DNA from: Cafeteria roenbergensis
Lineage: Eukaryota; Sar; Bigyra; Bicosoecida; Cafeteriaceae
NCBI GenBank assembly: GCA_008330645.1
Contig: VLTN01000099.1
Span: forward strand, 1-63,053
Length of the DNA: 63,053 nucleotides
Direction: 5' to 3'
In this document: positions 1 to 63,053 of the stretch, in pieces
How positions within the stretch are numbered: position 1 is the stretch's first letter
Layout: each line of letters starts with the position of its first letter
Program-made: the position numbers and the translations under genes
Notes under the pieces: model-generated
The model's input: only the letters and a program-made list of their open reading frames with translations
Told to the model about the DNA's origin: nothing
Database searches by the model: none

Positions 1-3000
1 ACCAGCCTCACGGTGGGTGCCTACACTGGCACCCAGGCAGAGCTGCTCACCAGCATGCAGAACCTGGCCGGCGATGGCGACTACAAGCAGACGCTGGCCG
101 GTGCCGGAGCTTCTCCTCTGCGACTGGCGGCGCGTCGGGCGCCTCTCGCCGCGTGCTCGCTCAGCTGACCGAGGGCATGTCCGGCCCGGCTCTGCGCGCC
201 TCATCCCGCCGCAGCCTTCGCGCCGCGGGCCGCGTGCTCGAGACCACCCAGAGCGTGGCGGCCTCCATCCGCGCCCTGCTGGACCGCGCGCTGCAGCAGG
301 GCCAGAGCGCCACGCTGTCCTCGGACCTGACCAGCCTCGCTGCCGACGTGACCCGCGCCCTCGACCTGGCCTCGAGCCAGCAGCAGGTGTCCGTCATGTC
401 CCCCACCGACGCGCGCGTCTACCTCACGCGCGTGAACACCACGCTGTCCATCTTCGCCTCCACCACCAGCGCCAACGCGCCGGCCGTGACCGTGCTCGAC
501 GCCATGGCTCGCGCATCGGCCCGCCTTGTGGCCGCCGTGCCCGCCGCCCAGCCGACTACCGCGTGGCCCTGGAGGCGCTCTACCGCGGCTACCTCTGGCA
601 CCTCTCGGACACCGCCACCGCCAAGCCCGTGGGAGCCCTCGGGTTCACCTCCTCCTTCGCCGCCCGCGCGCGCGCCCAGCGCTGTGGGCGCGGCCAAGAA
701 CATCCTGCAGCTCGGCAACGTCACGCGCGTCGCGGGCGCTGTGGACCGCTTTCGGCGCCGCCATTCCCAGCTCGATCGTGGGCCGCCTGTCCGTGACCGG
801 CTCGGCGCGCCTCGCCAGCTTGTCTACCGGCGCCATCGTCGACGCTGCGGGCTCCCAGGCCATCGGCGCCCTGGTGACCGGCGTGGACACTGCCCACCCC
901 ATGTTCGCCAACGCCTCCGCCTGGGCCACCGCCGACGCGCGCTTCAGCGGCCTGCCCGCCGCCGGCACGTCCTCGGAGGCCCAGGACGCGGACGCCGCCC
1001 GCCCGCCTCAGCATCGCCGGTCAGGTCACCCTCCCGGCATCGCCGCCCTGCCCGCCGTGGCCGGCCGCGCCTCCGGCCTGGCCTTCTCGTCGCTGCTGGT
1101 GGACCGCCTCGACCGCATGGTGGAGCCGCTCGGCGCCCTCGTTGCTCGCTTCCGGCTCCTCCGCCGCCGTGGCCACCGCTGCCATCAGCGGCGGCGACGC
1201 CAATGCCGACACGGCGGCCAACAAGACCCGCTTCGCCGCCGTGTACGAGTCCGACGTGCCCGTGGCCTGCGCGTCGCTCGCCACCATGGCGCGCGGCACC
1301 GCCTCCTTCACGCTCGCCGGCTCTGCATCGGCCACCATCAGCTCGTCCGTGGTGTCGGCGCAGCGGCACCGCCGCGCTGTTCGTCAGCAACGCCACCGCA
1401 GCTGCCGCCGGCCGCCTGTCCAGTGGAGCACAACGCTCTCGGCATCCACCACCGCCGCCGTCTCCGCCGCTCCGTGACCGTGGCCGGCGCCTTCGCGTCC
1501 ACCTCGTCCGCCGCCACGCGCGCCGGCGCCGCCACGCCTTCCTGGCCGCCCTCGGGCAGCCGCTGGTGCCCGCGTCCGGCAGCAGCACGTGCCGCGTGGA
1601 GTCCTTCCTGCGCACGGTGCGCCCGGCCAGGCCATGTCCGTGGCGCTCGACACCGCCGCCGGCCTCCGCCTGCGCTCCGCCACCAACGCCGCGTCCGCCG
1701 CGGTGGTCGTCGCGCCGGCGCAGCCCGCGCTCCTCGAGGGCGCCCAGGTGGCCGAGGCTGACTCTGCGGCGCTGTCCGGCGTGGTGGCTGCCGCCGCCAC
1801 CTCTGCCCGCGTCGGCCTCGAGCTCACGGCCGCAGCCGCGCGGCGCCGTCACCCTGACGCTCGCCAGCAACACGGGAACGGCCTCTGCGTGGGCTCCACG
1901 TCGGGCCTGCTGGAGTTCTCCGCCGCCCTCGTGGGGTCGACGCCGCCATGGCCGCCGCAGCGGACGCCGGCCAGAGCCTGCCCGCCGCCGTCCCGGAGGC
2001 GCTGCGCGGCAAGCGCGCCGTGGACGCTGCCGCGTCGGTGGCTGGCGTGGCGGCCGCCTCGCCCGTGACCTACTGGCCGCAGGCGTACCCGTGCTCGACC
2101 AACGCCGACTGCGGCGAGGGCTACGTGTGCGACGCCGGCATCGGCATGTCGTCCACCCGCTTCGTGAACCGCGCCACCGGCTCCGACGTGGATGCCGGGT
2201 CCTCCATCGTTGTGGGCGGCGCCTCTGGGGCCGCGTTCACCGGCTCCAACGGCGTGGGCGTGGCCATGACCGCCGCCCAGGACTCCGTGGCCGAGCTGAT
2301 GCTCGCCCCGCCGACCCTGTCCGCGGCCATCGAGGCCCGCCTCAACGCCGCCAGCGCCACCCGCGCGGGCCTGACCGCCGCCCTCCGCCGCGTGCTTGGC
2401 GCCACCGTGGGCGCCGAGATCGTCGACAGCATCGCCGTGGCCGCCGCCAACCCGACCCTGGCCACCGCGTCGGACGAGGCGCTGAAGCTCGCCTTCTCGA
2501 CGCCCACCAACAAGACGCGCATCAGCCTCGCGGCCAAGGCCGTGGCCGCCCGCCTCTCCGTGGGCGCCTCGTCCGTGGCCCTCAACGCCGCGCTCAAGGC
2601 CGCGCAGGACGCGCCCGTCGCCTCCAACTCCCAGTCGCGCCGCCGCATCGCGCTCGTGCCGGTGTCCGTGCGCGCCGCCTCGGCCGACGACCTCCGCTAC
2701 GACGCCACCGGCCGCTGCGCCGTGGCGTCCACCGACGGCAAGTCCTGCCAGCGCACGCTGCCCAAGGCAGGGCGCGGCTCGTGGTCCTTCGGCATGCTCG
2801 CCGTGGACGATGACGCCATCCGCGTGTCCATCACCCCGACCGCCGGCGCTGAGGGCGCGTTCAACAGCTCCATGGCGCGCGTGAACGGCATCAAGGAGGG
2901 CACCGTGTCGCTCTCGTTCCGCGTGGAGGTGCGCAACCGCGTGCGCATGCCCCGCGGTACCATCCGCGTGCAGCTCGCCGCCCTGCCCTATGTCAACGAC

Positions 3001-6000
3001 GCCTCGGCCAGCCCGCTGTCGTGCGCCAACGCCGTGGCCGACTTCGGCTCCGAGGACACCGCCGCGTCCAAGACCGTGACCTGCACCGTCGTGGACGACA
3101 ACGTGGCCCGCGGCGCCCGCGTGCCGGCCCGCGTGACCGCGACCATCTCGCTCCCGTCCATCACCAGCGCCGCCGACCACACCGCGGCGCTCACCGCCCT
3201 GGTGCCGCCGCCGCTTGCCGCCGACCACGCCGGCGTGGCCCCGACCTACTCGGCCGCCACCCCGTGGGTCCGCACCATGACCGCCTTTGTGGAGGACAAC
3301 GACGCCTCCGGCCTCAAGCTCTTCGCGGTCACGCCGACCCCGGCCACCAGCCAGCGCACCGGCCTCGCTGCCGGCATCACCAAGGAGGCCGCCCTGTCGA
3401 CCAGCACCGGCTCCCTGTCCTTCAGCGTGGGCCTGCTCTCGCGCCCCTCGGCGCCGGTGACGCTGCGCGTGCGCCTGACCTCGGGCATGGCCGCTGACAG
3501 CAACGCCGTGTCCGCCACCGCCAAGGCCGCCCTCTCGGCCGTGGTCAACGTGACCGTGCAGCCCGCCCAGTTCGCCACCGGCGGCGCGGTGCGCATCAAC
3601 GCAGGCACTCTCACGGCCGGCCAGGCCGAGGCCGTCTTCGCCGCCACCGTGGAGGCCGTGTCGACCGACGCTGCCTACAACGGCCTGGTGCTGGCCGGCC
3701 CCGTGCTGGTGTCCATCACCGACCCCGCCGCGGCCGCCCTGCAGGTGACGGCCCAGTCCACGTCCGTCAGCGAGGGCTTCACGGCCACCGTCGCCACCGT
3801 GCGCCTCAGCGTGAACCCCGGCTCCGCCACGGTCGCGGTCCGCCCCGCGGTGCTCCTGCCCGCCTGGGCCCGCAACAACAGCGCGGCCGCCGCCCTCTTC
3901 ATCCCGACCAGCCCGGCCCCGCTCTCCGTGGCCACTGCCGAGCTCGTGTTCACAAAACGCCAACTGGAACGTGGCCCAGAACGTCCGCGTCACGGCCGCC
4001 AACGTGGACTCGCCGCTGCCCTTCCCGGAGCAGCCCTTCGCCGTGTCGCTGCCCATCACCGTCAGCTCCACCGCGGGCCCCTTCAAGGCCAACGGCACCG
4101 TCTACTACGCCAACGCGCTGCCCGTGTCCTTCAGCCAGTCCGAGACCGCGGCCATCACGTACACGGACGTCACGGCGCGCTTCGCTGCCGGCGCCACCGG
4201 CGCTGAGGCGGGCTCCGCACTGACCATCGCGACCGGCCAGCCGGCGCCCGCGCTGACCCTGACCGAGGACAACAGCTACAGCGGCGCGGCCTTCGACCGC
4301 ATCGCGTCCGTGTTCGGCGCCGCAGTGGCGCAGGGCATCGGCGCCGCCTCCTTCCGCGTGATCGAGGCGAGCGTGGCGTCCAAGCCCGCCGCCGCCTTCA
4401 CGCTCCGCCTGGGCGCGGCCTCGCCCGCCACCACGCTGCTGTCGTCCGGTGCCGCCGAGCTCTTCGCCAGGGAGGCCGCCCTGCCCCCGGCACCCGCCGG
4501 CGCCGCGTTCCGGTTCACGCCAACCAACTTCGCCTCGGCCAAGCCGCTCTTCCTGGTGCGGGCCGCCAACCGCGTGGACCACGCCGCCGCCGACCTGAGC
4601 GGGTCGCTGCGCTTCTCCGTCGACGCCAGCTCCGCCTCGGACGACCTCGCGTTCCGCAACGCCGCGACTGTGGGCACCGTGTCCGTGTCGGTCGCCGACG
4701 ATGACGTCGCGGGCGTCACCGTGACCCGCACGGGGCGCACAGAGGCTATCGGCTCCAGCTCGGCGGCGTCGGCCAACTTCAGCATCGTGCTCGACTCGCA
4801 GCCGCAGGCGCCCGTCACGGTGGGTCTCGTCTTCACCGGCCTGCCCGCCGAGTGCGCCAGCGCCGCCTGCACCACCGTGGCCGCCATCGGGTCCACCGCC
4901 TCGAGCGTGGTCGCCGCCGACGGCAGCCTCGCGGCTGTCTTCTCGGCCGCCAGCTGGAGCACCGCCTCCACCGTGCAGGTGACCCTGACGCCCAACGGCC
5001 AGGCCCTCATGGCCGACCGCGGCCTCACCACCTTCTCGGCCCGCTTCGTCGTCTCGGCGGCGGGCGACGCCAGCTACTCGGCCCTGCGCACCAGCACGCT
5101 CGCCACCGGCGTGTCCACCACTGCGCTCGACGTGGCTGCGCTCGAGGCGGTGTCCCTTGCAGTGACCTCCGTGCGGGACCTGGAGCGCAACGGCGGCCGG
5201 GACGGCGCCATCCGCGTGGCCCTGCCCTCCGGCATCGCCATCGGCAAGATCGTGGCAGTGGACGTGGACATCGACGTCACCGGCACCGTTGGCAGCGTTT
5301 CGCGCCCGGCCGGTGGCTTCGGACTGCGCGTGGCTGGCGGCGCCGCCACGGTTGCGGGCCGCCCGGCCACGTCCGCTGCGGCCACCGCCGGCAAGCTGTA
5401 CTCCGTGGTGGCGCCCGTGGGCGACGGCTCCTCGCGCGCGCGCTACACGCTGGTGATGGGCGGCGCCGCCGAGTCGGTGGTGCTCGAGGTGTTCGCCGTC
5501 GACACGTCGGCCTCTGTGGAGGACGTGGTCAGCGGACTGCGCGTGAACGCCTCGGTGTCCGCCACGCTGACCACCTCCTCGCGCTACTCCTCGGCCGCCA
5601 CGGCCAAGGCCGCCTCCGTGACCAACGTCGCTGCCTCCCTCAGCGTCGTGGCGCCCAGCCCCAGCCCCACGCCCAGCACAACTGCCTCGGCCTCCCCGAC
5701 GCCGACAGCGAGCCCCAGTGCGTCCACAACAGCATCCGCCTCGCCTTCTCCAACGGCGAGCGTGACTGCCTCCGCCACAGCAACCGCCTCAGCGACTCCA
5801 GCGGCCACTGGCTCCACTACCGCAGCGCCTTCCAGCGCAGCGACCGCCACTGCCTCACCTTCCTCTGTGCCGGAGGATTCACAGGTGCAGCACAAGGTCG
5901 TGGGCGTGCTGAGCTTTGCCTCAAGCTTGTCCGCATCGGAGTTCGCTGCCAGCGAGGAGCGCCTTCTGGCCCTGCGAACGAGCCTTGCCGAGTCCCTCAA

Positions 6001-6544
6001 CGTCCAGCTGGGCCTGGGCACACCAGGCGCCCGTCTTCTTCAGTCCACTGGCGTGCCAGTTGAGGCAGTCGAAATCCGCCAGGTATCGCAAGGCGCCGGG
6101 TCCACAATCCAGGCGTCGTTCGCCGTGCTTGCCGGTGGGGCTGGCGCTCCCAGCGGCATCGACAGCACTGGGTCCGTGTCGCAGGCGCTTGCTTCTGCGT
6201 CCGCAGACGGCTCGCTCGAGGCCCGCATGCGGGCACAGCAAGCGCTCGCAGGGGTGGTCACAGGTGGCGTCGTTGTGAGCGACTTGCAGCTCGAGACCGC
6301 GTTGGCGCCCAGTGCCAGCCCGGTGGCGCCCGCACCCATCACGACGGACACCTCCGCGAATGTGGCGCTCATCGTCGTCCTCGGAGTCATTGGTGGCATC
6401 GTCGTCGTTGCTGCGGTGGCTGCCGCCACCTGGCGCTTTATGCGGTCGAGACAGACCCATGTTTCTCCGGCCCCTGATGCTGATGCCGAGCAGCCTCCCC
6501 ATGGGGAGGCGACCACATTTACCAGAGTGACTGATTGGACTTGA
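1..6544 (+). CDS. Large cell-surface type I membrane protein, 5' end outside window, frameshifted
   Basis: This is the 3' part of a very large Ala/Thr/Ser-rich extracellular protein. Two long frames, 1948-3953 and 3971-6544, are joined by a one-base homopolymer difference near 3955 (AAAA where AAA restores a typical Calx-beta-like ending FTNANWNVAQNVRVTAAN). Repeated beta-sandwich-like units with VTVSxDD-type turns, a Cys motif near 2090-2135 (CSTNADCGEGYVC, EGF-like), and a Pro/Ser/Thr-rich stalk (about 5650-5875) are followed by one membrane segment (about 6360-6434) and a short cytoplasmic tail. Upstream of 1948 coding sequence of the same character hops among three frames (about 153-560, 545-690, 740-1010, 1142-1360), so that part is either decayed or poorly sequenced. 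A role in adhesion or cell coat is likely from family resemblance only. The start lies outside the window. Confidence 0.65.
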
Positions 6545-6735
6545 TCTCTCTTGCAGTCGCCGCGAAGGTAGAACGTTGCCAGGCTCAGACGAGCAACCCC
6601 ACGCATCGGCAGTGTGCCAAGCACCACACACTTTTCAAACGCTCAAGCGCCACAAGCACCCCACTGCGTCGTTGCACGCCGACCGCGAGGCGGCACCAGA
6701 ACGCGCCAAACTCGGCACACGCGCAGCGGTCACGC
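6545..6735. other. Short convergent intergenic stretch
   Basis: Lies between the stop of the surface protein and the stop of the acyl-CoA dehydrogenase, which face each other. I see no gene or repeat. Confidence 0.5.
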
Positions 6736-8205
6736 CTACAGGCTGCGGGCGACGACCTCGAGCATGATCTCGTTTGCTCCGCCGTAGATCCGCTGCACCC
6801 GGGCGTCGACGAACGCACGCGCGATCTGCGAGGCTCAACGGCAATGCGATGCGAACGAGCGAGCATGGTCGGACTGCCCGCAAGCAGCGTGCAGCAGCCC
6901 AATCAGTCGGGACAACAGTTTGGCCCAGACTTACCTCGCTGGTTCGCATGTAGCCGGTGCCGCCGTGCAGTTGCACGCACTGGTCAGCAGCCGCGCCTTG
7001 AATCTCAGTTGCCTGAAACTTGACAGCTGACGCTAGGCCAGCGCTGAGCTTGCCTTGCGCATGGAGCCCCAGGCACTGGTCCACCAAGGCCCTGCCAGCG
7101 AGGCTCTGGCACTTGAGGCGGGCCAGCGAGTGGCTGACCGTCTGCAGGTCGAGCAGCCGCTGGCCAAAGGCCTCTCGTTCCTTGACGTAGTCATGCGTTA
7201 GAGCGATCATGTACTCCGTCGAGGCCATCGCCATGGCGGCGATGAGCAAGCGCTCCTGCGGCAGCTCGGCCATGAGATAGGAGAAGGCCGCCCCTTGCTC
7301 GCCGAGGAGGGCCCACCCGGGAAGGGAAACGTCGTCGAAAAACAACTCAGCCGTATCCTGCGCATGCATGCCGACTTTTTCCAGAGGCGGGCCGCGCTCG
7401 AAGCCTGGCGCACCGCGAGGCACGCAGAAGAGGCTGAGGCCCCTGGCGCCAGCGCCAGGCCCTGTCCGGGCGACAACAATTACCATGTCAGCCATGGTTC
7501 CATTCGTAATGAACGTCTTGGAACCGTTTAGGACCCAGTCGTCGCCCCTGCGAGTCGCCGAGGTGCGCACGGCTTTCAAGTCTGAGCCAACTGCCGGCTC
7601 AGTCATGGCTATGGCTCCGATGCATTCCCCGGAGGCCATTGCCGGGAGGTAGCGATCCTTCAGCTCCGCGGATCCATACTTGGCCAGGTACGGGGCCACG
7701 ATGTCGCTGTGCAGGGAGAAGCCGGGGCCAGAGCAGTTCGCAAACATTTGCTCCTCCCAGACGCACGCGGAGTGCAGGATGTCGCCTCCAGCGCCGCCCA
7801 GCTCCTCAGGAAGCGCCGGACAGAGGAGGCCCAACCGGCCCGCTTCGAGCCAGACTTCGCGAGACACGCAGCCAGCGCGCTCCCATTCGGCGTGGTGCGG
7901 CTTTACCTGCAACCAAAGCAACGGCGCTGCAAACACGATGCGCGCAGCGTCGCAGGACATTTGGTCGAGGCCACGTGCCCCGGCAACACGCCCGCATGCA
8001 TGTCGCCCACCTGGTCTCGGAAGAATGCGGCGCACGTCTCGCGCCAGGCCGCGTGGTCCTCTCCGAAAATCTCGCGTGGCGCGTCAATTCCCCCGGGCAA
8101 CGCACTCCGCGACATGTGCCGCGCCGCCACAGGGCCTGGCTGAAGTGGCAGCCGTGTGCCGCTATGGGGCGCAAAAATGGCGCGTGCCAACCGCTTTGCA
8201 CGCAT
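6736..8205 (-). CDS. Acyl-CoA dehydrogenase, long-chain (ACADL) type, mitochondrial, 3 exons
   Basis: FAD-dependent dehydrogenase for the first step of mitochondrial fatty-acid beta-oxidation. Model: exons 8205-8011, 7906-6935 and 6825-6736, with introns of 104 and 109 bp (donors GTGGGC and GTAAGT, acceptors TTGCAG and CTCGCAG), all in phase 0, giving 418 residues. The start at 8205 was chosen because it adds an Arg-rich, acid-free leader (MRAKRLARAIFAPHSG) that looks like a mitochondrial presequence. Family motifs: AMTEPAVGSDL (FAD/substrate loop), the ELPQERLLIA and YVKEREAFG helices, QLHGGTGYM, and a C-terminal YGGANEIM. The last motif lacks the catalytic Glu of medium-chain enzymes. An ASTEYM segment holds a Glu at the position used by long-chain and isovaleryl enzymes. 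The long-chain assignment is by resemblance; substrate is not proven. Confidence 0.85.
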
Positions 8206-8610
8206 GGCCAAGCTCTTTGGCAGGGTGAACGCAAACTGGAACCCGTTCGCTGCTTGGAGGGATCTGCTCTGCAAGGTGACGGCACACGTTGGCCAAAGGG
8301 CCACCTCGCGACAGCCCAATGGCCGAGACGCGCGGCTAAGATGTGGGGCTGAACCGATACGAGTGCCAGTCGGATGCCATGGGGCTGAGACCGCGTGCTT
8401 CCCACCTTCGAGTTTGAGACGACCGAGGCTGCCAGCCTTCTGCTCGGCTGATGCCGGTCAGTGTTGGCGTCCTAGCAGCTGCAGGAAAACTGCCACCGTG
8501 AGCACACCACCCTGGTCTCATCGTTTGCGCATTCTGCGTTGCATCGCTCGGCGATTCGCCTCGCCTGCGCTGCCTTGCAGCGACCAAGGAGCGCCTCCGA
8601 GGAGGCGATC
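8206..8610. other. Intergenic, 5' of acyl-CoA dehydrogenase
   Basis: Contains the presumed promoter of the acyl-CoA dehydrogenase gene and leads into the satellite. No gene or RNA recognised. Confidence 0.4.
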
Positions 8611-11196
8611 CGCCTCGCCCACAAACCCCAGCTTTGGAGCCGCCGTGTTTCCCCCTAGGCGGCTCTCGAACTCCTGTTGGGCCATATGGAATTTCAACCC
8701 TTGGAGGGGTCAAAAACAGGCGCCGGCGAGCCCTCGTGGCGATGGCCGTCGTCTGTCCAGCCCCCCCACATCTCCAGCGCACGCGCGCGCCGCCATTCGG
8801 GCGGTGCGTCGCGGCAGCATGCAGGGCGCCACGTGAGGGCGGGAGCGCGGTCGCGACATGCGTTGTCCGTGTTCCACTCCTCGATGCCGTCTTTCGTCGC
8901 GCGCAGCTTGCAGGCGGCTCCCTCAGGCGCACAGCGGCCGCGGGCGGAGCGGCTGCTGATTCGGTGCTGGTGAGTGTCCTGCGTCCGGCTGCCGGTCCTC
9001 GAGCGGCGCGCCTCGCCCACAAACCCCAGCTTTGGAGCCGCCGTGTTTCCCCCTAGGCGGCTCTCGAACTCCTGTTGGGCCATATGGAATTTCAACCCTT
9101 GGAGGGGTCAAAAACAGGCGCCGGCGAGCCCTCGTGGCGATGGCCGTCGTCTGTCCAGCCCCCCCACATCTCCAGCGCACGCGCGCGCCGCCATTCGGGC
9201 GGTGCGTCGCGGCAGCATGCAGGGCGCCGCGTGAGGGCGGGAGCGCGGTCGCGACATGCGTTGTCCGTGTTCCGCACCTCGATGCCGTCTTTCGTCGCGC
9301 GCAGCTTGCAGGCGGCTCCCTCAGGCGCACAGCGGCCGCGGGCGGAGCGGCTGCTGATTCGGTGCTGGTGAGTGTCCTGCGTCCGGCTGCCGGTCCTCGA
9401 GCGGCGCGCCTCGCCCACAAACCCCAGCTTTGGAGCCGCCGTGTTTCCCCCTAGGCGGCTCTCGAACTCCTGTTGGGCCATATGGAATTTCAACCCTTGG
9501 AGGGGTCAAAAACAGGCGCCGGCGAGCCCTCGTGGCGATGGCCGTCGTCTGTCCAGCCCCCCCACATCTCCAGCGCACGCGCGCGCCGCCATGCGGGCGG
9601 TGCGTCGCGGCAGCAAGCAGGGCGCCGCGTGAGGGCGGGAGTGCGGTCGCGACATGCGTTGTCCGTGTTCCGCTCCTCGATGCCGTCTTTCGTCGCGCGC
9701 AGCTTGCAGGCGGCTCCCTCAGGCGCACAGCGGCCGCGGACGGGTCGGCTGTTGATTCGGTGCTGGTGAGTGTCCTGCGTCCGGCTGCCGGTCCTCGAGC
9801 GGCGCGCCTCGCCCACAAACCCCAGCTTTGGAGCCGCCGTGTTTCCCCCTAGGCGGCTCTCGAACTCCTGTTGGGCCATATGGAATTTCAACCCTTGGAG
9901 GGGTCAAAAACAGGCGCCGGCGAGCCCTCGTGGCGATGGCCGTCGTCTGTCCAGCCCCCCCACATCTCCAGCGCACGCGCGCGCCGCCATGCGGGCGGTG
10001 CGTCGCGGCAGCAAGCAGGGCGCCGCGTGAGGGCGGGAGTGCGGTCGCGACATGCGTTGTCCGTGTTCCGCTCCTCGATGCCGTCTTTCGTCGCGCGCAG
10101 CTTGCAGGCGGCTCCCTCAGGCGCACAGCGGCCGCGGACGGGTCGGCTGTTGATTCGGTGCTGGTGAGTGTCCTGCGTCCGGCTGCCGGTCCTCGAGCGG
10201 CGCGCCTCGCCCACAAACCCCAGCTTTGGAGCCGCCGTGTTTCCCCCTAGGCGGCTCTCGAACTCCTGTTGGGCCATATGGAATTTCAACCCTTGGAGGG
10301 GTCAAAAACAGGCGCCGGCGAGCCCTCGTGGCGATGGCCGGCGTCTGTCCAGCCCCCCCACATCTCCAGCGCACGCGCGCGCCGCCATTCGGGCGGTGCG
10401 TCGCGGCAGCATGCAGGGCGCCACGTGAGGGCGGGAGCGCGGTCGCGACATGCGTTGTCCGTGTTCCGCTCCTCGATGCCGTCTTTCGTCGCGCGCAGCT
10501 TGCAGGCGGCTCCCTCAGGCGCACAGCGGCCGCGGACGGGTCGGCTGTTGATTCGGTGCTGGTGAGTGTCCTGCGTCCGGCTGCCGGTCCTCGAGCGGCG
10601 CGCCTCGCCCACAAACCCCAGCTTTGGAGCCGCCGTGTTTCCCCCTAGGCGGCTCTCGAACTCCTGTTGGGCCATATGGAATTTCAACCCTTGGAGGGGT
10701 CAAAAACAGGCGCCGGCGAGCCCTCGTGGCGATGGCCGTCGTCTGTCCAGCCCCCCCACATCTCCAGCGCACGCGCGCGCCGCCATTCGGGCGGTGCGTC
10801 GCGGCAGCATGCAGGGCGCCACGTGAGGGCGGGAGCGCGGTCGCGACATGCGTTGTCCGTGTTCCGCTCCTCGATGCCGTCTTTCGTCGCGCGCAGCTTG
10901 CAGGCGGCTCCCTCAGGCGCACAGCGGCCGCGGACGGGTCGGCTGTTGATTCGGTGCTGGTGAGTGTCCTGCGTCCGGCTGCCGGTCCTCGAGCGGCGCG
11001 CCTCGCCCACAAACCCCAGCTTTGGAGCCGCCGTGTTTCCCCCTAGGCGGCTCTCGAACTCCTGTTGGGCCATATGGAATTTCAACCCTTGGAGGGGTCA
11101 AAAACAGGCGCCGGCGAGCCCTCGTGGCGATGGCCGTCGTCTGTCCAGCCCCCCCACATCTCCAGCGCACGCACGCGCCGCCATTCGGGCGGTGCG
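8611..11196. repeat. 398-bp satellite, about 6.5 tandem copies
   Basis: Unit starts fall at 8611, 9009, 9407, 9805, 10203, 10601 and 10999, an exact 398-bp period with no length change. The last copy is cut at about 11196. Copies differ at only a few bases: for example copies 3 and 4 share several changes, and copies 5-7 another set, which suggests block duplication. Each unit holds a perfect hairpin (8637-8644 with 8658-8665, GAGCCGCC/GGCGGCTC) and a TTGGAGGGGTCAAAAACAGG segment. All reading frames stay open across the array because of base composition and repetition; I do not regard them as genes. It sits between two genes that both point away from the ends of a normal transcript, so it is probably untranscribed satellite. 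Confidence 0.95.
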
Positions 11197-11410
11197 CTCT
11201 CTATTTGTTCAAGTTGCGTTTGCTTGCCGCCGTGCTTCCTCGACTTTGCTATGCCTTTGGGTTTCGTTGCATGGCTTTGCAGAACGCTCCTTGTCTGCGG
11301 AAGGATTGACTTGAGTTTGCTCCTTGTGCTGTGTGACGCCGCAGCACAATGCGAGACAGCGAAATCCAAGATCAGCCCACTTGCTTTACAGGCTGTGTGC
11401 CCGAAGCAGA

Positions 11411-13096
11411 CTACTTGCCGAATGACCTGCCTGGGCAGCAAAGCTCCGCAATCAAACACCAGGTGTACAACAGCACTGCAAAGCCAGCAGCGCCAACTTG
11501 GGCAGCGAACGCAACGACAGAACGTTGGGAGGCTTGCATTGCCGAGCCTCCAGCGACCGTTGCATTCGCTGCGAGTTCAAACTGGCCCGAGGCAGGCACT
11601 TGCCAGCCAGTCATGACGGCGCCCATATAGCCAGCAGCCACGGCCATGACGATATGGAAGAGCCAGGCCATGTCCCTCGCGTCGGAGCAGCTGCCGCCAC
11701 CAACGGGCCGCTCTGGGGCTCGGGGCGATGCCTCCTCGTCGGCAGACAACCTTGGCGCCACGGCATGTCCCGCGCCGGGAGAGTCCTTCACCGCCAGCGG
11801 GTCATACTCCTTGGGGCTGGCGCCGTCCTCCGACTCGTTGTCCTCCAGGAGGCTGCGCTCCGCCTGCGCCTCCCCCGCCGCTGCGCCCGCCGACCCCCAC
11901 AGTCCTGGGACAGCAGCGGACGCGGACAGCGCCATGTACACCACGCTGATGGTGGCCACCGCGATGGACACGCTGACCTCGCCGGCGCTCTGGCCGTCGC
12001 CGATTGCATCGATCGGGTTGCAGGCGACGTCCGGAAGACCCGACAGAGCCGATACGAGCAGCCAGGTGCAGTAGGCGAACACGAGGCTCGGCGGCAGGAT
12101 GCCCTTGGCGCCAGACGCGGGCGCGAGGCACTCAAGGAGCGAGGCAATGGTGTAGCAAATGGCGAGCAGGAGCGATGCGAGCAGGGCGCCGGTGCCCGCG
12201 GAGCAGGCGGGGCCGCTGTTGGCCTCCTTCGCAGCGAAGGCGATGACTGTTGCGGCCGACCCCGTCCACAAGACAGCGGAGAGGAGGGCGTACGCCACCT
12301 GCCACAGGTTGGCGCAGCAGCCGGGCTTGTCGTCGGAGCCCATGTACTCGTCCTCAATCTCCTCCCAGCGGCGCGCCATCCGCTCCGCGAGGCAGTCGTG
12401 GGCCACGAACGCGAAATCGAGCATCACAAACACCTCCGCCAGCAGGAAGAGGGCCGCCAGCACCCGGGCTGCCTCCGCCCACGGGGCCCCGGAGTCAGCG
12501 GGCAGGAAGAACGCCCCCACCATCAGCAGCCCCTGGCCCAGGACCTTCCACGCCCACAGGCCCCGGTTCACCTCGGGCCCGGCCAGGGAGGCGATGGCCA
12601 TGGTGACAAAGTACACGGTCGTTGCGAGAGCCACGCGCTGCGCGGCAGCGTCGCCGACGCACTGCCCGGCAACCTGCACCAGGTCGTCGGGGCTGGTTTC
12701 CTCGCCCGTTCCGAGAAGGTTGCCGTGACCCGCGGGCAGCGCAAGGGAACCGTTGCACTGCGTGAACAGGATCTGCCCCACCGGGTTGGGGATGTCGATG
12801 CTGGGAATGCGAACGATCCACGCCGTCGCGCCACCAAAGGCCACGAAGTCGGGGCTGAACCAGCCATTGGAGGGCCCCAGAACCATGAGCACGGCAGCGA
12901 GGACAGAAGCCAGCCCGAGCTGAGCAGCGTAGCCCGCCTTGGCGCAAACCCTCGACGGGAGCTGCCGAGCCCTGCTGCCGGAGCCCGCGCCCTTGGGACA
13001 GCACGCCGAGCAGCAGCAGGAGGCGCAGCACGAGAGAACAGCCGAACCACAACAGCAAGCCGCGGTCTCGGCACAGGTGCACAGAAGCGCGCCCAT
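11411..13096 (-). CDS. Serine incorporator (SERINC/TMS1 family) multipass membrane protein
   Basis: Predicted 561-residue, roughly ten-helix membrane protein of the SERINC family, linked in other eukaryotes to insertion of serine into phosphatidylserine and sphingolipids or to lipid scrambling. The start at 13096 gives the typical Cys-rich first segment (MGALLCTCAETAACCCGSAV, then CCASCCCSACC). Other family marks are NGWFSPDF, a long helix series with FFLPADSG, FAFVAHDCLAERMARRWEE, the YCTWLLVSALSG helix, CNPIDA, an acidic cytoplasmic loop (about residues 425-475), and a final pair of helices with WLFHIVMAVAAGYMGAVMTGW. The reading frame continues further upstream, but that part overlaps the divergent neighbour and has no family character. 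No intron is needed. It shares a 337-bp upstream region with the divergent gene at 13434. Confidence 0.85.
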   Translation of the reverse strand: MGALLCTCAETAACCCGSAVLSCCASCCCSACCPKGAGSGSRARQLPSRVCAKAGYAAQLGLASVLAAVLMVLGPSNGWFSPDFVAFGGATAWIVRIPSIDIPNPVGQILFTQCNGSLALPAGHGNLLGTGEETSPDDLVQVAGQCVGDAAAQRVALATTVYFVTMAIASLAGPEVNRGLWAWKVLGQGLLMVGAFFLPADSGAPWAEAARVLAALFLLAEVFVMLDFAFVAHDCLAERMARRWEEIEDEYMGSDDKPGCCANLWQVAYALLSAVLWTGSAATVIAFAAKEANSGPACSAGTGALLASLLLAICYTIASLLECLAPASGAKGILPPSLVFAYCTWLLVSALSGLPDVACNPIDAIGDGQSAGEVSVSIAVATISVVYMALSASAAVPGLWGSAGAAAGEAQAERSLLEDNESEDGASPKEYDPLAVKDSPGAGHAVAPRLSADEEASPRAPERPVGGGSCSDARDMAWLFHIVMAVAAGYMGAVMTGWQVPASGQFELAANATVAGGSAMQASQRSVVAFAAQVGAAGFAVLLYTWCLIAELCCPGRSFGK

Positions 13097-13433
13097 CGTA
13101 CGCAGCAGGCCCAAGGACTTGACCGCCGGCACACTACGGCGCGCCCGGCGCTCCGATAGCAGCCCTTGGGGGAAGTGGGTGGCGCGGCGCCCCGAAGAAC
13201 TGCCCCTCGGGGGCGTCTCTTGGAAACGCGCCCTGCAGAGCGGGCAGAGGCGGGCGCCGGGAGCGCAGCAGCAAGCCGTTGCTCCGGCGCGCGCGGCTGC
13301 AATCGCGCGCCTCCCCGCTCGGGCGCCGCACTCCCTCGCAGCCACTGACGGGACAGTCTCCCGCCCCAGGCTACTCGTCCGCGCTTTGCCCCGCAGTCGC
13401 ACTCCGCGGCAAGCCAGCACAAGCGAGTCGGCC
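13097..13433. promoter_or_regulatory. Shared upstream region of two divergent genes
   Basis: A 337-bp gap between the starts of the SERINC gene (minus) and the ciliary EF-hand gene (plus). It is GC-rich with no TATA-like box that I can see. A bidirectional promoter is inferred from layout only. Confidence 0.4.
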
Positions 13434-15236
13434 ATGCAGTTCACGCCGCAGCAGCTCTCGGGCGGCATGCGCTTCACGCGCGGGGTCCTCGTGGGGAACT
13501 GGTCGGAGGACCGGAGCTTGGAGGACGAGCGCGGCATGGACTTTGAGGCCCGCAAGTCGCGCGGCGACCTGATGATCAAGCAGCGCGAGCGGCTCGAGGC
13601 CATCGCGCTCCAGCGCGTGCCGTGGTCGCACAGCTCGGACGGCACGGTTCGCTTCGGAGACTCTGTGATGTTCTCACTCGCCGGCTCTGACGAGTCCGGG
13701 CGCGTGAGCCGTCACTTCTTGGCCTCGAACATCTGGGAGGAGGTCAACCGCATCAACGGCACGGTGCAGGCCACTGCGACGCCCAAAGCGGGCCCGACGG
13801 CCCGCTCGGTCTTCGTCGTGATGCGGCGCCCCGCGGCCGGGTCGGGCCTCGGCGCCACGGCTGCTGCCGCGGCTGCCGCGTCCACGGGCCGGCTGCCGGA
13901 CGCCGGCATGGGGGCCACTGCTGGCTCCACGGCCAGGGCCTTCGGCGCCGGCGCGGCTGCTGTCGGCGGCGAGCCCGTCCGGTTTGGCGACCGCGTGTGC
14001 CTGGCCACTAACCCCAGCCTGCGGGCCGACCCCGCCACCGGCGTGGTGGCACCGCCATACTTCCTGGCCTCTGATCGCCCGAACAACGTCATCGGGTCGG
14101 GCGCCGGCGTGACTCAGGACGTGTTCCTCGCCCCCCGCGCGGGCACGCTTACAGAGTGGAGGTTCGCTCCCGCAGACGGGAACGACGCAGCGTGGGACGG
14201 GTCCCCTGTCCCCGCGGGCGCAGAGGTGTGCCTGGTCCACTGCCAGACGAACCAGGCGCTGGCGGCCAGCGAGACCGCGCCCATCGCCACCGCCTTCGGC
14301 CGGGAGCTCCCCCTCTACGCTCGCACCCACAAGTCCAGCGGCATCGTCACGCGTGACCGGCCCCGTCCCGCGCAAGCCCCGAACCGCTGGGCCATCCTCC
14401 TGTCGGAGGACGCCGCCGCGGCGGAGGACCGGCGAGATTTCCGCCCGCTCACCGCCGACGCCATCGTGGACAAGGTCCGCCTCGCGCTGAGGGAGCGCGG
14501 CACGTACGGCATCCGAGCCCTCGGCAAGGCGTTCCGAATCCTGGACGACAGGCGGGACGGCCGGCTCGACCGGGAGGATCTCAAGTGGGGCCTGTTCGAC
14601 TTCGGCCTGCGGCTGAGCGACGAGGAGTTCGAGATGCTTCTCGACGCCGTGGACACCAGCGGCGACGGCCTCGTGTCCTACGACGAGTTCCTCCTCGCGG
14701 TGCGCGGCCCCATGAACGAGCGCCGGCGGGCGGTCGTCGAGGAGGCCTTCCGGAAGCTGGACCGGGACGGCTCCGGCGAGGTGACGGCGGAGGACCTGGC
14801 CGGGGTATTCAGCGCCAAGTTCGACGAGGGCGTGCGCGCTGGCACCCGCACCGAGGCGCAGGCGCTCAGGGAGTTCCTCTCGCAGTGGGACACGCTGGAC
14901 GCGGACGGGCGAGTCACGCTGGACGAGTTCTGCCGCTACTACGACGACGTCAGCGCCAGCGTGGACAGCGACGACTACTTTGAGACCATGGTGCGCAAGT
15001 GCTGGCGGCTCCCGGGCGCAGACGTGGCGGCATCGGCCGCTGGCTTGGCCAGGGGCAAGTGGGTGGAGGTGCGCCTCAAGTCGGGGGCGCGCAAGGACGT
15101 CTTCCTCGAGGGTCTGGACAGCGTGCCCGACTCAGACAAGCGGGCCATTATGGACGCGCTGGACGACGAGGGAATTTTCGGCGTGGCGGACGTGCGGGCG
15201 CTGCCGGAGCGCGGCGTGACTGCTGCAGCCGAGTGA
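13434..15236 (+). CDS. Ciliary EF-hand protein: CFAP161-like N-terminus plus calcyphosin-like C-terminus
   Basis: A 600-residue single-exon protein. The N-terminal 310 or so residues resemble CFAP161, a microtubule inner protein of motile cilia: RGVLVGNWSEDRSLEDE near the start, then two RFGDxV beta-trefoil-like units (around residues 72 and 181). The C-terminal 230 residues resemble calcyphosin, with EF-hand loops around residues 371, 407 (DTSGDGLVSYDE), 443 (DRDGSGEVTAED) and 488 (DADGRVTLDE). The middle loops keep D-x-D/S-x-D/G...E ligands and should bind Ca2+; the first (DDRRDGRLDRED) also looks usable. The start was chosen because the upstream frame runs into the divergent neighbour. Presence of this gene argues for a flagellated cell. 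The fusion could equally be a lineage-specific gene family known from protists. Confidence 0.75.
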   Translation: MQFTPQQLSGGMRFTRGVLVGNWSEDRSLEDERGMDFEARKSRGDLMIKQRERLEAIALQRVPWSHSSDGTVRFGDSVMFSLAGSDESGRVSRHFLASNIWEEVNRINGTVQATATPKAGPTARSVFVVMRRPAAGSGLGATAAAAAAASTGRLPDAGMGATAGSTARAFGAGAAAVGGEPVRFGDRVCLATNPSLRADPATGVVAPPYFLASDRPNNVIGSGAGVTQDVFLAPRAGTLTEWRFAPADGNDAAWDGSPVPAGAEVCLVHCQTNQALAASETAPIATAFGRELPLYARTHKSSGIVTRDRPRPAQAPNRWAILLSEDAAAAEDRRDFRPLTADAIVDKVRLALRERGTYGIRALGKAFRILDDRRDGRLDREDLKWGLFDFGLRLSDEEFEMLLDAVDTSGDGLVSYDEFLLAVRGPMNERRRAVVEEAFRKLDRDGSGEVTAEDLAGVFSAKFDEGVRAGTRTEAQALREFLSQWDTLDADGRVTLDEFCRYYDDVSASVDSDDYFETMVRKCWRLPGADVAASAAGLARGKWVEVRLKSGARKDVFLEGLDSVPDSDKRAIMDALDDEGIFGVADVRALPERGVTAAAE

Positions 15237-15486
15237 AGGCTGTGGATGGGGCGCGGGAACGCTTGCATGTGTGCGCGCACCTTCCGCCTGCGTGACGAAC
15301 AAGGCCTTGCTTGCTGCCAACTCAAGTGACCCCTGGCGAGCGCACCGTGCCAACGCAAGCACTGTGGCGCGCGAAAAGCCCGAATGAATGGCGAGAATCC
15401 GCGCGAGACTGCCACGGAGCAGAGAGCGGCTGGAGCCCCGCCTGCCGTTGCGCTCGCGCACCGTCACGCAAGGACATGCAGCGAAA

Positions 15487-17485
15487 TCACTCGTCGCGCT
15501 CGCCGCCGTCGGGGCCATCCTGGGGCTGATCGGCGGGGCCCTCGCCAGCGTCCTCGGAGTGGGCAGCAGGTGCTGCTTCGGGCATGCTGTCGGCAGCCGC
15601 AGCGGCGCCGGGAGCAGCGGCGCCAGCGTCGCTGGCCGGGGCAGCGGCCATGCCGCGGTCCTCATCGCGCATGGGGGCGCCACGGTCGGCACCCCCCGAG
15701 GGGCCGTCGTACGGGCCGTCGCGCCCGGCGTAGGAGTCGCTGGGGCCGTCGCGGGGGCCGGGGGGCGGGCCGCGGCTGTCGTAGGGGGCATCGCGGGGGG
15801 CGGGCCGCGGCTGTCGTAGGGGGCATCGCGGGGGGGCGGGCCGCGGCTGTCGTAGGGTCCGTCACGGGGGGGCGGGCCGCGGCTGTCGTAGGGGGCATCG
15901 CGGGGGGGCGGGCCGCGGCTGTCGTAGGGTCCGTCACGGGGGGGCGGGCCGCGGTCATCGTACGCGGGGCCGCGGGGAGGCGGGCCGCGGGGCGGGGGGC
16001 CGCCGCCTCCGCGCTCCTCCTCAACGGAGATGCGGGACCCCTCGCCGAACCGGTTGGAGAAGTCCGACTGGTGCAGCTCGCGAAGGGCGCGGTCCATGCC
16101 CTCGGCGGTGGCGTACTCGACCACGCCGCCGCCGCGGCGGTCCACGTCGGTGAAGCCGACGTCACCTGCCTTGCGCATGTGGTCCTTCAGGTCCTGCCAG
16201 CTCGCGGACGGCGGGAGGCCGGACACGCGCACCCTGAAGCCGGAGCGCTGCGGGGGGCCGCCGAAGCCCGGGGGGCCGCCGCGGGCGGGAGCGTCGCGGC
16301 GGTTGCCGCCGCTGGCGTGAGCAAGCTCGACGCGCATGGGGGCGCGGTCAAAGCGCATCTGGTCCTCGACAAGGGCGGCTGCGTCGTGAAGGAGGGGAAG
16401 CCGGAGCATCGATGACACGCGGGGGCGGACTCGGGTTGGGAGGGGGCAGAACGGGCGGCGGAATCAGCTCGGGGGAGGAGCGAATGCGAATGGGGCAGGG
16501 CGTGCGCGCGGGAGGGGGCGTGTGCGTGGGGGGGGGTGGAAGGCAGGGGGGGCTGGGACTGGGGCTGACGAGCGCAACCGCACAGGCAGGCGTAGGTGCC
16601 GCAGCGGCCGGTGTGGTGGGCGAGGGGCAATCTCGACACCAGAGCAGCGGGGCCAAGCGAACGCACACGTCCCCGGCCGACGGAGGTTTCCGCGCCTGCC
16701 CAAGAGCACCGCAAGAGAGAGTGCCAAGCCAGACAGGCTCCGCGAACAAGGCTCCGTGGACCGCCAGCCAGCGCCATCAGCAAGTCCCAGCTACCGGCCA
16801 CGTGAACCCAGAGCTCCCCAACAGCAAAGCCGCACAGGAACGCGGTGGTCCCGACGAGCCTGGCCATCGTCCGCCGCCGCCAGGCGGGGTGGCACCGGGG
16901 GGAGGGGGCGCGCTGGCGCAGGAAAGACGCGTGTCCGGACGGAGCGCCGCCGTCGCACCCAAGCGAGCCGGTGAGCCACAGGTCGCGGGGGAACCAGAGC
17001 CAGCGGCGCGTGTCGGGTGCCTCGCTCGCTCCTTGCCGTGGGGTCAGGGCGGGCCGGCAGCAGACTGAGGAGTGGCCAAGCCTTGCAGCGAGCGGCCGGC
17101 TGCAGCCTCCGGCGCACGAGCGAAGACTGGCGCAGCCTCCAGCCCCGCAGTCCAGCCAAGGCTGCAGTGCACAGCCTTCCGCGATGCTAAGCTGGCGCGC
17201 TGAGCCGCTGCGGGGTCCCGGTTCTGGGTCGAGCTCGCGGCGGAACGTTGGTGGCTCAGCGATTTCCTACACCAGCTGGCGCAGCATGACGGGAAGCTCA
17301 CCGCGGGCCGACCCGGGGTCAGCGTACTCGATGAAGGCAAACGCGGGGCCGCGCGTCCTGGGCAGCTTGACAGTGATGTCGTTGATGCGGCCATGCTTGT
17401 CGAAGATCCTCCCGATTTCCTCAGCGCGAATGTCCTCGGGCAGGTTGCCCACGTACACGCGGCTGCTGGGGGGTCCGTAGTCCAT
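15487..17485 (-). CDS. SRSF1-like splicing factor, two RRMs, Gly/Pro/Arg tail, one frameshift
   Basis: Exon 1 (17485-17302) encodes the start of RRM1 with RNP2 VYVGNLP and RNP1-like GPAFAFIEY. Exon 2 begins at 16378 and completes RRM1 and RRM2. RRM2 carries SWQDLKDHMRKAGDVGFTDV, the signature of the SRSF1 pseudo-RRM. The 923-bp intron has GTGAGC donor and GACGCAG acceptor and joins in phase (1+2). After RRM2 the tail is not RS dipeptides but repeats of RGPPPRD(A/G)PYDS. At 15792-15801 one repeat has six G where its neighbours have seven, shifting the frame; restoring it continues into an acidic end (DEDRGMAAAP...GERDE) and the stop at 15487. Product acts in the nucleus in splice-site choice. 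The single-base shift is most likely a sequencing error in a G-run. Confidence 0.8.
16379..17301 (-). other. Long intron of the SRSF1-like gene
   Basis: A 923-bp intron, several times longer than most others in the window (104-360 bp). It is G-rich in its 3' half (16400-16560) and holds no convincing exon. In other eukaryotes long introns in SR genes carry unproductive, self-regulating splice sites; whether this one does is unknown. Confidence 0.6.
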
Positions 17486-18643
17486 GGCACACGGCAGCGG
17501 ACTGAGGCGGTCGGTCTGCGGGCGGGAGGCTGGTGCGACGCTTGCGCGCGGCTCCGTGTGAAGGGGGCTGAGCTGGGGGGCACGGCTGCAAAGCGGCTGC
17601 TGGCGGTTCGGGCAGAGCCGCCGTTCCGCCCGCGAGTGGAGAAGAGCCGACGATCGACCAAGTCAACTATGCGGGTCACGAAGGGTTGGCGTGATGTGGC
17701 AAAGCCTCGGCCCTGAGTTGGGCTGACATTCGGCTGGCACTCGTGGGTTGTTCGCGCCTCTCGGCCCGACTGTCGCAAGTGAGGTCGAGATCGCAAGCGC
17801 CTGGCGTGCCCCCCGCCCTCCCCCAGGCAGGGCCGCCTCCGGCCGCCCGACCTGCCTGCCCGCGCCCGGCCCCCCTCCGTGGTGGGGCGCTTGGCTGCCG
17901 CGCCCGATGCGCGGCAGGCGCGTCGATGGCCGCCTGCGGCGCCCGCTCCTCGGCGCACGTGGAAGTCCGACCACCCGCCCCAGCGCAGGCCCGGGGCTGG
18001 GGGCGTGCGGGCGCGTTGCGGGGAAGGGCAGCATGCCCGCTGCGGCGGCGTCTGGGTCCTGGGGCTGCCACCCGGGGAGCATGCCAGGCCTGCAGCCGCG
18101 CCAAGGCGGGGAGCTGGCGCTCCCCGCCTGCGATGCCGGAGCTGGGAACTGCGAGGCGGCCCGCCAAAGCAGCCGCGGTGCCATGCGCGAGCAAGCTGCG
18201 CTTCCGGGTCATCGCGGCCGGGCGTGGTCCGCTGCAGCCAGCGCTGCGGCCTCCTGCCGATGATTTCGGCTCCCGGCATTTGGGGCAGCGAGGGTCTGCG
18301 CCGGCCCCTTGCGCCGCCGCGCCCACGGCGCCTAGGAGGCCCGGCTGGAGCCTGGTGCGCCGACACGCGCCGCGACTTGACGCTGGCCTGCCTGCCAGGA
18401 GGCGGGCCTGTGGGGCGGCTTTGGGGGAACGAGGACGGGGGCGAGGGTTTTCTGCTCCGTCTCCGGTCTCGAGTAGCGCATTGCGCCCGACTCCCCTGCG
18501 TCCGCTTGGGCGTGCGCGCTGCACCCATCGTGCGACACGTTCGTTGACCAGTGCAGCTTCCACCCGCTCTCTGCCCGTCCTTGCTGACCGTGCGCGCGCG
18601 CAATTGAGTCCTTGCAGGAGGCGAGGCATCAAGGTCTGCAGAG
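17486..18643. other. Intergenic between divergent SRSF1-like and Sec24 genes
   Basis: A 1158-bp GC-rich stretch between two divergent starts. Open frames on both strands have no family character and are explained by base composition. I see no RNA gene or repeat. Confidence 0.5.
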
Positions 18644-21600
18644 ATGGCCAACCCGTTCCTAGCGGGCGCGCCGCGGACGGGCCCGGCGGCCCCAGCTCCC
18701 GCCCCTACCCCCGCCCCGGCGGGGCAGGCTGCCCCCCCTCCCTCGAACCCGTTTGCCGGCCACAGCGGTGCTGGCGGCGCAGGCCCCCCGGGCCACACCC
18801 CGGCAGGCTCCTTCGGCAGCGCGGGCCCGCCCCGCGGCTTCGGGCAGCCGGGCATGGGCCCCCCTCCCACAGGCCGGGGCGGTCCCCCGATGGGCGGCCC
18901 TCCCATGGGCGGTCCCCCCACTGGCGGCCCCCCCACAGGCGGGCCCCCGACGGGCGGCCCCCCCACCGGCGGGCCCCCGACTGGGCACGTTGCGCGCGGG
19001 AGTGCAGCTCTCGGAGCGGGCCCGGCGCCGCTCTTCACGGGCGGCGCAGCCGGCGCAGCCCCCCCTCGCATTACGTTCATGAACCCGCAGGCGGACGCCG
19101 GCGGGGGGGACGCGGGCGCGGGGCCGGGCCAGGGCCAGGGCGGCCTCCCCGCAGCCTTCACCGGCGGCTCCGGCTTTGGCGGCGCCCACGTCCCGGGAGC
19201 TCCGCCCTCCGCTCGGCCAGCGGGGGCGCCCGGAGGTGGCGCGTCCGCAGCGGCAGCGGCAGCCGCGGCAGCGGCCGTCCCGATGGCGGTGGTGGACGAG
19301 GAGGCGCTGGCGCCGCCCCAGTACATGCACTCCACCATCGCCGCCTTCCCGGCGACGGCCGAGCTTGCCAGGCGCTGCGCCGTTCCGCTCGGTGTGAGCA
19401 TCCAGCCGCTCGCCGAGTCGCCCGACGTCCCGGAGCTCCCCGTGGTCGACCACACTGCGCTGGGCGGCGTGGTGCGCTGCTCCGAGTGCCGCGCGTACAT
19501 CAACCCGTTTGTGGACTTTTTGGACGGCGGGCGGCGCTGGCAGTGCAACATCTGCGGCGCGCTCATGCCGGTCAAGTCCAACTATTTCTCGCCCACCGAC
19601 GCCTCGGGGCGGCGCGCCGACGTGGCGCAGCGCCCGGAGCTCAGCAGCGGGAGCGTTGAGTACATCGCCACCAAGGAGTACATCGTGAGGGCGCCGCAGC
19701 CGCCCACCTTTGTCTTCGTCATCGACGTCAGCATGCAGGCTGTCGCGAGCGGCATGCTGGCCGTGGCCGCCGCCGCCATCAAGGCCTCCCTCGACGACCT
19801 GCCCGGCGAGGACCGCGCCCAGGTTGGCTTCCTCTGTTTCGACAGCGCCATCCACTTCCACCGCTTCAGGCCCGGCTGCTCTCACCCGGACGTGCTCACC
19901 ATGCCAGACCTCGACGACCCCTTCAAGCCCGCGCCCGACGACCTGGTGGTCAACATCGCCGACAACCGCGCCGCCGTGGAGGCCTTCCTCGACGCCCTCC
20001 CCAGCATGCACGCCGAGGCGCGCTCTGCTGACTCCTGCCTCGGCTCGGCCCTGGAGGCCGGCCTCCGCATCATGCAGCACGTGGGCGGCAAGCTCCTCGC
20101 CTTCTCGGCAGCCCTTCCCACCGTCGGAAAGGGGCGTCTCCGGCCGCGCGAGGCTCCCCAGATGCTCGGGTCGCCCAGCGAGTACAAGCTGCTCTCGCCG
20201 GACGACGACCCCAAGGCGCAGGGCCTCTACTACCGCCAGCAGGCGGCCGAGTTCAGCCGCCAGCAGATCAGCGTGGACACCTTCTTCTTCTCCCCCGGCT
20301 ATGCCGACGTCGCCTCCATCGCCGCCGTGTCGCGCTTCACCTCCGGCCAGGCGTACCACTACCCCGCCTTCACCGCCGCCGCGGACGGCGCCCGCTTCCA
20401 CGCGGACCTGGTCCAGGACCTCACGCGCACCACGGGCTTCGAGGCGGTGATGCGCGTGCGCTGCAGCCGCGGCGTGCGCGTGCTCAACTTCTACGGCAAC
20501 TTCTTCATTCGCGGCCAGGACCTCCTCGCCATGCCCAACATCACGTCCGACACGGCCTTCAACATCGAGCTGGAGCACGCCTCGGAGCCCATTGCGCCGG
20601 GGAGCAAGGTGACCATCCAGGGCGCGCTCCTCTACACCAACGCCAAGGGCGAGCGGCGCATCACCGTGCACACCCTCGCCATCCCCGTGGCCACCCGCCC
20701 GCTGGACGTGCTGCAGGCAGCCGACGCAGAGGCGGTCGCGAACATGATCAGCAAGCGCGGCCTCGACACCGTGCTCCGCACCGGCCTCGCCCAGGGCAGG
20801 GACGCCATCCACTCGCAGGTGGCCGCCATTGTGCGCGCCCACCACACCGCCTCGGGCGCCCAGGCAGGCGGGCCCGGCGGCTCCGGCGCTGGCCCGGCCA
20901 TGTCCCTGCCGGAGGGCCTCCAGCTCCTGCCGCTCTACGGCCTCGGGCTGCAGAAGACCACGCTCTTCCGCGGAGGCAACGACGTCAAGAGCGACGAGCG
21001 GGCGGCGCTCGTGTACCGCGCCCTGGGCATGCCCGTCGTCTGCTCCACCCCGCTGGCCTACCCGCGCATGTTCGCCCTCCACTCCCTCAAGCCCGGCGAG
21101 GCGGAGCCCATCGACACGGAGGCCGAGGACGCGCGCGCTGCCGCGGAGGGCGACGCCTACGAGCCGCCCCCCACCGCCGGGTTCTCGGAGCTGCGGCTGC
21201 CGCCCGTGGTGGGGCTGAGCGCCGCGAGCATGGACCGCGCGGGCGTGTATTTGCTGGAGGACGGGGCCGAGGCGTTTGTGTGGGTCGGCGACTCTGCGCC
21301 CGCTGCGCTGCTCACCGAGCTGTTCGGGGTGGCGTCGTTCACCGGCCTCGACACCTCCAACGCGGCGATGCCCGTCATCGGCACGGAGCTGAACGGCAAG
21401 GTTCACGCGCTGCTCGAGGCGCTGGCGGACACCTCGCCCATGCTCCCCCGGGTGCGGGTGGTGGTGCAGGGCTCCGGCACGGCCGTCGAGGCCCGCTTCC
21501 AGGCGCGCCTCGTGGAGGACCAGCAGGCCACGCTCGGCGGCCTCGCCTCCTACCGCGAGTACTTGGCGCAGCTCAACCGCGAGGCCGCCACCGGGTCGGC

Positions 21601-21685
21601 GGCGGCCGCAGGAAAGCACCCCATGCAGCTGCAGCCCCCGGCCCAGGTGGCGCCGCCGCCCACCGGGGGCTTCACGAGGCAGTGA
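18644..21685 (+). CDS. Sec24 COPII coat subunit, paralogue A
   Basis: A 1013-residue, intron-free Sec24, the cargo-selecting subunit of the COPII coat on ER exit sites. Order: disordered Pro/Gly N-terminus with GGPP(M/T) repeats (about residues 75-110), zinc finger with Cys at about 279, 282, 301 and 304 (CSECRAYINPF ... CNICG), trunk starting PTFVFVIDVS, beta-barrel, helical domain around DTVLRTGLAQ, and a gelsolin-like domain with YLLEDGAEAFVWVG near residue 870. Length matches fungal and animal Sec24 (900-1250). The ATG at 18644 is the first in frame after the upstream stop and precedes the typical low-complexity leader. The other Sec24 lies convergent, 502 bp away. Confidence 0.93.
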   Translation: MANPFLAGAPRTGPAAPAPAPTPAPAGQAAPPPSNPFAGHSGAGGAGPPGHTPAGSFGSAGPPRGFGQPGMGPPPTGRGGPPMGGPPMGGPPTGGPPTGGPPTGGPPTGGPPTGHVARGSAALGAGPAPLFTGGAAGAAPPRITFMNPQADAGGGDAGAGPGQGQGGLPAAFTGGSGFGGAHVPGAPPSARPAGAPGGGASAAAAAAAAAAVPMAVVDEEALAPPQYMHSTIAAFPATAELARRCAVPLGVSIQPLAESPDVPELPVVDHTALGGVVRCSECRAYINPFVDFLDGGRRWQCNICGALMPVKSNYFSPTDASGRRADVAQRPELSSGSVEYIATKEYIVRAPQPPTFVFVIDVSMQAVASGMLAVAAAAIKASLDDLPGEDRAQVGFLCFDSAIHFHRFRPGCSHPDVLTMPDLDDPFKPAPDDLVVNIADNRAAVEAFLDALPSMHAEARSADSCLGSALEAGLRIMQHVGGKLLAFSAALPTVGKGRLRPREAPQMLGSPSEYKLLSPDDDPKAQGLYYRQQAAEFSRQQISVDTFFFSPGYADVASIAAVSRFTSGQAYHYPAFTAAADGARFHADLVQDLTRTTGFEAVMRVRCSRGVRVLNFYGNFFIRGQDLLAMPNITSDTAFNIELEHASEPIAPGSKVTIQGALLYTNAKGERRITVHTLAIPVATRPLDVLQAADAEAVANMISKRGLDTVLRTGLAQGRDAIHSQVAAIVRAHHTASGAQAGGPGGSGAGPAMSLPEGLQLLPLYGLGLQKTTLFRGGNDVKSDERAALVYRALGMPVVCSTPLAYPRMFALHSLKPGEAEPIDTEAEDARAAAEGDAYEPPPTAGFSELRLPPVVGLSAASMDRAGVYLLEDGAEAFVWVGDSAPAALLTELFGVASFTGLDTSNAAMPVIGTELNGKVHALLEALADTSPMLPRVRVVVQGSGTAVEARFQARLVEDQQATLGGLASYREYLAQLNREAATGSAAAAGKHPMQLQPPAQVAPPPTGGFTRQ

Positions 21686-22187
21686 ACAGCCGCTTTTGCA
21701 CTTTGCGCGCGGGACACTGCCGCGAACCCCGCCGGGACCTCGCGCCGTCCCACAGGCTCGGGGTGCGCTCACCCTGCGGCCAGTGGCCGGGCTTTCCCCC
21801 CTTTCCCCCTTTCCCCAGCGTGCGTCTTGCGATGCGTTTGCGCGGATCACAGCCGCGCTGCCTGTGCACGCGCGTGATGGTAGACTGCTGCAAAGCCATC
21901 GTCATCGCCTCCCCTATCGGCGCGCTCCACGCACCAATCCCGAACCCGCAAGTTCTAGGCATGCGTGGGCCCACTGCGTGACAGGCAGACGCGCCGCCAC
22001 AGCGCCACCCCCTGCCCCCCCCCCCCCCCAAAAAAAAAGCGCAGCCGGCGCGTTCAAAGCTGCCCGTCGCGCCACGCTAGTTGGCCGCAGGACGGCAGCG
22101 CAAAGAGAGCAAGACGCACCAGAGCAGCACGCAATCGCAAGCGCGCGGCGACCGCCCCAGCAGAGGCCGCGGGCCCACTGCGCGCCT
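21686..22187. other. Convergent intergenic between the two Sec24 genes
   Basis: A 502-bp stretch between facing 3' ends. Contains a pure C-run followed by an A-run (about 22015-22039) that will be hard to sequence correctly. No gene seen. Confidence 0.5.
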
Positions 22188-24387
22188 TCACAGGTCGTAC
22201 GGGGACGCGGCCTTGAGGTGCTGGTGGACCTGCCCGTGCATCTCGCACAGGAGGTCTGCGTACGAGGGCCCGCCGTCGCGCCTGTCCTCGACCATTGCCG
22301 ACTCCACGACGGCGCGCAGCGCGCTGCCGGGCGGCACGAGGCCCAGCGGCAGGTCCACGCCCTCGCGCTGCTGCGTGAGCTCGTCGATGATGCCCCACAT
22401 TTTGTCGTTGAGCTCCGAGTGGCTCCCGCCCGCGGGCGGCTCGAGGATCTCGTCGGTGTCCTTGAGCTCGGCCGCGGGCTTGCCGAAGAGGGCGACGCAC
22501 TGGTCCTCGGGCACGCTGGCGCCCACGACGATGAGGACGAAGTCGCGCCACTCGACGAGCCAGGCGCCCTCGGCGAGCAGCTGGTCGGCCGCGGGCCACA
22601 CCAGGTCTGGGAGGGCGACGTGCTGCCGGCCGCCCGGGAGCTCTGGGCCCTTGACGGTGCCCGCGTCGGGGTCCATGTCGATGAGGCGCAGCACCCGCGG
22701 GTAGAGGAAGGGGACCACCTGCCGCGGGCTCATGCCGCGCAGGCGGTGGAGGGCGGGGACGCGCTCCGACGCTCGGCAGCGCGCGCGGGCGAGGAGCAGC
22801 TCGTCCGGCGTGGAGTCGGCCGCGAGGGGCTCGTCGTTGATCATGAGCGCCGGACTCTTCATGAGGGACGAGCAGAGCAAAGGAAGGGTCTTGAGCGACT
22901 CCGGGAGGATGAGCTGGCCGAGCGGCGACTGGCGCGAGCAGTGCTGGCGGTAGCCAACGAGAAGCTCCCGGAGGGAGTCCTTGAGCGCGCGGGTGACGGC
23001 CTTGGCCCCCAGCTCCCGCGAGCGCCGCGCGACCTGGTGGGCGAAGAAGAGCATCACCGCCTCGGCGTCGGCGTGGCGGAAGATGTCGGGCACCTCGGGC
23101 GTGGCCCGGAGCGCGAGCGTGTGCACCCGGATGCGGGTGACGCCGGAGCAGTCGGTCCAGAGCATGGCCGCCTGGACGAAGAGCTCGTCGTCCGGCTGCA
23201 GCGTGGTGCCGTCGAAGTCGAGGGCCACCATGGCGGTCCAGTCCTGGCCCACGCATGCCACGTCGGCCTCCGACCCGCCCTCGCGGGGGAAGGCGTTGCA
23301 GCTGAAGGTCCCGACTCGGAGGCCGGTGCTCGCCCGCACCTTGAGCACGCAGCCCCAGCCGAGCTCGCCGGAGCAGAGCAGGTGGCGCAGCTCCGTGGCC
23401 ACGCGGGTGCTGATGCTGGGGAGCGAGAAGGGGCCGCCGGCGGGGAGCGTGGCGGTGGCGCCGTCCTCTGCCCGGCCGTGGTCCACCTCCTGCTCCGCGG
23501 CAGCACCCTGCGCCGTGGTGTCCAGGGCGAGGGCAGGACCGGCGCTTCCCGCAGCGCCGGCCTGCCCTGGCAGCGGGGGCGGGCCGCCGGGCAGCGGGGG
23601 CGGGCTGCCAAAGCCGGTGGGGGGCGGCGGCGGCCCCCCGGCCTTGGGAGGAGAGGACAGCCCTTGCCTGTGGCCCGCGTGAACGAGGGGCACCCCCGCC
23701 AGCGCCGCCTGCTGCCGGTGGTTGAGCGGCCCGTCGAACTCTGGGTAGTGGAGGACGCTGCCGCCGGTGGCGTGCGAGGGTCGCTCCACCACCCCGATGT
23801 CGATCCAGCGGCGGGTGCACACCACCGTGTCGACGCACACTCGCGCGTCGGCGCACTTGACCGCCATCTTGGTCCACCAGCTGGCCTCGCGGTACCCCAC
23901 CTTCTCGCAGGGGTCCGTGGCGTCGCCGCCCAGGATGCCGCCCTCGCCCGCCTTTGGCCCCGCCACGAGGGAGCCCTCCATGGCGGTGCCGTACATGCGG
24001 CCGCACTCGCGCTGCGGGAGCGACCCCATGCCGAGACGCGGGAGCGAGGAGGCGAAGAGCACCACGCGGCCGCCGCCGGCGCCGGGGTCGCCGTTGATCT
24101 CGTCCAGCGCCGACACGGCGGCCGCGAGCGCCGCGCCGGTGCAGGCGGCCGGGGCGGGCGAGGCGTGGTCCTCCTCGTCGTCGGCCTCCTCCGGGGGCGG
24201 CTCCGACCCCTCCCTCCACAGCGCCGCTCTGTGCGGCGCGACGAATATGGCCCTGAGGTGTTCGGCCGCCTCCTCGAACCGGGCGCGCGCGGCTGTGCCC
24301 ACCTCGTCCGCCGCCTCGCCCTCGGCCTGGGGCGCGCCCCGGCCCCCCACCGGCAGTATCCAGGCGTTGGGCCCCAGGCCGCAGAAG

Positions 24388-24418
<31 letters not shown>

Positions 24419-26645
24419 AGTCACCGCCGCCGCCGTCGTCCATCGCCTGAGCGGCGGCCGCCTGCACAGTGTCCGCGAGCGCAGATGCGGCCGCGTTGAC
24501 GGCGTCAGAGGCGGCCCTGCCGACGGCCCCGCGTCCGCCGCCGCCTCCGCGGCCTGCACTGCCGTTCGCGGCCGCCCCCGCCCTCGTCCGCGCGGCCGAG
24601 TGCCTTGCCGGGGCGTGCTCGTGCGCCCCCTCCAGCGCCAGCTCCGCCGAGCGCCGCAGATCAGCCGCCACAGTGCCCCTGCCGATGTCGGCCGCGTCGA
24701 CGAGCCCCAGGACGGCCGCCTCCGTGGCGTCCGGGAAGTGGACTCGGCGGCCGAAGCAGAGGATGCCGGCCCTCGCCCCGGGCCAGGCGGGCAGGTCCTT
24801 GACGCAGGCCACTGCCGCGTCGATGGCGGCGTCGGCCGCGCCTGTGCGGATGGACGCGGCGGTAACCTCTACGGCGAAGACGAACACCGGCCTCGGGGCC
24901 GTGCCCTCCGGCCTGAACGCGGGCGGGGCGAGGTAATCGACCGACCCCATGCTCATCTCAGGGTGCACGTGGCGGTCCCTGCGCTGGCCGTGGTAGTCGA
25001 GGGAGCCCGCGTACTCGACCGAGGCCTCGTTGTCGGCGCCGCAGAAGTTGCACTCCCACACCGCGCCCCCGTCCTTCCAGTCGGCGAACGGGTTCATGTA
25101 GGCGCGGCAGGAGTGGCAGCGCGCGGGCCCGTCCTCGCCCGGGTCCACGCACTGCACCCGGCGCTCCGCCTCGCCCACGGTGGCGAGCGGCGTGACGGCC
25201 ACCCCTATGGGGACCCCCGCTGCGTCCCGCACCCCCGCCGAGGTCGGCACCAGGTTGACCGTGGCGCGCATGAAGCGCGGGTTGCAGCTGCCAGAGTCCT
25301 CGGCGACGAAGTCGTGCATGGCCCGCGGGGGCAGCGTGCCGCCCTGGTCCGTGGTGAACTGGATGGGGCGGCCCGGGAAGGTGTAGCCCGGCCGGGGGAT
25401 GCAGGCGGGGTCGATGCGGGGGGCGGCGTCGGGCTCCGGCTCCGGGGGGCGGGACTGGGGGCCGGCGCCGTCCGTGGCGACGGGCGGGTTCGAGGCGCGC
25501 AGGCCGTCGGCAGCCACCTCGCGGCCGGAGAGGTCGGGCGGTCCCGGCAGGCCGCCAGCCGCCCCGCCCGCGCCGCCGAGGCCCCCCGGGACGAACTTGC
25601 GCTTGCCCTTGCGAGTCCACCCGGAGCCGGCGCGGGAGTGGCCGGGCCCGCCCCCGGAGCTGGGCGGCGCCGGCGGGCCGTCGGCCGGTCCGCCGGGGCC
25701 GGGAGCCGTCCCCGGCTGCGGAGTGCCCATCGTGACGGCCTCCTCCAGCTCCGCCGTCGGCAGGCCGGTGGCGCCCAGGCGGGAGAGCGGGCCTGCCAGC
25801 AAGCCGCTGGGTGGGGCGCCGTTCCCGCCGAGCCTGACAACGGCCGGGTGCATCGCGCCGCCCGTTGCAGAGGGGGGGTGCGGCTGCGACGGCGGCTGGT
25901 GCGGCTGGTGCGGCTGGGGCAGTGCCGAGGGGGGCGCGTGCGGGCCTCCGGCAGACGCCGCCGGCAGCGGTGGCGGCCTCGGCCTGCCGCTGTGCGCGCC
26001 GGGCCCAAACGGCTGAGGAGGCGGACCCGCCCCCGCCCCCGGAGCCGCTCCGCTACGAGGCCCTGCTCCGGACGCAAAGGCGCCGGTAGGGGGATGCCTG
26101 GCGTGCGGCTGCGACTGCGGCAGCGCCTGCGCTGGCCCGGAGGCAGCTGCTGTGGGGGCCAGGCGCGACCCGACCATGGGGGCCGCGGCCTGCAGCGAGG
26201 GGCGCGCCACAGGCCGATGGCTCTCGCGCGCGACAGGCGCTGCCGCCCGCCCTGGAGCAGGCGCCGGGGCAGTCGCCGGGACGAGAGCGGGGCGACTGCC
26301 CAAGTTCATCGGCCGAGCGCCAAGCGATCCGCCGCGCGTCACTGCCGGCGCCGCCGCCACTGCTCCGCCGCGGCTCACAGGCGTCAGGCCGCCGCGCCTA
26401 GGCGAGCCCGCGGCACCGCGTCCTGCAGTGGCCGGGCCCGCTCTGCCACGTGGGACGAGGCCGCCCCGGCTGGAGAACGGGACGAGCCCGCCGCGGCCTC
26501 GGCTTGCCGCGGGCACCAGGCCGCCGGCACCGCCCCCTCGGCTTCGCAGCTGCGCAGGGGGTCTTCCCGCGGAAACCGTGCGCGGGGCGGCGCCGGGGGC
26601 GGGGCCAGCAGCACCGCTGGAGGCGTGTCCTGTCGAGTCGGCCAT
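22188..26645 (-). CDS. Sec24 COPII coat subunit, paralogue B, extended
   Basis: A 1485-residue intron-free Sec24 paralogue. The start at 26645 (MADSTGHASSG) follows an upstream part with no protein character. About 500 N-terminal residues are low complexity: RGG/SRGG motifs near 26360-26600, then Pro/His-rich. The zinc finger is CHSCRAYMNPFADW ... CNFCG (25040-25115). Trunk (RPVFVFAVEVTAAS), beta-barrel (FPREGGSEADVACVGQDW) and gelsolin-like domain (GAWLVEWRDFVLIVVGASV) follow. The trunk holds two inserts absent from paralogue A: a poly-Asp run coded by a GTC trinucleotide repeat (about 24386-24415, read on the minus strand) and a Gly/Pro-rich loop (about 23550-23640). The size and inserts suggest a diverged cargo adaptor; no function beyond COPII can be read. 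Confidence 0.9.
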
Positions 26646-27155
26646 CGCGCGCGAGGGCTCGGGCTGCTGAAAATGCTGCCGCCGAGGCAGCAGTGCCGAC
26701 CTGCCGGGTGTGCGTGCGGGAGTCTCCGCGGGCGGGCACGCCAGAGGGCGCTGGCAGCTGTCCGGGGCGAACCGCCGCTGCGCGCAGGCGGGCGACTGTG
26801 CCCTTGAGGTTGGAGCTCTGACGCCCGGCTCGCCGCGGTTTGCAGCCCGGCACGCAACGCAGGCAGAGTCGAAGGGCTGAGTTGGGCGGCCCAGTTTCCG
26901 CCCGTCCCAAATCTGGGCGCAGATCCTTGCCGGCCATTTTATATCCGTGGCCCGACTGAGCTGCCGCGGCCTCTGCGCAACGAGGCGCAGACGGGGGCCG
27001 CCGGGGCACGCCGCACTTGCACGTGGTCGCAGGCTCTCGAGCGACTGGCGTTGGACCGGCCGCTTCGACTCGCCTGAGGGACGGCTCCGAAGTAGAGGGC
27101 CTGGCGCTCCAGCAAGCGACCGGGGCGTGGGTTGTTGACGCACCTCGCAGCCAAA
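26646..27155. promoter_or_regulatory. Shared upstream region of Sec24 B and the pyrophosphatase
   Basis: A 510-bp gap between divergent starts. CCAT/ATGG-rich near 27150-27240. No TATA-like box recognised; promoter role is inferred from position. Confidence 0.35.
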
Positions 27156-30100
27156 ATGGCCGCCGTTCCCGCCGGGCTCCGGTCTCGCATGGCCGCTGGC
27201 GCGGACGCTGCTGCAGCCATGGCGATGGAGAATGGCGCCGGCAGGATGGCCGGGCCGTCGGTCTCGAAGCCGTCAAGCCACGACGGCGGCGGGGGCAAAA
27301 AGGTGCGCCACGTTGAAGCGCTGCCATCGGCGACTGCGGCCCACCCGCCGCCGCCCCAGCAGCGATTCGGGCCGCGCGGTGGGGCACAATCGACCACATG
27401 TCACATGGCCGTCGGCACGGCGCGCCAGCGTGTGGTCGCGCGCGCGTGCCCAGGGGACTGCGCGGCGGGGCGGCTCAGGCGAGTCGTGTGAACCATGCTG
27501 CGCCGCCTGCTCCCCGTGGCGGCCGGGCCAGCGCGCTCCGCGCATCGCGGCCCAGGAGCCTGCTCTCATTTTTGGTTATTTTGCATCCCCGCCCCGAGCG
27601 CGTTGCTTTCACGGTCGGGCCGCTTTGACTCTCTCCGCTTGGCTGCTTGTTGCCGCACGCAGCGAGTGTTTTATAGCACGGGGAGCAAGGACTCTCTCCA
27701 GTCGCTCGCAAAGCCCATCGCGGGCATCGCGGCGGTCACGCTCGTGCTGCAGTTCTTCGCTGGGACCTCGTCGCTTCTCGTTGTCGCGCTGGGAATCTGC
27801 GCGTGCGGGCTGGTGTTTGCCAAGTACCTTTCCGAGTGAGGGCTGGCTGCAGCTGGTTGAAGGCACGACGCTGCGCGAGCGCACCCCCTGCCTGCTCTCC
27901 CAGCTGCTGGTAGAGGGCAATGCCCTGTGCCGGACGCGGTCGGGTTGGGGCGGGCTTGAGCGCGTCTGGGCGAGCTTCGCCATGACCCCGACACTGCAGC
28001 TGCAAAGCCCCAGTCTGGCGGCAGCGGCAGCGGTGGCGGCTGCAGGCTGGGAGGCAGCGGCCTGCCGTGTCGCCAGCGATGCCGAGCGATTGCAGCCACT
28101 CTCGCGCTGCCTATGCCTCCGTTGCCCCGTTCCGGTGCTCCTCGCAGCTGGGTGCTGGCCAAGGACGACGGCGACGAGGCCATGCGCAAGGTGGCGGACC
28201 CCATTCGCGAGGGCTCCGAGGCCTTCTTGTCGGTGCAGTTCACCGCCATTCGCAACCTGGCGGTGGTGCTTGCCACCCTCATCTTCTTCTCCTACCGGCT
28301 CAGGCCGGAGGACTCGTCGCAGGGAATCGACGCGCTGGGTCCCACGGTGCTGGGGCTCATCGGCTCCATCTCCTTCATCATGGGCGCCATCTGCTCGGCC
28401 ACGGCTGGCTACGTGTCCATGTGGGTCTCGGCGCGCGCAAACATCCGCGTCGCGTCCGCCGCCCGCCGCAGCTACGTGGAGAGCCTCATCATCTGCTTCC
28501 GCGGGGGCGCCTTCTCGGCCATCCTGGTCATCGCCCTCTGCGTCGTCGGCGTCTCCCTGCTCCACGCCACGCTTGAGTTCCTCTTCGTCTACGACGGCGG
28601 CATCGCGGAGGCGGACGTGCCAATGCTGACCGTGGGATACGGCTTCGGCGCCAGCTTCGTGGCCCTGTTCATGCAGCTGGGCGGCGGCATCTACACCAAG
28701 GCCGCGGACGTCGGCGCCGACATGGTGGGCAAGATCGAGGCGGGCATCCCGGAGGACGACCCGCGCAACCCCGCCGTCATCGCGGACCTCGTCGGCGACA
28801 TGGTGGGCGACTGCGTGGGCAGCTCGGCCGACATCTTCGAGTCGGTGGCTGCCGAGATCATCGGGGCGATGATCCTTGGCGGCTCGCTCTCCCGGGAGAT
28901 CGGGCTGGAGAACCCCGCCGGGTTCATCTTCTTCCCCCTCATGATCCACGCCTTCGACCTCATCGTGTCGTCCGCCGGCATGATCTACGTCGGCGACGGG
29001 ACCAAGACGCCTCGCGACATGGCAGAGTCCAAGGACCCCATGGGCATGCTGCGCGGCGGCTACAACGTGTCCGTGGGCAGCGCCCTCGTGCTCTTCGCAG
29101 TGGCCACGCGCTGGCTGCTCTACACAGAGCAGGCGCCCTGGGCCTGGGTTCACTACTTCGGCTGCGGGGTCGTCGGCATGCTCAACAGCCTGGTCTTCGT
29201 GCAGAGCACGCAGTACTTCACGGACTACAACTACTGGCCCGTTCGCTCCATCGCGCAGGCCTCCATCACCGGCCACGGCACCAACATCATCCAGGGCGTG
29301 GCCGTCGGCATGCTCTCCACCGCCGTCCCGGTCATCTCCGTCTCCGTCGCCGTGCTCTCCGCCTTTTGGCTGGGCAAGACCTCCGGGCTCGGCGCTGGCC
29401 ACAGCGCCGGCCTGTTCGGCACGGCCGTGGCCACGATGGGCATGCTGTCCTCGGCGGCCTTCATCCTGGCCATGAACAACTACGGCCCCATCGCCGACAA
29501 CGCGGGCGGCATCGTCGAGATGAGCCAGCAGGAGGACTACGTGCGCGACGCCACCGACCGCCTCGACGCCGCCGGCAACGTCACCAAGGCCATCACCAAG
29601 GGCTACTCCATCGGCAGCGCGGCCCTCGCGTGCTTCCTCCTCTTCGGCGCGCTCATGGACGAGTTCGCCGCCTTCGCGGGCCGGCCCTTCACCATCATCA
29701 ACATCGCCACGCCAGAGGTGCTTGTCGGCGGCCTGCTCGGCGTGATGATGATCTTCTTCTTTGTCGGCCTGTCCGTGTCGGCCGTGGGCCGCACGGCGCA
29801 GGAGGTGGTCACGGAGGTGCGCCGCCAGCTGAGGGAGAACCCCAAAATCATGACCTTCGAGGCGGTGCCCGACTACCGCGTCTGCATCGGGCTGGTCACC
29901 GCAGCGGCGCTCAGGGAGATGCGCCTCCCCGGCATCCTCACCGTCGCGCTCCCCGTGACCGTCGGCCTGGTCTTCCGGTTTATCGGCTCCTGGACCGACC
30001 GCCCCATGCTCGGCGCAGAGGTGCTCTCCTCCTTCCTCGTCTTCGCCACGCTGGCGGGCATCCTCATGGCCCTCTTCCTCGACAACGTGGGCGGCGCTTG

Positions 30101-30308
30101 GGACAACGCCAAGAAGTGGATCGAGGCCGACAACTGCGGCGGCAAGGGCTCGGAGGCCCACAAGGCATCCATCACTGGCGACACCGTCGGCGACCCGTTC
30201 AAGGACACCGCGGGGCCCGCCCTCCACGTGGTCATCAAGCTCCTCTCCACAACCATCCTCGTGCTCGGCCCGCTCTTTGTCATCCGCGACGGGCCCGCCA
30301 GTCTCTAG
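27156..30308 (+). CDS. Membrane H+-translocating pyrophosphatase, K+-independent type (AVP2-like), 3 exons
   Basis: Pumps protons across acidocalcisome, vacuole or Golgi membranes using pyrophosphate. Model: exons 27156-27302, 27663-27835 and 28148-30308, introns of 360 and 312 bp with GTGCGC/GCACGCAG and GTGAGG/CTCGCAG borders. Phases match, giving 826 residues. Without the first two exons the first transmembrane helix (GIAAVTLVLQFFAG, then LLVVALGICACGLVFAKYL) would be lost. Active-site motifs: DVGADMVGKIEAGIPEDDPR, DLVGDMVGDCVGSSADIFES, MNNYGPIADNAGG, and DNVGGAWDNAKKWIE plus GDTVGDPFKDT near the end. The residue after GNVT is Lys, as in type II K+-independent enzymes. The first exon is the least certain part; a start at 27495 without it is possible. 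Confidence 0.9.
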
Positions 30309-30798
30309 ACAAAGTGCGTGCTCGCCCCCTCGCTCCCCCACCCACTTGGAGTGGCGACGCAACAGCTGCCCGCAGGTGTCTGCTCGCCGAAGGCGCCGCC
30401 GGGCCGGGTGTTCGAGCACGCCGCCGCTTCGCGCCTCCTGGCAGTGGCCGATTGCCAGACCACCCACCACACACACCGTGTGCGCACACACAAGCCACTC
30501 GAGCGCGGAACACTGGAGGCCCGCGAATGAGCGGCGACACCGAAGCTCAAGGCCAGAGTTGCACCCCGGGCACGCAGGAGGCAAGCGCCGCGCGCGAGCA
30601 GCTGCTGCCAGTTTTGCCTTCGGGGGCGGGCTGCGCGGCCGCTGCGGCGCCCGGCCACGCGCGCGGGGTTGCCGGCGCTTCGTGGCGCCCGGCCACGCGC
30701 GCGGGGTTGCCGGCGCTTCGTGGCGCCCGGAGTGGCGCTGCTGCTGCAACACACACACACACACACACACACACGGGCACATGGCTACTGCCGACGAA
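30309..30798. other. Convergent intergenic with tandem and dinucleotide repeats
   Basis: A 490-bp stretch between facing 3' ends. It holds a 41-bp unit repeated about twice (30651-30735, GGTTGCCGGCGCTTCGTGGC core) and a (CA)n run at 30749-30773. No gene seen. Confidence 0.7.
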
Positions 30799-32448
30799 TC
30801 ATCGCGCGAGACCGTGGAGCGACACCAGGCGCTCGCACAGGTCCTCGAGGGCCGACCCGCCGCTGACCAGCGCGGCCCGGACGTCGGCCAGGAGCTGGCG
30901 GTACCGCCAGGCGTTGTGGGCCTCGAGCAGCGCCTGCGCCAGCAGCTCGTGGGAGCCCCAGAGGTGGTGGATGTAGGCCCGCGAGTACCCCGTTGTGCCC
31001 ATGGCCGCGTCGTCGGCAGCGGCCGACGGGAGCTTGTCGGTCAGAGCGGCGGGGGACCATGAGCCGGCGCAGGCAGGGCACTCGCAGCCGGGCACGAGCG
31101 GCCGCCGGTCCAGCGCCAGGCGGGGGTCCGACACGCTGCCGTGCACGCGCCACGTGGCCGGCGCGCCCTCCGCCGCGGCCTCCGGGGAGCCCGTGGCCGC
31201 GAGAGGGAAGCAGGGTCTGCCGGTGAGCGGGTCGGTGCGAGCCTGGTCCCAGGCCTCACTGGCTCGCTGCGCCGCGCCGCCGGCCTGGTCCGAGGCGTCC
31301 ACCTCGGGGAGCCTCGCCAGCGGCGCCTCCCCCCACCCTGCCGGGCCGGCTCTGGCCGCTGCCCGTGCCGCCCGCTCGTCGTCCCCAGGCAGCCGCATTG
31401 TGAGGGCGTGGCCGAAGGAGGCCAGCGTCTCTGGCCAGTCCGTGTCGATCACGTCCACCCCAGCCCTGATGGCGTCCAGGACGGAGAGCACGTCGCCCGG
31501 GCCAACCAGCACGCGCGGCAGGTGGGCGGGCATTGCTTCGACCGCTGCCGCGAGACTGGCCGCTCGCTCGGCGCGCGTCTCGCCCAGCCCCATGCCTGCC
31601 AGCACGAACCCGCCCAGGCTGTCGCCCGCTGCTGCAACCGCCGCCTCCACGCTGGAGCGGCGCAGGTCCGGGAAGGCGCCCCCCACCACGGCCGCCAGCA
31701 CGGCAGGCTGCGGCGCCGCAGAGGGCCCCGCCCCTACCCCGTGCACGGTGTCTCGGATGAGGTCCCCGGTGTGCCGCACAGCGTCCTCGTGCCGCTTGCG
31801 CCCGTTGCATGGGTCCAGCTCAACGCACGGAGACATGAGCGCAGCGGCGCCACAGGTCCGCGCCTGCGTTCCGATGTCGCGAGCAGTTGTGCGCAGCCGG
31901 CCAGTCGACGCCTGCAGCGTCACGGCCACAGGCTCCGCCTCGTCCTCGGGCTGCCCCTCGGCGTCCGCGCCCGCTGCGGCCCCCTCGGAACCTCGAGCCG
32001 CGTTTGCGGCCGCAGGGCCCCCCTGGCCAGCGCTGGCCGCGGGCGTGCCGCCGCTGCCAGACTTGCCCCTGCCCTTACCCTTGCCCTTGCCCTTGGATGT
32101 GCGCCCCCCGCCCCCACCGGGAAGCGGGGGCGTCTGGGAAGGGTCCCGCATGGTCAGGATCACCTGCGCGTCCGGCCAGGCACCCCCGAGGGTCGCGTCC
32201 ACCTCGGCCGCCAGAGGGCGCGGCGCCTCCCCCGCCTGGACCTGCGCGAGCCGCACAGCCAGGGCGCCGGCGCGCGCCTGGCCGAGCGCCTGCCGGAGCC
32301 GGGCGTTGAGGTGGGCGGGGCTGCCGCACACCGTGGGGAGAAGCGCGCCCGGCGTCTCGAGCACCCCTGCAAACAGGCCTGCGCGGGCCGGCCCGGCGCT
32401 GGCGGCCGCAAGCACGCTGAAGCACTCCCGGTGGCCGGTTGCGCTCAT
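30799..32448 (-). CDS. Queuine tRNA-ribosyltransferase accessory subunit 2 (QTRT2) like
   Basis: A 549-residue protein of the TGT/archaeosine transglycosylase fold. QTRT2 pairs with the catalytic QTRT1 to exchange guanine for queuine at the wobble base of tRNAs for Asn, Asp, His and Tyr. Evidence: ETPGALLPTVCGSPAHLNA at the N-terminus, central GFVLAGMGLGETRAER and LPRVLVGPGDVLSVLDAIRAGVDVIDT, and a C-terminal zinc site CECPAC followed by AYIHHLWGSHELLAQALLEAHN. A Gly/Lys-rich insert (KGKGKGKGRGK, about 32045-32105) is unusual. The catalytic Asp region of QTRT1 is not kept. The start at 32448 (MSATGHRECF) is the first Met that gives a family-like N-terminus. It is divergent from SUMO with a 201-bp gap. 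Confidence 0.8.
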   Translation of the reverse strand: MSATGHRECFSVLAAASAGPARAGLFAGVLETPGALLPTVCGSPAHLNARLRQALGQARAGALAVRLAQVQAGEAPRPLAAEVDATLGGAWPDAQVILTMRDPSQTPPLPGGGGGRTSKGKGKGKGRGKSGSGGTPAASAGQGGPAAANAARGSEGAAAGADAEGQPEDEAEPVAVTLQASTGRLRTTARDIGTQARTCGAAALMSPCVELDPCNGRKRHEDAVRHTGDLIRDTVHGVGAGPSAAPQPAVLAAVVGGAFPDLRRSSVEAAVAAAGDSLGGFVLAGMGLGETRAERAASLAAAVEAMPAHLPRVLVGPGDVLSVLDAIRAGVDVIDTDWPETLASFGHALTMRLPGDDERAARAAARAGPAGWGEAPLARLPEVDASDQAGGAAQRASEAWDQARTDPLTGRPCFPLAATGSPEAAAEGAPATWRVHGSVSDPRLALDRRPLVPGCECPACAGSWSPAALTDKLPSAAADDAAMGTTGYSRAYIHHLWGSHELLAQALLEAHNAWRYRQLLADVRAALVSGGSALEDLCERLVSLHGLAR

Positions 32449-32649
32449 GGCCAAGCAGCAGTCCCCCGCGTCGGTTCGCGCGCCCGGCCGTGGCCCGTCG
32501 CGCCGTGCGGCGCCGCTGGCAGCGGCAAATCGACGCTCGTCCTCGGCGGCAGAGCAGCGGCCTCCCCCCGAAGCAGCGCAGTCACATGGCTGGCGCGCGC
32601 GGAACACATTTCCGACTCCCTGCTAGCGAGCAGGCCGCGCGCGAACGGA

Positions 32650-32949
32650 ATGGCCGACGCCGCCGCTGCGGACACCAAGCCCGACGTCAAGCCCGGCAGC
32701 GAGCCCGTGACCATCAAGGTCAAGGCCCCGGACGGCAGCTTCTTGTCCTTCAGGGTCAAGGGCAAGACCAAGTTTTCGAAAATCGCGTCCGCGTACGCCG
32801 AGAAGAAGGGCTACGAGGTGGGGAGCCTTCTCTTCACGTTCGACGGCGAGCGCATGGAGTACGGCGACAAGAGCGTGGCGGACCTGAACCTGGAAGACGG
32901 GGACATCGTGGATGTCACTCGCGAGCAGCTCGGAGGAGCCTCCGCCTGA
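32650..32949 (+). CDS. SUMO precursor
   Basis: A 99-residue ubiquitin-like modifier. It has the acidic-basic flexible N-terminus, VTIKVKAPDGSFLSFRVKGK as first strands, KFSKIASAYAEKKGYEVG as helix, FTFDGERMEYGDKSV, LNLEDGDIVDV, and a C-terminal GG (residues 95-96) followed by ASA, which a SUMO protease must remove. FSFRVK differs from the usual VxFKIK, but the fold markers are clear. Single exon. The start at 32650 is the only Met giving the standard length. Nuclear protein modifier attached to lysines through the E1-E2 (UBC9) cascade. Confidence 0.93.
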   Translation: MADAAAADTKPDVKPGSEPVTIKVKAPDGSFLSFRVKGKTKFSKIASAYAEKKGYEVGSLLFTFDGERMEYGDKSVADLNLEDGDIVDVTREQLGGASA

Positions 32950-33363
32950 GGGCGCCAGTGCCGCCCGCGGCCCCGTCTGCCCGCTCCTCGCAGCTCGCTC
33001 GCCCTCCCGCCCGCCCGCCCGCTGCGGAGGAGGGTCCACGGCTCGTCCCAATGGCGGCTTTTCCAGGCGGCACATTGCCGCCAAACAGGCTCTGTGAGGG
33101 GTGGTGGGAGCCTGCCAGCCAATTGGGTAGCGAATGACGCGGTCATTGCGGGCACTGTCCGCCAACCTGTGTTCTTTTTCCTTCTTCTACGACTGCTCCC
33201 TCTGCTTTTGCTCTTGCATTGTTCCGTCCGCGTGCGTCTCCCCGTTTGCGTGCGCGTGTGCTGGAGATGGACACAAAGCTTTGAGCAGCCCAATCGCTCC
33301 CTCGTTGCTGGAACCTGCATGCATTTGAACTCGCACGCGCGCACTCGCCGGCGTGTGGCGTGG

Positions 33364-33395
<32 letters not shown>

Positions 33396-33514
33396 CCGCC
33401 TCGCTCCCGGCTGAGGCCAAGTCCTCGCTCCTTGCACCATCTCAACAAAATTTGCGGCGCGGTCCTCACACGGCACCGCGGCAGGAAGCAAACCGTGGCC
33501 GAAGTTGTGCTTCG
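32950..33514. other. Convergent intergenic with (GT)n microsatellite
   Basis: A 565-bp stretch between SUMO and the Ca2+ channel 3' ends. It is pyrimidine-rich around 33170-33235 and has a (GT)n run at about 33365-33394. No gene seen. Confidence 0.6.
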
Positions 33515-34123
33515 TCACTCCGAGACCGGCGCCTTGCGGAGCTCCACACCAGCAGCCTGCTTCGCATCCGGGTCGGGCCCGGCGGGGTCCTCGGAGTGGG
33601 ACACCCGCCGCCGCACTGCCAGCGCAGCACGGCGCGGAACGCGTTCGTCGTCCCCGCCCACGTCGCCCTCGTGGCCAGCACTTCGCTGCCCACCCCAGAC
33701 GCGGGGCCCCTCGCCGCTTGCGCCCGCGGAGGCGGGTCCCCTGGAGCGGGCGGGGAGCGTTTCCGAGTCCTGCATGCGGCCCTGGATGCGCTTCCGGAAC
33801 TTGTGGGCCTTGAACAGTCGCTCGATGGCCTCTGCGGCCACGTACGAGTCGAGCGCGAAGGCCGTGGCGTGGCCGAAGCTGGCCTTGCCGAAGACGCGCA
33901 TGAGCTCTCGCCGGTCCCGCTTCGTGGCAGGCGGCGCTTCGAACCCGGGCTTTCCCTCCGCCTTGGCCGCCTCGTCGAACACGCGGTGCGCCAGCGCCTG
34001 GGCCACGTCGGCAAAGTGCACCATCAGCACCGGTGGCTGCCTGGTGCTGCTTCCGCGCCCGCGGCCCGCCCCTCCTGCAGCCTGCGCCGCCTCTGCCGCT
34101 GCCGCCGTCCCCTCCCCCGCCTG

Positions 34124-34157
<34 letters not shown>

Positions 34158-37100
34158 GCCACGGGGCGGTGAATCTGGATCGCGAGGCCCTGGATGGCGC
34201 GGCGCAGCCTCGCGTCGCTGTTGCGGACTGCCATGTCGAACCCGAGCGGGGGCTTCAGCTTTCGCATCAGGCTTGGCAGCTTGGCGGCCGGCATGAGGCA
34301 CGTGGCGTCCGGGTCGAACGTCATCCATGCCTTGGCCAGCACAGCAAAGTCCGCCTTCTTGAGCTTCATCGCCTCCTCCTCGGACGTGTCGCTGAACGCC
34401 TCGAGCACCACGGCGATGAAGAGGTTGAGGAAGATGAAGGTGACGATGATGGTGAAGGAGTAAAAGTACACGTAGGCGGCGCTGTTGCCGCAGCCGTCCA
34501 GGGGCAAGCAGGTCCGCGGGTCCTGGTTGTAGCCGCAGAGCTGGCGCTTTTCCGCGAAGGGGACGCTGCTGAGCGCCCTGCAACCGTCCGGCACGGCGGC
34601 CGCGTCGTACATGAGGTAGTTCCACGCCTCGCCCGTTGCCGCCCGCATGAGGGTCAGGAGGGCGAAGCCAAAGGACTGGAAGTTGGCGTGGTCGTTCAGG
34701 CTGTCGCCGTGGCGCACCTCCGCGAAGAGCTGCACGCCCATCACGGCGTAGACGAAGAAGAGGAGGAAGAGGAGGCCGCCGATGTTGCCCAGCGAGGGCA
34801 GCGTCTGGACCAGCGTGCTGAAGTAAAACTGAATCTTCTTCGCGCGAGGGACGAGGCGGAAGATTCGGCCGATCCGGAACGTGCGCACCACGGTGGCGAC
34901 CGACCCCACGCTGAGGCCGAGGGCGAACTGCAGCACGATTCCCAGATTGGACCCCACAACAATGGCGAAATCGAAGATGTTCCAAGCGGAGTCCTCCGCC
35001 CCGTGGAAGTACTTGCACCCCAGCGCGCTGATCTTCAGCACCGCCTCCAGCGTGAAAATGGCCGCAAAGACGTAGTTGATCACATCGAGCACGAGCGAGT
35101 ACGTCGTGGGCTGCCCGAAAAAGGTGGCCGCCATGGCGCCCGTGTTGAGCAGGATGCAGCCGACGATGAACCACTCGAAGCGCGGGTGCTGGGCCACGGC
35201 CAGCAGCGCCCTGCGGCAGGGGTTGCGGGGAGGCGACTCCTTCTTGAAGGGGCGGATGAGGAGGGCGTACTTGCGCGTCTTCTGCCACTCGCGCTGCTCC
35301 GGGGTGGCGAAGATGCTCTGCCCGGCCTCCACGCCCAGCTTGACCTTCATGCGGTTGAAGTTGTCCACCACCACGCCGACGAAGAGGTTGAGGACGAAGA
35401 AGTCGCCGACCACGATGAAGGCGACGAAGAAGAGCGCCCATGCCGGGCTGAAGTCCCGCTGCGGCTGCATGCCGCTGCCGCGCGAGTCGATGCCGGCGTG
35501 CAGGACGTCCATCCAGCCCTCCGTGGTGGCCATTTGGAGCAGCGTTCCCGCGGCGGACCAGATGTTGTCGAACGTGGAATCGACCACCAGCGACCAGTCG
35601 AAGCCCATTGCGACGCAGACCTGCTCGCTGGCAAGGGCGCCCCTCGCGGCCGACATGGTCTCGAGCATCGTGGCGGCGGCTGCCCCGGCTTGCGCCACGA
35701 CTGCCAGCCGCGTGGCGTTTGGCAGCCGCGGCCACTCGACCGGCGCGAACACCAGGTCTTGGATGACGCTGGGGGCCGCGTCGAAGGCGTCTCCGCCGCA
35801 CTGGCCGAAGCCGCCCTTGAAGTAGCTCACGCCGATGATGCCGAAGATGAGGACGACGAGCAGGCAGACGACGAGCACGTTGCCGATGGCCGGCAGGGAC
35901 GAAATGAGGGCGTTCACCACCAGGCGCATGCCCTTGTTCCGCGAAACGAGGCGCAGGGGCCTGAGCGCCCGCAGCGTCCTCAGCGCCCGGAGGGACTTGA
36001 GGGCGGGGACGTCGGCCGCAGCGATGGACAGCAGCGAGATGACGACGATGGCGAAGTCCAGCGCGTTCCACGGGTCGCGGATGTACGCGTTCCTGTGCAG
36101 CGCGAATCCAAAGGCAAGGACCTTGAGGACCATCTCGAGGGTGAAGAGGGCGGCGAAGACGATGTCCATGACGCCAAGCCAAGCGGACAGCGCGCTGTCG
36201 GGGTCGGCAAAGGGAGAGTCCAAGGCGAGCGCGACGGAGGAGAGCACGATGAGGCAGAGGATGCCGCTCTCGAACCTGCTCGACTGCACGAGCTTGCCCA
36301 GCCACTTCCTCAGCGGGTTCGACGCGGGGAGCACAAAGAGCGCGTTGCCGAAGAGCTGCTTCTTCTCGCGCAGGTGCCGCACCATTGACGGGTCGCTGCC
36401 CCCCCCCACTGACGACGAGCGGGCCAGCATCGCAGACGTGGCCAGCCTGTTTGGGGTGCCTCCGACGGACGCCCGCCTCGGGCGCTCCGAGCCGTCGTCG
36501 GGCGAGGCGCCTGCCGTCTTGGCGCGGCTCAGGCGCGGTGGCCGCGACGCCTCCCCGCCGTGCCCTTCCAGCTCCATGGCGGAGCCGAAGCGCACCCGCC
36601 CGGACTGGTGCACGCTCGCGCCCGCCCCGTGTCGCGCAGGGCGGTCGTCATCGGTCGCTTCCCTCCCGGCGCGGCGCGGCTGGCTTTGCGGGCGCCCGGC
36701 CGCGGGCGCAGCAGCACCGTGCTCGCCGGCACGCGCGCCCGCGTCGGCGGTGGCTCCTGCGCGGCCCAAACGCTGCAGCTCGCCGCTGCTCGCGGTGGCC
36801 TTGGCGCTAAGAGAAGCTGCAGCCTCGGCGCGGGAGGAGGAGGGACCTCGCCGCGCCGCCGGCGAACCGCCGTCGCCGCTGCGCGGAGCGGGGCGACGCG
36901 CGCTGGGCGTGCTGAGGAGCTTATCTTCGCCGGAGGCGTCAGCTTGCACCGCGGCTTGCTGGCCCGCCCCAGGCAGCGCTGGCAGGCCGTCGCCGTCCTC
37001 GGCCGGAGACGCAGGGCGGCCGTGAGGCTCTCGAGCCCCCGACTCGCGCGCGAGGCGAGGGGGGCCGATCGATCGGATAGGGGGGTCCAGCTCGCGAAGA

Positions 37101-40100
37101 GCGTCCGCCACGTCAGCGTCGGTGCCGCTGTCGTCGTCGCCTTGGGCGTGCTGCCCCGGCGCTCGCCTTTGAGGGGGCGGACTCGGGCGCGGCGCCGATC
37201 TTGCGGGCTGGGCGGCGGTCTGCCGTGACTGGCCGAGCTCGGAGATGGAGGCACTGCCAAGGTGGTCTCGCCTGGGCTGGTGGGGAGGTTTGACGGGCGG
37301 GAGAACGGGCGCAGGGCTCGGCTGCGCTGAGCGGCCTGCCGGGCTGCGGCCCGCCCGGCTCCTCGCCGGCCCCCGCCCTCCCGGGCTGCAGGGACTGGCG
37401 GCCGACGAGGAGGCAGCGACCGGAGGCGGGGGGGGCGCGTGGCGACGCCCGACGGGGCCGGACGGATCAGGAACCGCCACTGCACGGGCCGGCGCTCCTG
37501 CCCTGCTGAGCTGGCCGGCGTCGTCCCCGGCACCAGCAAGCGTGGGTGGGCCGGGAGAGGCAGCAGGAGCAGCAGCTGCGGGCGGCGAGCGGGCAGGGGG
37601 GCTGCCGGCTGGCCTGGGGGGCGCGTCGTCTCCATGATGGGCGTTGTGCTGTCTCGATGGTGACGCAGGCGGCTCGCTGCCGTGACTGGCCGACGGAGCA
37701 GCGAGTGTAAGGGGTGGCCGATGGCTCACATCGGCCGGAGCTGCCTGCGCGGCACCAGGAAAGCCGCCATCTGCCGGCAACGGGCGCGACTTGCTGCTGC
37801 TCAGGGCACCGCGAAGGCGGAGCATCGCCTTGCCGAAACCCGCCTGGCTGACCGCCGAGCCCAGCTGCTCAGAGAACTCGCTTGCCGACCGATTGGGGCT
37901 AGCGGAGGCGACGAGCTCCTCCATGCCCTCGAAGTTGCCCAGCACGATGGCAAGGAAGAGGTTCAGCAAAACAAAGTTTCCCACCACGACCAGGGCAACA
38001 AAGTAGATGGTTGCCGGCCAGCCTACGGCTCGCCAGCAGTCGTACATGATGGCGTTCCAGTTTTCTTCCGACAGGACTTGAAACACGGCCAGGAAGGCCC
38101 AAAAGATGTTGTCAAAGTGGGCGCGGGGCCGTTCGAACGGCGCAGGGCAGCTGCCAGACCCCTGAAACTCCTCGGAGGGCAGCCCAGTGCCCGGGTCGAA
38201 GCAGAGCTGGTTGGCAAAGAACTGCATGCCAATGAGGCTGAAGATGAAGAGGAACAGCAGCAGCAGCACCGCAAAGTAGGCCACGTCCTTGAGCGTGCGG
38301 AGCATGGTGTCGATGAGGACGCGGAGGCTGCGCCACTGCTTGGCCAGCGCAAACAGCCGGAAAAGGCGCAGCGTCCGCAGCGCGGAGATGCCCCCCCCTG
38401 CCGATGCCACGTCTTCTGTGGTTGCGGTGAGGAAAGGGGGGGGCGCCAGAACAAGCTCGACCAGCGATGCAATGACGATGATCGCGTCGAACACGTTGAA
38501 CGGCGCCTTGATGAAGCGCCAAGGACCCAAGCCCGCGACCTTGACGCACATCTCCGCAGTGAAAATCAGCGTCAAGACGAAGCCTGCAAGCTCTAGCGCG
38601 CCAGACACGTCCGGGTCCATCGGGTAGTGATCCGCCGCCAGGATGCACGTGTTCACCACGATGGCGAGAAGGACAAAGGCGCTTGTGACCGGCGACGTGG
38701 CAACGCGGAACAAGCACCGCTGGCAGGAGGACATGGACTGCTCCGGCAGCGGACTCGGCGCTGGCAAAGCGAGCCCGCCAGACGAGGCACCTGGCAGCGA
38801 CCCGTCGTGAGGCAGCTCGGGCGAAGGAGCACCGCCTTCTCCTCCCGGGCCGTGCATCGGTGGCGCCTGTTTTGCGGCGCTGGATGGCGGGCCGCGGCGG
38901 GCGGCGCTAAATTCAGCGGGCCGGCCGCTTCTGCTGCGCAGCGCCTCCTCGCCTGGAAGCACGGATGTAGCCTGGATCGCGCTGCCGGGCAGATTCGCCG
39001 ATCCGCTCGTCAGGCCGGGCGGGCTTGCCAGGCCTGGTGACGACGGAGCAGGCCCTGGCTGCTGGCGCGAGCTGCTGGGGCGCCCCCGACCCTCCTCGGC
39101 TGGGCTGCCCTGGGGCTGGGGCATCGGGGCCACTTGCCGCGAGCCGCGGAACAGGTGCAGGCGACGCGGTGCCGACTGGGCAGGCGCCATGGCCCTGGGC
39201 GCATCCGGGGGCGATCCGAGGGAAGCCACTGCTGCTGCACTGGCGGGCGCTGGCGGCTTGCTGAAGTCACTCATTCGCACGCTCTGCCTGGGCTCACGTG
39301 GTGCGGCCACCGAATGCGACTGCCCGTCGTGAGGCACGCCCCTTGTGGGGGAGCGTCGCCAGCTGCGGGCTGGGTTCGGCCGCAAGCCTGCTGCGTGGCG
39401 TGCCGCTTGCTCCCGGCGCCGCTTGTCCTGCTCCTTCTTGGCCTTGGCCTCAAGCTCCAGCTTTTGCGACTCGTTAAATTGCTCCGAAATCACGGCCAGG
39501 AGCAGGTTGAGGAGGAAGAAGGAGCCGAAGAGGATCAGCACGACGAAGTACACGCCCGCGGCGACGCCATTGTACGAGTCCATCACCATGTACATGATGT
39601 CCGTCCAGCCCTCCATGGTGATGCTCTGGAAGATGGCGGACACGCCAAGAAAAATGTGGTCAAACGTGGTGAGGCCCCAGTTCAGGGAACCGTCAAAGTT
39701 ACCAGCCTCGGTCAGGGCCGTGTTGGCGAAGCGGGCGTTTTGGACCGAGTCGTAGTTGCTGCCGCAGAACCGGCCAGCCCCGCAGGCATGCTCCCCGAGC
39801 CCCCCGATGGTGCACATGCGCTCGTCTGCCGCGTCGATGGGCCAAAAGCAAGGCTGTGCCTGGAACCAAGGCGAGTCTTCGCGCACAGCCCACTGCGGCG
39901 AGTCAACAGGCTGGCCGGGAAGGCAACTGACAAGGCCCGTCGAGTTGAGCTCGGCCGCAACGTGCATGCCCAGCGCCGCGTCCCATCGAACGGATGCCTC
40001 GAGGAATTGCCCCTCCGCCCCGGGCGCCCCGGCCGCAAGCCGCGACTCGGCGAGCTCGACGGCGTCAATTCCTGACGTGTTGGTCATGAGAAGCTCCAAG

Positions 40101-41723
40101 CATTGCAGCGTGGGGACCTTGCATGCTTGCGGGAAGCCTCCGGGCTCGGCCACCGCCCTCACGGGCCCCTCCGTGAGCCTGCAGCGCGCGTGCAAGAGGC
40201 CGGACCAAAGCTGGATGCCGAGAATTCCGAAGATTGCAAATGCAAAGAGCAGCAGAAGCAGCACCTCCAGAAGTGCCGGGACGGAGCGCAGCAGCGACAG
40301 CACAAGCAGGCGCATGCCTGGCACAATGACAAGCGCGCGGAGTGGCCGGAGCACTCGAATGGCGCGGATTGCCGACACGTTGGGCACGCCCGGGATGATT
40401 CCCACGAGTCTGCGGCCACAGGGGCTCAAGAGTTGGCACGGAGTCGGGCAGGCAGGCGAAGATGGTTGTGACGGGATGCAAAGCGAAGACCACCCTCCCG
40501 CATCTGGGAGAACGGCACCCGGCAAGCGAAGCAGGGCCGAGGCCGGACTTCCGCCCGTTTGGCTGCGTCGTTGGGCTCACCCGGAAACGACGACGAGGCA
40601 GTCAAGCACGTTCCAGGCGTCGCGCAGGTACGCTCCCTTGCCCAGGACCAAGCCCATTGCGACAATCTTGAGAAGCATCTCGACCGTGAACAGGAGCGTG
40701 AACACAAGTTCAGACTCGCTGATAGCGCGGTTGAACGGGTCGGCCACGTCCAGCTGGCCTGAAGGCGTGACGACGGCGTAGTTGGCCATAGCCAGCACGA
40801 CGCTGTTGGCAATGATGAGCATTCTGCAAGGAAATCGGGGCAAGAGGAGCCGCTGGGGCGACGTGTGCTGGCCGATTCCGGTCAGCAAAGCAGGCCGACG
40901 CAATGGTCACGTGCGCGTCTCCGAGTGCTAAGCCGCGCGCCTGGTCGCTCACAGAGTGACGAACTCGAAGGCCGGATGCGCGACCAGCCAAATAACGCCC
41001 CATCGCAAACTGCTGTCAGCGTCGAGGCAGAACAGCGAGTTTTTCGAGTACTGCGGGGAAGCGCTCGCGCACACGGAAGCGATGAGCCGGGTGCTGAAGC
41101 CGGCACAAGCCACGCCGAGAGCAGAATGACGCTGGGCGCACGGCAGAGACGCAGCGCGGCGCGCTCGACACGGCCATTGCGGCGCGAAGGCAGACAGACG
41201 GGCCGGGGACGGACCGTGCAAGGCTTCGGGGTCCCCCCTTGGCCGAAGCAGTGGTGGCGGACCAGTGGCTTGGGAAGCGTGCGGCCTGGGCAGTTCGCGC
41301 GGCTGAGCAGAACGCCGCAGAGACTCGCCTCGCCGCAGGCGTGGCGCCAAGCCGCTCGCGGCCCCTTCGCCAGTTGCCGTCATTGCTTGGAAAGGGCTCG
41401 ACAGCCTGGAGCCCTGGGGCGAAGGCGGGCAGGCCACCACCTCGACGTGAGCGCAGCCCGAGGGCTTGGGCCGCCCGGCAAACAAGGAAACGCTCAAACG
41501 TTGAGCGAGACCTCGACGCATGCCGAAGCGAGCGCAAGGCCGCAGTGGCCCAGGCTCTCCGGGGACTCACGCCGAGCTCTTTGCCGTGCACAAAAAAGGT
41601 GTGATGCTCCGCCTCGGCCTGCTTCCGGAGCTCCTCCTGCAAGGCTGTCACCTGAACCACGTCGCCCAGAGCGGAAGAGCGGCGTGGCCTTGGAGCTCCT
41701 GCCCCGGCCTGCGCCTCCGCCAT
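33515..41723 (-). CDS. Voltage-gated Ca2+ channel alpha-1 subunit, four domains, 4 exons
   Basis: Model: exons 41723-41571, 41050-40953, 40823-40581 and 40409-33515, giving 2462 residues in phase. Short exons carry the N-terminus (MAEAQAGAGAP), the SLFCLDADSSLRW motif before helix IS1, and IS1-IS3. Four S4 helices are visible (AIRAIRVLRPLR; LRTLRLFRLF; LRALRTLRALRPLR; VRTFRIGRIFRLV). Pore loops read TMEGW, SEENW, TTEGW and TGEAW, an EEEE ring typical of Ca2+-selective channels. Linkers I-II and II-III are long and disordered. After IVS6 (FIFLNLFIAVVLEAF) an EF-hand-like segment, an Asp/Glu run and a Lys/Arg-rich pre-IQ-like region (AHKFRKRIQGR) follow. A plasma or ciliary membrane channel in a flagellate. 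Small unrecognised introns inside the disordered linkers cannot be excluded. Confidence 0.9.
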
Positions 41724-42520
41724 CTCGCGCGCGGCTGCTGAGACAAGCCGCCGGGGCGCTGTTCCAGCGGCCGGCGGGGCCGCGGCGTCCCGCCGGGGCG
41801 CCGAAACGCGAGCGGGAGTGCGGACTCCGGCGGAAGGGGTTGCCGGAGCGCGCGGGCAGAGGCGCAGGCCTGGCCGGCGCAGGGCTCCCGGTTGGAATGC
41901 TCGCCCCCGGGCCGAAGGCAGCGGAATCCAAGCGCGGCAGCGAGCTTGCCTGGCTTGATTTTGATTCCTGACGCCTGGAGGCGGGGCCAGAAGCGGCAAC
42001 AGGGGCTGCAGTGCGGGGTCGCGCCCGTGGTCGCACTCAGCGCATCGATCGAGCTCCCGGCGGAACGCAAAAGGCCTCAGGACCCGTCGGCCTCGGTTTG
42101 GCGAGGCTGTCACGCGTGCCAACTAGACCGAGGCTGTTGCAAGAGGCGGAGGGAGCAGGGGGGAGGAGGAGCGTCGGCGCTCGCCAAGTGGCTTGGTGCC
42201 TGCAGAGCCTGGCAGCGCTGAACATGTGAACGCGCGAGCCATCAGCTGCTGCCATTGGCAACGCAAGGTCCAGCACGGGAGACGGAACCGCGGGTGCACA
42301 AGCCCAAGCCGCGGCGCGGGACTGCGTGAGGCCCATGGCGGCCGCAAGGCACGACGGGAACGGCAAATTTGTGTGTCCACGAGGGCTCACCAAGTCAAAC
42401 AAGTCAACTACACAACATCCAGGCGCGCGAAGCTAGGGCGTGGCCAAGACGTCACGGCCTGCCCGAAGATGGACGCGCGGCCGCAAGAATGCCGCACGAA
42501 AGCGAGTTGTTGTCGCTCTT
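41724..42520. other. Intergenic upstream of the Ca2+ channel
   Basis: About 800 bp holding the presumed channel promoter and the 3' flank of the hydrolase gene. No repeat, RNA or further exon recognised; additional 5' non-coding exons are possible. Confidence 0.4.
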
Positions 42521-43786
42521 TCAAACGCGTGCCCGGACAAGCCGCGAGCGGGAAGCCGGAGGTGATGCAGTACTTGGCTCTGTTCGGCTCTTCGCCAGCC
42601 CGGACGACTCACTTCGGGAAGCCCCAAACGTTTCCACGAAGCGTCGAAGTGCAGGCGTGAAAATAGCCTCAGCTGGGGATCCAGGACAGCCGATGCGCGT
42701 CATTTCAGTGAAGTGGTTGGCTCCCGCAATGGTGATCCGTTCGACCGGAACCCTGGCCTCTTCGAGCAGGGGCATGATAGCGTCCACATGCTTCTCAAGC
42801 CCAAGGTCAAAGCCAGGGTCTGCTGTGGCCAGCAGGAGTGGTGGCCGGGGGCACTGCTTCGCGTCGATGGCAGCCCGCAGCAGCGAGTCCGGAAAAGCGG
42901 ACGACCACCGCGCGGGGTCCGCGCCAAACGCTGGGCGCATGTACAGGCGGTGGGCCAACGTGCCGCTCATCATTGCGCTGACTGCTGGAGGGGACATCGC
43001 CACAACGCCTCGGACCGTAATTGCCGGCTTGGTGGAAGCAGTCTGCCCGATGACCGTGAAGCGCTCGTCTCCAGGAACAGCAGCAACTGCATCTCGCTCG
43101 ATAGGCGCACGCAACGGCGCGGGAGCGGAATGCCCAGTGGAAACCATCGGAAGTGACGCAAGCCCGATGCCAGCGGAGCCGAGCAGCGGCACGTCAAAGG
43201 AAGTCATGAGCGCCATGTGAGCGCCGGCAGAGTGGCCACACACGAAGACGTTTTGTGAATTGTACAGGCCCTCGAACCGCCCACCAATTTGGGCAGCTTG
43301 GCCCAGAAACTGGAGCGCGGACACCACGTCATCGCGGTGTGCGGGCCACTGGACGTACGGCTCCTCCAGGAGGTCCCACACCCACCACACGGCCATTGCA
43401 GCCACGAAGAGCCCTGCCGCAGCGCAAAGAGCAACGGCCCAGCCGGGTGCTAGCCCCGACACGTCGGCCACAAATCCCAGAGACCCCAGGACGACGCTCC
43501 AAGCTGCGGCAATGAAAGCCCGCGTCGAGCGCTCAAGCGAGCTGATGCGGTACGACATGACGGCTGTTGTCATCCCGAGGCGCGCCCACGCTCGGCCCAC
43601 ATGGGAGTGATCGTCCTTTGAGTACCGTTTCCACCCGCCGCCATGCACGAAGAGCACCAGCGGGGCGCCCGGCAGCGGGCTTTCGGGGACGAACAGGTCC
43701 AGCAGCTGCCTGGAGTTTGCGGAAGCAAGGTACGGCACGTTCAAGATGTCCCGCGAGGCCGCCACCCCCGAGACAAGCTCGGGCAT
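42521..43786 (-). CDS. Alpha/beta hydrolase, BD-FAE / isoprenylcysteine methylesterase-like, membrane-anchored
   Basis: A 421-residue serine hydrolase if started at 43786. HGGGW (residues 48-52) supplies the oxyanion hole and GHSAGAH (Ser186) the nucleophile. An Asp in ATADPGFDLGLEKHVD and the His in GANHFTEM complete the triad. Between HGGGW and GHSAG lie two hydrophobic segments (about 90-105 and 114-138), so it is probably membrane-bound, as known for plant isoprenylcysteine methylesterases, which have the same motif order. The substrate is not readable. The frame continues upstream to about 44068, but that part overlaps the 280-bp repeat at 43942 and lacks domain character, hence the later start. 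Confidence 0.75.
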   Translation of the reverse strand: MPELVSGVAASRDILNVPYLASANSRQLLDLFVPESPLPGAPLVLFVHGGGWKRYSKDDHSHVGRAWARLGMTTAVMSYRISSLERSTRAFIAAAWSVVLGSLGFVADVSGLAPGWAVALCAAAGLFVAAMAVWWVWDLLEEPYVQWPAHRDDVVSALQFLGQAAQIGGRFEGLYNSQNVFVCGHSAGAHMALMTSFDVPLLGSAGIGLASLPMVSTGHSAPAPLRAPIERDAVAAVPGDERFTVIGQTASTKPAITVRGVVAMSPPAVSAMMSGTLAHRLYMRPAFGADPARWSSAFPDSLLRAAIDAKQCPRPPLLLATADPGFDLGLEKHVDAIMPLLEEARVPVERITIAGANHFTEMTRIGCPGSPAEAIFTPALRRFVETFGASRSESSGLAKSRTEPSTASPPASRSRLVRARV

Positions 43787-43941
43787 CAGCCGCCTCAATC
43801 TCTGCGAGGACGGACGAAGCTGAACGCGGCCTTGCGTTTGGAGGTGCGCCAGCCTGCTTGTCGCCGAAGCAGAGCCTTCCTCAAGCGAGAGGCTCGAATT
43901 GCAGTGACCAGAGGCAAACCTGGTTGTGACGACAACCTTGA

Positions 43942-44223
43942 GCTGCTGTCCCTTCGAGTTGGGCGGCCGCCGCCCTCTGACACCGAAACAACCCCGAACC
44001 CACTCTGCCTCACGGCAAGCGCGAGCCAACTGGCCCGCTCGCAAACTCGCCCTCTGGGGCGGGCACACCGGTTCGAGCCCACGTGGGGCTCACCGGCCGT
44101 ACCCCGCACCCGCCGCACGCACGTGCCCCGAGTGGTGTGTGTGTGCTCGATTTGATCGTTTGACCCTCCCTCCCGTCCCTCGGGCGAACCCGTGTGGTCC
44201 CCGCCGCGCCGAATTTTAGCCAT
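43942..44223. repeat. 280-bp dispersed repeat, copy A (possible SINE)
   Basis: Closely matches 46401-46680 over its whole length, with many substitutions but few indels. It contains GGTTCGAGCCC (44070-44080), identical to an RNA polymerase III B-box core. No clear A box was found, so tRNA-derived SINE is only a suggestion. The retrotransposon 3' tail follows 60 bp downstream. Confidence 0.6.
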
Positions 44224-44285
44224 GGAGGACAACACCAGTCCTTCACCCGCACGCGGCCTCTCAAGGTCCACACAGGTCAGCAGAG

Positions 44286-45390
44286 TGAACATCGTTGGGG
44301 GGGGTCAAGAACTCGCGTCACCATACCACTCACTCGATCCACAGACTCATCAAAAACCAATCCAGCAACTCCATCACCGATGAATCACAAACCCCGCCAA
44401 ACCCGCAATCCCAAGACCCAAATCCCAGATCCCTGCCATCACACTGCCTCGAGTCGCCACTCAGCCGCCCCTGCTCACCGCATACGCTCCACCTGCTGTC
44501 GCAGGTACTGCGTCTGCCCGATCAGCTGGGTCGCCAGTCCCTGGGCGATGACCTCGTTCAGCCTCGACAGCCAGCGGAAGGCCCAGCGCGCACGCTCCCT
44601 CGGCCGGTCGCCGAAGGCCGTGTCCGCCACCTTCTTGAGGAAGGCGAAGGCCGCCGGTCCCATGCGTCCCGTGGTCGTGATGACGAAGGGCACAATGGAG
44701 CTCATGTTGTCCTTTGTAGCTGAGCTCTTCTTGTACTCCCTCATCTTGTCATTCTCACGGCGCTCGAGAAAGGCGTCCATGCTCTGCAGGCCCTGCGTCA
44801 CGTAGGACTTGCTCACCGCCGAGGTGATCTGCACGTCGACGAGACAGGTGGTCTCGAAGTCGACGTGCACCCGCAGGTCCGGTCGCTTGCGCGCGGCCTC
44901 GCTGGACCCCGGCTGGGATCCGAAGCGCGCCTGCCCGTCCTGCCAGCTGGAGGGCTCCACCACCGACTGTAGCCCCGCCGAGCGCACCGCCGCGTGCAGG
45001 ACGTCACGGACGTCGTTGTGCGCCCGGATGGTGGAGCCCTTGCCGCAGCGGCAGCGCGCCAGGTGATGTGCCACGCCCGAGATCCCGCCGATGTGGACGG
45101 TGCCTCTCGCGGTGGTGTCTCGCTGCATGCACGCACAGTTGATCGACACGCCGTCCGGCACCACGTGGTCGGCCTCGGAGGCTCCGATGCGGTAGCGGGT
45201 GACCACCGCGAACTCCTCGTCCGTGAGCCCGCGGGGCCCCATCATCGTGTTGCGGAGCCAGTAGTGCGTTACCGGCACGCACGCCTCTCGGAACGCGACC
45301 AGGTCGCTCATGACGCGCAGCATGGCCGGGTCATCGATGTTGGCGATGCGCTTCTCCGGCGTGCCCTTGGCCAGCGCCTCGGCCCTGTCC
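44286..45390 (-). mobile_element. 5'-truncated non-LTR retrotransposon, copy 1 (C-terminal endonuclease part)
   Basis: Minus-strand end of a LINE-like element. Coding sequence runs from about 45390 to the stop at 44475, followed by a 3' untranslated region ending at a C-run plus AACGATGTTCA (about 44286-44306). The protein part holds a His/Cys cluster (CACMQRD ... HHLARCRCGKG) and RPDLRVHVDFETTCLVDVQ, which matches the PD-(D/E)XK layout (PD-x13-D) of restriction-like endonuclease domains found at the C-terminus of R2/CRE-type elements. No reverse transcriptase is present, so this copy is dead. It is closely similar to copy 2 up to about 45390, where homology stops abruptly. Orientation and 3' anchoring fit target-primed insertion with 5' truncation. 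Confidence 0.65.
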
Positions 45391-46320
45391 GGCAACGCCT
45401 CCGATTCGCCCTGGTGCGTGTGATCGTAGGGAATGGTGATCACGCATCCAGCAGTGGCCAAATGAGCACCTGTTAGGTGTCCGGCGCCAGCAGGCTAGGA
45501 GTGGCAGTGCCTTGCTCGGAGTCTGCACCCACTGGGGCACTGGAACCTCGCAAGCCACCTCACAGCCTGCCGCGGGATGGGCGGGCGGGTCACCAATGCG
45601 ACTTTGCTCTCACACAACCTCAAAGCCGACCGCAACGGGCCCTGGAGTGCTGTGCGAGCGTTCGCACGGCACGGCGGGCAAAGCGGAGCGCACGCTGCGC
45701 GCGCCTTGCCGGAGAGCTGTGTGTCTTGGCCGCCGACGCAGGCGGGTAGACTTGAGCTCGAGACCCTCTGAGTCACGCCGAGGGCACCCCCAGCACGCTG
45801 TGGGGGAGCCGCGCAGTCCAAGAGAGTGTCGTGACGATGCCAGATGGCTCGTCTGTTTTGTCGGGGTAGAATATACGTCTGCGGACAAATATGAACCCAA
45901 CCGGTTACCGAACCACCACACGGGGCGCGCGCGCGAGACGGTACGGGGGGTCGCCCGGGAAGCCCACGTGGGCTAGACTACCGGGTGCGCTCGCTTCTCG
46001 GAGGGCGCAAAACGATTGACGATCGGCGAGGTGCAGCTCTGCCGTAGGAAGCAGAGCCGCATGCGCTCGCTAGGTTGAGCGGTAGCGTTTCGATGCCAAC
46101 CAAGTTGTACAGCAGCCCTAGATTTCGATCATTTCCAAAAGTGGCATGGCATTTTGCTGCCTCCCCCGGCAACGCTCCTTGGGCACCGCTGCACACCTCA
46201 CCTGCCGGGTCTGCCATGCGCTCTGGCTTCCAAGGGCCGAGGTTCGGCGGGGCCGCGCCTGCGCTGGACAGTCGAGCTCCGCGCCATGAAGCAGTGGAGC
46301 GCAGCCGTGAACGCTAGCAG
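45391..46320. other. Repeat-flanked intergenic, no gene recognised
   Basis: About 930 bp between retrotransposon copy 1 and the second repeat cluster. Open frames on both strands are short and overlap one another; none resembles a known family. No tRNA or other RNA recognised. Confidence 0.4.
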
Positions 46321-46342
46321 AGCAATGTCAGCATGTTTGTGA

Positions 46343-46366
46343 TGAACATCGTTGGGGGGGGGGTCA
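46343..46366 (-). mobile_element. Solo retrotransposon 3' tail
   Basis: GAACATCGTTGG followed by a G-run and GTC, the reverse complement of the 3' end of the LINE-like element, with no coding part attached. Likely an extremely truncated insertion. Confidence 0.45.
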
Positions 46367-46400
46367 AAAGCTCGCTGTTTGTGATGAAAGCCTTGTTTGT

Positions 46401-46680
46401 GCTGCTGTCCGCTCGAGTTGGGCGGCCGCCGGCCTCAGACACGGAGACAGCCCCGGGCCCGCTCTGCCCTACGGCAGGCGCGGGCCATTCGACCCGCTCG
46501 CAAGCTTGCCCTCTGGGCGGGCACACCGGTTCGAGCCCGCGCGGGCCTCGCCGGCCGCACCCGTACCCGCCGCACGCACGCGCCCCGAGTGGTGTGTGTG
46601 TGCTCGATTTGATCGTTTGCCCCCTCCCTCCCGTCCCTCGGGCGACCCCGTGTGGTCCCCGCCGCGCCGAACTTGAGCCA
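46401..46680. repeat. 280-bp dispersed repeat, copy B (possible SINE)
   Basis: Second copy of the repeat at 43942-44223, same strand, with GGTTCGAGCCC at 46528-46538. It lies directly after a solo LINE 3' tail, as copy A lies directly before one. Confidence 0.6.
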
Positions 46681-46723
46681 TTTCGGTCAGCATCGGTCTT
46701 TCACTCGCACGCGACCAAAAAGA

Positions 46724-47851
46724 CTAGTCATTGTGTAGACAACGGTGAGTGACCCAGCCAGGTGTCCAATGCATGCTCACACTCGAGGTCCGAATGGTAG
46801 GTAGGATGTCACCCCTGCACAACCAGGATGCTAGGCCAGTGCCAAGTCCGTCGCATCCAATACCGTCACCAATGCCAAGACGAGAGCATGGGTTTCTAGG
46901 TTTCAGCATGTACAGCAAGTCCTCCACATTGGCGTTATCGCGGATGGCAGCAACCAGGCCTGCGTCGTACTCGAACGGGTACAAAGCGATAGCTACTCCG
47001 CTTGGTGGTGTTTTGAGCTTCCTGAGCTCGTTCACAAAGTGGACGACGAGTTTGGCTTCGGCGCAATAGCGGCCTGGTCCAAGGTCGTCAAATTTAGGGG
47101 GCCGACGCTCCGTGTACATTGCCAACTCGTTGTAGAACAGATCAGAGACTTTGCCTTCGGGTGTCGAAGGGTCGCTGATGATGCTCTGTAATGCTGGGTG
47201 TGACTTGCCGGCGTTCATGACAACCTTGAGTTTCATCAGCACGCCTCCTGACGGGCTCACTACCGTCATGAAGCCGGCTGCTGCCACAGTTGGCCACCTG
47301 GACGCGGGCGATGAATCTGGGCTGAACCACGTCGTCAACTGACTCAGAACCTCTGATTTTGCGTTCGTGTCCATTTCAGCAACAGGCTCTCGTTCCCAGG
47401 CCGCGGGCTCGGGCTTGGACTTGGGCTTGGACTTGGGCCTGCTAAGTGTCCGCACCATGTGCTCCATGTCGCATCCACCAAAAGAAATTCTGAAAGTGCG
47501 AACTTGACCGTCCAAGCCTCGGATAGACACTTCTTCTCCGCGCTGCGCAGCAAGGAGGATCTGTTCACTGTCAAGGCATTCTCGTACTTCAGACGCAGAG
47601 GTTGCCCCGCGAGCTTCCGCTGCGGCCATCAGGATGCCAAGTGAGGTGCTGAGCAGATAGTCCGCGTCGCCATTCCGCGTAGCCATTCCGCGTAGCCATT
47701 CCGCGTAGCCATTCCGCGTAGCCATTCCGCGTAGCCATTCCGCGTAGCCATTCCGCGTTGCCGTTCCACGTGGCAATTCCGCGTTGCCGTTCCACGTAGC
47801 CATGAATGCACATCGTGGGGGGGGGGCCGAACACTCGCGTGACCATGCCAC
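46724..47851 (-). CDS. Hypothetical protein, possibly part of a mobile element
   Basis: An open frame of up to 375 codons with visibly lower GC than host genes. Its N-terminal third is read through a 13-bp minisatellite (47669-47802) that repeats TRNGYAEWLRGMA in the protein, so the true start may lie inside or after it (for example at MATRNGDADYLL). The remainder (about residues 70-375) is not repetitive: SEVRECLDSEQILLAAQRGE, a Lys/Pro-Lys/Ser patch (RPKSKPKSKPEP), a hydrophobic LKVVMNAGK stretch and ALYPFEYDAGLVAAIRD. I do not recognise a family. It sits between two LINE copies and is more likely mobile-element or orphan sequence than a core host gene. Confidence 0.35.
   Translation of the reverse strand: MAWSRECSAPPPRCAFMATWNGNAELPRGTATRNGYAEWLRGMATRNGYAEWLRGMATRNGDADYLLSTSLGILMAAAEARGATSASEVRECLDSEQILLAAQRGEEVSIRGLDGQVRTFRISFGGCDMEHMVRTLSRPKSKPKSKPEPAAWEREPVAEMDTNAKSEVLSQLTTWFSPDSSPASRWPTVAAAGFMTVVSPSGGVLMKLKVVMNAGKSHPALQSIISDPSTPEGKVSDLFYNELAMYTERRPPKFDDLGPGRYCAEAKLVVHFVNELRKLKTPPSGVAIALYPFEYDAGLVAAIRDNANVEDLLYMLKPRNPCSRLGIGDGIGCDGLGTGLASWLCRGDILPTIRTSSVSMHWTPGWVTHRCLHND
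47669..47802. repeat. 13-bp minisatellite, about 10 copies
   Basis: Tandem CCATTCCGCGTAG units, perfect in the middle and degenerate at the right end (CCGTTCCACGTGG variants). Because 13 is not divisible by three, each copy is read in a new frame. Confidence 0.9.
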
Positions 47852-48636
47852 GCACTCGAGTCACAGACTCACCAATCACCAATCCAGCAACTCCATCACC
47901 GATGAATCACAAACCCCGCCAAACCCACAATCCCAAGTCTCAAATCCCAGATCCCTGCCATCACACTGCCTCGAGTCGCCACTCAGCCGCCCCTGCTCAC
48001 CGCATACGCTCCACCTGCTGTCGCAGGTACTGCGTCTGCCCGATCAGCTGGGTCGCCAGTCCCTTGGGGACGATATTGATTGAATGAACATCGTTGGGGG
48101 GGATCGAAAACTCGCGTAACCATGCCACGCACTCGATTCACAGACTCACCAATCACCAATCCAGCAACTCCATCACCGATGAATCACAAACCCCGCCAAA
48201 CCCACAATCCCAAGTCTCAAATCCCAGATCACTGCCATCACACTGCCTCGAGTCGCCACTCAGCCGCCCCTGCTCACCGCATGCGCTCCACCTGCTGTCG
48301 CAGGTACTGCGTCTGCCCGATCAGCTGGGTCGCCAGTCCCTTGGGGACGATATTGATTGAATGAACATCGTTGGGGGGGATCGAAAACTCGCGTAACCAT
48401 GCCACGCACTCGAGTCACAGACTCACCAATCACCAATCCAGCAACTCCATCACCGATGAATCACAAACCCCGCCAAACCCACAATCCCAAGTCTCAAGTC
48501 CAGATCACTCCCATCACACTGCCTCGAGTCGCCACTCAGCCGCCCCTGCTCACCGCATACGCTCCACCTGCTGTCGCAGGTACTGCGTCTGCCCGATCAG
48601 CTGGGTCGCCAGTCCCTTGGGGACGATATTGATTGA
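47806..48636 (-). repeat. Tandem array of three LINE 3' ends, about 277 bp each
   Basis: Units at about 47806-48083, 48084-48360 and 48361-48636, followed directly by long copy 2. Each unit holds the retrotransposon 3' tail, its 3' untranslated region and about 80 bp of the coding end, and each is cut at the same place (AGTCCCTTGG joined to GGACGATATTGATTG). A shared breakpoint shows that the array grew by tandem duplication of one truncated insertion rather than by repeated insertion. Confidence 0.85.
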
Positions 48637-50083
48637 ATGAACATCGTTGGGGGGGATCGAAAACTCGCGTAACCATGCCACGCACTCGAGTCACAGACTC
48701 ACCAATCACCAATCCAGCAACTCCATCACCGATGAGTCACAAACCCCGCCAAACCCACAATCCCAAGTCTCAAATCCCAGATCCCTGCCATCACACTGCC
48801 TCGAGTCGCCACTCAGCCGCCCCTGCTCACCGCATACGCTCCACCTGCTGTCGCAGGTACTGCGTCTGCCCGATCAGCTGGGTCGCCAGTCCCTTGGCGA
48901 TGACCTCGTTCAGCCTCGACAGCCAGCGGAAGGCCCAGCGCGCACGCTCCCTCGGCCGATCACCGAAGGCCGTGTCCGCCACCTTCTTGAGGAAGGCGAA
49001 GGCCGCCGGTCCCATGCGTCCCGTGGTCGTGATGACGAAGGGCACAATGGAGCTCATGTTGTCCTTTGTAGCTGAGCTCTTCTTGTACTCCCTCATCTTG
49101 TCATTCTCACGGCGCTCGAGAAAGGCGTCCATGCTCTGCAGGCCCTGCGTCACGTAGGACTTGCTCACCGCCGAGGTGATCTGCACGTCGACGAGACAGG
49201 TGGTCTCGAAGTCGACGTGCACCCGCAGGTCCGGTCGCTTGCGCGCGGCTTCGCTGGACCCCGGCTGGGATCCGAAGCGCGCCTGCCCGTCCTGCCAGCT
49301 GGAGGGCTCCACCACCGACTGCAGCCCCGCCGAGCGCACCGCCGCGTGCAGGACGTCGCGGACGTCGTTGTGCGCCCGGATGGTGGAGCCCTTGCCGCAG
49401 CGGCAGCGCGCCAGGTGGTGTGCCACACCGGAGACCCCGCCGATGTGGACGGTGCCCCTCGCGGTGGTGTCTCGCTGCATGCACGCACAGTTGATCGACA
49501 CGCCGTCCGGCACCACGTGGTCGGCCTCGGAGGCTCCGATGCGGTAGCGGGTGACCACCGCGAACTCCTCGTCCGTGAGCCCGCGGGGTCCCATCATCGT
49601 GTTGCGGAGCCAGTAGTGCGTTACCGGCACGCACGCCTCTCGGAACGCGACCAGGTCGCTCATGACGCGCAGCATGGCCGGGTCGTCGATGTTGGCGACA
49701 CGCTTCTCCGGCGTGCCCTTGGCCATCGCCTCGGCCCTGCAGCGTGCTGTGCAGGCCCTGCGCGCCTTGGCCAGACGGCGCAGGAAGACACACTCGTGCT
49801 TGATGCGCAGCATGTCGTCGTGGTGCAGCATCAACTTGCGCTGCCAGGGCGCCTCGGTCTGCTCGTTCGCCCGCGCCGTCACCCCGTCGCCGTACAGGCA
49901 CTTGCGGAGCTTGGCCTCCAGGTCGTCCGGCAACCTACCCAGGGTGTCGGGTAAGAAGCCCTCGAAACCAGTCGCTGCGGCCAGGCAGCGGGCTCCCTTG
50001 CAGGCCTTGACGAACTCCTCCACCAGGGTTGCCACTGCCTCCATGTCCACCGACGACTCGTCGTCAGATCTGAGCTCCATCAT
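48637..50083 (-). mobile_element. 5'-truncated non-LTR retrotransposon, copy 2, longer
   Basis: Same element as copy 1 but longer and with a continuous 418-codon frame (50083 to stop 48827). Besides the His/Cys cluster and the RPD ... D endonuclease-like motif it shows upstream sequence LVEEFVKACKGARCLAAATG and a basic-acidic helix pair (MLRIKHECVFLRRLAKARRACTARC fragments). The reverse transcriptase domain is still missing, so it cannot be autonomous. The intact frame suggests recent insertion or gene conversion. It ends on its 3' side in the tandem array of 3' ends. Confidence 0.65.
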
Positions 50084-50503
50084 CGCCTCTTGCGCCAGCT
50101 GCCGCTTGTATTTGCCAGTGCCTTGCGCACCAGCCGACGCGCACCAGCGACGCGAACGCGCCCGGAGCCCAGAAGATCACAAACAGAGCGATCGGGGTTT
50201 CAGGACAGCGGCCTGCCTGAGCAAGTCCACTGGAGAGGCTTGGGCGTGCGACAATGGCTGCACCCGTCGTGGCATCACTGTCGCATCCCGCCTTTCCGCG
50301 GCGCGGCTGTCTGGCTGCCAAATATGCAGAAGGTGGGCCTCACTGAACTCTGGGCCCTCAGTTGAACGAACATTGTGGCCCTGAGTTGAACGAACATTGT
50401 GGCCCTCGGGCTCTGCCCCAATTCCCGACCCTGCAAGAGATCACCGGTCCTCTCGGCCCCTACCGACCAACACTCGCCCCCCTCCCCTCGCACATCTGAC
50501 AGC
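50084..50503. other. Intergenic upstream of the ankyrin gene
   Basis: Contains a 24-bp tandem duplication (GGCCCTCAGTTGAACGAACATTGT, about 50353-50400). It is the presumed promoter region of the ankyrin gene. Nothing else recognised. Confidence 0.5.
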
Positions 50504-52031
50504 ATGGCCACCCCTGCTATGGATGAAAGTGCAATGGCAAGCGCGCTCTGGGAGGCGGCCAAGGCCGGGAACACCTCCGAGGCCAGCAGGCTGCTCGATG
50601 CGGGCGCGCCGGTGACTTGGGAAAACAGCTTGGACGTGAGCTGCTGCACCATGGACCGCGTGGAACAACGCGCGAGGCAGCCCGGGGCGGGATGGCGATC
50701 AAACGGTGTCATAGCGTGCTGGGTACCACCGGCTGGCCAGCGGGAGGTGGCGCCGGTCGCATTCTGCAAGACGGCTGCGTTTTTGGCTGGCACTTGGCGT
50801 CGCAGGATGGCTTCACGGCGCTCATGAAGGCGGCACAAGGTGGCCACCCGGACACTGTGAAGGTGCTGCTGGACCGGGGCGCCGACCTGAAGGCTACGAA
50901 TGGGGTGAGCCGGGCGAGGCTGCTGCCTCCGGTGCGGACCGTGCGCGGGTGTCGCGGGCGGGCTGTCGACCGCGATGACGATGGGGGCGGTGTCATGGCG
51001 GGCTGGGTGGCGCTGGGAGGCTTGTGGGAGGTGTTGCCGGTGGCATGCCGCGAGGGCTGTGGTTGTTGAGGGCACGTGGCCTCGCAGGATGGGTCCACGG
51101 CGCTCATGAAGGCGGCACAAGGTGGCCACCCGGACACTGTGAAGGTGCTGCTGGACCGGGGCGCCGACCTGGAGGCCGTGGACTGGGTGAGTCGGGCGAG
51201 GCTGCTGCCTTCGGGGGCGGACCGAGCGCGGGCGTCACGGGCGGGCCGCGGTGGGGATGGGGGCGGTGTCATGGCGGGCTGGGCGGCGCTGGGAGGCTTG
51301 CGGGAGGTGTTGCCGGGGGCATGCCGCGAGGGCTGTGGTTGTTGAGGTCACGTGGCCTCGCAGGATGGGTCCACGGCGCTCATGAAGGCGGCACAAGGTG
51401 GCCACAAGGACACTGTGGAGGTGCTGCTGGACCGGGGCGCCGACCTGGAGGTCAAAAGCTGGGTGAGTCGGGCGAGGCTGCTGCCTCCGGTGCGGACCGA
51501 GCGCGGGCGTCACGGGCGGGCCGCGGTGGGGATGGGGGCGGTGTCATGGCGGGCTGGGCGGCGCTGGGAGGCTTGCGGGAGGTGTTGCCGGGGGCATGCC
51601 GCGAGGGCTGTGGTTGTTGAGGTCACGTGGCCACGCAGGATGGGTCGACGGCGTTGATCCTGGCGGCAGAACGTGGCCACAAGGACACTGTGGAGGTGCT
51701 GCTGGACCGGGGTGCCGACCTGGAGGCCAAGTGTAATGTGATTCATGTTTGCGGCTCCTCTCACCGAGCAGTTCAGCACGAGCGCCTCAAGCGGGTGAAA
51801 TCCTCCGTGGCCAACATGAGGCCATGGGGTAGCGGCATAAGCTCGTTGTTAGGGAACGAGCCGGATAGATTGGATACTGAGAGACTTCGAGCATGAGGAC
51901 GCAGCTCTGCATACGGGGAAACGGCTTCGCAGGCTGGCTGTACCGCTCTGATGGAGGCGGCAGCAGGTTGCCACAAGGACATGGTGAAGTGGTTGCTGGA
52001 AAAGGGGGCCAACTCGGAGGCACAAGCTCGC
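50504..52031 (+). CDS. Ankyrin-repeat gene, one repeat per exon, 3' end cut off by the viral element
   Basis: Exon 1 (50504-50635) encodes MATPAMDESAMASALWEAAK and the start of the first repeat. Exons 2-6 (50806-50904, 51088-51186, 51364-51462, 51639-51737, 51933-52031) are each exactly 99 bp, phase 0, and each encodes one 33-residue ankyrin repeat of the type DGSTALMKAAQGGHPDTVKV. Introns are 170-195 bp; introns 2-4 are nearly identical, so whole exon-intron units of about 277 bp were duplicated. Donors are GTGAGC/GTGAGT (exon 5: GTGATT), acceptors TCGCAG. After the donor of exon 6 the host sequence runs only about 40 bp before the AT-rich element starts at 52072, so the gene lacks its 3' part here. 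Protein-protein interaction role is likely; partner unknown. Confidence 0.75.
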
Positions 52032-52071
52032 GTGAGACCGGCAATGGCCCGGTTGGTGCTCAGAGCGCGCC

Positions 52072-52203
52072 CTGTTATAGTTTAATATATTTCTGGATAT
52101 GATGATATTTCAGCGCGGCCAAAAATGTGTGTATAGTACTATACACACATTTTTGGCCGCGCTGAAATATCATCATATCCAGAAATATATTAAACTATAA
52201 CAG
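52072..52203. repeat. Perfect 132-bp palindrome at the host/element junction
   Basis: Two 66-bp arms with no spacer, centre between 52137 and 52138 (GTATAGT/ACTATAC), without a single mismatch. The left border coincides with the change from host to AT-rich DNA. The central TATAGTACT is repeated at the start of each downstream terminal repeat. Confidence 0.95.
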
Positions 52204-52249
52204 TGATTTTTCTCTGAATATATTGAAAACAGTGAAATATATTTGCCAA

Positions 52250-52471
52250 AATATGTGTATAGTACTTATCGACGTCGATAAGTACCTATAAGTACCTGGG
52301 AAATTCTCAGCAAGCATTACGGGATAAAAATTATCCAATATCACCAAAAAAGTCAGCGGGTAAACAAAATGTATGTATAGTACTTATCGACGTCGATAAG
52401 TACCTGGGAAATTCTCAGCAAGCATTGCCTGCTAAAAATTATCCAATGTTGCCAAAAAAGTCAACGGGTAA
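52250..52471. repeat. Subterminal direct repeats, two copies, each with a 24-bp palindrome
   Basis: Copies at about 52250-52363 and 52368-52471 share TGTATAGTACTT, a perfect palindrome (GTACTTATCGAC then its complement; 52262-52285 and 52380-52403), GGGAAATTCTCAGCAAGCATT, AAAAATTATCCAAT and CCAAAAAAGTCA. Copy 1 has an extra TATAAGTACC after the palindrome. Likely part of the terminal inverted repeat of the element; the partner end is not in the window. Confidence 0.85.
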
Positions 52472-52518
52472 TTATCCCCCATGCTGTACAGCGATTTTTG
52501 CAATAATTGGTTGAAAGC

Positions 52519-52538
52519 CATGGGGTACCCCCCATGGG
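52519..52538. repeat. 20-bp hairpin CCATGGGG / CCCCATGG
   Basis: Perfect inverted repeat CCATGGGGTACCCCCCATGG within the AT-rich terminal region, near the 3' side of the first viral gene. Confidence 0.7.
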
Positions 52539-52597
52539 TTCAGTGCAATTTCGGGTATTATTACTCTGTGGGAGCATTTTGAGAATTAGTGGGTGGT

Positions 52598-52642
52598 GCC
52601 CGGCAATCCATTTTTCTCTATAGTAAAACTGGATTGCCGGGC
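52598..52642. terminator. Hairpin downstream of the first viral gene
   Basis: A 13-bp perfect stem (GCCCGGCAATCCA with TGGATTGCCGGGC) and a 19-base loop, 28 bp past the stop at 52670 of a minus-strand gene. Giant-virus transcripts are known to end at hairpins; a similar role is inferred. Confidence 0.5.
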
Positions 52643-52669
52643 AGGGGCTCTTATCATCTTGTACACATT

Positions 52670-53440
52670 TTAATCTTTATGCTTCCAAGACGGAACATAC
52701 ATGCCGTGTGCAGGCTCGTAATACAAAGCATAGAAGAAATTTTCGTCAAAGCGAGGGATATCTACACGTTCATTCTCCTCCAGTTCAAACAGGGCATCTA
52801 GCACCTCACGATGCGAAAAGGTCTCTCCAGGCTCCTTTTTCAACGTCTTCTTGTGATAGTAACCCAAAGACAAAATGTGGTACGGAAACGCTACTCTGTC
52901 CAGGTCTTCGTCAGTTACAATCAGCGCATTACCATCTCCTGAAATCTCAAAATCTGTGAAGGTCATGTCCCGAGTCAGAGCACCATCCTTTTCTCGACGT
53001 TTCAGGATAAATTCTTTCTCCATGTCAAAAACAACCTTGAATCTCATATGACTTAAGAGGTTGAATGGGGCTTTCATGGTGTTTCCATCTTCGGTTGTAA
53101 TGGAAATTGTTGATCGATTCTCAACACTCATCCGATAAAAATCACGAACTGTCGTGATAACCCGTAGATCGTCGACGCCGTGGGTATCCCAGTACCAAAT
53201 ACGAAGCAAATACAGGTCGTTATAACAATATTCTGTGCGAGGACGAGTAACAGGGCGTTCATCATCGTAAATGAAAACACCATCTGCCTTATGAATAATT
53301 CCAGCTTTGATGGCGCGCTCATACATATCATGAGTTACTGTAAAACTTGAAGGGAGCTCATAGCCAGGTGGTGTAACCCCCGAACGAATCTGATCACCCA
53401 TTTCTGTAACTCTTCCTGGGCGCCACTGAACCCACGACAT
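52670..53440 (-). CDS. Unknown virophage protein
   Basis: A 256-residue protein if started at 53440 (MSWVQWRPGRVTEMGD). This Met was preferred over the first codon of the frame because TATAGTAGAAGTACA immediately precedes it, like the leader of other genes in the element. The sequence is acidic and soluble, with no membrane segment: ELPSSFTVTHDMYERAIKAG, CYNDLYLLRIWYWDTHGVDD, MRFKVVFDMEKEFILKRREK, FTDFEISGDGNALIVTDEDL, and a Trp/Tyr-rich end. I do not recognise a family. It is the outermost gene at the left end of the element and reads towards the terminus. Confidence 0.7.
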   Translation of the reverse strand: MSWVQWRPGRVTEMGDQIRSGVTPPGYELPSSFTVTHDMYERAIKAGIIHKADGVFIYDDERPVTRPRTEYCYNDLYLLRIWYWDTHGVDDLRVITTVRDFYRMSVENRSTISITTEDGNTMKAPFNLLSHMRFKVVFDMEKEFILKRREKDGALTRDMTFTDFEISGDGNALIVTDEDLDRVAFPYHILSLGYYHKKTLKKEPGETFSHREVLDALFELEENERVDIPRFDENFFYALYYEPAHGMYVPSWKHKD

Positions 53441-53599
53441 TGTACTTCTACTATACTCATATATTAAAATACATAACGTTTTACAACTTGTCAAGGCATA
53501 AACAACCCCAAGGGGTTCAGGGAAATCTGGGGGTTCTTGTGTCCAAGATAATGGTAAGTGCTGCCAACTGTCTTTACATCATCACTGTTCTCTATTCCG

Positions 53600-53860
53600 T
53601 AATATGATTCATAATGAAAAACTATCCTATGTTATCTTCAGAGATAGTACAGGGTATATAAAGATTATGAGGGTGGACGAAAGGTGGACGAGGTGGACGA
53701 AGAAACCCAACATTTGCTCGGACAGAGGGGGGTGTTAGAACACCCTTATTTTCCAAACCAAAGTTGGGTTTTCTCGTCCACCTTCGTCCACCTCGTCCAC
53801 CCTCATAATCTTTATGTACACATCTGTTCTCATACTGAACCATAATATGATTCATAATGA
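53600..53860. repeat. Large imperfect inverted repeat flanked by 18-bp direct repeats
   Basis: Arms of about 52 bp (53660-53711 and 53764-53816), each with three GGTGGACGA units, differ by one small indel pair and a few bases. The loop is about 52 bp. An 18-bp direct repeat TAATATGATTCATAATGA flanks the structure at 53600-53617 and 53843-53860. It resembles a MITE-like insertion or a replication/regulatory hairpin. Confidence 0.8.
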
Positions 53861-53873
53861 GGATAATGCTTCA

Positions 53874-54392
53874 TCAGTGCAGTGTGCCCCCTGCACCGAA
53901 CACCTCTGTCTCAGCAGGCTTCTCCCTGATGCCAACGAAGACGTTGCATGTCTTCGTCTTCTTCTTTTGAAGCATCATGTCGGAGAGCACCTTTGACAGT
54001 TGGCGGTTCGTTGTGCGCCTGTCGCCGGTGTCAACACCATACGCGTCGTGTAGGTCTCTGATGCTGACACGATGGGCGTCATTACCGGTGATGTCGTACT
54101 TTGCAAGGAACCAGGTTTTGACGGGGTTGTTTTCTTCCTCAACGTCACGAGTCGCAGTCATGACTGAATCTGGCATGGCCACAGTGTAGCGCTTTGACAC
54201 CAGTTCCTGGTACTTCTCAGTAAGGAGAATGAACATCTCCTTCTTGTACTTGTCGTTGTCCGACAATCGGCGCTTTAGCGTAGGGTCTTTAGGCTTCTCA
54301 TGGGGAAGTGTGGGTTCGTCCACGAACTTGTAAGGGAAGGGAATGACCTTCATGCGGCGCTGAATGCCTCCGTCGGTGGGCAAAAGATACAA
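53874..54392 (-). pseudogene. C-terminal fragment of a D5-type primase-helicase (SF3)
   Basis: About 170 codons. The first recognisable residues TDGGIQRRMKVIPFPYKFVD match the segment that follows the SF3 helicase core in D5-like proteins of giant viruses, virophages and EMALEs. The helical C-terminal part follows (FILLTEKYQELVSKRY, ending near GAGGTLH). The helicase Walker motifs and the primase domain are missing. An in-frame TGA lies just upstream of the first codon, and no ATG with a viral-type leader precedes it. The remaining 5' part is not found between here and the ankyrin gene 80 bp away, so the gene was cut by a rearrangement. Expected loss of autonomous replication unless another polymerase or helicase lies beyond the window. 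Confidence 0.65.
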
Positions 54393-54432
54393 TTCAGCAA
54401 TTCACCATATGTAAGATAAATTGCTAATGCGG

Positions 54433-54470
54433 TTGCCGAGGAAATAACGTTTCCTCGGCAATGGTAGAAG
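54433..54470 (+). promoter_or_regulatory. Hairpin plus TAGAAG leader of the viral ankyrin gene
   Basis: A 12-bp perfect stem (TTGCCGAGGAAA with TTTCCTCGGCAA, 5-base loop, 54433-54461), then TGGTAGAAG directly before the ATG at 54471. The same hairpin-then-TAG layout precedes other genes of the element. Confidence 0.55.
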
Positions 54471-55058
54471 ATGGAAGTCAAAGATTACTTGCGTAAACAT
54501 ATTAAAGAAACACGCGATTGTGTTGGTTGGTATTTTGCACATGAACCTCCGCAAACTGATGAGCAAATTCTTGAGGTTGCTGATTCTCATGATGCATTTT
54601 TAATTGCTGGTTCTTTTGGTGACTTGGAATATTGCAAGTACTTGCTCTCGCTTGGCGACTTTGAAATTGATGAAATGAATAATGCTGATGTGGACATTTT
54701 GGACTATGTTGGAGATGACCAAATTCACGTATACAAATGGGCTGTGGAGTCTGGGGGATTTGATGATAGAGGATATCAATGGCTTTTTAAATACGCAATA
54801 CGTAAGGGAAATATTAAATGTGCGAAGTGGATAGTTGAGAGGTATGATGTTGACATTTACGCAAATCATGATGAAGCCCTAAGAGCATGCCATTCTCCAA
54901 AATCCCGGGAATGTGCAGAATGGCTTATTAAGAACGGAGCAGATATTCACACGAAGAATGATGAACTTTACAAAACCATAAAACATAGCATGGAGTGGGA
55001 TGACCGTGGAAGGTATGATGAACATTTCAAGTGGATTAGTTCTTTTGGTGGCCATTGA
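54471..55058 (+). CDS. Ankyrin-like repeat protein of giant-virus type
   Basis: A 195-residue protein with degenerate ankyrin-like units: HDAFLIAGSFGDLEYCKYLL, QWLFKYAIRKGNIKCAKWIV, DEALRACHSPKSRECAEWLI. The spacing and the xxGNIxCAKWIVE pattern are those of ankyrin proteins common in large DNA viruses of protists, and unlike the host-type repeats of the gene at 50504. AT-rich codon use also fits the viral segment. The start at 54471 follows a TAGAAG leader. It is the only clearly plus-strand gene in the left half of the element, between a helicase fragment and the integrase, so it may be a later acquisition. Possible role in host or viral protein interaction; unproven. Confidence 0.75.
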   Translation: MEVKDYLRKHIKETRDCVGWYFAHEPPQTDEQILEVADSHDAFLIAGSFGDLEYCKYLLSLGDFEIDEMNNADVDILDYVGDDQIHVYKWAVESGGFDDRGYQWLFKYAIRKGNIKCAKWIVERYDVDIYANHDEALRACHSPKSRECAEWLIKNGADIHTKNDELYKTIKHSMEWDDRGRYDEHFKWISSFGGH

Positions 55059-55177
55059 TGCGCTTGAGGAAGGACGTTTTTCCTGGACACAATAGTAGAG
55101 CATGTCATCAAGGTTTATTCTACAAAGGGATATGGAACCTGGTTACAAAGTGAAGACTTTTGGGTGGTCTGTGTGAA

Positions 55178-56338
55178 TCATCGCTTCTCAGCATCTTTCA
55201 GCATCTTGGGGACGTCGCGTTTCAGATTCTCGACGGGTTCCCATGTTGTTTCTCCAGTCGTCCATTTGACCATCCATCCTGGTTCTCCATCCCTTGATTG
55301 TTTCTTTAACAATCGGGAGATGTCCCACCGTGGCGCAGAGTCGCGGGTATTCTCCACACGTTCGACGAGTTGGAGGTCTTCTTCGTACTTGTTTCCAACC
55401 CAGTCAGGACGAGGTTGCCCACGCTTTGCTACATATGGCGCACCACTGAGTCTGTAGACCGTTGACCCGAATGGCGTCGATGGCCTGAGAATCTTTTCAA
55501 CACGATGAAGCGTCTTCGACCACTTCTCGCCGTCATTTGCAACTGCAGATTTGACGACCCGCACAGTATCTCCGACGCGGAAAGTGGGAGGTGTGGCCAA
55601 TGCTGTCGCGCGCTTCTTCGTCCTTGCAACAACTCCCTCACGCTTTCCATCTTCGAGTGCATGGGCTTCGTTGGGTGTCATGTCGATGGTAATCTGGTAG
55701 GAGTTGTTGTAGACGTCGACGAGTTCCTGGAGATAGGATGGCCAATCGCGCGTACCCTTTGCGCGCATGCTCTTCCGAATCATTTCCTTCAGAATACCGT
55801 TAAAGCGCTCTACTTGTCCGTTTGACTGTGGCTTCCCAGGTAACGAGAGAATTTGTTTCACGTTGTGCCGTTTTAGCACAGCCTTGAACTTTTGGTTAAT
55901 GAACTCCGTTCCCTTGTCACTGCGCACTGACCGAATGCCGTGAGCCTCAGACAAAAGGTTGTCCATTGCTTCCGCGACAGTGTCTGCTTTCTTGTTGAGC
56001 AGTGCGCGAGCATATCCTTTCTTCGAGAACAGGTCGATGCCCGTGAGGATGTACTGAATACCGTCCCAGCCAATAAGGCGGACATCTGCGAGGTCGATTC
56101 CCATGACTCGTTGAGGCGCTCGAACAATTGTACTCCGCACAACGCGAGGCCTCTTTGGTCGTAGATACATTTGATACGTTTCCTGTTTCCGGAGCCACTC
56201 TGTTACTTGGCGCTGTGAGACACCGAGACCCTCTTCGTTGGCCTTGCGCCATACCTTGTCTCTGCCAAATGTGAACCCGCGTGTATACCAGAGGTCATAC
56301 AGTCCGTCTTCTTGTGTTTTAGTCAGCGGTGGTACCAT
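55178..56338 (-). CDS. Retroviral-type (rve) DDE integrase with C-terminal chromodomain
   Basis: A 386-residue integrase of Maverick/mavirus type. An N-terminal helix-turn-helix-like part (about residues 5-60) is followed by the RNase H-fold core. Catalytic residues are visible as Asp82 (MGIDLADV), Asp141 (RSDKGTEF) and Glu177 (QSNGQVERFNG), a DD(35)E spacing. A C-terminal chromodomain (about 337-375) contains PRWDISRLL, MVKWTTGETTWEP and NLKRD. It would cut and join element ends into host DNA; the chromodomain may steer it to methylated histones. The ATG at 56338 follows TTTATAGAACACA. Frame and active site are intact, so integration competence is possible. The gene lies downstream of the capsid block on the same strand. 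Confidence 0.93.
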   Translation of the reverse strand: MVPPLTKTQEDGLYDLWYTRGFTFGRDKVWRKANEEGLGVSQRQVTEWLRKQETYQMYLRPKRPRVVRSTIVRAPQRVMGIDLADVRLIGWDGIQYILTGIDLFSKKGYARALLNKKADTVAEAMDNLLSEAHGIRSVRSDKGTEFINQKFKAVLKRHNVKQILSLPGKPQSNGQVERFNGILKEMIRKSMRAKGTRDWPSYLQELVDVYNNSYQITIDMTPNEAHALEDGKREGVVARTKKRATALATPPTFRVGDTVRVVKSAVANDGEKWSKTLHRVEKILRPSTPFGSTVYRLSGAPYVAKRGQPRPDWVGNKYEEDLQLVERVENTRDSAPRWDISRLLKKQSRDGEPGWMVKWTTGETTWEPVENLKRDVPKMLKDAEKR

Positions 56339-56348
56339 TGTGTTCTAT

Positions 56349-56502
56349 AAAGGGGCTCCGCCCCTTTTGAACCCCGTCCAAGGAAGTCCGAATATGCGTT
56401 TACACGTCTTTAATGTAAAGACTTGTGAACATTAATGAACCCTAAGACGGGGTTTTTAAAGGGGCGGAGCCCCTTTTTTGGTACGCTTTTGCGTCAAAAG
56501 CG
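56349..56502. promoter_or_regulatory. Composite hairpin module 1 (between integrase and major capsid genes)
   Basis: Two GC-rich hairpins in opposite orientation (56349-56367, AAAGGGGC-TCC-GCCCCTTT; 56458-56476, its reverse complement followed by T6) with GAACCCCGTC / GACGGGGTTT on their inner sides. A further hairpin CGCTTTTG-CGT-CAAAAGCG (56484-56502) touches the major capsid stop codon. A transcript-end or promoter role is inferred. Confidence 0.7.
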
Positions 56503-56503
56503 C

Positions 56504-58330
56504 CTAAGACGAAATCATGGCCATCAACTGCTTCTTGGTCAACTTTCCGAGACCCTTCTTCGATGGCTTCCCACCAGCAGTCCGCAGAACATCACCACCG
56601 GATACGTCTCCGTAGCCCATGCTCTTAGCAAATCCACCTGGCAGACTTGAATCACCAACGTAGGCTGAAGCGACAGGATGGTTGCGCGCCTGTCGGATTG
56701 CCTTCCTCACGCGTGGAGTCTTGAGCCAGGATGTGAAGGATGTCCATGCGTTTTGGATGGGTCGAGGAATAGACCAACCTCCCATAATGGCATTCATCTG
56801 AGAGGAATCGTCCGTAAAGACGAACTCTGAATCCAGGAGAGTTGCCGGAGAATAGCGAGGGCGCCACTCTGTGAATACATCACCCTCCTCGTACACAAAG
56901 ACGTCATAGAGGAGGAAGACCCGGAGATAGCAGACCTCATCCGTGGATGCACCCTTGACAGTGACACGGACAATTCCATCAATCGTTTCACCAGACCCGT
57001 TCATGATCTCGTCTGTGAGTCCGAGGTCAGAGGGGCGTACGTAGAAGATGGAACCGGCGCCGCGCTGCGTACTGCCAATTCCCGAGGGAATGCCTGCAAA
57101 CGTTGCCTCGCGCTTGGAGTACCCGTTTCCGGTGGAAATCTTGTATAGTTCCGTGGGGGTTACGCGGGCACCGAGAAGGTCAGTTTTGTTCCCGATGTCA
57201 ATGGACACGCTCTGAATCGGACAGAACCGATTAGGGAATGCCCACTCAGTACCAGGGATGTCAACACCAGCGTCCGTCTTGAGGAGGCGGGGACGCTCAA
57301 CGTAGATAGCAAGCATGTTCGGTACACCGGTCATCGTGAACGTCTTCGATTCCAGAGGAGGGCTGATTACATTCGCAGAGACGACATGGCGGTCGTTGCT
57401 GATACGCTGGATGCGCGGACTGCCCCATGCAAGAGACTCAGGAATCTCGAGGGCGGTGGACGGGTTCCACGAGCGGACAGTGAGAGTATGAACCGCAGAA
57501 ATACAGTCAACGACCAGACCCTTACCGAGAGCCGCAGCGCCGGCGGCAGGAACGATTTCCGGGTTGAGGTTTGCGCACCGCGCAGCAATGTCCCCAAGTT
57601 GGAGAGTAACCTTGACGGTGTTCAAATCCTTGAAGGGCTGCGCAAGGCGCGGGTTGTTGTACTGAAGAGGGTTGGCCATGAGAAGGTCGTTTACGAAGAA
57701 CCGGACACGAATCTGGTAGTCAGTGTCCGTTGCTACGTTAGGCACAATCTCATAGTTGTAGGCACCGCCGACACCCCGAGTCTTTCCGACGCTGGTAGAA
57801 CTTGCGCCTGCCTTGAGAGGATCATTGAGTACATTAGCGGCAAAGATATCGTAGTCATCTGTCTCAGGAGTGCTGGTTGCCATCGCAAGTTTCTCGTACG
57901 ACGTCGAGTTGAGGTGGATTTGTAGCATGTCGTGAACACGCGTGGTCGTGGAGAACTCGTTCAGTTGAACTTCAGCTACATCAATGCAGTTGTTTCCGGC
58001 TGCGGCCTGGAGCCCAATCTTGTCCTTGAACAGGGCAAGCATTGAAGCCCGCCTTGCAGCCCGGTCAGCACCAGCAACTACGCCCGCAGGGAACGTATAC
58101 CGAAGGACAAGATCCATGCCCTTCTCGAAGTTGGAATCGACCAGGCCGTCCGGGATTCGCGCATCGAATGACACAGTACCCTCGGTCACAGACCCAGCTT
58201 CGTTGGAAGAGATGCGGTTGTGGTTGATAGCGCGGTTTCCGAGCCGAGCACCAAACTGGGCGTTTTCGGGTGTCTGCCAGCGATAAGTCTCTGGAACGAG
58301 CATTTTCGTAGTTGGCATTACGGTTGGCAT
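56504..58330 (-). CDS. Major capsid protein (double jelly-roll), virophage type
   Basis: A 608-residue capsid protein placed last in the ATPase-protease-minor capsid-major capsid block. Its length fits mavirus MCP. Beta-rich sequence throughout with typical stretches such as VSFDARIPDGLVDSNFEKGM, DYQIRVRFFVNDLLMANPLQ, FPNRFCPIQSVSIDIGNKTD and EVCYLRVFLLYDVFVYEEGD. The C-terminal 40 or so residues are basic and flexible; LPGG (residues 563-566) followed by Phe fits the (M/I/L)xGG-x cleavage consensus of adenain-like proteases. The start at 58330 (MPTVMPTTKMLVPETYRWQT) was kept; a second Met five codons later is possible. Upstream is TATATTAGATATT. Capsid assignment rests on order, length and composition, since jelly-roll proteins are poorly conserved. 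Confidence 0.88.
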   Translation of the reverse strand: MPTVMPTTKMLVPETYRWQTPENAQFGARLGNRAINHNRISSNEAGSVTEGTVSFDARIPDGLVDSNFEKGMDLVLRYTFPAGVVAGADRAARRASMLALFKDKIGLQAAAGNNCIDVAEVQLNEFSTTTRVHDMLQIHLNSTSYEKLAMATSTPETDDYDIFAANVLNDPLKAGASSTSVGKTRGVGGAYNYEIVPNVATDTDYQIRVRFFVNDLLMANPLQYNNPRLAQPFKDLNTVKVTLQLGDIAARCANLNPEIVPAAGAAALGKGLVVDCISAVHTLTVRSWNPSTALEIPESLAWGSPRIQRISNDRHVVSANVISPPLESKTFTMTGVPNMLAIYVERPRLLKTDAGVDIPGTEWAFPNRFCPIQSVSIDIGNKTDLLGARVTPTELYKISTGNGYSKREATFAGIPSGIGSTQRGAGSIFYVRPSDLGLTDEIMNGSGETIDGIVRVTVKGASTDEVCYLRVFLLYDVFVYEEGDVFTEWRPRYSPATLLDSEFVFTDDSSQMNAIMGGWSIPRPIQNAWTSFTSWLKTPRVRKAIRQARNHPVASAYVGDSSLPGGFAKSMGYGDVSGGDVLRTAGGKPSKKGLGKLTKKQLMAMISS

Positions 58331-58476
58331 AATATCTAATATACGCTTTTAAAAAAAATAACCGCTTTCCGTGAATACTACATATTGCGCTGTCCAAGAT
58401 AACAGCCCATACATTTGTCCGTGTTTCTGTAACCTATAGGGAACGCTTACAAAACATTGTTTCGTCGGTTTTTGAT
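58331..58476. promoter_or_regulatory. Leader between minor and major capsid genes
   Basis: 146 bp. ATTTTTTTTAAAAGCGTATATTAGATATT lies directly upstream of the major capsid ATG on the minus strand (split here as A/T-run, then TATATTAGATATT). Probably holds the capsid promoter. Confidence 0.45.
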
Positions 58477-58497
58477 ACACTTTTTTCAAAAAAGTGT
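58477..58497. terminator. AT-rich hairpin containing the minor capsid stop codon
   Basis: ACACTTTTTT and AAAAAAGTGT form a 10-bp perfect stem with a single-base centre. The TGA of the minor capsid gene is at the tip (58486-58488). A transcript-end signal is inferred. Confidence 0.5.
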
Positions 58498-59388
58498 GTC
58501 CTTGAAAATCATGTAAATCTCCAGCGTGGCGTCTTCGACTGGAAGGTAAATCTGGTGGAAATTGCCCTTGTAGTCAATCCACCATGCTGAAATCGAGAAT
58601 GCCGACAGGTCAGATGTGGTCATGAGGTTGTGCCACCGAAGGAAACCTGGAGGAGTGAACAGAATTCCCTGAGTAGATTGAGATGACGACTGGGAGATAT
58701 TGTAATCCACAAGGAACCCTGTTTCTCGTCTGTTAATTTCCCCAGGGTCTTCCCCAGCCAGAGGCGGGATGAGTTCGGGAACCACAGGGAGCGATGTTGT
58801 TCGGAGCGCAGCGCGAGAAACTGGACTGAGCAACTCAATCGTAGACGTACCCTGAACCTCATCGTCCTCAGACAGAACCAGTTGGTACATGCGGTCTTCG
58901 TCCATGGTTGGGTGGAACCAGAAACTGTTAAGCGCCCACTTCATGCGCTCAGAGAATAGGAGTTCGTATCCTGCCCTGAAAGCACCAGTTGTTGTAAGAG
59001 TGAACTTGGCTGATGCAGGGTCATATGACATACTAGGAGCATCACACCCAACCGTAGACGCGAGAGATGCCATGGTCGTCGTGATGTGTGTTGCAAGCCA
59101 TCGAAGGTCATAAAGGTATTCATCAGTCCCGAAATTCACCGTCTCGACTACAGTGGAGCCACCCGTAGCCCGCATTCCAATTTTCCAGACTTTGTCGCAA
59201 CTGAACAGCGGGAGTGTCACTCCATGAAGATAGAACCGTTCGATTGCTACGCGATAAGCCTTGTCTTCGTTAAGAATCGGTGACGCACGATTTACGTATG
59301 CGACCGAAGGAACTTCACGACCAGCGCCACCCTTAGCCTCTGCGTGAACGAAGATTTGATGACCATGCTCTGACGTGTACTGTGCCAT
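58486..59388 (-). CDS. Minor capsid (penton) protein, virophage type
   Basis: A 300-residue protein started at 59388 (MAQYTSEHGHQIFVHAEAKG). This Met was chosen because TAGTAGTAGAAGC precedes it and because the length then matches mavirus minor capsid protein; the frame extends 51 codons further but overlaps the protease gene. Beta-rich, with SVAYVNRASPILNEDKAYRV, FYLHGVTLPLFSCDKVWKIG, ERMKWALNSFWFHPTMDEDR and a C-terminal WWIDYKGNFHQIYLPVEDAT. Single jelly-roll pentons occupy the vertices of such particles. Its gene starts 10 bp after the protease stop, so the two are probably co-expressed or tightly packed. Identification rests mainly on position and size. Confidence 0.8.
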   Translation of the reverse strand: MAQYTSEHGHQIFVHAEAKGGAGREVPSVAYVNRASPILNEDKAYRVAIERFYLHGVTLPLFSCDKVWKIGMRATGGSTVVETVNFGTDEYLYDLRWLATHITTTMASLASTVGCDAPSMSYDPASAKFTLTTTGAFRAGYELLFSERMKWALNSFWFHPTMDEDRMYQLVLSEDDEVQGTSTIELLSPVSRAALRTTSLPVVPELIPPLAGEDPGEINRRETGFLVDYNISQSSSQSTQGILFTPPGFLRWHNLMTTSDLSAFSISAWWIDYKGNFHQIYLPVEDATLEIYMIFKDTLF

Positions 59389-59398
59389 GCTTCTACTA

Positions 59399-59974
59399 CT
59401 ACTTCCAAATATGCGAAACCGTATCGTCCAGAGATGGAATTTTATAGTACCGGGATGCGAATCTGGCAAACTGAGCAAATTGCTCATTCGTGAGATTTTC
59501 CCACTGGCAACGCCAGAGGCTCCACCGCCCGCATGTAGCAACTCCTGGCTTTGACGACTGAAGCCGTGCCTCTGACCAGTCTGTTTCCCATCCGTATTTC
59601 AGGAAGAGGTCGATTAGACTGTTTCGTCCTTTCTCAGCCTGGTACAGCCTCGGGTCAGCGAACTCTTTTTGTGTCGTGTCAGGTAGTTTCCCGTAGGAAT
59701 CACAGAAATAGATGGTCTTTGATTCTGGGTCTCTCACAAGGGAAACGTAGTGTCCGGAGATATTTGACCCATTTTGAATTGCTGGGTAAAACAGAATAAT
59801 GGAATTCTGACTCCGTGGAAAGATATCGTCGAGGGATGAAGCCCGCATCACGTCGTCATACTCTACAACACGAGGCGCGGGGCGGTCTCGAGTCTTCGGG
59901 TTGCTTCTCCACATTGTCGTCAATTGTTCAGGGCTGAGTGCTTTGTAGGATATTGGATTTGTCGGTGGAGGCAT
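59399..59974 (-). CDS. Adenain-like (Ulp1 fold) cysteine protease
   Basis: A 191-residue maturation protease. Catalytic residues stand in the family order: His75 in SGHYVSL, Asp92 in FCDSYG, Cys148 in GVATCGRWSL. An N-terminal PxPxRVVEYDDVMRA region and a C-terminal helix (QFAQFARFASRYY) complete the adenovirus protease/Ulp1 fold. It should trim capsid proteins during particle maturation; a fitting site is present near the C-terminus of the major capsid protein. The start at 59974 is preceded by GGGTAGGA and lies only 2 bp after the ATPase stop. Length matches the mavirus protease. Confidence 0.93.
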   Translation of the reverse strand: MPPPTNPISYKALSPEQLTTMWRSNPKTRDRPAPRVVEYDDVMRASSLDDIFPRSQNSIILFYPAIQNGSNISGHYVSLVRDPESKTIYFCDSYGKLPDTTQKEFADPRLYQAEKGRNSLIDLFLKYGWETDWSEARLQSSKPGVATCGRWSLWRCQWENLTNEQFAQFARFASRYYKIPSLDDTVSHIWK

Positions 59975-59976
59975 TC

Positions 59977-60867
59977 CTACCCATCGAGAAATATTCCTTT
60001 TCTCTCAGAAAGAACCACGTCATTCTTTGCGTCAATGTAAATCCATCGTGAGGTTTGGAGCATGCGCTCAATGGGCGTGATTTCGCTCTTCTTCCATTTC
60101 ATGTACTCCGTGTAGAAGTAATGGCGTTCACGCTTCCGAGAGGCCGAGAACAGCACGAAATTAGTTGTCTCACCCATAATGAGTTTCGCACCGCGTCCAA
60201 AGTTCGTTGAATGGTTGCAAATGATGACACTTGCATTCCAATGACGACCCTTGGTTAGAAAGTGGTCACGGAGGAACGAGATGAGTTTAATGTCCGCGTT
60301 GTTCTCGTAATCGTCGAACAGGATAACTGAATCGTGGAAGAGTGTTGCCATCTCGTCTTCTGTGAACTTCAACTCCAACTTGTTCTTGCCCGCAATGGGT
60401 GGTGCTACAATGTTCTTCTGCATTTCGATTCGTTCTTCGGGACTCAATTCCTTCTTTACTTCCCGGAATACTGCCATCTTGTGCTTGTACTCTGCAAACT
60501 TCTCAAGATACGACGTACCAATTCCTACAAGGTCATCAATATCGAGGTATGTACATGGTTCAAACTTCTTGTCGGGGATATCCGTAATGACGAACACGCT
60601 TCGTTTTGCCTTGCGATACTGGCGAATGAGTTCGGCGCTGAAATACGACTTTCCGCTTCCAGATTGGCCTGAAAGATAGGTAACATCACGTTCACGCTCA
60701 CCAGTAATAGACAGCGGGATAGGCTGAAACGTCATTCCATTCACTGCCTCGACTGAGTTTTCCGCTGAACTTCGGTCTTTTCGGTCAAAAGTGAGAATTC
60801 CTTCAGATTTTCCACCTTTTGATACAATTGAAGCGAGTGAATCACCTTCTCCGTTAACTGCGAACAT
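59977..60867 (-). CDS. Genome-packaging ATPase, FtsK/HerA (A32-like) family
   Basis: A 296-residue ATPase if started at 60867 (MFAVNGEGDSLASIVSKGGK). This Met was chosen because GTGATAGG precedes it, whereas the longer frame starts inside a repeat module. Walker A is GQSGSGKS (residues 67-74) and Walker B VILFDDYEN (181-189, with DD as Mg2+ and catalytic acids). A conserved VIICNHSTNFGRGAKL segment may hold sensor residues, followed by RKRERHYFYTEYMKWKK. It would drive DNA into preformed capsids. First gene of the conserved virophage block; the protease gene starts 2 bp after its stop. Intact. Confidence 0.93.
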   Translation of the reverse strand: MFAVNGEGDSLASIVSKGGKSEGILTFDRKDRSSAENSVEAVNGMTFQPIPLSITGERERDVTYLSGQSGSGKSYFSAELIRQYRKAKRSVFVITDIPDKKFEPCTYLDIDDLVGIGTSYLEKFAEYKHKMAVFREVKKELSPEERIEMQKNIVAPPIAGKNKLELKFTEDEMATLFHDSVILFDDYENNADIKLISFLRDHFLTKGRHWNASVIICNHSTNFGRGAKLIMGETTNFVLFSASRKRERHYFYTEYMKWKKSEITPIERMLQTSRWIYIDAKNDVVLSERKGIFLDG

Positions 60868-60872
60868 CCTAT

Positions 60873-60891
60873 CACTTTTTATAAAAAAGTG
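60873..60891. promoter_or_regulatory. AT-rich hairpin at the ATPase start
   Basis: CACTTTTT-AT-AAAAAAGTG, five bases upstream of the ATPase ATG with GATAGG between. A nearly identical hairpin precedes the ATG at 61857. Confidence 0.6.
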
Positions 60892-60899
60892 TATCAAAA

Positions 60900-61094
60900 A
60901 AAGGGGCTCCGCCCCTTTTGAACCCCGTTTATGGACAATTGGGAATTTTAAGAACTTGTGTCGAAGGCATATCCATGGTCGGGGTTTTAAAGTGCCTACA
61001 CGTCCCAACATAACTTCATGGTCGGGGTTTTAAAGTGCCTACACGTCCCAACATAACTTCATGGTCGGGGTTTTTAAAGGGGCGGAGCCCCTTT
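60900..61094. promoter_or_regulatory. Composite hairpin module 2, with a 43-bp tandem duplication inside
   Basis: Inverted pair of GC hairpins (60900-60918 and 61076-61094) with the same inner GAACCCCGT / TCGGGGTTTTT sequences as modules 1 and 3. Between them a 43-bp unit (ATGGTCGGGGTTTTAAAGTG core) is repeated twice (about 60974-61060) before joining the right-hand hairpin, apparently by copying of the module's own end. Confidence 0.75.
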
Positions 61095-61857
61095 CGCGGA
61101 GAAAGGCAATAATCTTGGGTGCATGCTTCCAAAACGCAGTAAGGTTCTGGAGTCCACGCCCAGGCTCTTTCAGTTTGAGACGGATACGAACAAGTTCCCG
61201 CAAATTTCCGAGAGATGTCTGCAGTTCCTTCGTTGGAAAGAGCCCCTTCCCGCTCAAGAGTGTTTCTGCGCCGACGCGCGCAAGATACAGTTGGCCAACA
61301 TCTGGGCGGTCAAGAATGCGGTCAATGTACTTGCGCTGAATTGAGTCGGGGCGAAGAAGGAGTCGTTTCCGCTTCAGCACCTTGTAGCCAGTCCTCATCG
61401 TGTTCATACTCCACGATGTCAGCCCGGATTGATTCCTGGATTTCAGCGTCACTCAGTCTCTTCGTTGAGAAGTCGTAAGACGATGCTCAGTTCTTCCAGG
61501 TTTTCACCGGTGAATAGAGCATGTTGACTTTGACCCAGGACTTCGTCTCCGACTTTCTCCGAGCAATTCCTTTGCGGACTTGAGGCCGTCCCTGATAGAC
61601 TTAGTCCATAAAAGCGTCTCTCCCCGATTCTCACCTTTGTAATGACCATCTTACTTCGTAAGAATCCACGGACGAGTTGACGACTTCTGGAAGTCATCAT
61701 GTGACACTCTCGTATACAGGTCAATGTCCCCGCAAAAGGCGACGATGAGGCAAACGAACCGTTAAGGTACAGTGGGATGACCCTTCGATATCAACTTGTC
61801 GAAGATTTCAGCATGCTCAACATTGAAGGACAAGATACGATTTTCCGTCAACTCCAT
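61039..61857 (-). pseudogene. Frameshifted virophage gene upstream of the ATPase, unknown function
   Basis: Starts with ATG at 61857 (MELTENRILSFNVEHAEIFD) behind the standard hairpin-GATAGGT leader. The frame stops after 31 codons. Coding-like sequence continues in a second frame (about 61760-61449; VRIGERRFYGLSLSG, FTGENLEELSIVLRLLNEE), a third short acidic piece (about 61445-61360) and finally another frame (61380-61039; IQRKYIDRILDRPDVGQLYL). At least three shifts are needed to read it through. The end runs into module 2. No family recognised; its place next to the ATPase is where virophages carry a small conserved gene, but I cannot prove homology. Could also be two small genes plus sequencing errors. 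Confidence 0.5.
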
Positions 61858-61863
61858 ACCTAT

Positions 61864-62022
61864 CACTTTTTTAGAAAAAGTGTATCAAAAACCCCAAAGG
61901 GGCTCCGCCCCTTAAAAACCCCGTCCACGGACAATTAGGAATTCTTATGCAATCCATGGACGGGGTTTTTAAAGGGGTGGAGCCCCTTTTTTGGTACGCT
62001 TTTTTGTAAAAAAGCGTTATAG
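61864..62022. promoter_or_regulatory. Composite hairpin module 3 with start-site hairpins on both sides
   Basis: From left: AT hairpin CACTTTTT-TAG-AAAAAGTG (61864-61882), GC hairpin (61897-61913), inverted GC hairpin (61971-61990), AT hairpin ACGCTTTTTT-GT-AAAAAAGCGT (61996-62017), then TATAG and the ATG at 62023. It lies between two divergent gene starts, which argues against a pure terminator function. Confidence 0.7.
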
Positions 62023-62256
62023 ATGTCTAAAAGGACTGCAAAGGCTCTTCGCGAAACTCCTGCACTATGCGCCGGCAAGAGGAAGAAGAGTGGAACATTC
62101 CAGGCACGCGCACAGCGACTGGAGCAGGAGAAGCACTCCGAGAAGCGATTGAAACAGCGCAGGAAAACATGGAGACGTGCGATCGAACGAAGGACGGAAA
62201 TGCATTCGAAAGAGCGTGAGCCATGCCGCGAGCGTGCGATACATTCCCGCCACTGA
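62023..62256 (+). CDS. Short basic viral ORF, probably truncated by frameshift
   Basis: 77 codons, very rich in Lys and Arg (MSKRTAKALRETPALCAGKR start; KRLKQRRKTWRRAIERR middle). The ATG follows hairpin plus TATAG, the strongest leader of this type in the element. Composition suggests a DNA- or RNA-binding protein, but the other frames of 62090-62400 are also open in stretches, so the original gene may have been longer. No family recognised. Confidence 0.4.
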   Translation: MSKRTAKALRETPALCAGKRKKSGTFQARAQRLEQEKHSEKRLKQRRKTWRRAIERRTEMHSKEREPCRERAIHSRH

Positions 62257-62596
62257 GACCGCATTTCGACGTGCTAGGCGCGAGGCGCCTGCATTCTCTT
62301 GCAGAGCAGTTCCTCAAGCGCAGAGAGCGCGAAAGCAGAGTACGAACGAACACGCGGAACAACTTGCGCTTCCCCAAGATGCAATGAGGTGCTGAAGGAA
62401 GCAAGGGTCACGAAGAAGCTGAAGCGAGATTGTCAAACTTTTGGCCGAAACCGCATAAGCGCCAATCTGCGAGTTCATTCTGAAGAAGAATTCGGCTGGT
62501 CAGCTTGCAATTTGGCAAACAAAGACCCTCAATATGATTTTGGACCCACGTTGCTTTAAACCCCAAGTGAAGCACCGACAGAACCTATTGAGGGCA

Positions 62597-63053
62597 TGAT
62601 GAGTCAATACCCGACAGAGGAAAAGATCCCGCGCACAGGCTGAGGCAGAGGCACAGGCTCAAGCTGAGGCTGAAGCACAGGCTCAGGCTGAGGCCGAAGC
62701 TCAGGCACAGGCTCAGGCTCAGGCGCAGGCTAAGGCTCAGGCTAAACAAAAAGCAAAGGCTGAAGCAAAGGCTAAACGGGAAGCAAGGAAGAACACACCG
62801 GCAAACAAAAGAGCAACTGCTAATACTGACGCTGTACTCATGGCATCTTCTCCAGAACTTCAATCAATGCCGGCGGCGGCGGCGTCTTCAGGATATAGAG
62901 CACCTCGTCGTCGCCTTCGGTTTGGGGAAACTCCATCACCAGGATTGGGTGCAGTTGCAAAAGCTGAATTTGGAAGCCCAGAAGAAACCAAGGCAAGAGC
63001 ATCGTCGAAGCGTAAAGGCGCAAAATCGCTCATTTTAAAGGGTGAGACCGCTA
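62597..63053 (+). pseudogene. Frameshifted gene with Ala-Gln/Ala-Glu repeats, continues beyond window
   Basis: ATGATGAGTCAATACCCG (62597) opens a frame that stops at 62642. One base away, a second frame runs from about 62633 to the window end without a stop. It encodes about 30 dipeptides of the type AQ/AE/AK (a probable long helix or coiled coil), then KQKAKAEAKAKREARKN, a Ser/Ala-rich part (LMASSPELQSMPAAAASSGY), and a basic part (YRAPRRRLRF, ASSKRKGAKS). One frameshift, possibly a sequencing error in the repeat, separates start and body. Structural or DNA-binding function possible; no family recognised. Confidence 0.4.

Follow-up and report, generated by a model that had tools for sequence, protein, structure and literature searches.

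How mid-GC EMALEs, which are devoid of the protein-primed polymerase found in mavirus, replicate the termini of their linear genomes is not explained in the papers that we searched. This question is raised by a virophage insert in a 63,053-nt contig of Cafeteria roenbergensis (VLTN01000099.1, assembly GCA_008330645.1), the whole of which is referred to here as the window. The insert spans position 52,072 to the contig end at 63,053, and its right end lies beyond the contig. The left TIR and its host flank are present in the window, and a complete sister element (C1) shows both ends. The features of the insert are the following.

52,072–52,203: terminal perfect palindrome, two 66-nt arms without a spacer; the TG at 52,073 is the start of the element proper
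52,073–52,672: left TIR, extent as shared with most other copies (833 bp in the sister)
52,262–52,285 and 52,380–52,403: two 24-bp palindromes; ahead of each, a copy of the central motif of the terminal palindrome
52,670–53,494, minus strand: ORF of 274 aa, unassigned
53,874–54,392, minus strand: D5-type primase/helicase, C-terminal fragment (PHROG primases, 1.7e-9)
54,471–55,058, plus strand: ankyrin-repeat protein
55,178–56,338, minus strand: rve integrase, DD(35)E, chromodomain-like tail
56,504–58,330, minus strand: major capsid protein (MCP)
58,486–59,541, minus strand: minor capsid (penton) protein (PEN)
59,399–59,974, minus strand: cysteine protease (PRO), H75/D92/C148
59,977–60,867, minus strand: packaging ATPase
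61,039–61,724, minus strand: MV14 homologue, frame interrupted in this copy
62,027–63,053, plus strand: homologue of a 323-aa gene of the sister, frame not intact, truncated at the contig end

A preliminary description had called the insert a mavirus-like virophage in DNA visibly poorer in GC than the host, and both statements were borne out. The GC content is 65–68% in the final 3 kb of host DNA versus 42–55% per kb in the element. Against solved structures, the MCP matched that of mavirus at 5.3e-40 and the PEN matched the mavirus penton at 5.7e-33; among the matches listed at E≤1, mavirus alone provided strong-scoring capsid chains for these two proteins. In this comparison, which covered solved structures, the MCP is clearly mavirus-like. 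The morphogenesis module (ATPase, PRO, PEN and MCP, together with MV14) was found in the window, in the MV14-ATPase-PRO-PEN-MCP order given for mavirus and EMALE types 4–7 in the main text of Hackl et al. (2021, PMC8547959). In the MCP protein search, five relatives were obtained, of which the three named ones are all from Cafeteria, and the corresponding search with the tyrosine recombinase (YR) gave six. Scans of viral contigs, run with the MCP itself and with alignments of the YR, the MCP and the ATPase (two sequences for the last), yielded no relatives, and the phage collection contained no match to the MCP.

EMALEs of types 5–8 have a GC content of about 47–53% and an rve integrase near the 3′ end, whereas types 1–4 (with mavirus in type 4) have about 30–38% GC and ends of the pPolB class. 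The GC range of the window element and the position of its integrase, past the MCP towards the left end, agree with the former; membership of the low-GC types was rejected, as the GC is too high and the end is not of the pPolB class. By its gene content, the window element belongs with the mid-GC EMALEs (endogenous mavirus-like virophages) of Cafeteria, probably with published type 5 or 6. It resembles types 5–8 of Cafeteria burkhardae, as the main text of PMC8547959 presents them, in host, in a GC content near 50% and in the integrase position, and the sister copy shares with them the YR, the long primase/helicase, the TIRs and the absence of pPolB.

All five genes listed in the preliminary description lie in the order given there, on the minus strand. 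They had been called intact, which is correct for the integrase, ATPase, protease, and minor and major capsid genes; however, MV14 is split into two frames of 137 and 91 aa (272 aa in the sister), and its plus-strand neighbour is broken, with no plus-strand frame of at least 90 aa open in the region matching the 323-aa gene. The integrase matched Pfam rve (3.8e-12), and four copies all share its residues D102, D141 and E177, with a D141–E177 spacing of 35 residues. The DD(35)E signature is therefore confirmed, whereas the chromodomain reported with it was detected in a 66%-identical relative (Pfam 3.5e-7) but not in the window's own copy. The protease residues H75, D92 and C148 are conserved without change across four diverged copies, but the name "adenain-like" is backed by no match in Pfam, PHROG or PDB. 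The ATPase carries the GQSGSGKS and FDDYEN motifs as noted earlier; its start is most likely at 60,867, a longer frame opening inside a 43-bp tandem duplication.

At the outermost tip of the TIR, a perfect palindrome of 130 bp adjoins the host DNA. The preliminary description made no mention of it. While this kind of virophage and its gene content are already known, the terminal palindrome seems to be unreported: neither "palindrom" nor "hairpin" occurs in the main text of PMC8547959, and terminal palindromes with arms that change together set the present elements apart from the description given there. A palindrome with both outer motifs is found at 28 of the 29 related mid-GC ends read in the genome. 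Within a copy, the arms are 100% identical at 23 of these 28 ends, over palindromes of 90–138 bp, and at least 94% identical at 27. A single palindrome accounts for 15 of these 23 ends, so that 13 distinct ends make up the independent sample, 8 of them with identical arms. A genome-wide scan for the end motif gave 29 forward and 27 reverse matches; these make up 26 pairs spaced by no more than 138 bp, with 4 matches unpaired, and the reversed control gave none. One of the unpaired matches is at C31:100,971. A 20-mer of the terminus also occurred in two contigs that carry unrelated genes and no perfect palindrome with arms of at least 12, which is a chance match. The central motif recurs within the TIR in the window, C1-left, C94 and C29-right; C149 and C5 showed no such repeats, which therefore do not belong to the ends in general.

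The arms of a copy appear to have changed together. Between copies, the left arms agree by 45.7–98.5% among the 13 compared, and in repeated cases both arms carry the substitution, indel or rearrangement. The divergent elements C149 and C5 also end in perfect palindromes, 90 and 92 bp long, whose sequences are for the most part unrelated; judged by motif matches, C35 and C137 show the same paired motif. The arms of one copy are closer to each other than to those of other copies, with two exceptions, C108 (arms 80.4% alike versus an 80.0% match to C58-right) and C29-left (97.1% versus a 98.5% match to C29-right). The palindrome of C58-right has a 3-nt asymmetric centre, and C34 misses the outer arm; C108 and C34 are the exceptions to the presence, in mid-GC copies, of a terminal palindrome with arms changing together. 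When 10 rows (8 of them distinct) were aligned, two-sided changes affected 6 pairs versus 2.0 ± 1.1 in shuffled alignments, none of 500 reaching this value, although related sequences can beat shuffles without structure in such a test; paired cells amounted to 98.8%, falling to 31–50% once the partner was slid. One of the five covariation measures, that for further pair types, was not above the shuffles (127/500). By columns, C110 shows 4 matched and 5 one-sided changes and C76 shows 3 and 6; this count misses paired indels in gap columns, and the arm comparison was used in its place.

These data bear on the possibility that selection keeps the symmetry as a paired binding site for the integrase or the YR, rather than hairpin copying. 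Otherwise unrelated palindromes do share an outer TGTYATAGT and, at their centre, a TATAGT-like motif, and the recurrence of the central motif in the TIR would fit such a site. However, the symmetry covers the whole length of the palindromes, freely changing stretches included, and extends to matched indels and rearrangements, which makes this explanation very improbable.

Gene conversion by the host after insertion would likewise be expected to produce matched arms. Against it, single-arm differences persist in C29-left, C76 and C110, suggesting that changes acquired after insertion are not carried over from one arm to the other. Moreover, TG…CA ends with a 5-bp target duplication were found in C1, C23 and C58, that is, in three of the four elements checked at both ends. 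As these duplications surround host-flanked palindromes, the palindromes were whole at insertion, and conversion between arms is a very improbable source of their likeness. The same duplications, lying outside the palindromes, speak against assembly or sequencing artefacts such as fold-back reads, as do the number of palindromic ends and their different places and host flanks. The host flanks of C29 are inverted copies of each other and may represent such an artefact, but as a general explanation we give it almost no weight.

The pPolB-class ends of the same genome provide a contrast, to which the artefact explanation also fails to conform: none of 16 is palindromic. Fourteen begin with a run of 7–10 A, and the two ends of C2 have a C-run after a short GC stretch; two of the 16 (C103 and C144) were classed by their end sequence alone. 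The name pPolB is itself putative, being derived from position, relatives in the genome and the published description, with no Pfam match; Pfam DNA_pol_B_2 had no match in the genome, but neither had its control. Mavirus and EMALE type 4, which belongs to the pPolB class, share with the window element homologous MCP and PEN and the morphogenesis order, and differ from it in that their class has A- or C-run ends without a palindrome, no end that was read being identified as that of type 4.

The replication genes differ in parallel. The sister encodes a YR and a primase fused to a helicase of the origin-binding-protein type, and the putative pPolB has no match in it. Since the right end of the window element lies beyond the contig, we infer its YR and primase from the sister; the polymerase that the preliminary description hoped to find by extending the contig to the right is probably absent there. 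The YR is present in the palindrome-ended C1, C88, C86, C29, C58, C23, C34, C149, C5 and C137. Since the palindrome goes hand in hand with the replication module, a single evolutionary switch may underlie the difference from the pPolB class.

At the ends of AAV and other parvoviruses and of poxviruses, replication runs round a folded end, and one arm is rewritten from the other. We consider it likely, from the sequence of integrated copies throughout, that the ends of mid-GC EMALEs are replicated through hairpin fold-back and not through protein priming. The free linear genome would end in hairpins or extended palindromes, and replication would pass around the fold, rewriting one arm from the other in each cycle; fold-back would thereby do what protein priming does in low-GC EMALEs and mavirus. 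The extended end, as inserted by the rve integrase, would be regained through a nick at the edge of the palindrome. Nicking or resolution could be due to the YR, to an HNH-like protein of the sister (PHROG 1.2e-5), to the integrase itself or to an enzyme of a helper giant virus. The YR has a tyrosine-recombinase fold, with XerA, the Tn1549 integrase and Cre as best fold matches, and this Xer/Cre-fold recombinase is a candidate end-resolving enzyme. No HUH-type nickase was recognised in the sister, where 9 of 15 ORFs were given to Pfam. As in parvovirus terminal repeats, a full palindrome stands at the very tip and is followed by further terminal repeat, and the arms would be copied from each other as in rolling-hairpin replication; unlike parvoviruses, the EMALE is a virophage with a double-jelly-roll capsid, an integrase and a primase/helicase, and no HUH-type Rep was recognised.

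In a variant of the hairpin reading, the YR would act as a telomere resolvase that cuts the centre of a palindromic junction, formed by the replicated ends, and reseals both sides as closed hairpins. The YR does occur in palindrome-ended elements and has the appropriate fold; telomere resolvases act on palindromic sites, and in a phaeovirus provirus such a gene is reported together with reads that fold back (PMC13236599). No telomere resolvase is among the fold matches listed, which weighs neither way. However, a closed hairpin holds one arm whereas integrated copies hold both, so that a further opening step would be needed, and we regard this variant as unlikely.

Hairpin copying would explain how an end is maintained in elements devoid of the mavirus polymerase, would mean a difference in replication strategy inside one virus genus and, within the literature searched, would make these EMALEs the first hairpin-ended virophages. 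It would also offer a simple test of activity, as fold-back reads are expected at the palindrome centre. Linear dsDNA genomes with hairpin or palindromic ends are also described for the giant viruses Tyrannovirus (PMC12747079) and phaeovirus EVEc (PMC13236599), which have much larger genomes and belong to the phylum that virophages parasitise. The presence of one replication scheme where a related virus has the other is also known, within a viral lineage, from Bidnaviridae, which have a protein-primed PolB instead of the endonuclease (PMC4061559); in EMALEs, palindromic ends occur where pPolB is missing. Tentatively, one virophage genus may use two end-replication systems, one protein-primed (pPolB, homopolymer ends) and one with hairpin telomeres (YR, origin-binding primase/helicase, palindromic ends), the latter borrowing or matching the hairpin-end machinery of the giant-virus helper; the end type would therefore predict which giant viruses can wake an element.

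The preliminary description had further proposed an inducible antiviral element, woken by infection with a CroV-like giant virus and protecting the host population. This is true of type 4 EMALEs: in CroV-induced particles, 99.4% and 99.9% of reads mapped to type 4, but other types stayed below 0.05% (PMC10945749). The window element lies outside the pPolB class, to which type 4 belongs; an inducible antiviral role is unsupported for its type, and with the interrupted MV14 and the broken neighbouring gene of this copy, we find the proposed function improbable here. Hairpin copying of the ends would further point to a hairpin-ended giant virus, and not CroV, as the possible helper of the types left unwoken by CroV.

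GC content per kb is 42-55% after 52 kb versus 58-79% before it, as expected from the preliminary description, which placed a GC-poorer virophage between position 52,072 and the contig end; the contig, C99, belongs to a genome of 36.3 Mb in 167 contigs. The integrase, ATPase, protease and minor and major capsid genes are all open and lie on one strand in the order claimed. The proposed catalytic residues and motifs were likewise recovered: the DD(35)E residues of the integrase, with a chromodomain-like tail, both ATPase motifs (GQSGSGKS and FDDYEN), and the protease residues H75, D92 and C148, which are kept in four copies. Among solved structures, the major capsid protein (MCP) matched that of mavirus (6g45, 5.3e-40) and the penton protein (PEN) the mavirus penton (6g41, 5.7e-33), while the other sequences listed at E up to 1 (for MCP two, apart from another mavirus entry, and for PEN one) all had values >0.5. 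The protein database has five relatives of MCP, of which the three that carry a name are all Cafeteria roenbergensis hypothetical proteins, 80-91% identical. In this copy the reading frames of MV14 and of the gene next to it are broken; PMC8547959 cautions that errors of assembly can produce such interruptions.

The same paper describes 138 endogenous mavirus-like elements (EMALEs) from four C. burkhardae genomes, which measure 34-36 Mb and have a GC content of about 70%. According to it, the mid-GC types 5-8 are without pPolB and have a tyrosine recombinase (YR) and a longer primase/helicase, and the order MV14-ATPase-PRO-PEN-MCP (PRO, protease) is kept in types 4-7. The window element fits the published mid-GC description. 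A search of the whole genome gave 38 matches to MCP; ten places are 99-100% identical (in two of them the main match omits residues 1-17), 18 are diverged (25-35% identity), and decayed pieces lie on C23 and C48. A complete sister copy on contig C1 (229,814-248,770) is bounded by terminal inverted repeats (TIRs) of 833 bp (99.2%) and a 5-bp target duplication, and contains 15 ORFs of at least 100 aa:

Integrase and morphogenesis genes: integrase, MCP, PEN, PRO, ATPase, MV14
Others: HNH-like protein, repeat-rich protein, P-loop protein, S74 fibre-like protein, YR, ankyrin-like protein, two of unknown kind
ORF of 1073 aa: PriCT_2 and Herpes_ori_bp domains

Nine of these 15 ORFs were searched against Pfam, and neither a methylase nor a ribonucleotide reductase, which mark type 7, was among the results. 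Type 5 or 6 is thus the better guess for the window element, set against the published types by their descriptions. The suggestion of an inducible antiviral element is not supported for this type: according to PMC10945749, the giant virus CroV reactivates EMALEs of type 4, and the share of reads from other types was <0.05%, which leaves the element without a demonstrated inducer. GC-rich inserts with large ORFs were seen in a low-GC element on C69 (145,468-150,792) and in the mid-GC element on C29; their ORFs of 635, 678 and 401 aa begin with the same 50 residues, and in size and place they agree with published insertions of Ngaro retrotransposons.

The outermost 132 bases of the element (52,072-52,203) form a perfect palindrome. 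A DNA search with the element's left 3.2 kb retrieved this terminal repeat from many genome places, with the outer part of the repeat matching both strands. We compared 29 ends: 20 fetched, seven from the window and longer stretches, and those of C149 and C5, two distant elements whose YRs are 42% and 36% identical. Both outer motifs occur in 28 of the 29, C34 being without the outer arm. Within a copy, the arms are identical in 23 of these 28 ends, 94.0-97.1% identical in four and 80.4% identical in C108, and between copies the left arms agree at 45.7-98.5% (13 compared). Fifteen of the 23 perfect ends carry one identical palindrome, so that there are 13 distinct palindromes, eight with identical arms. 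The palindromes of C149 and C5 are perfect over 90 and 92 bp, with arms 47% and 52% alike to those of the window; TGTYATAGT on the outside and a TATAGT-like centre are common to all three. When the whole genome was scanned for the end motif, 56 hits were obtained, of which four are unpaired (C31:100,971, C34:8,067, C110:20,744 and C29:7,191) and the rest form 26 facing pairs, each within 138 bp; the reversed pattern, scanned as a control, gave none. By motif position only, C35 and C137 have a paired end motif at the spacing of C149.

Some changes are matched on both arms. C86 and C48 share one substitution present on both, C29, C86 and C48 have one added base on both, and C110 and C76 show several matched changes alongside one-sided ones. 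In C58-left and C23 (18.8k) the interior is rearranged and the palindrome still perfect, and C4 is missing matched inner parts. Counted over 10 ends of one length class (8 distinct rows, indel columns left out), two-sided changed pairs number 6 versus 2.0 +/- 1.1 in shuffles, none of 500 shuffles reaching 6; one of the five measures, further pair types, did not exceed the shuffles (127 of 500). The C58 element (11,506-30,457) has different palindromes at its two ends, 134 and 89 bp; the shorter resembles the longer minus its inner stem, and its centre is asymmetric by 3 nt, like a flip/flop loop.

Palindromes were found at none of 16 ends of the pPolB class: C69 (2), C94, C115, C8 (2), C103, C114, C140, C130, C144, C4, C100 (2) and C2 (2). 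The longest perfect arm was 4 in 10 of them versus 25-66 in mid-GC ends compared alongside. A run of 7-10 A opens 14 of the 16, and at both C2 ends a short GC stretch precedes a C-run. A match to the putative pPolB lies on the contig for 14 ends, C103 and C144 being classed by end sequence alone, and is absent on C1, C29, C58, C23, C88, C149 and C5. This protein has no Pfam hit and is named from its position beside the integrase and primase/helicase, as in published low-GC elements, and from its relatives in this genome, whose open frames span 547-632 aa. On C4 (949,293-949,681) and C144 (11,251-11,674), the inner side of a mid-GC terminal repeat adjoins a low-GC end, an arrangement that looks like insertion of one virophage into the end of another.

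TG...CA ends and 5-bp duplications in C1, C23 and C58 indicate that the inserted molecule held the whole palindrome, rather than the palindrome forming afterwards. C29, the fourth element checked, has inverted host flanks in place of the duplication. Near a contig end, these two flanks match each other in inverted orientation for >2 kb (97.7%, with 58 gap positions and no mismatch), through either a fold-back in the assembly or a genuine inverted duplication. In some copies the arms differ on one side only, which suggests that they drift apart after integration.

The simplest account would be that the end folds back in replication and one arm is copied from the other, in the manner of the rolling-hairpin replication established for parvoviruses. 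Within the TIR, the central motif of the palindrome recurs, as does a 24-bp palindrome: the window and C94 have two extra copies of both, C1-left and C29-right have fewer, and C149 and C5 have none. These copies could be initiator or recombinase sites. The predicted YR structure (mean pLDDT 70.5, residues 1-81 unreliable) matches XerA, the Tn1549 integrase and Cre, so the enzyme could in principle cut palindrome-type sites. As for the polymerase, one supplied by a giant virus would be the natural guess. Neither palindromes nor hairpins are mentioned in the main texts, figures and supplements aside, of PMC8547959, PMC10945749, PMC10120064, PMC9952930 and PMC12220804, and the sole 'hairpin' in PMC6723459 is a polyadenylation signal. 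Among the matches listed by title, a scope outside which most subscription papers fall, there was no virophage case of a hairpin, palindrome or telomere resolvase. Terminal hairpins are reported for two giant viruses of a cryptomonad (PMC12747079) and, for a phaeovirus provirus, fold-back reads at a palindrome, a telomere-resolvase gene also being present (PMC13236599).

Other features of the window were observed. The left 3 kb of the element (52670-55058), where GC is lower (42-44%), is a mosaic of the TIR with a 274-aa ORF, common to C88, C111, C161, C108 and C31, followed by a D5-type primase C-terminal fragment, common to C144, C35 and C151, and, from about 54,377 on, the family's usual sequence. 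Hairpins of the kinds AAAGGGGCTCCGCCCCTTT and CACTTTTT..AAAAAGTG recur between genes (56349-56499, 58467-58505, 60868-60947, 61060-61094 and 61859-62019), possibly as transcript ends or promoter parts, and a 43-bp perfect tandem duplication (60974-61059) lies directly upstream of the likely ATPase start. Beside the insertion, the host DNA is tandemly repeated at 48000-48903 and 50770-52042, the period being about 276-294 bp; since the nearer array is readable as repeats of an ankyrin-like kind, the insertion may lie within a repeat gene of the host.
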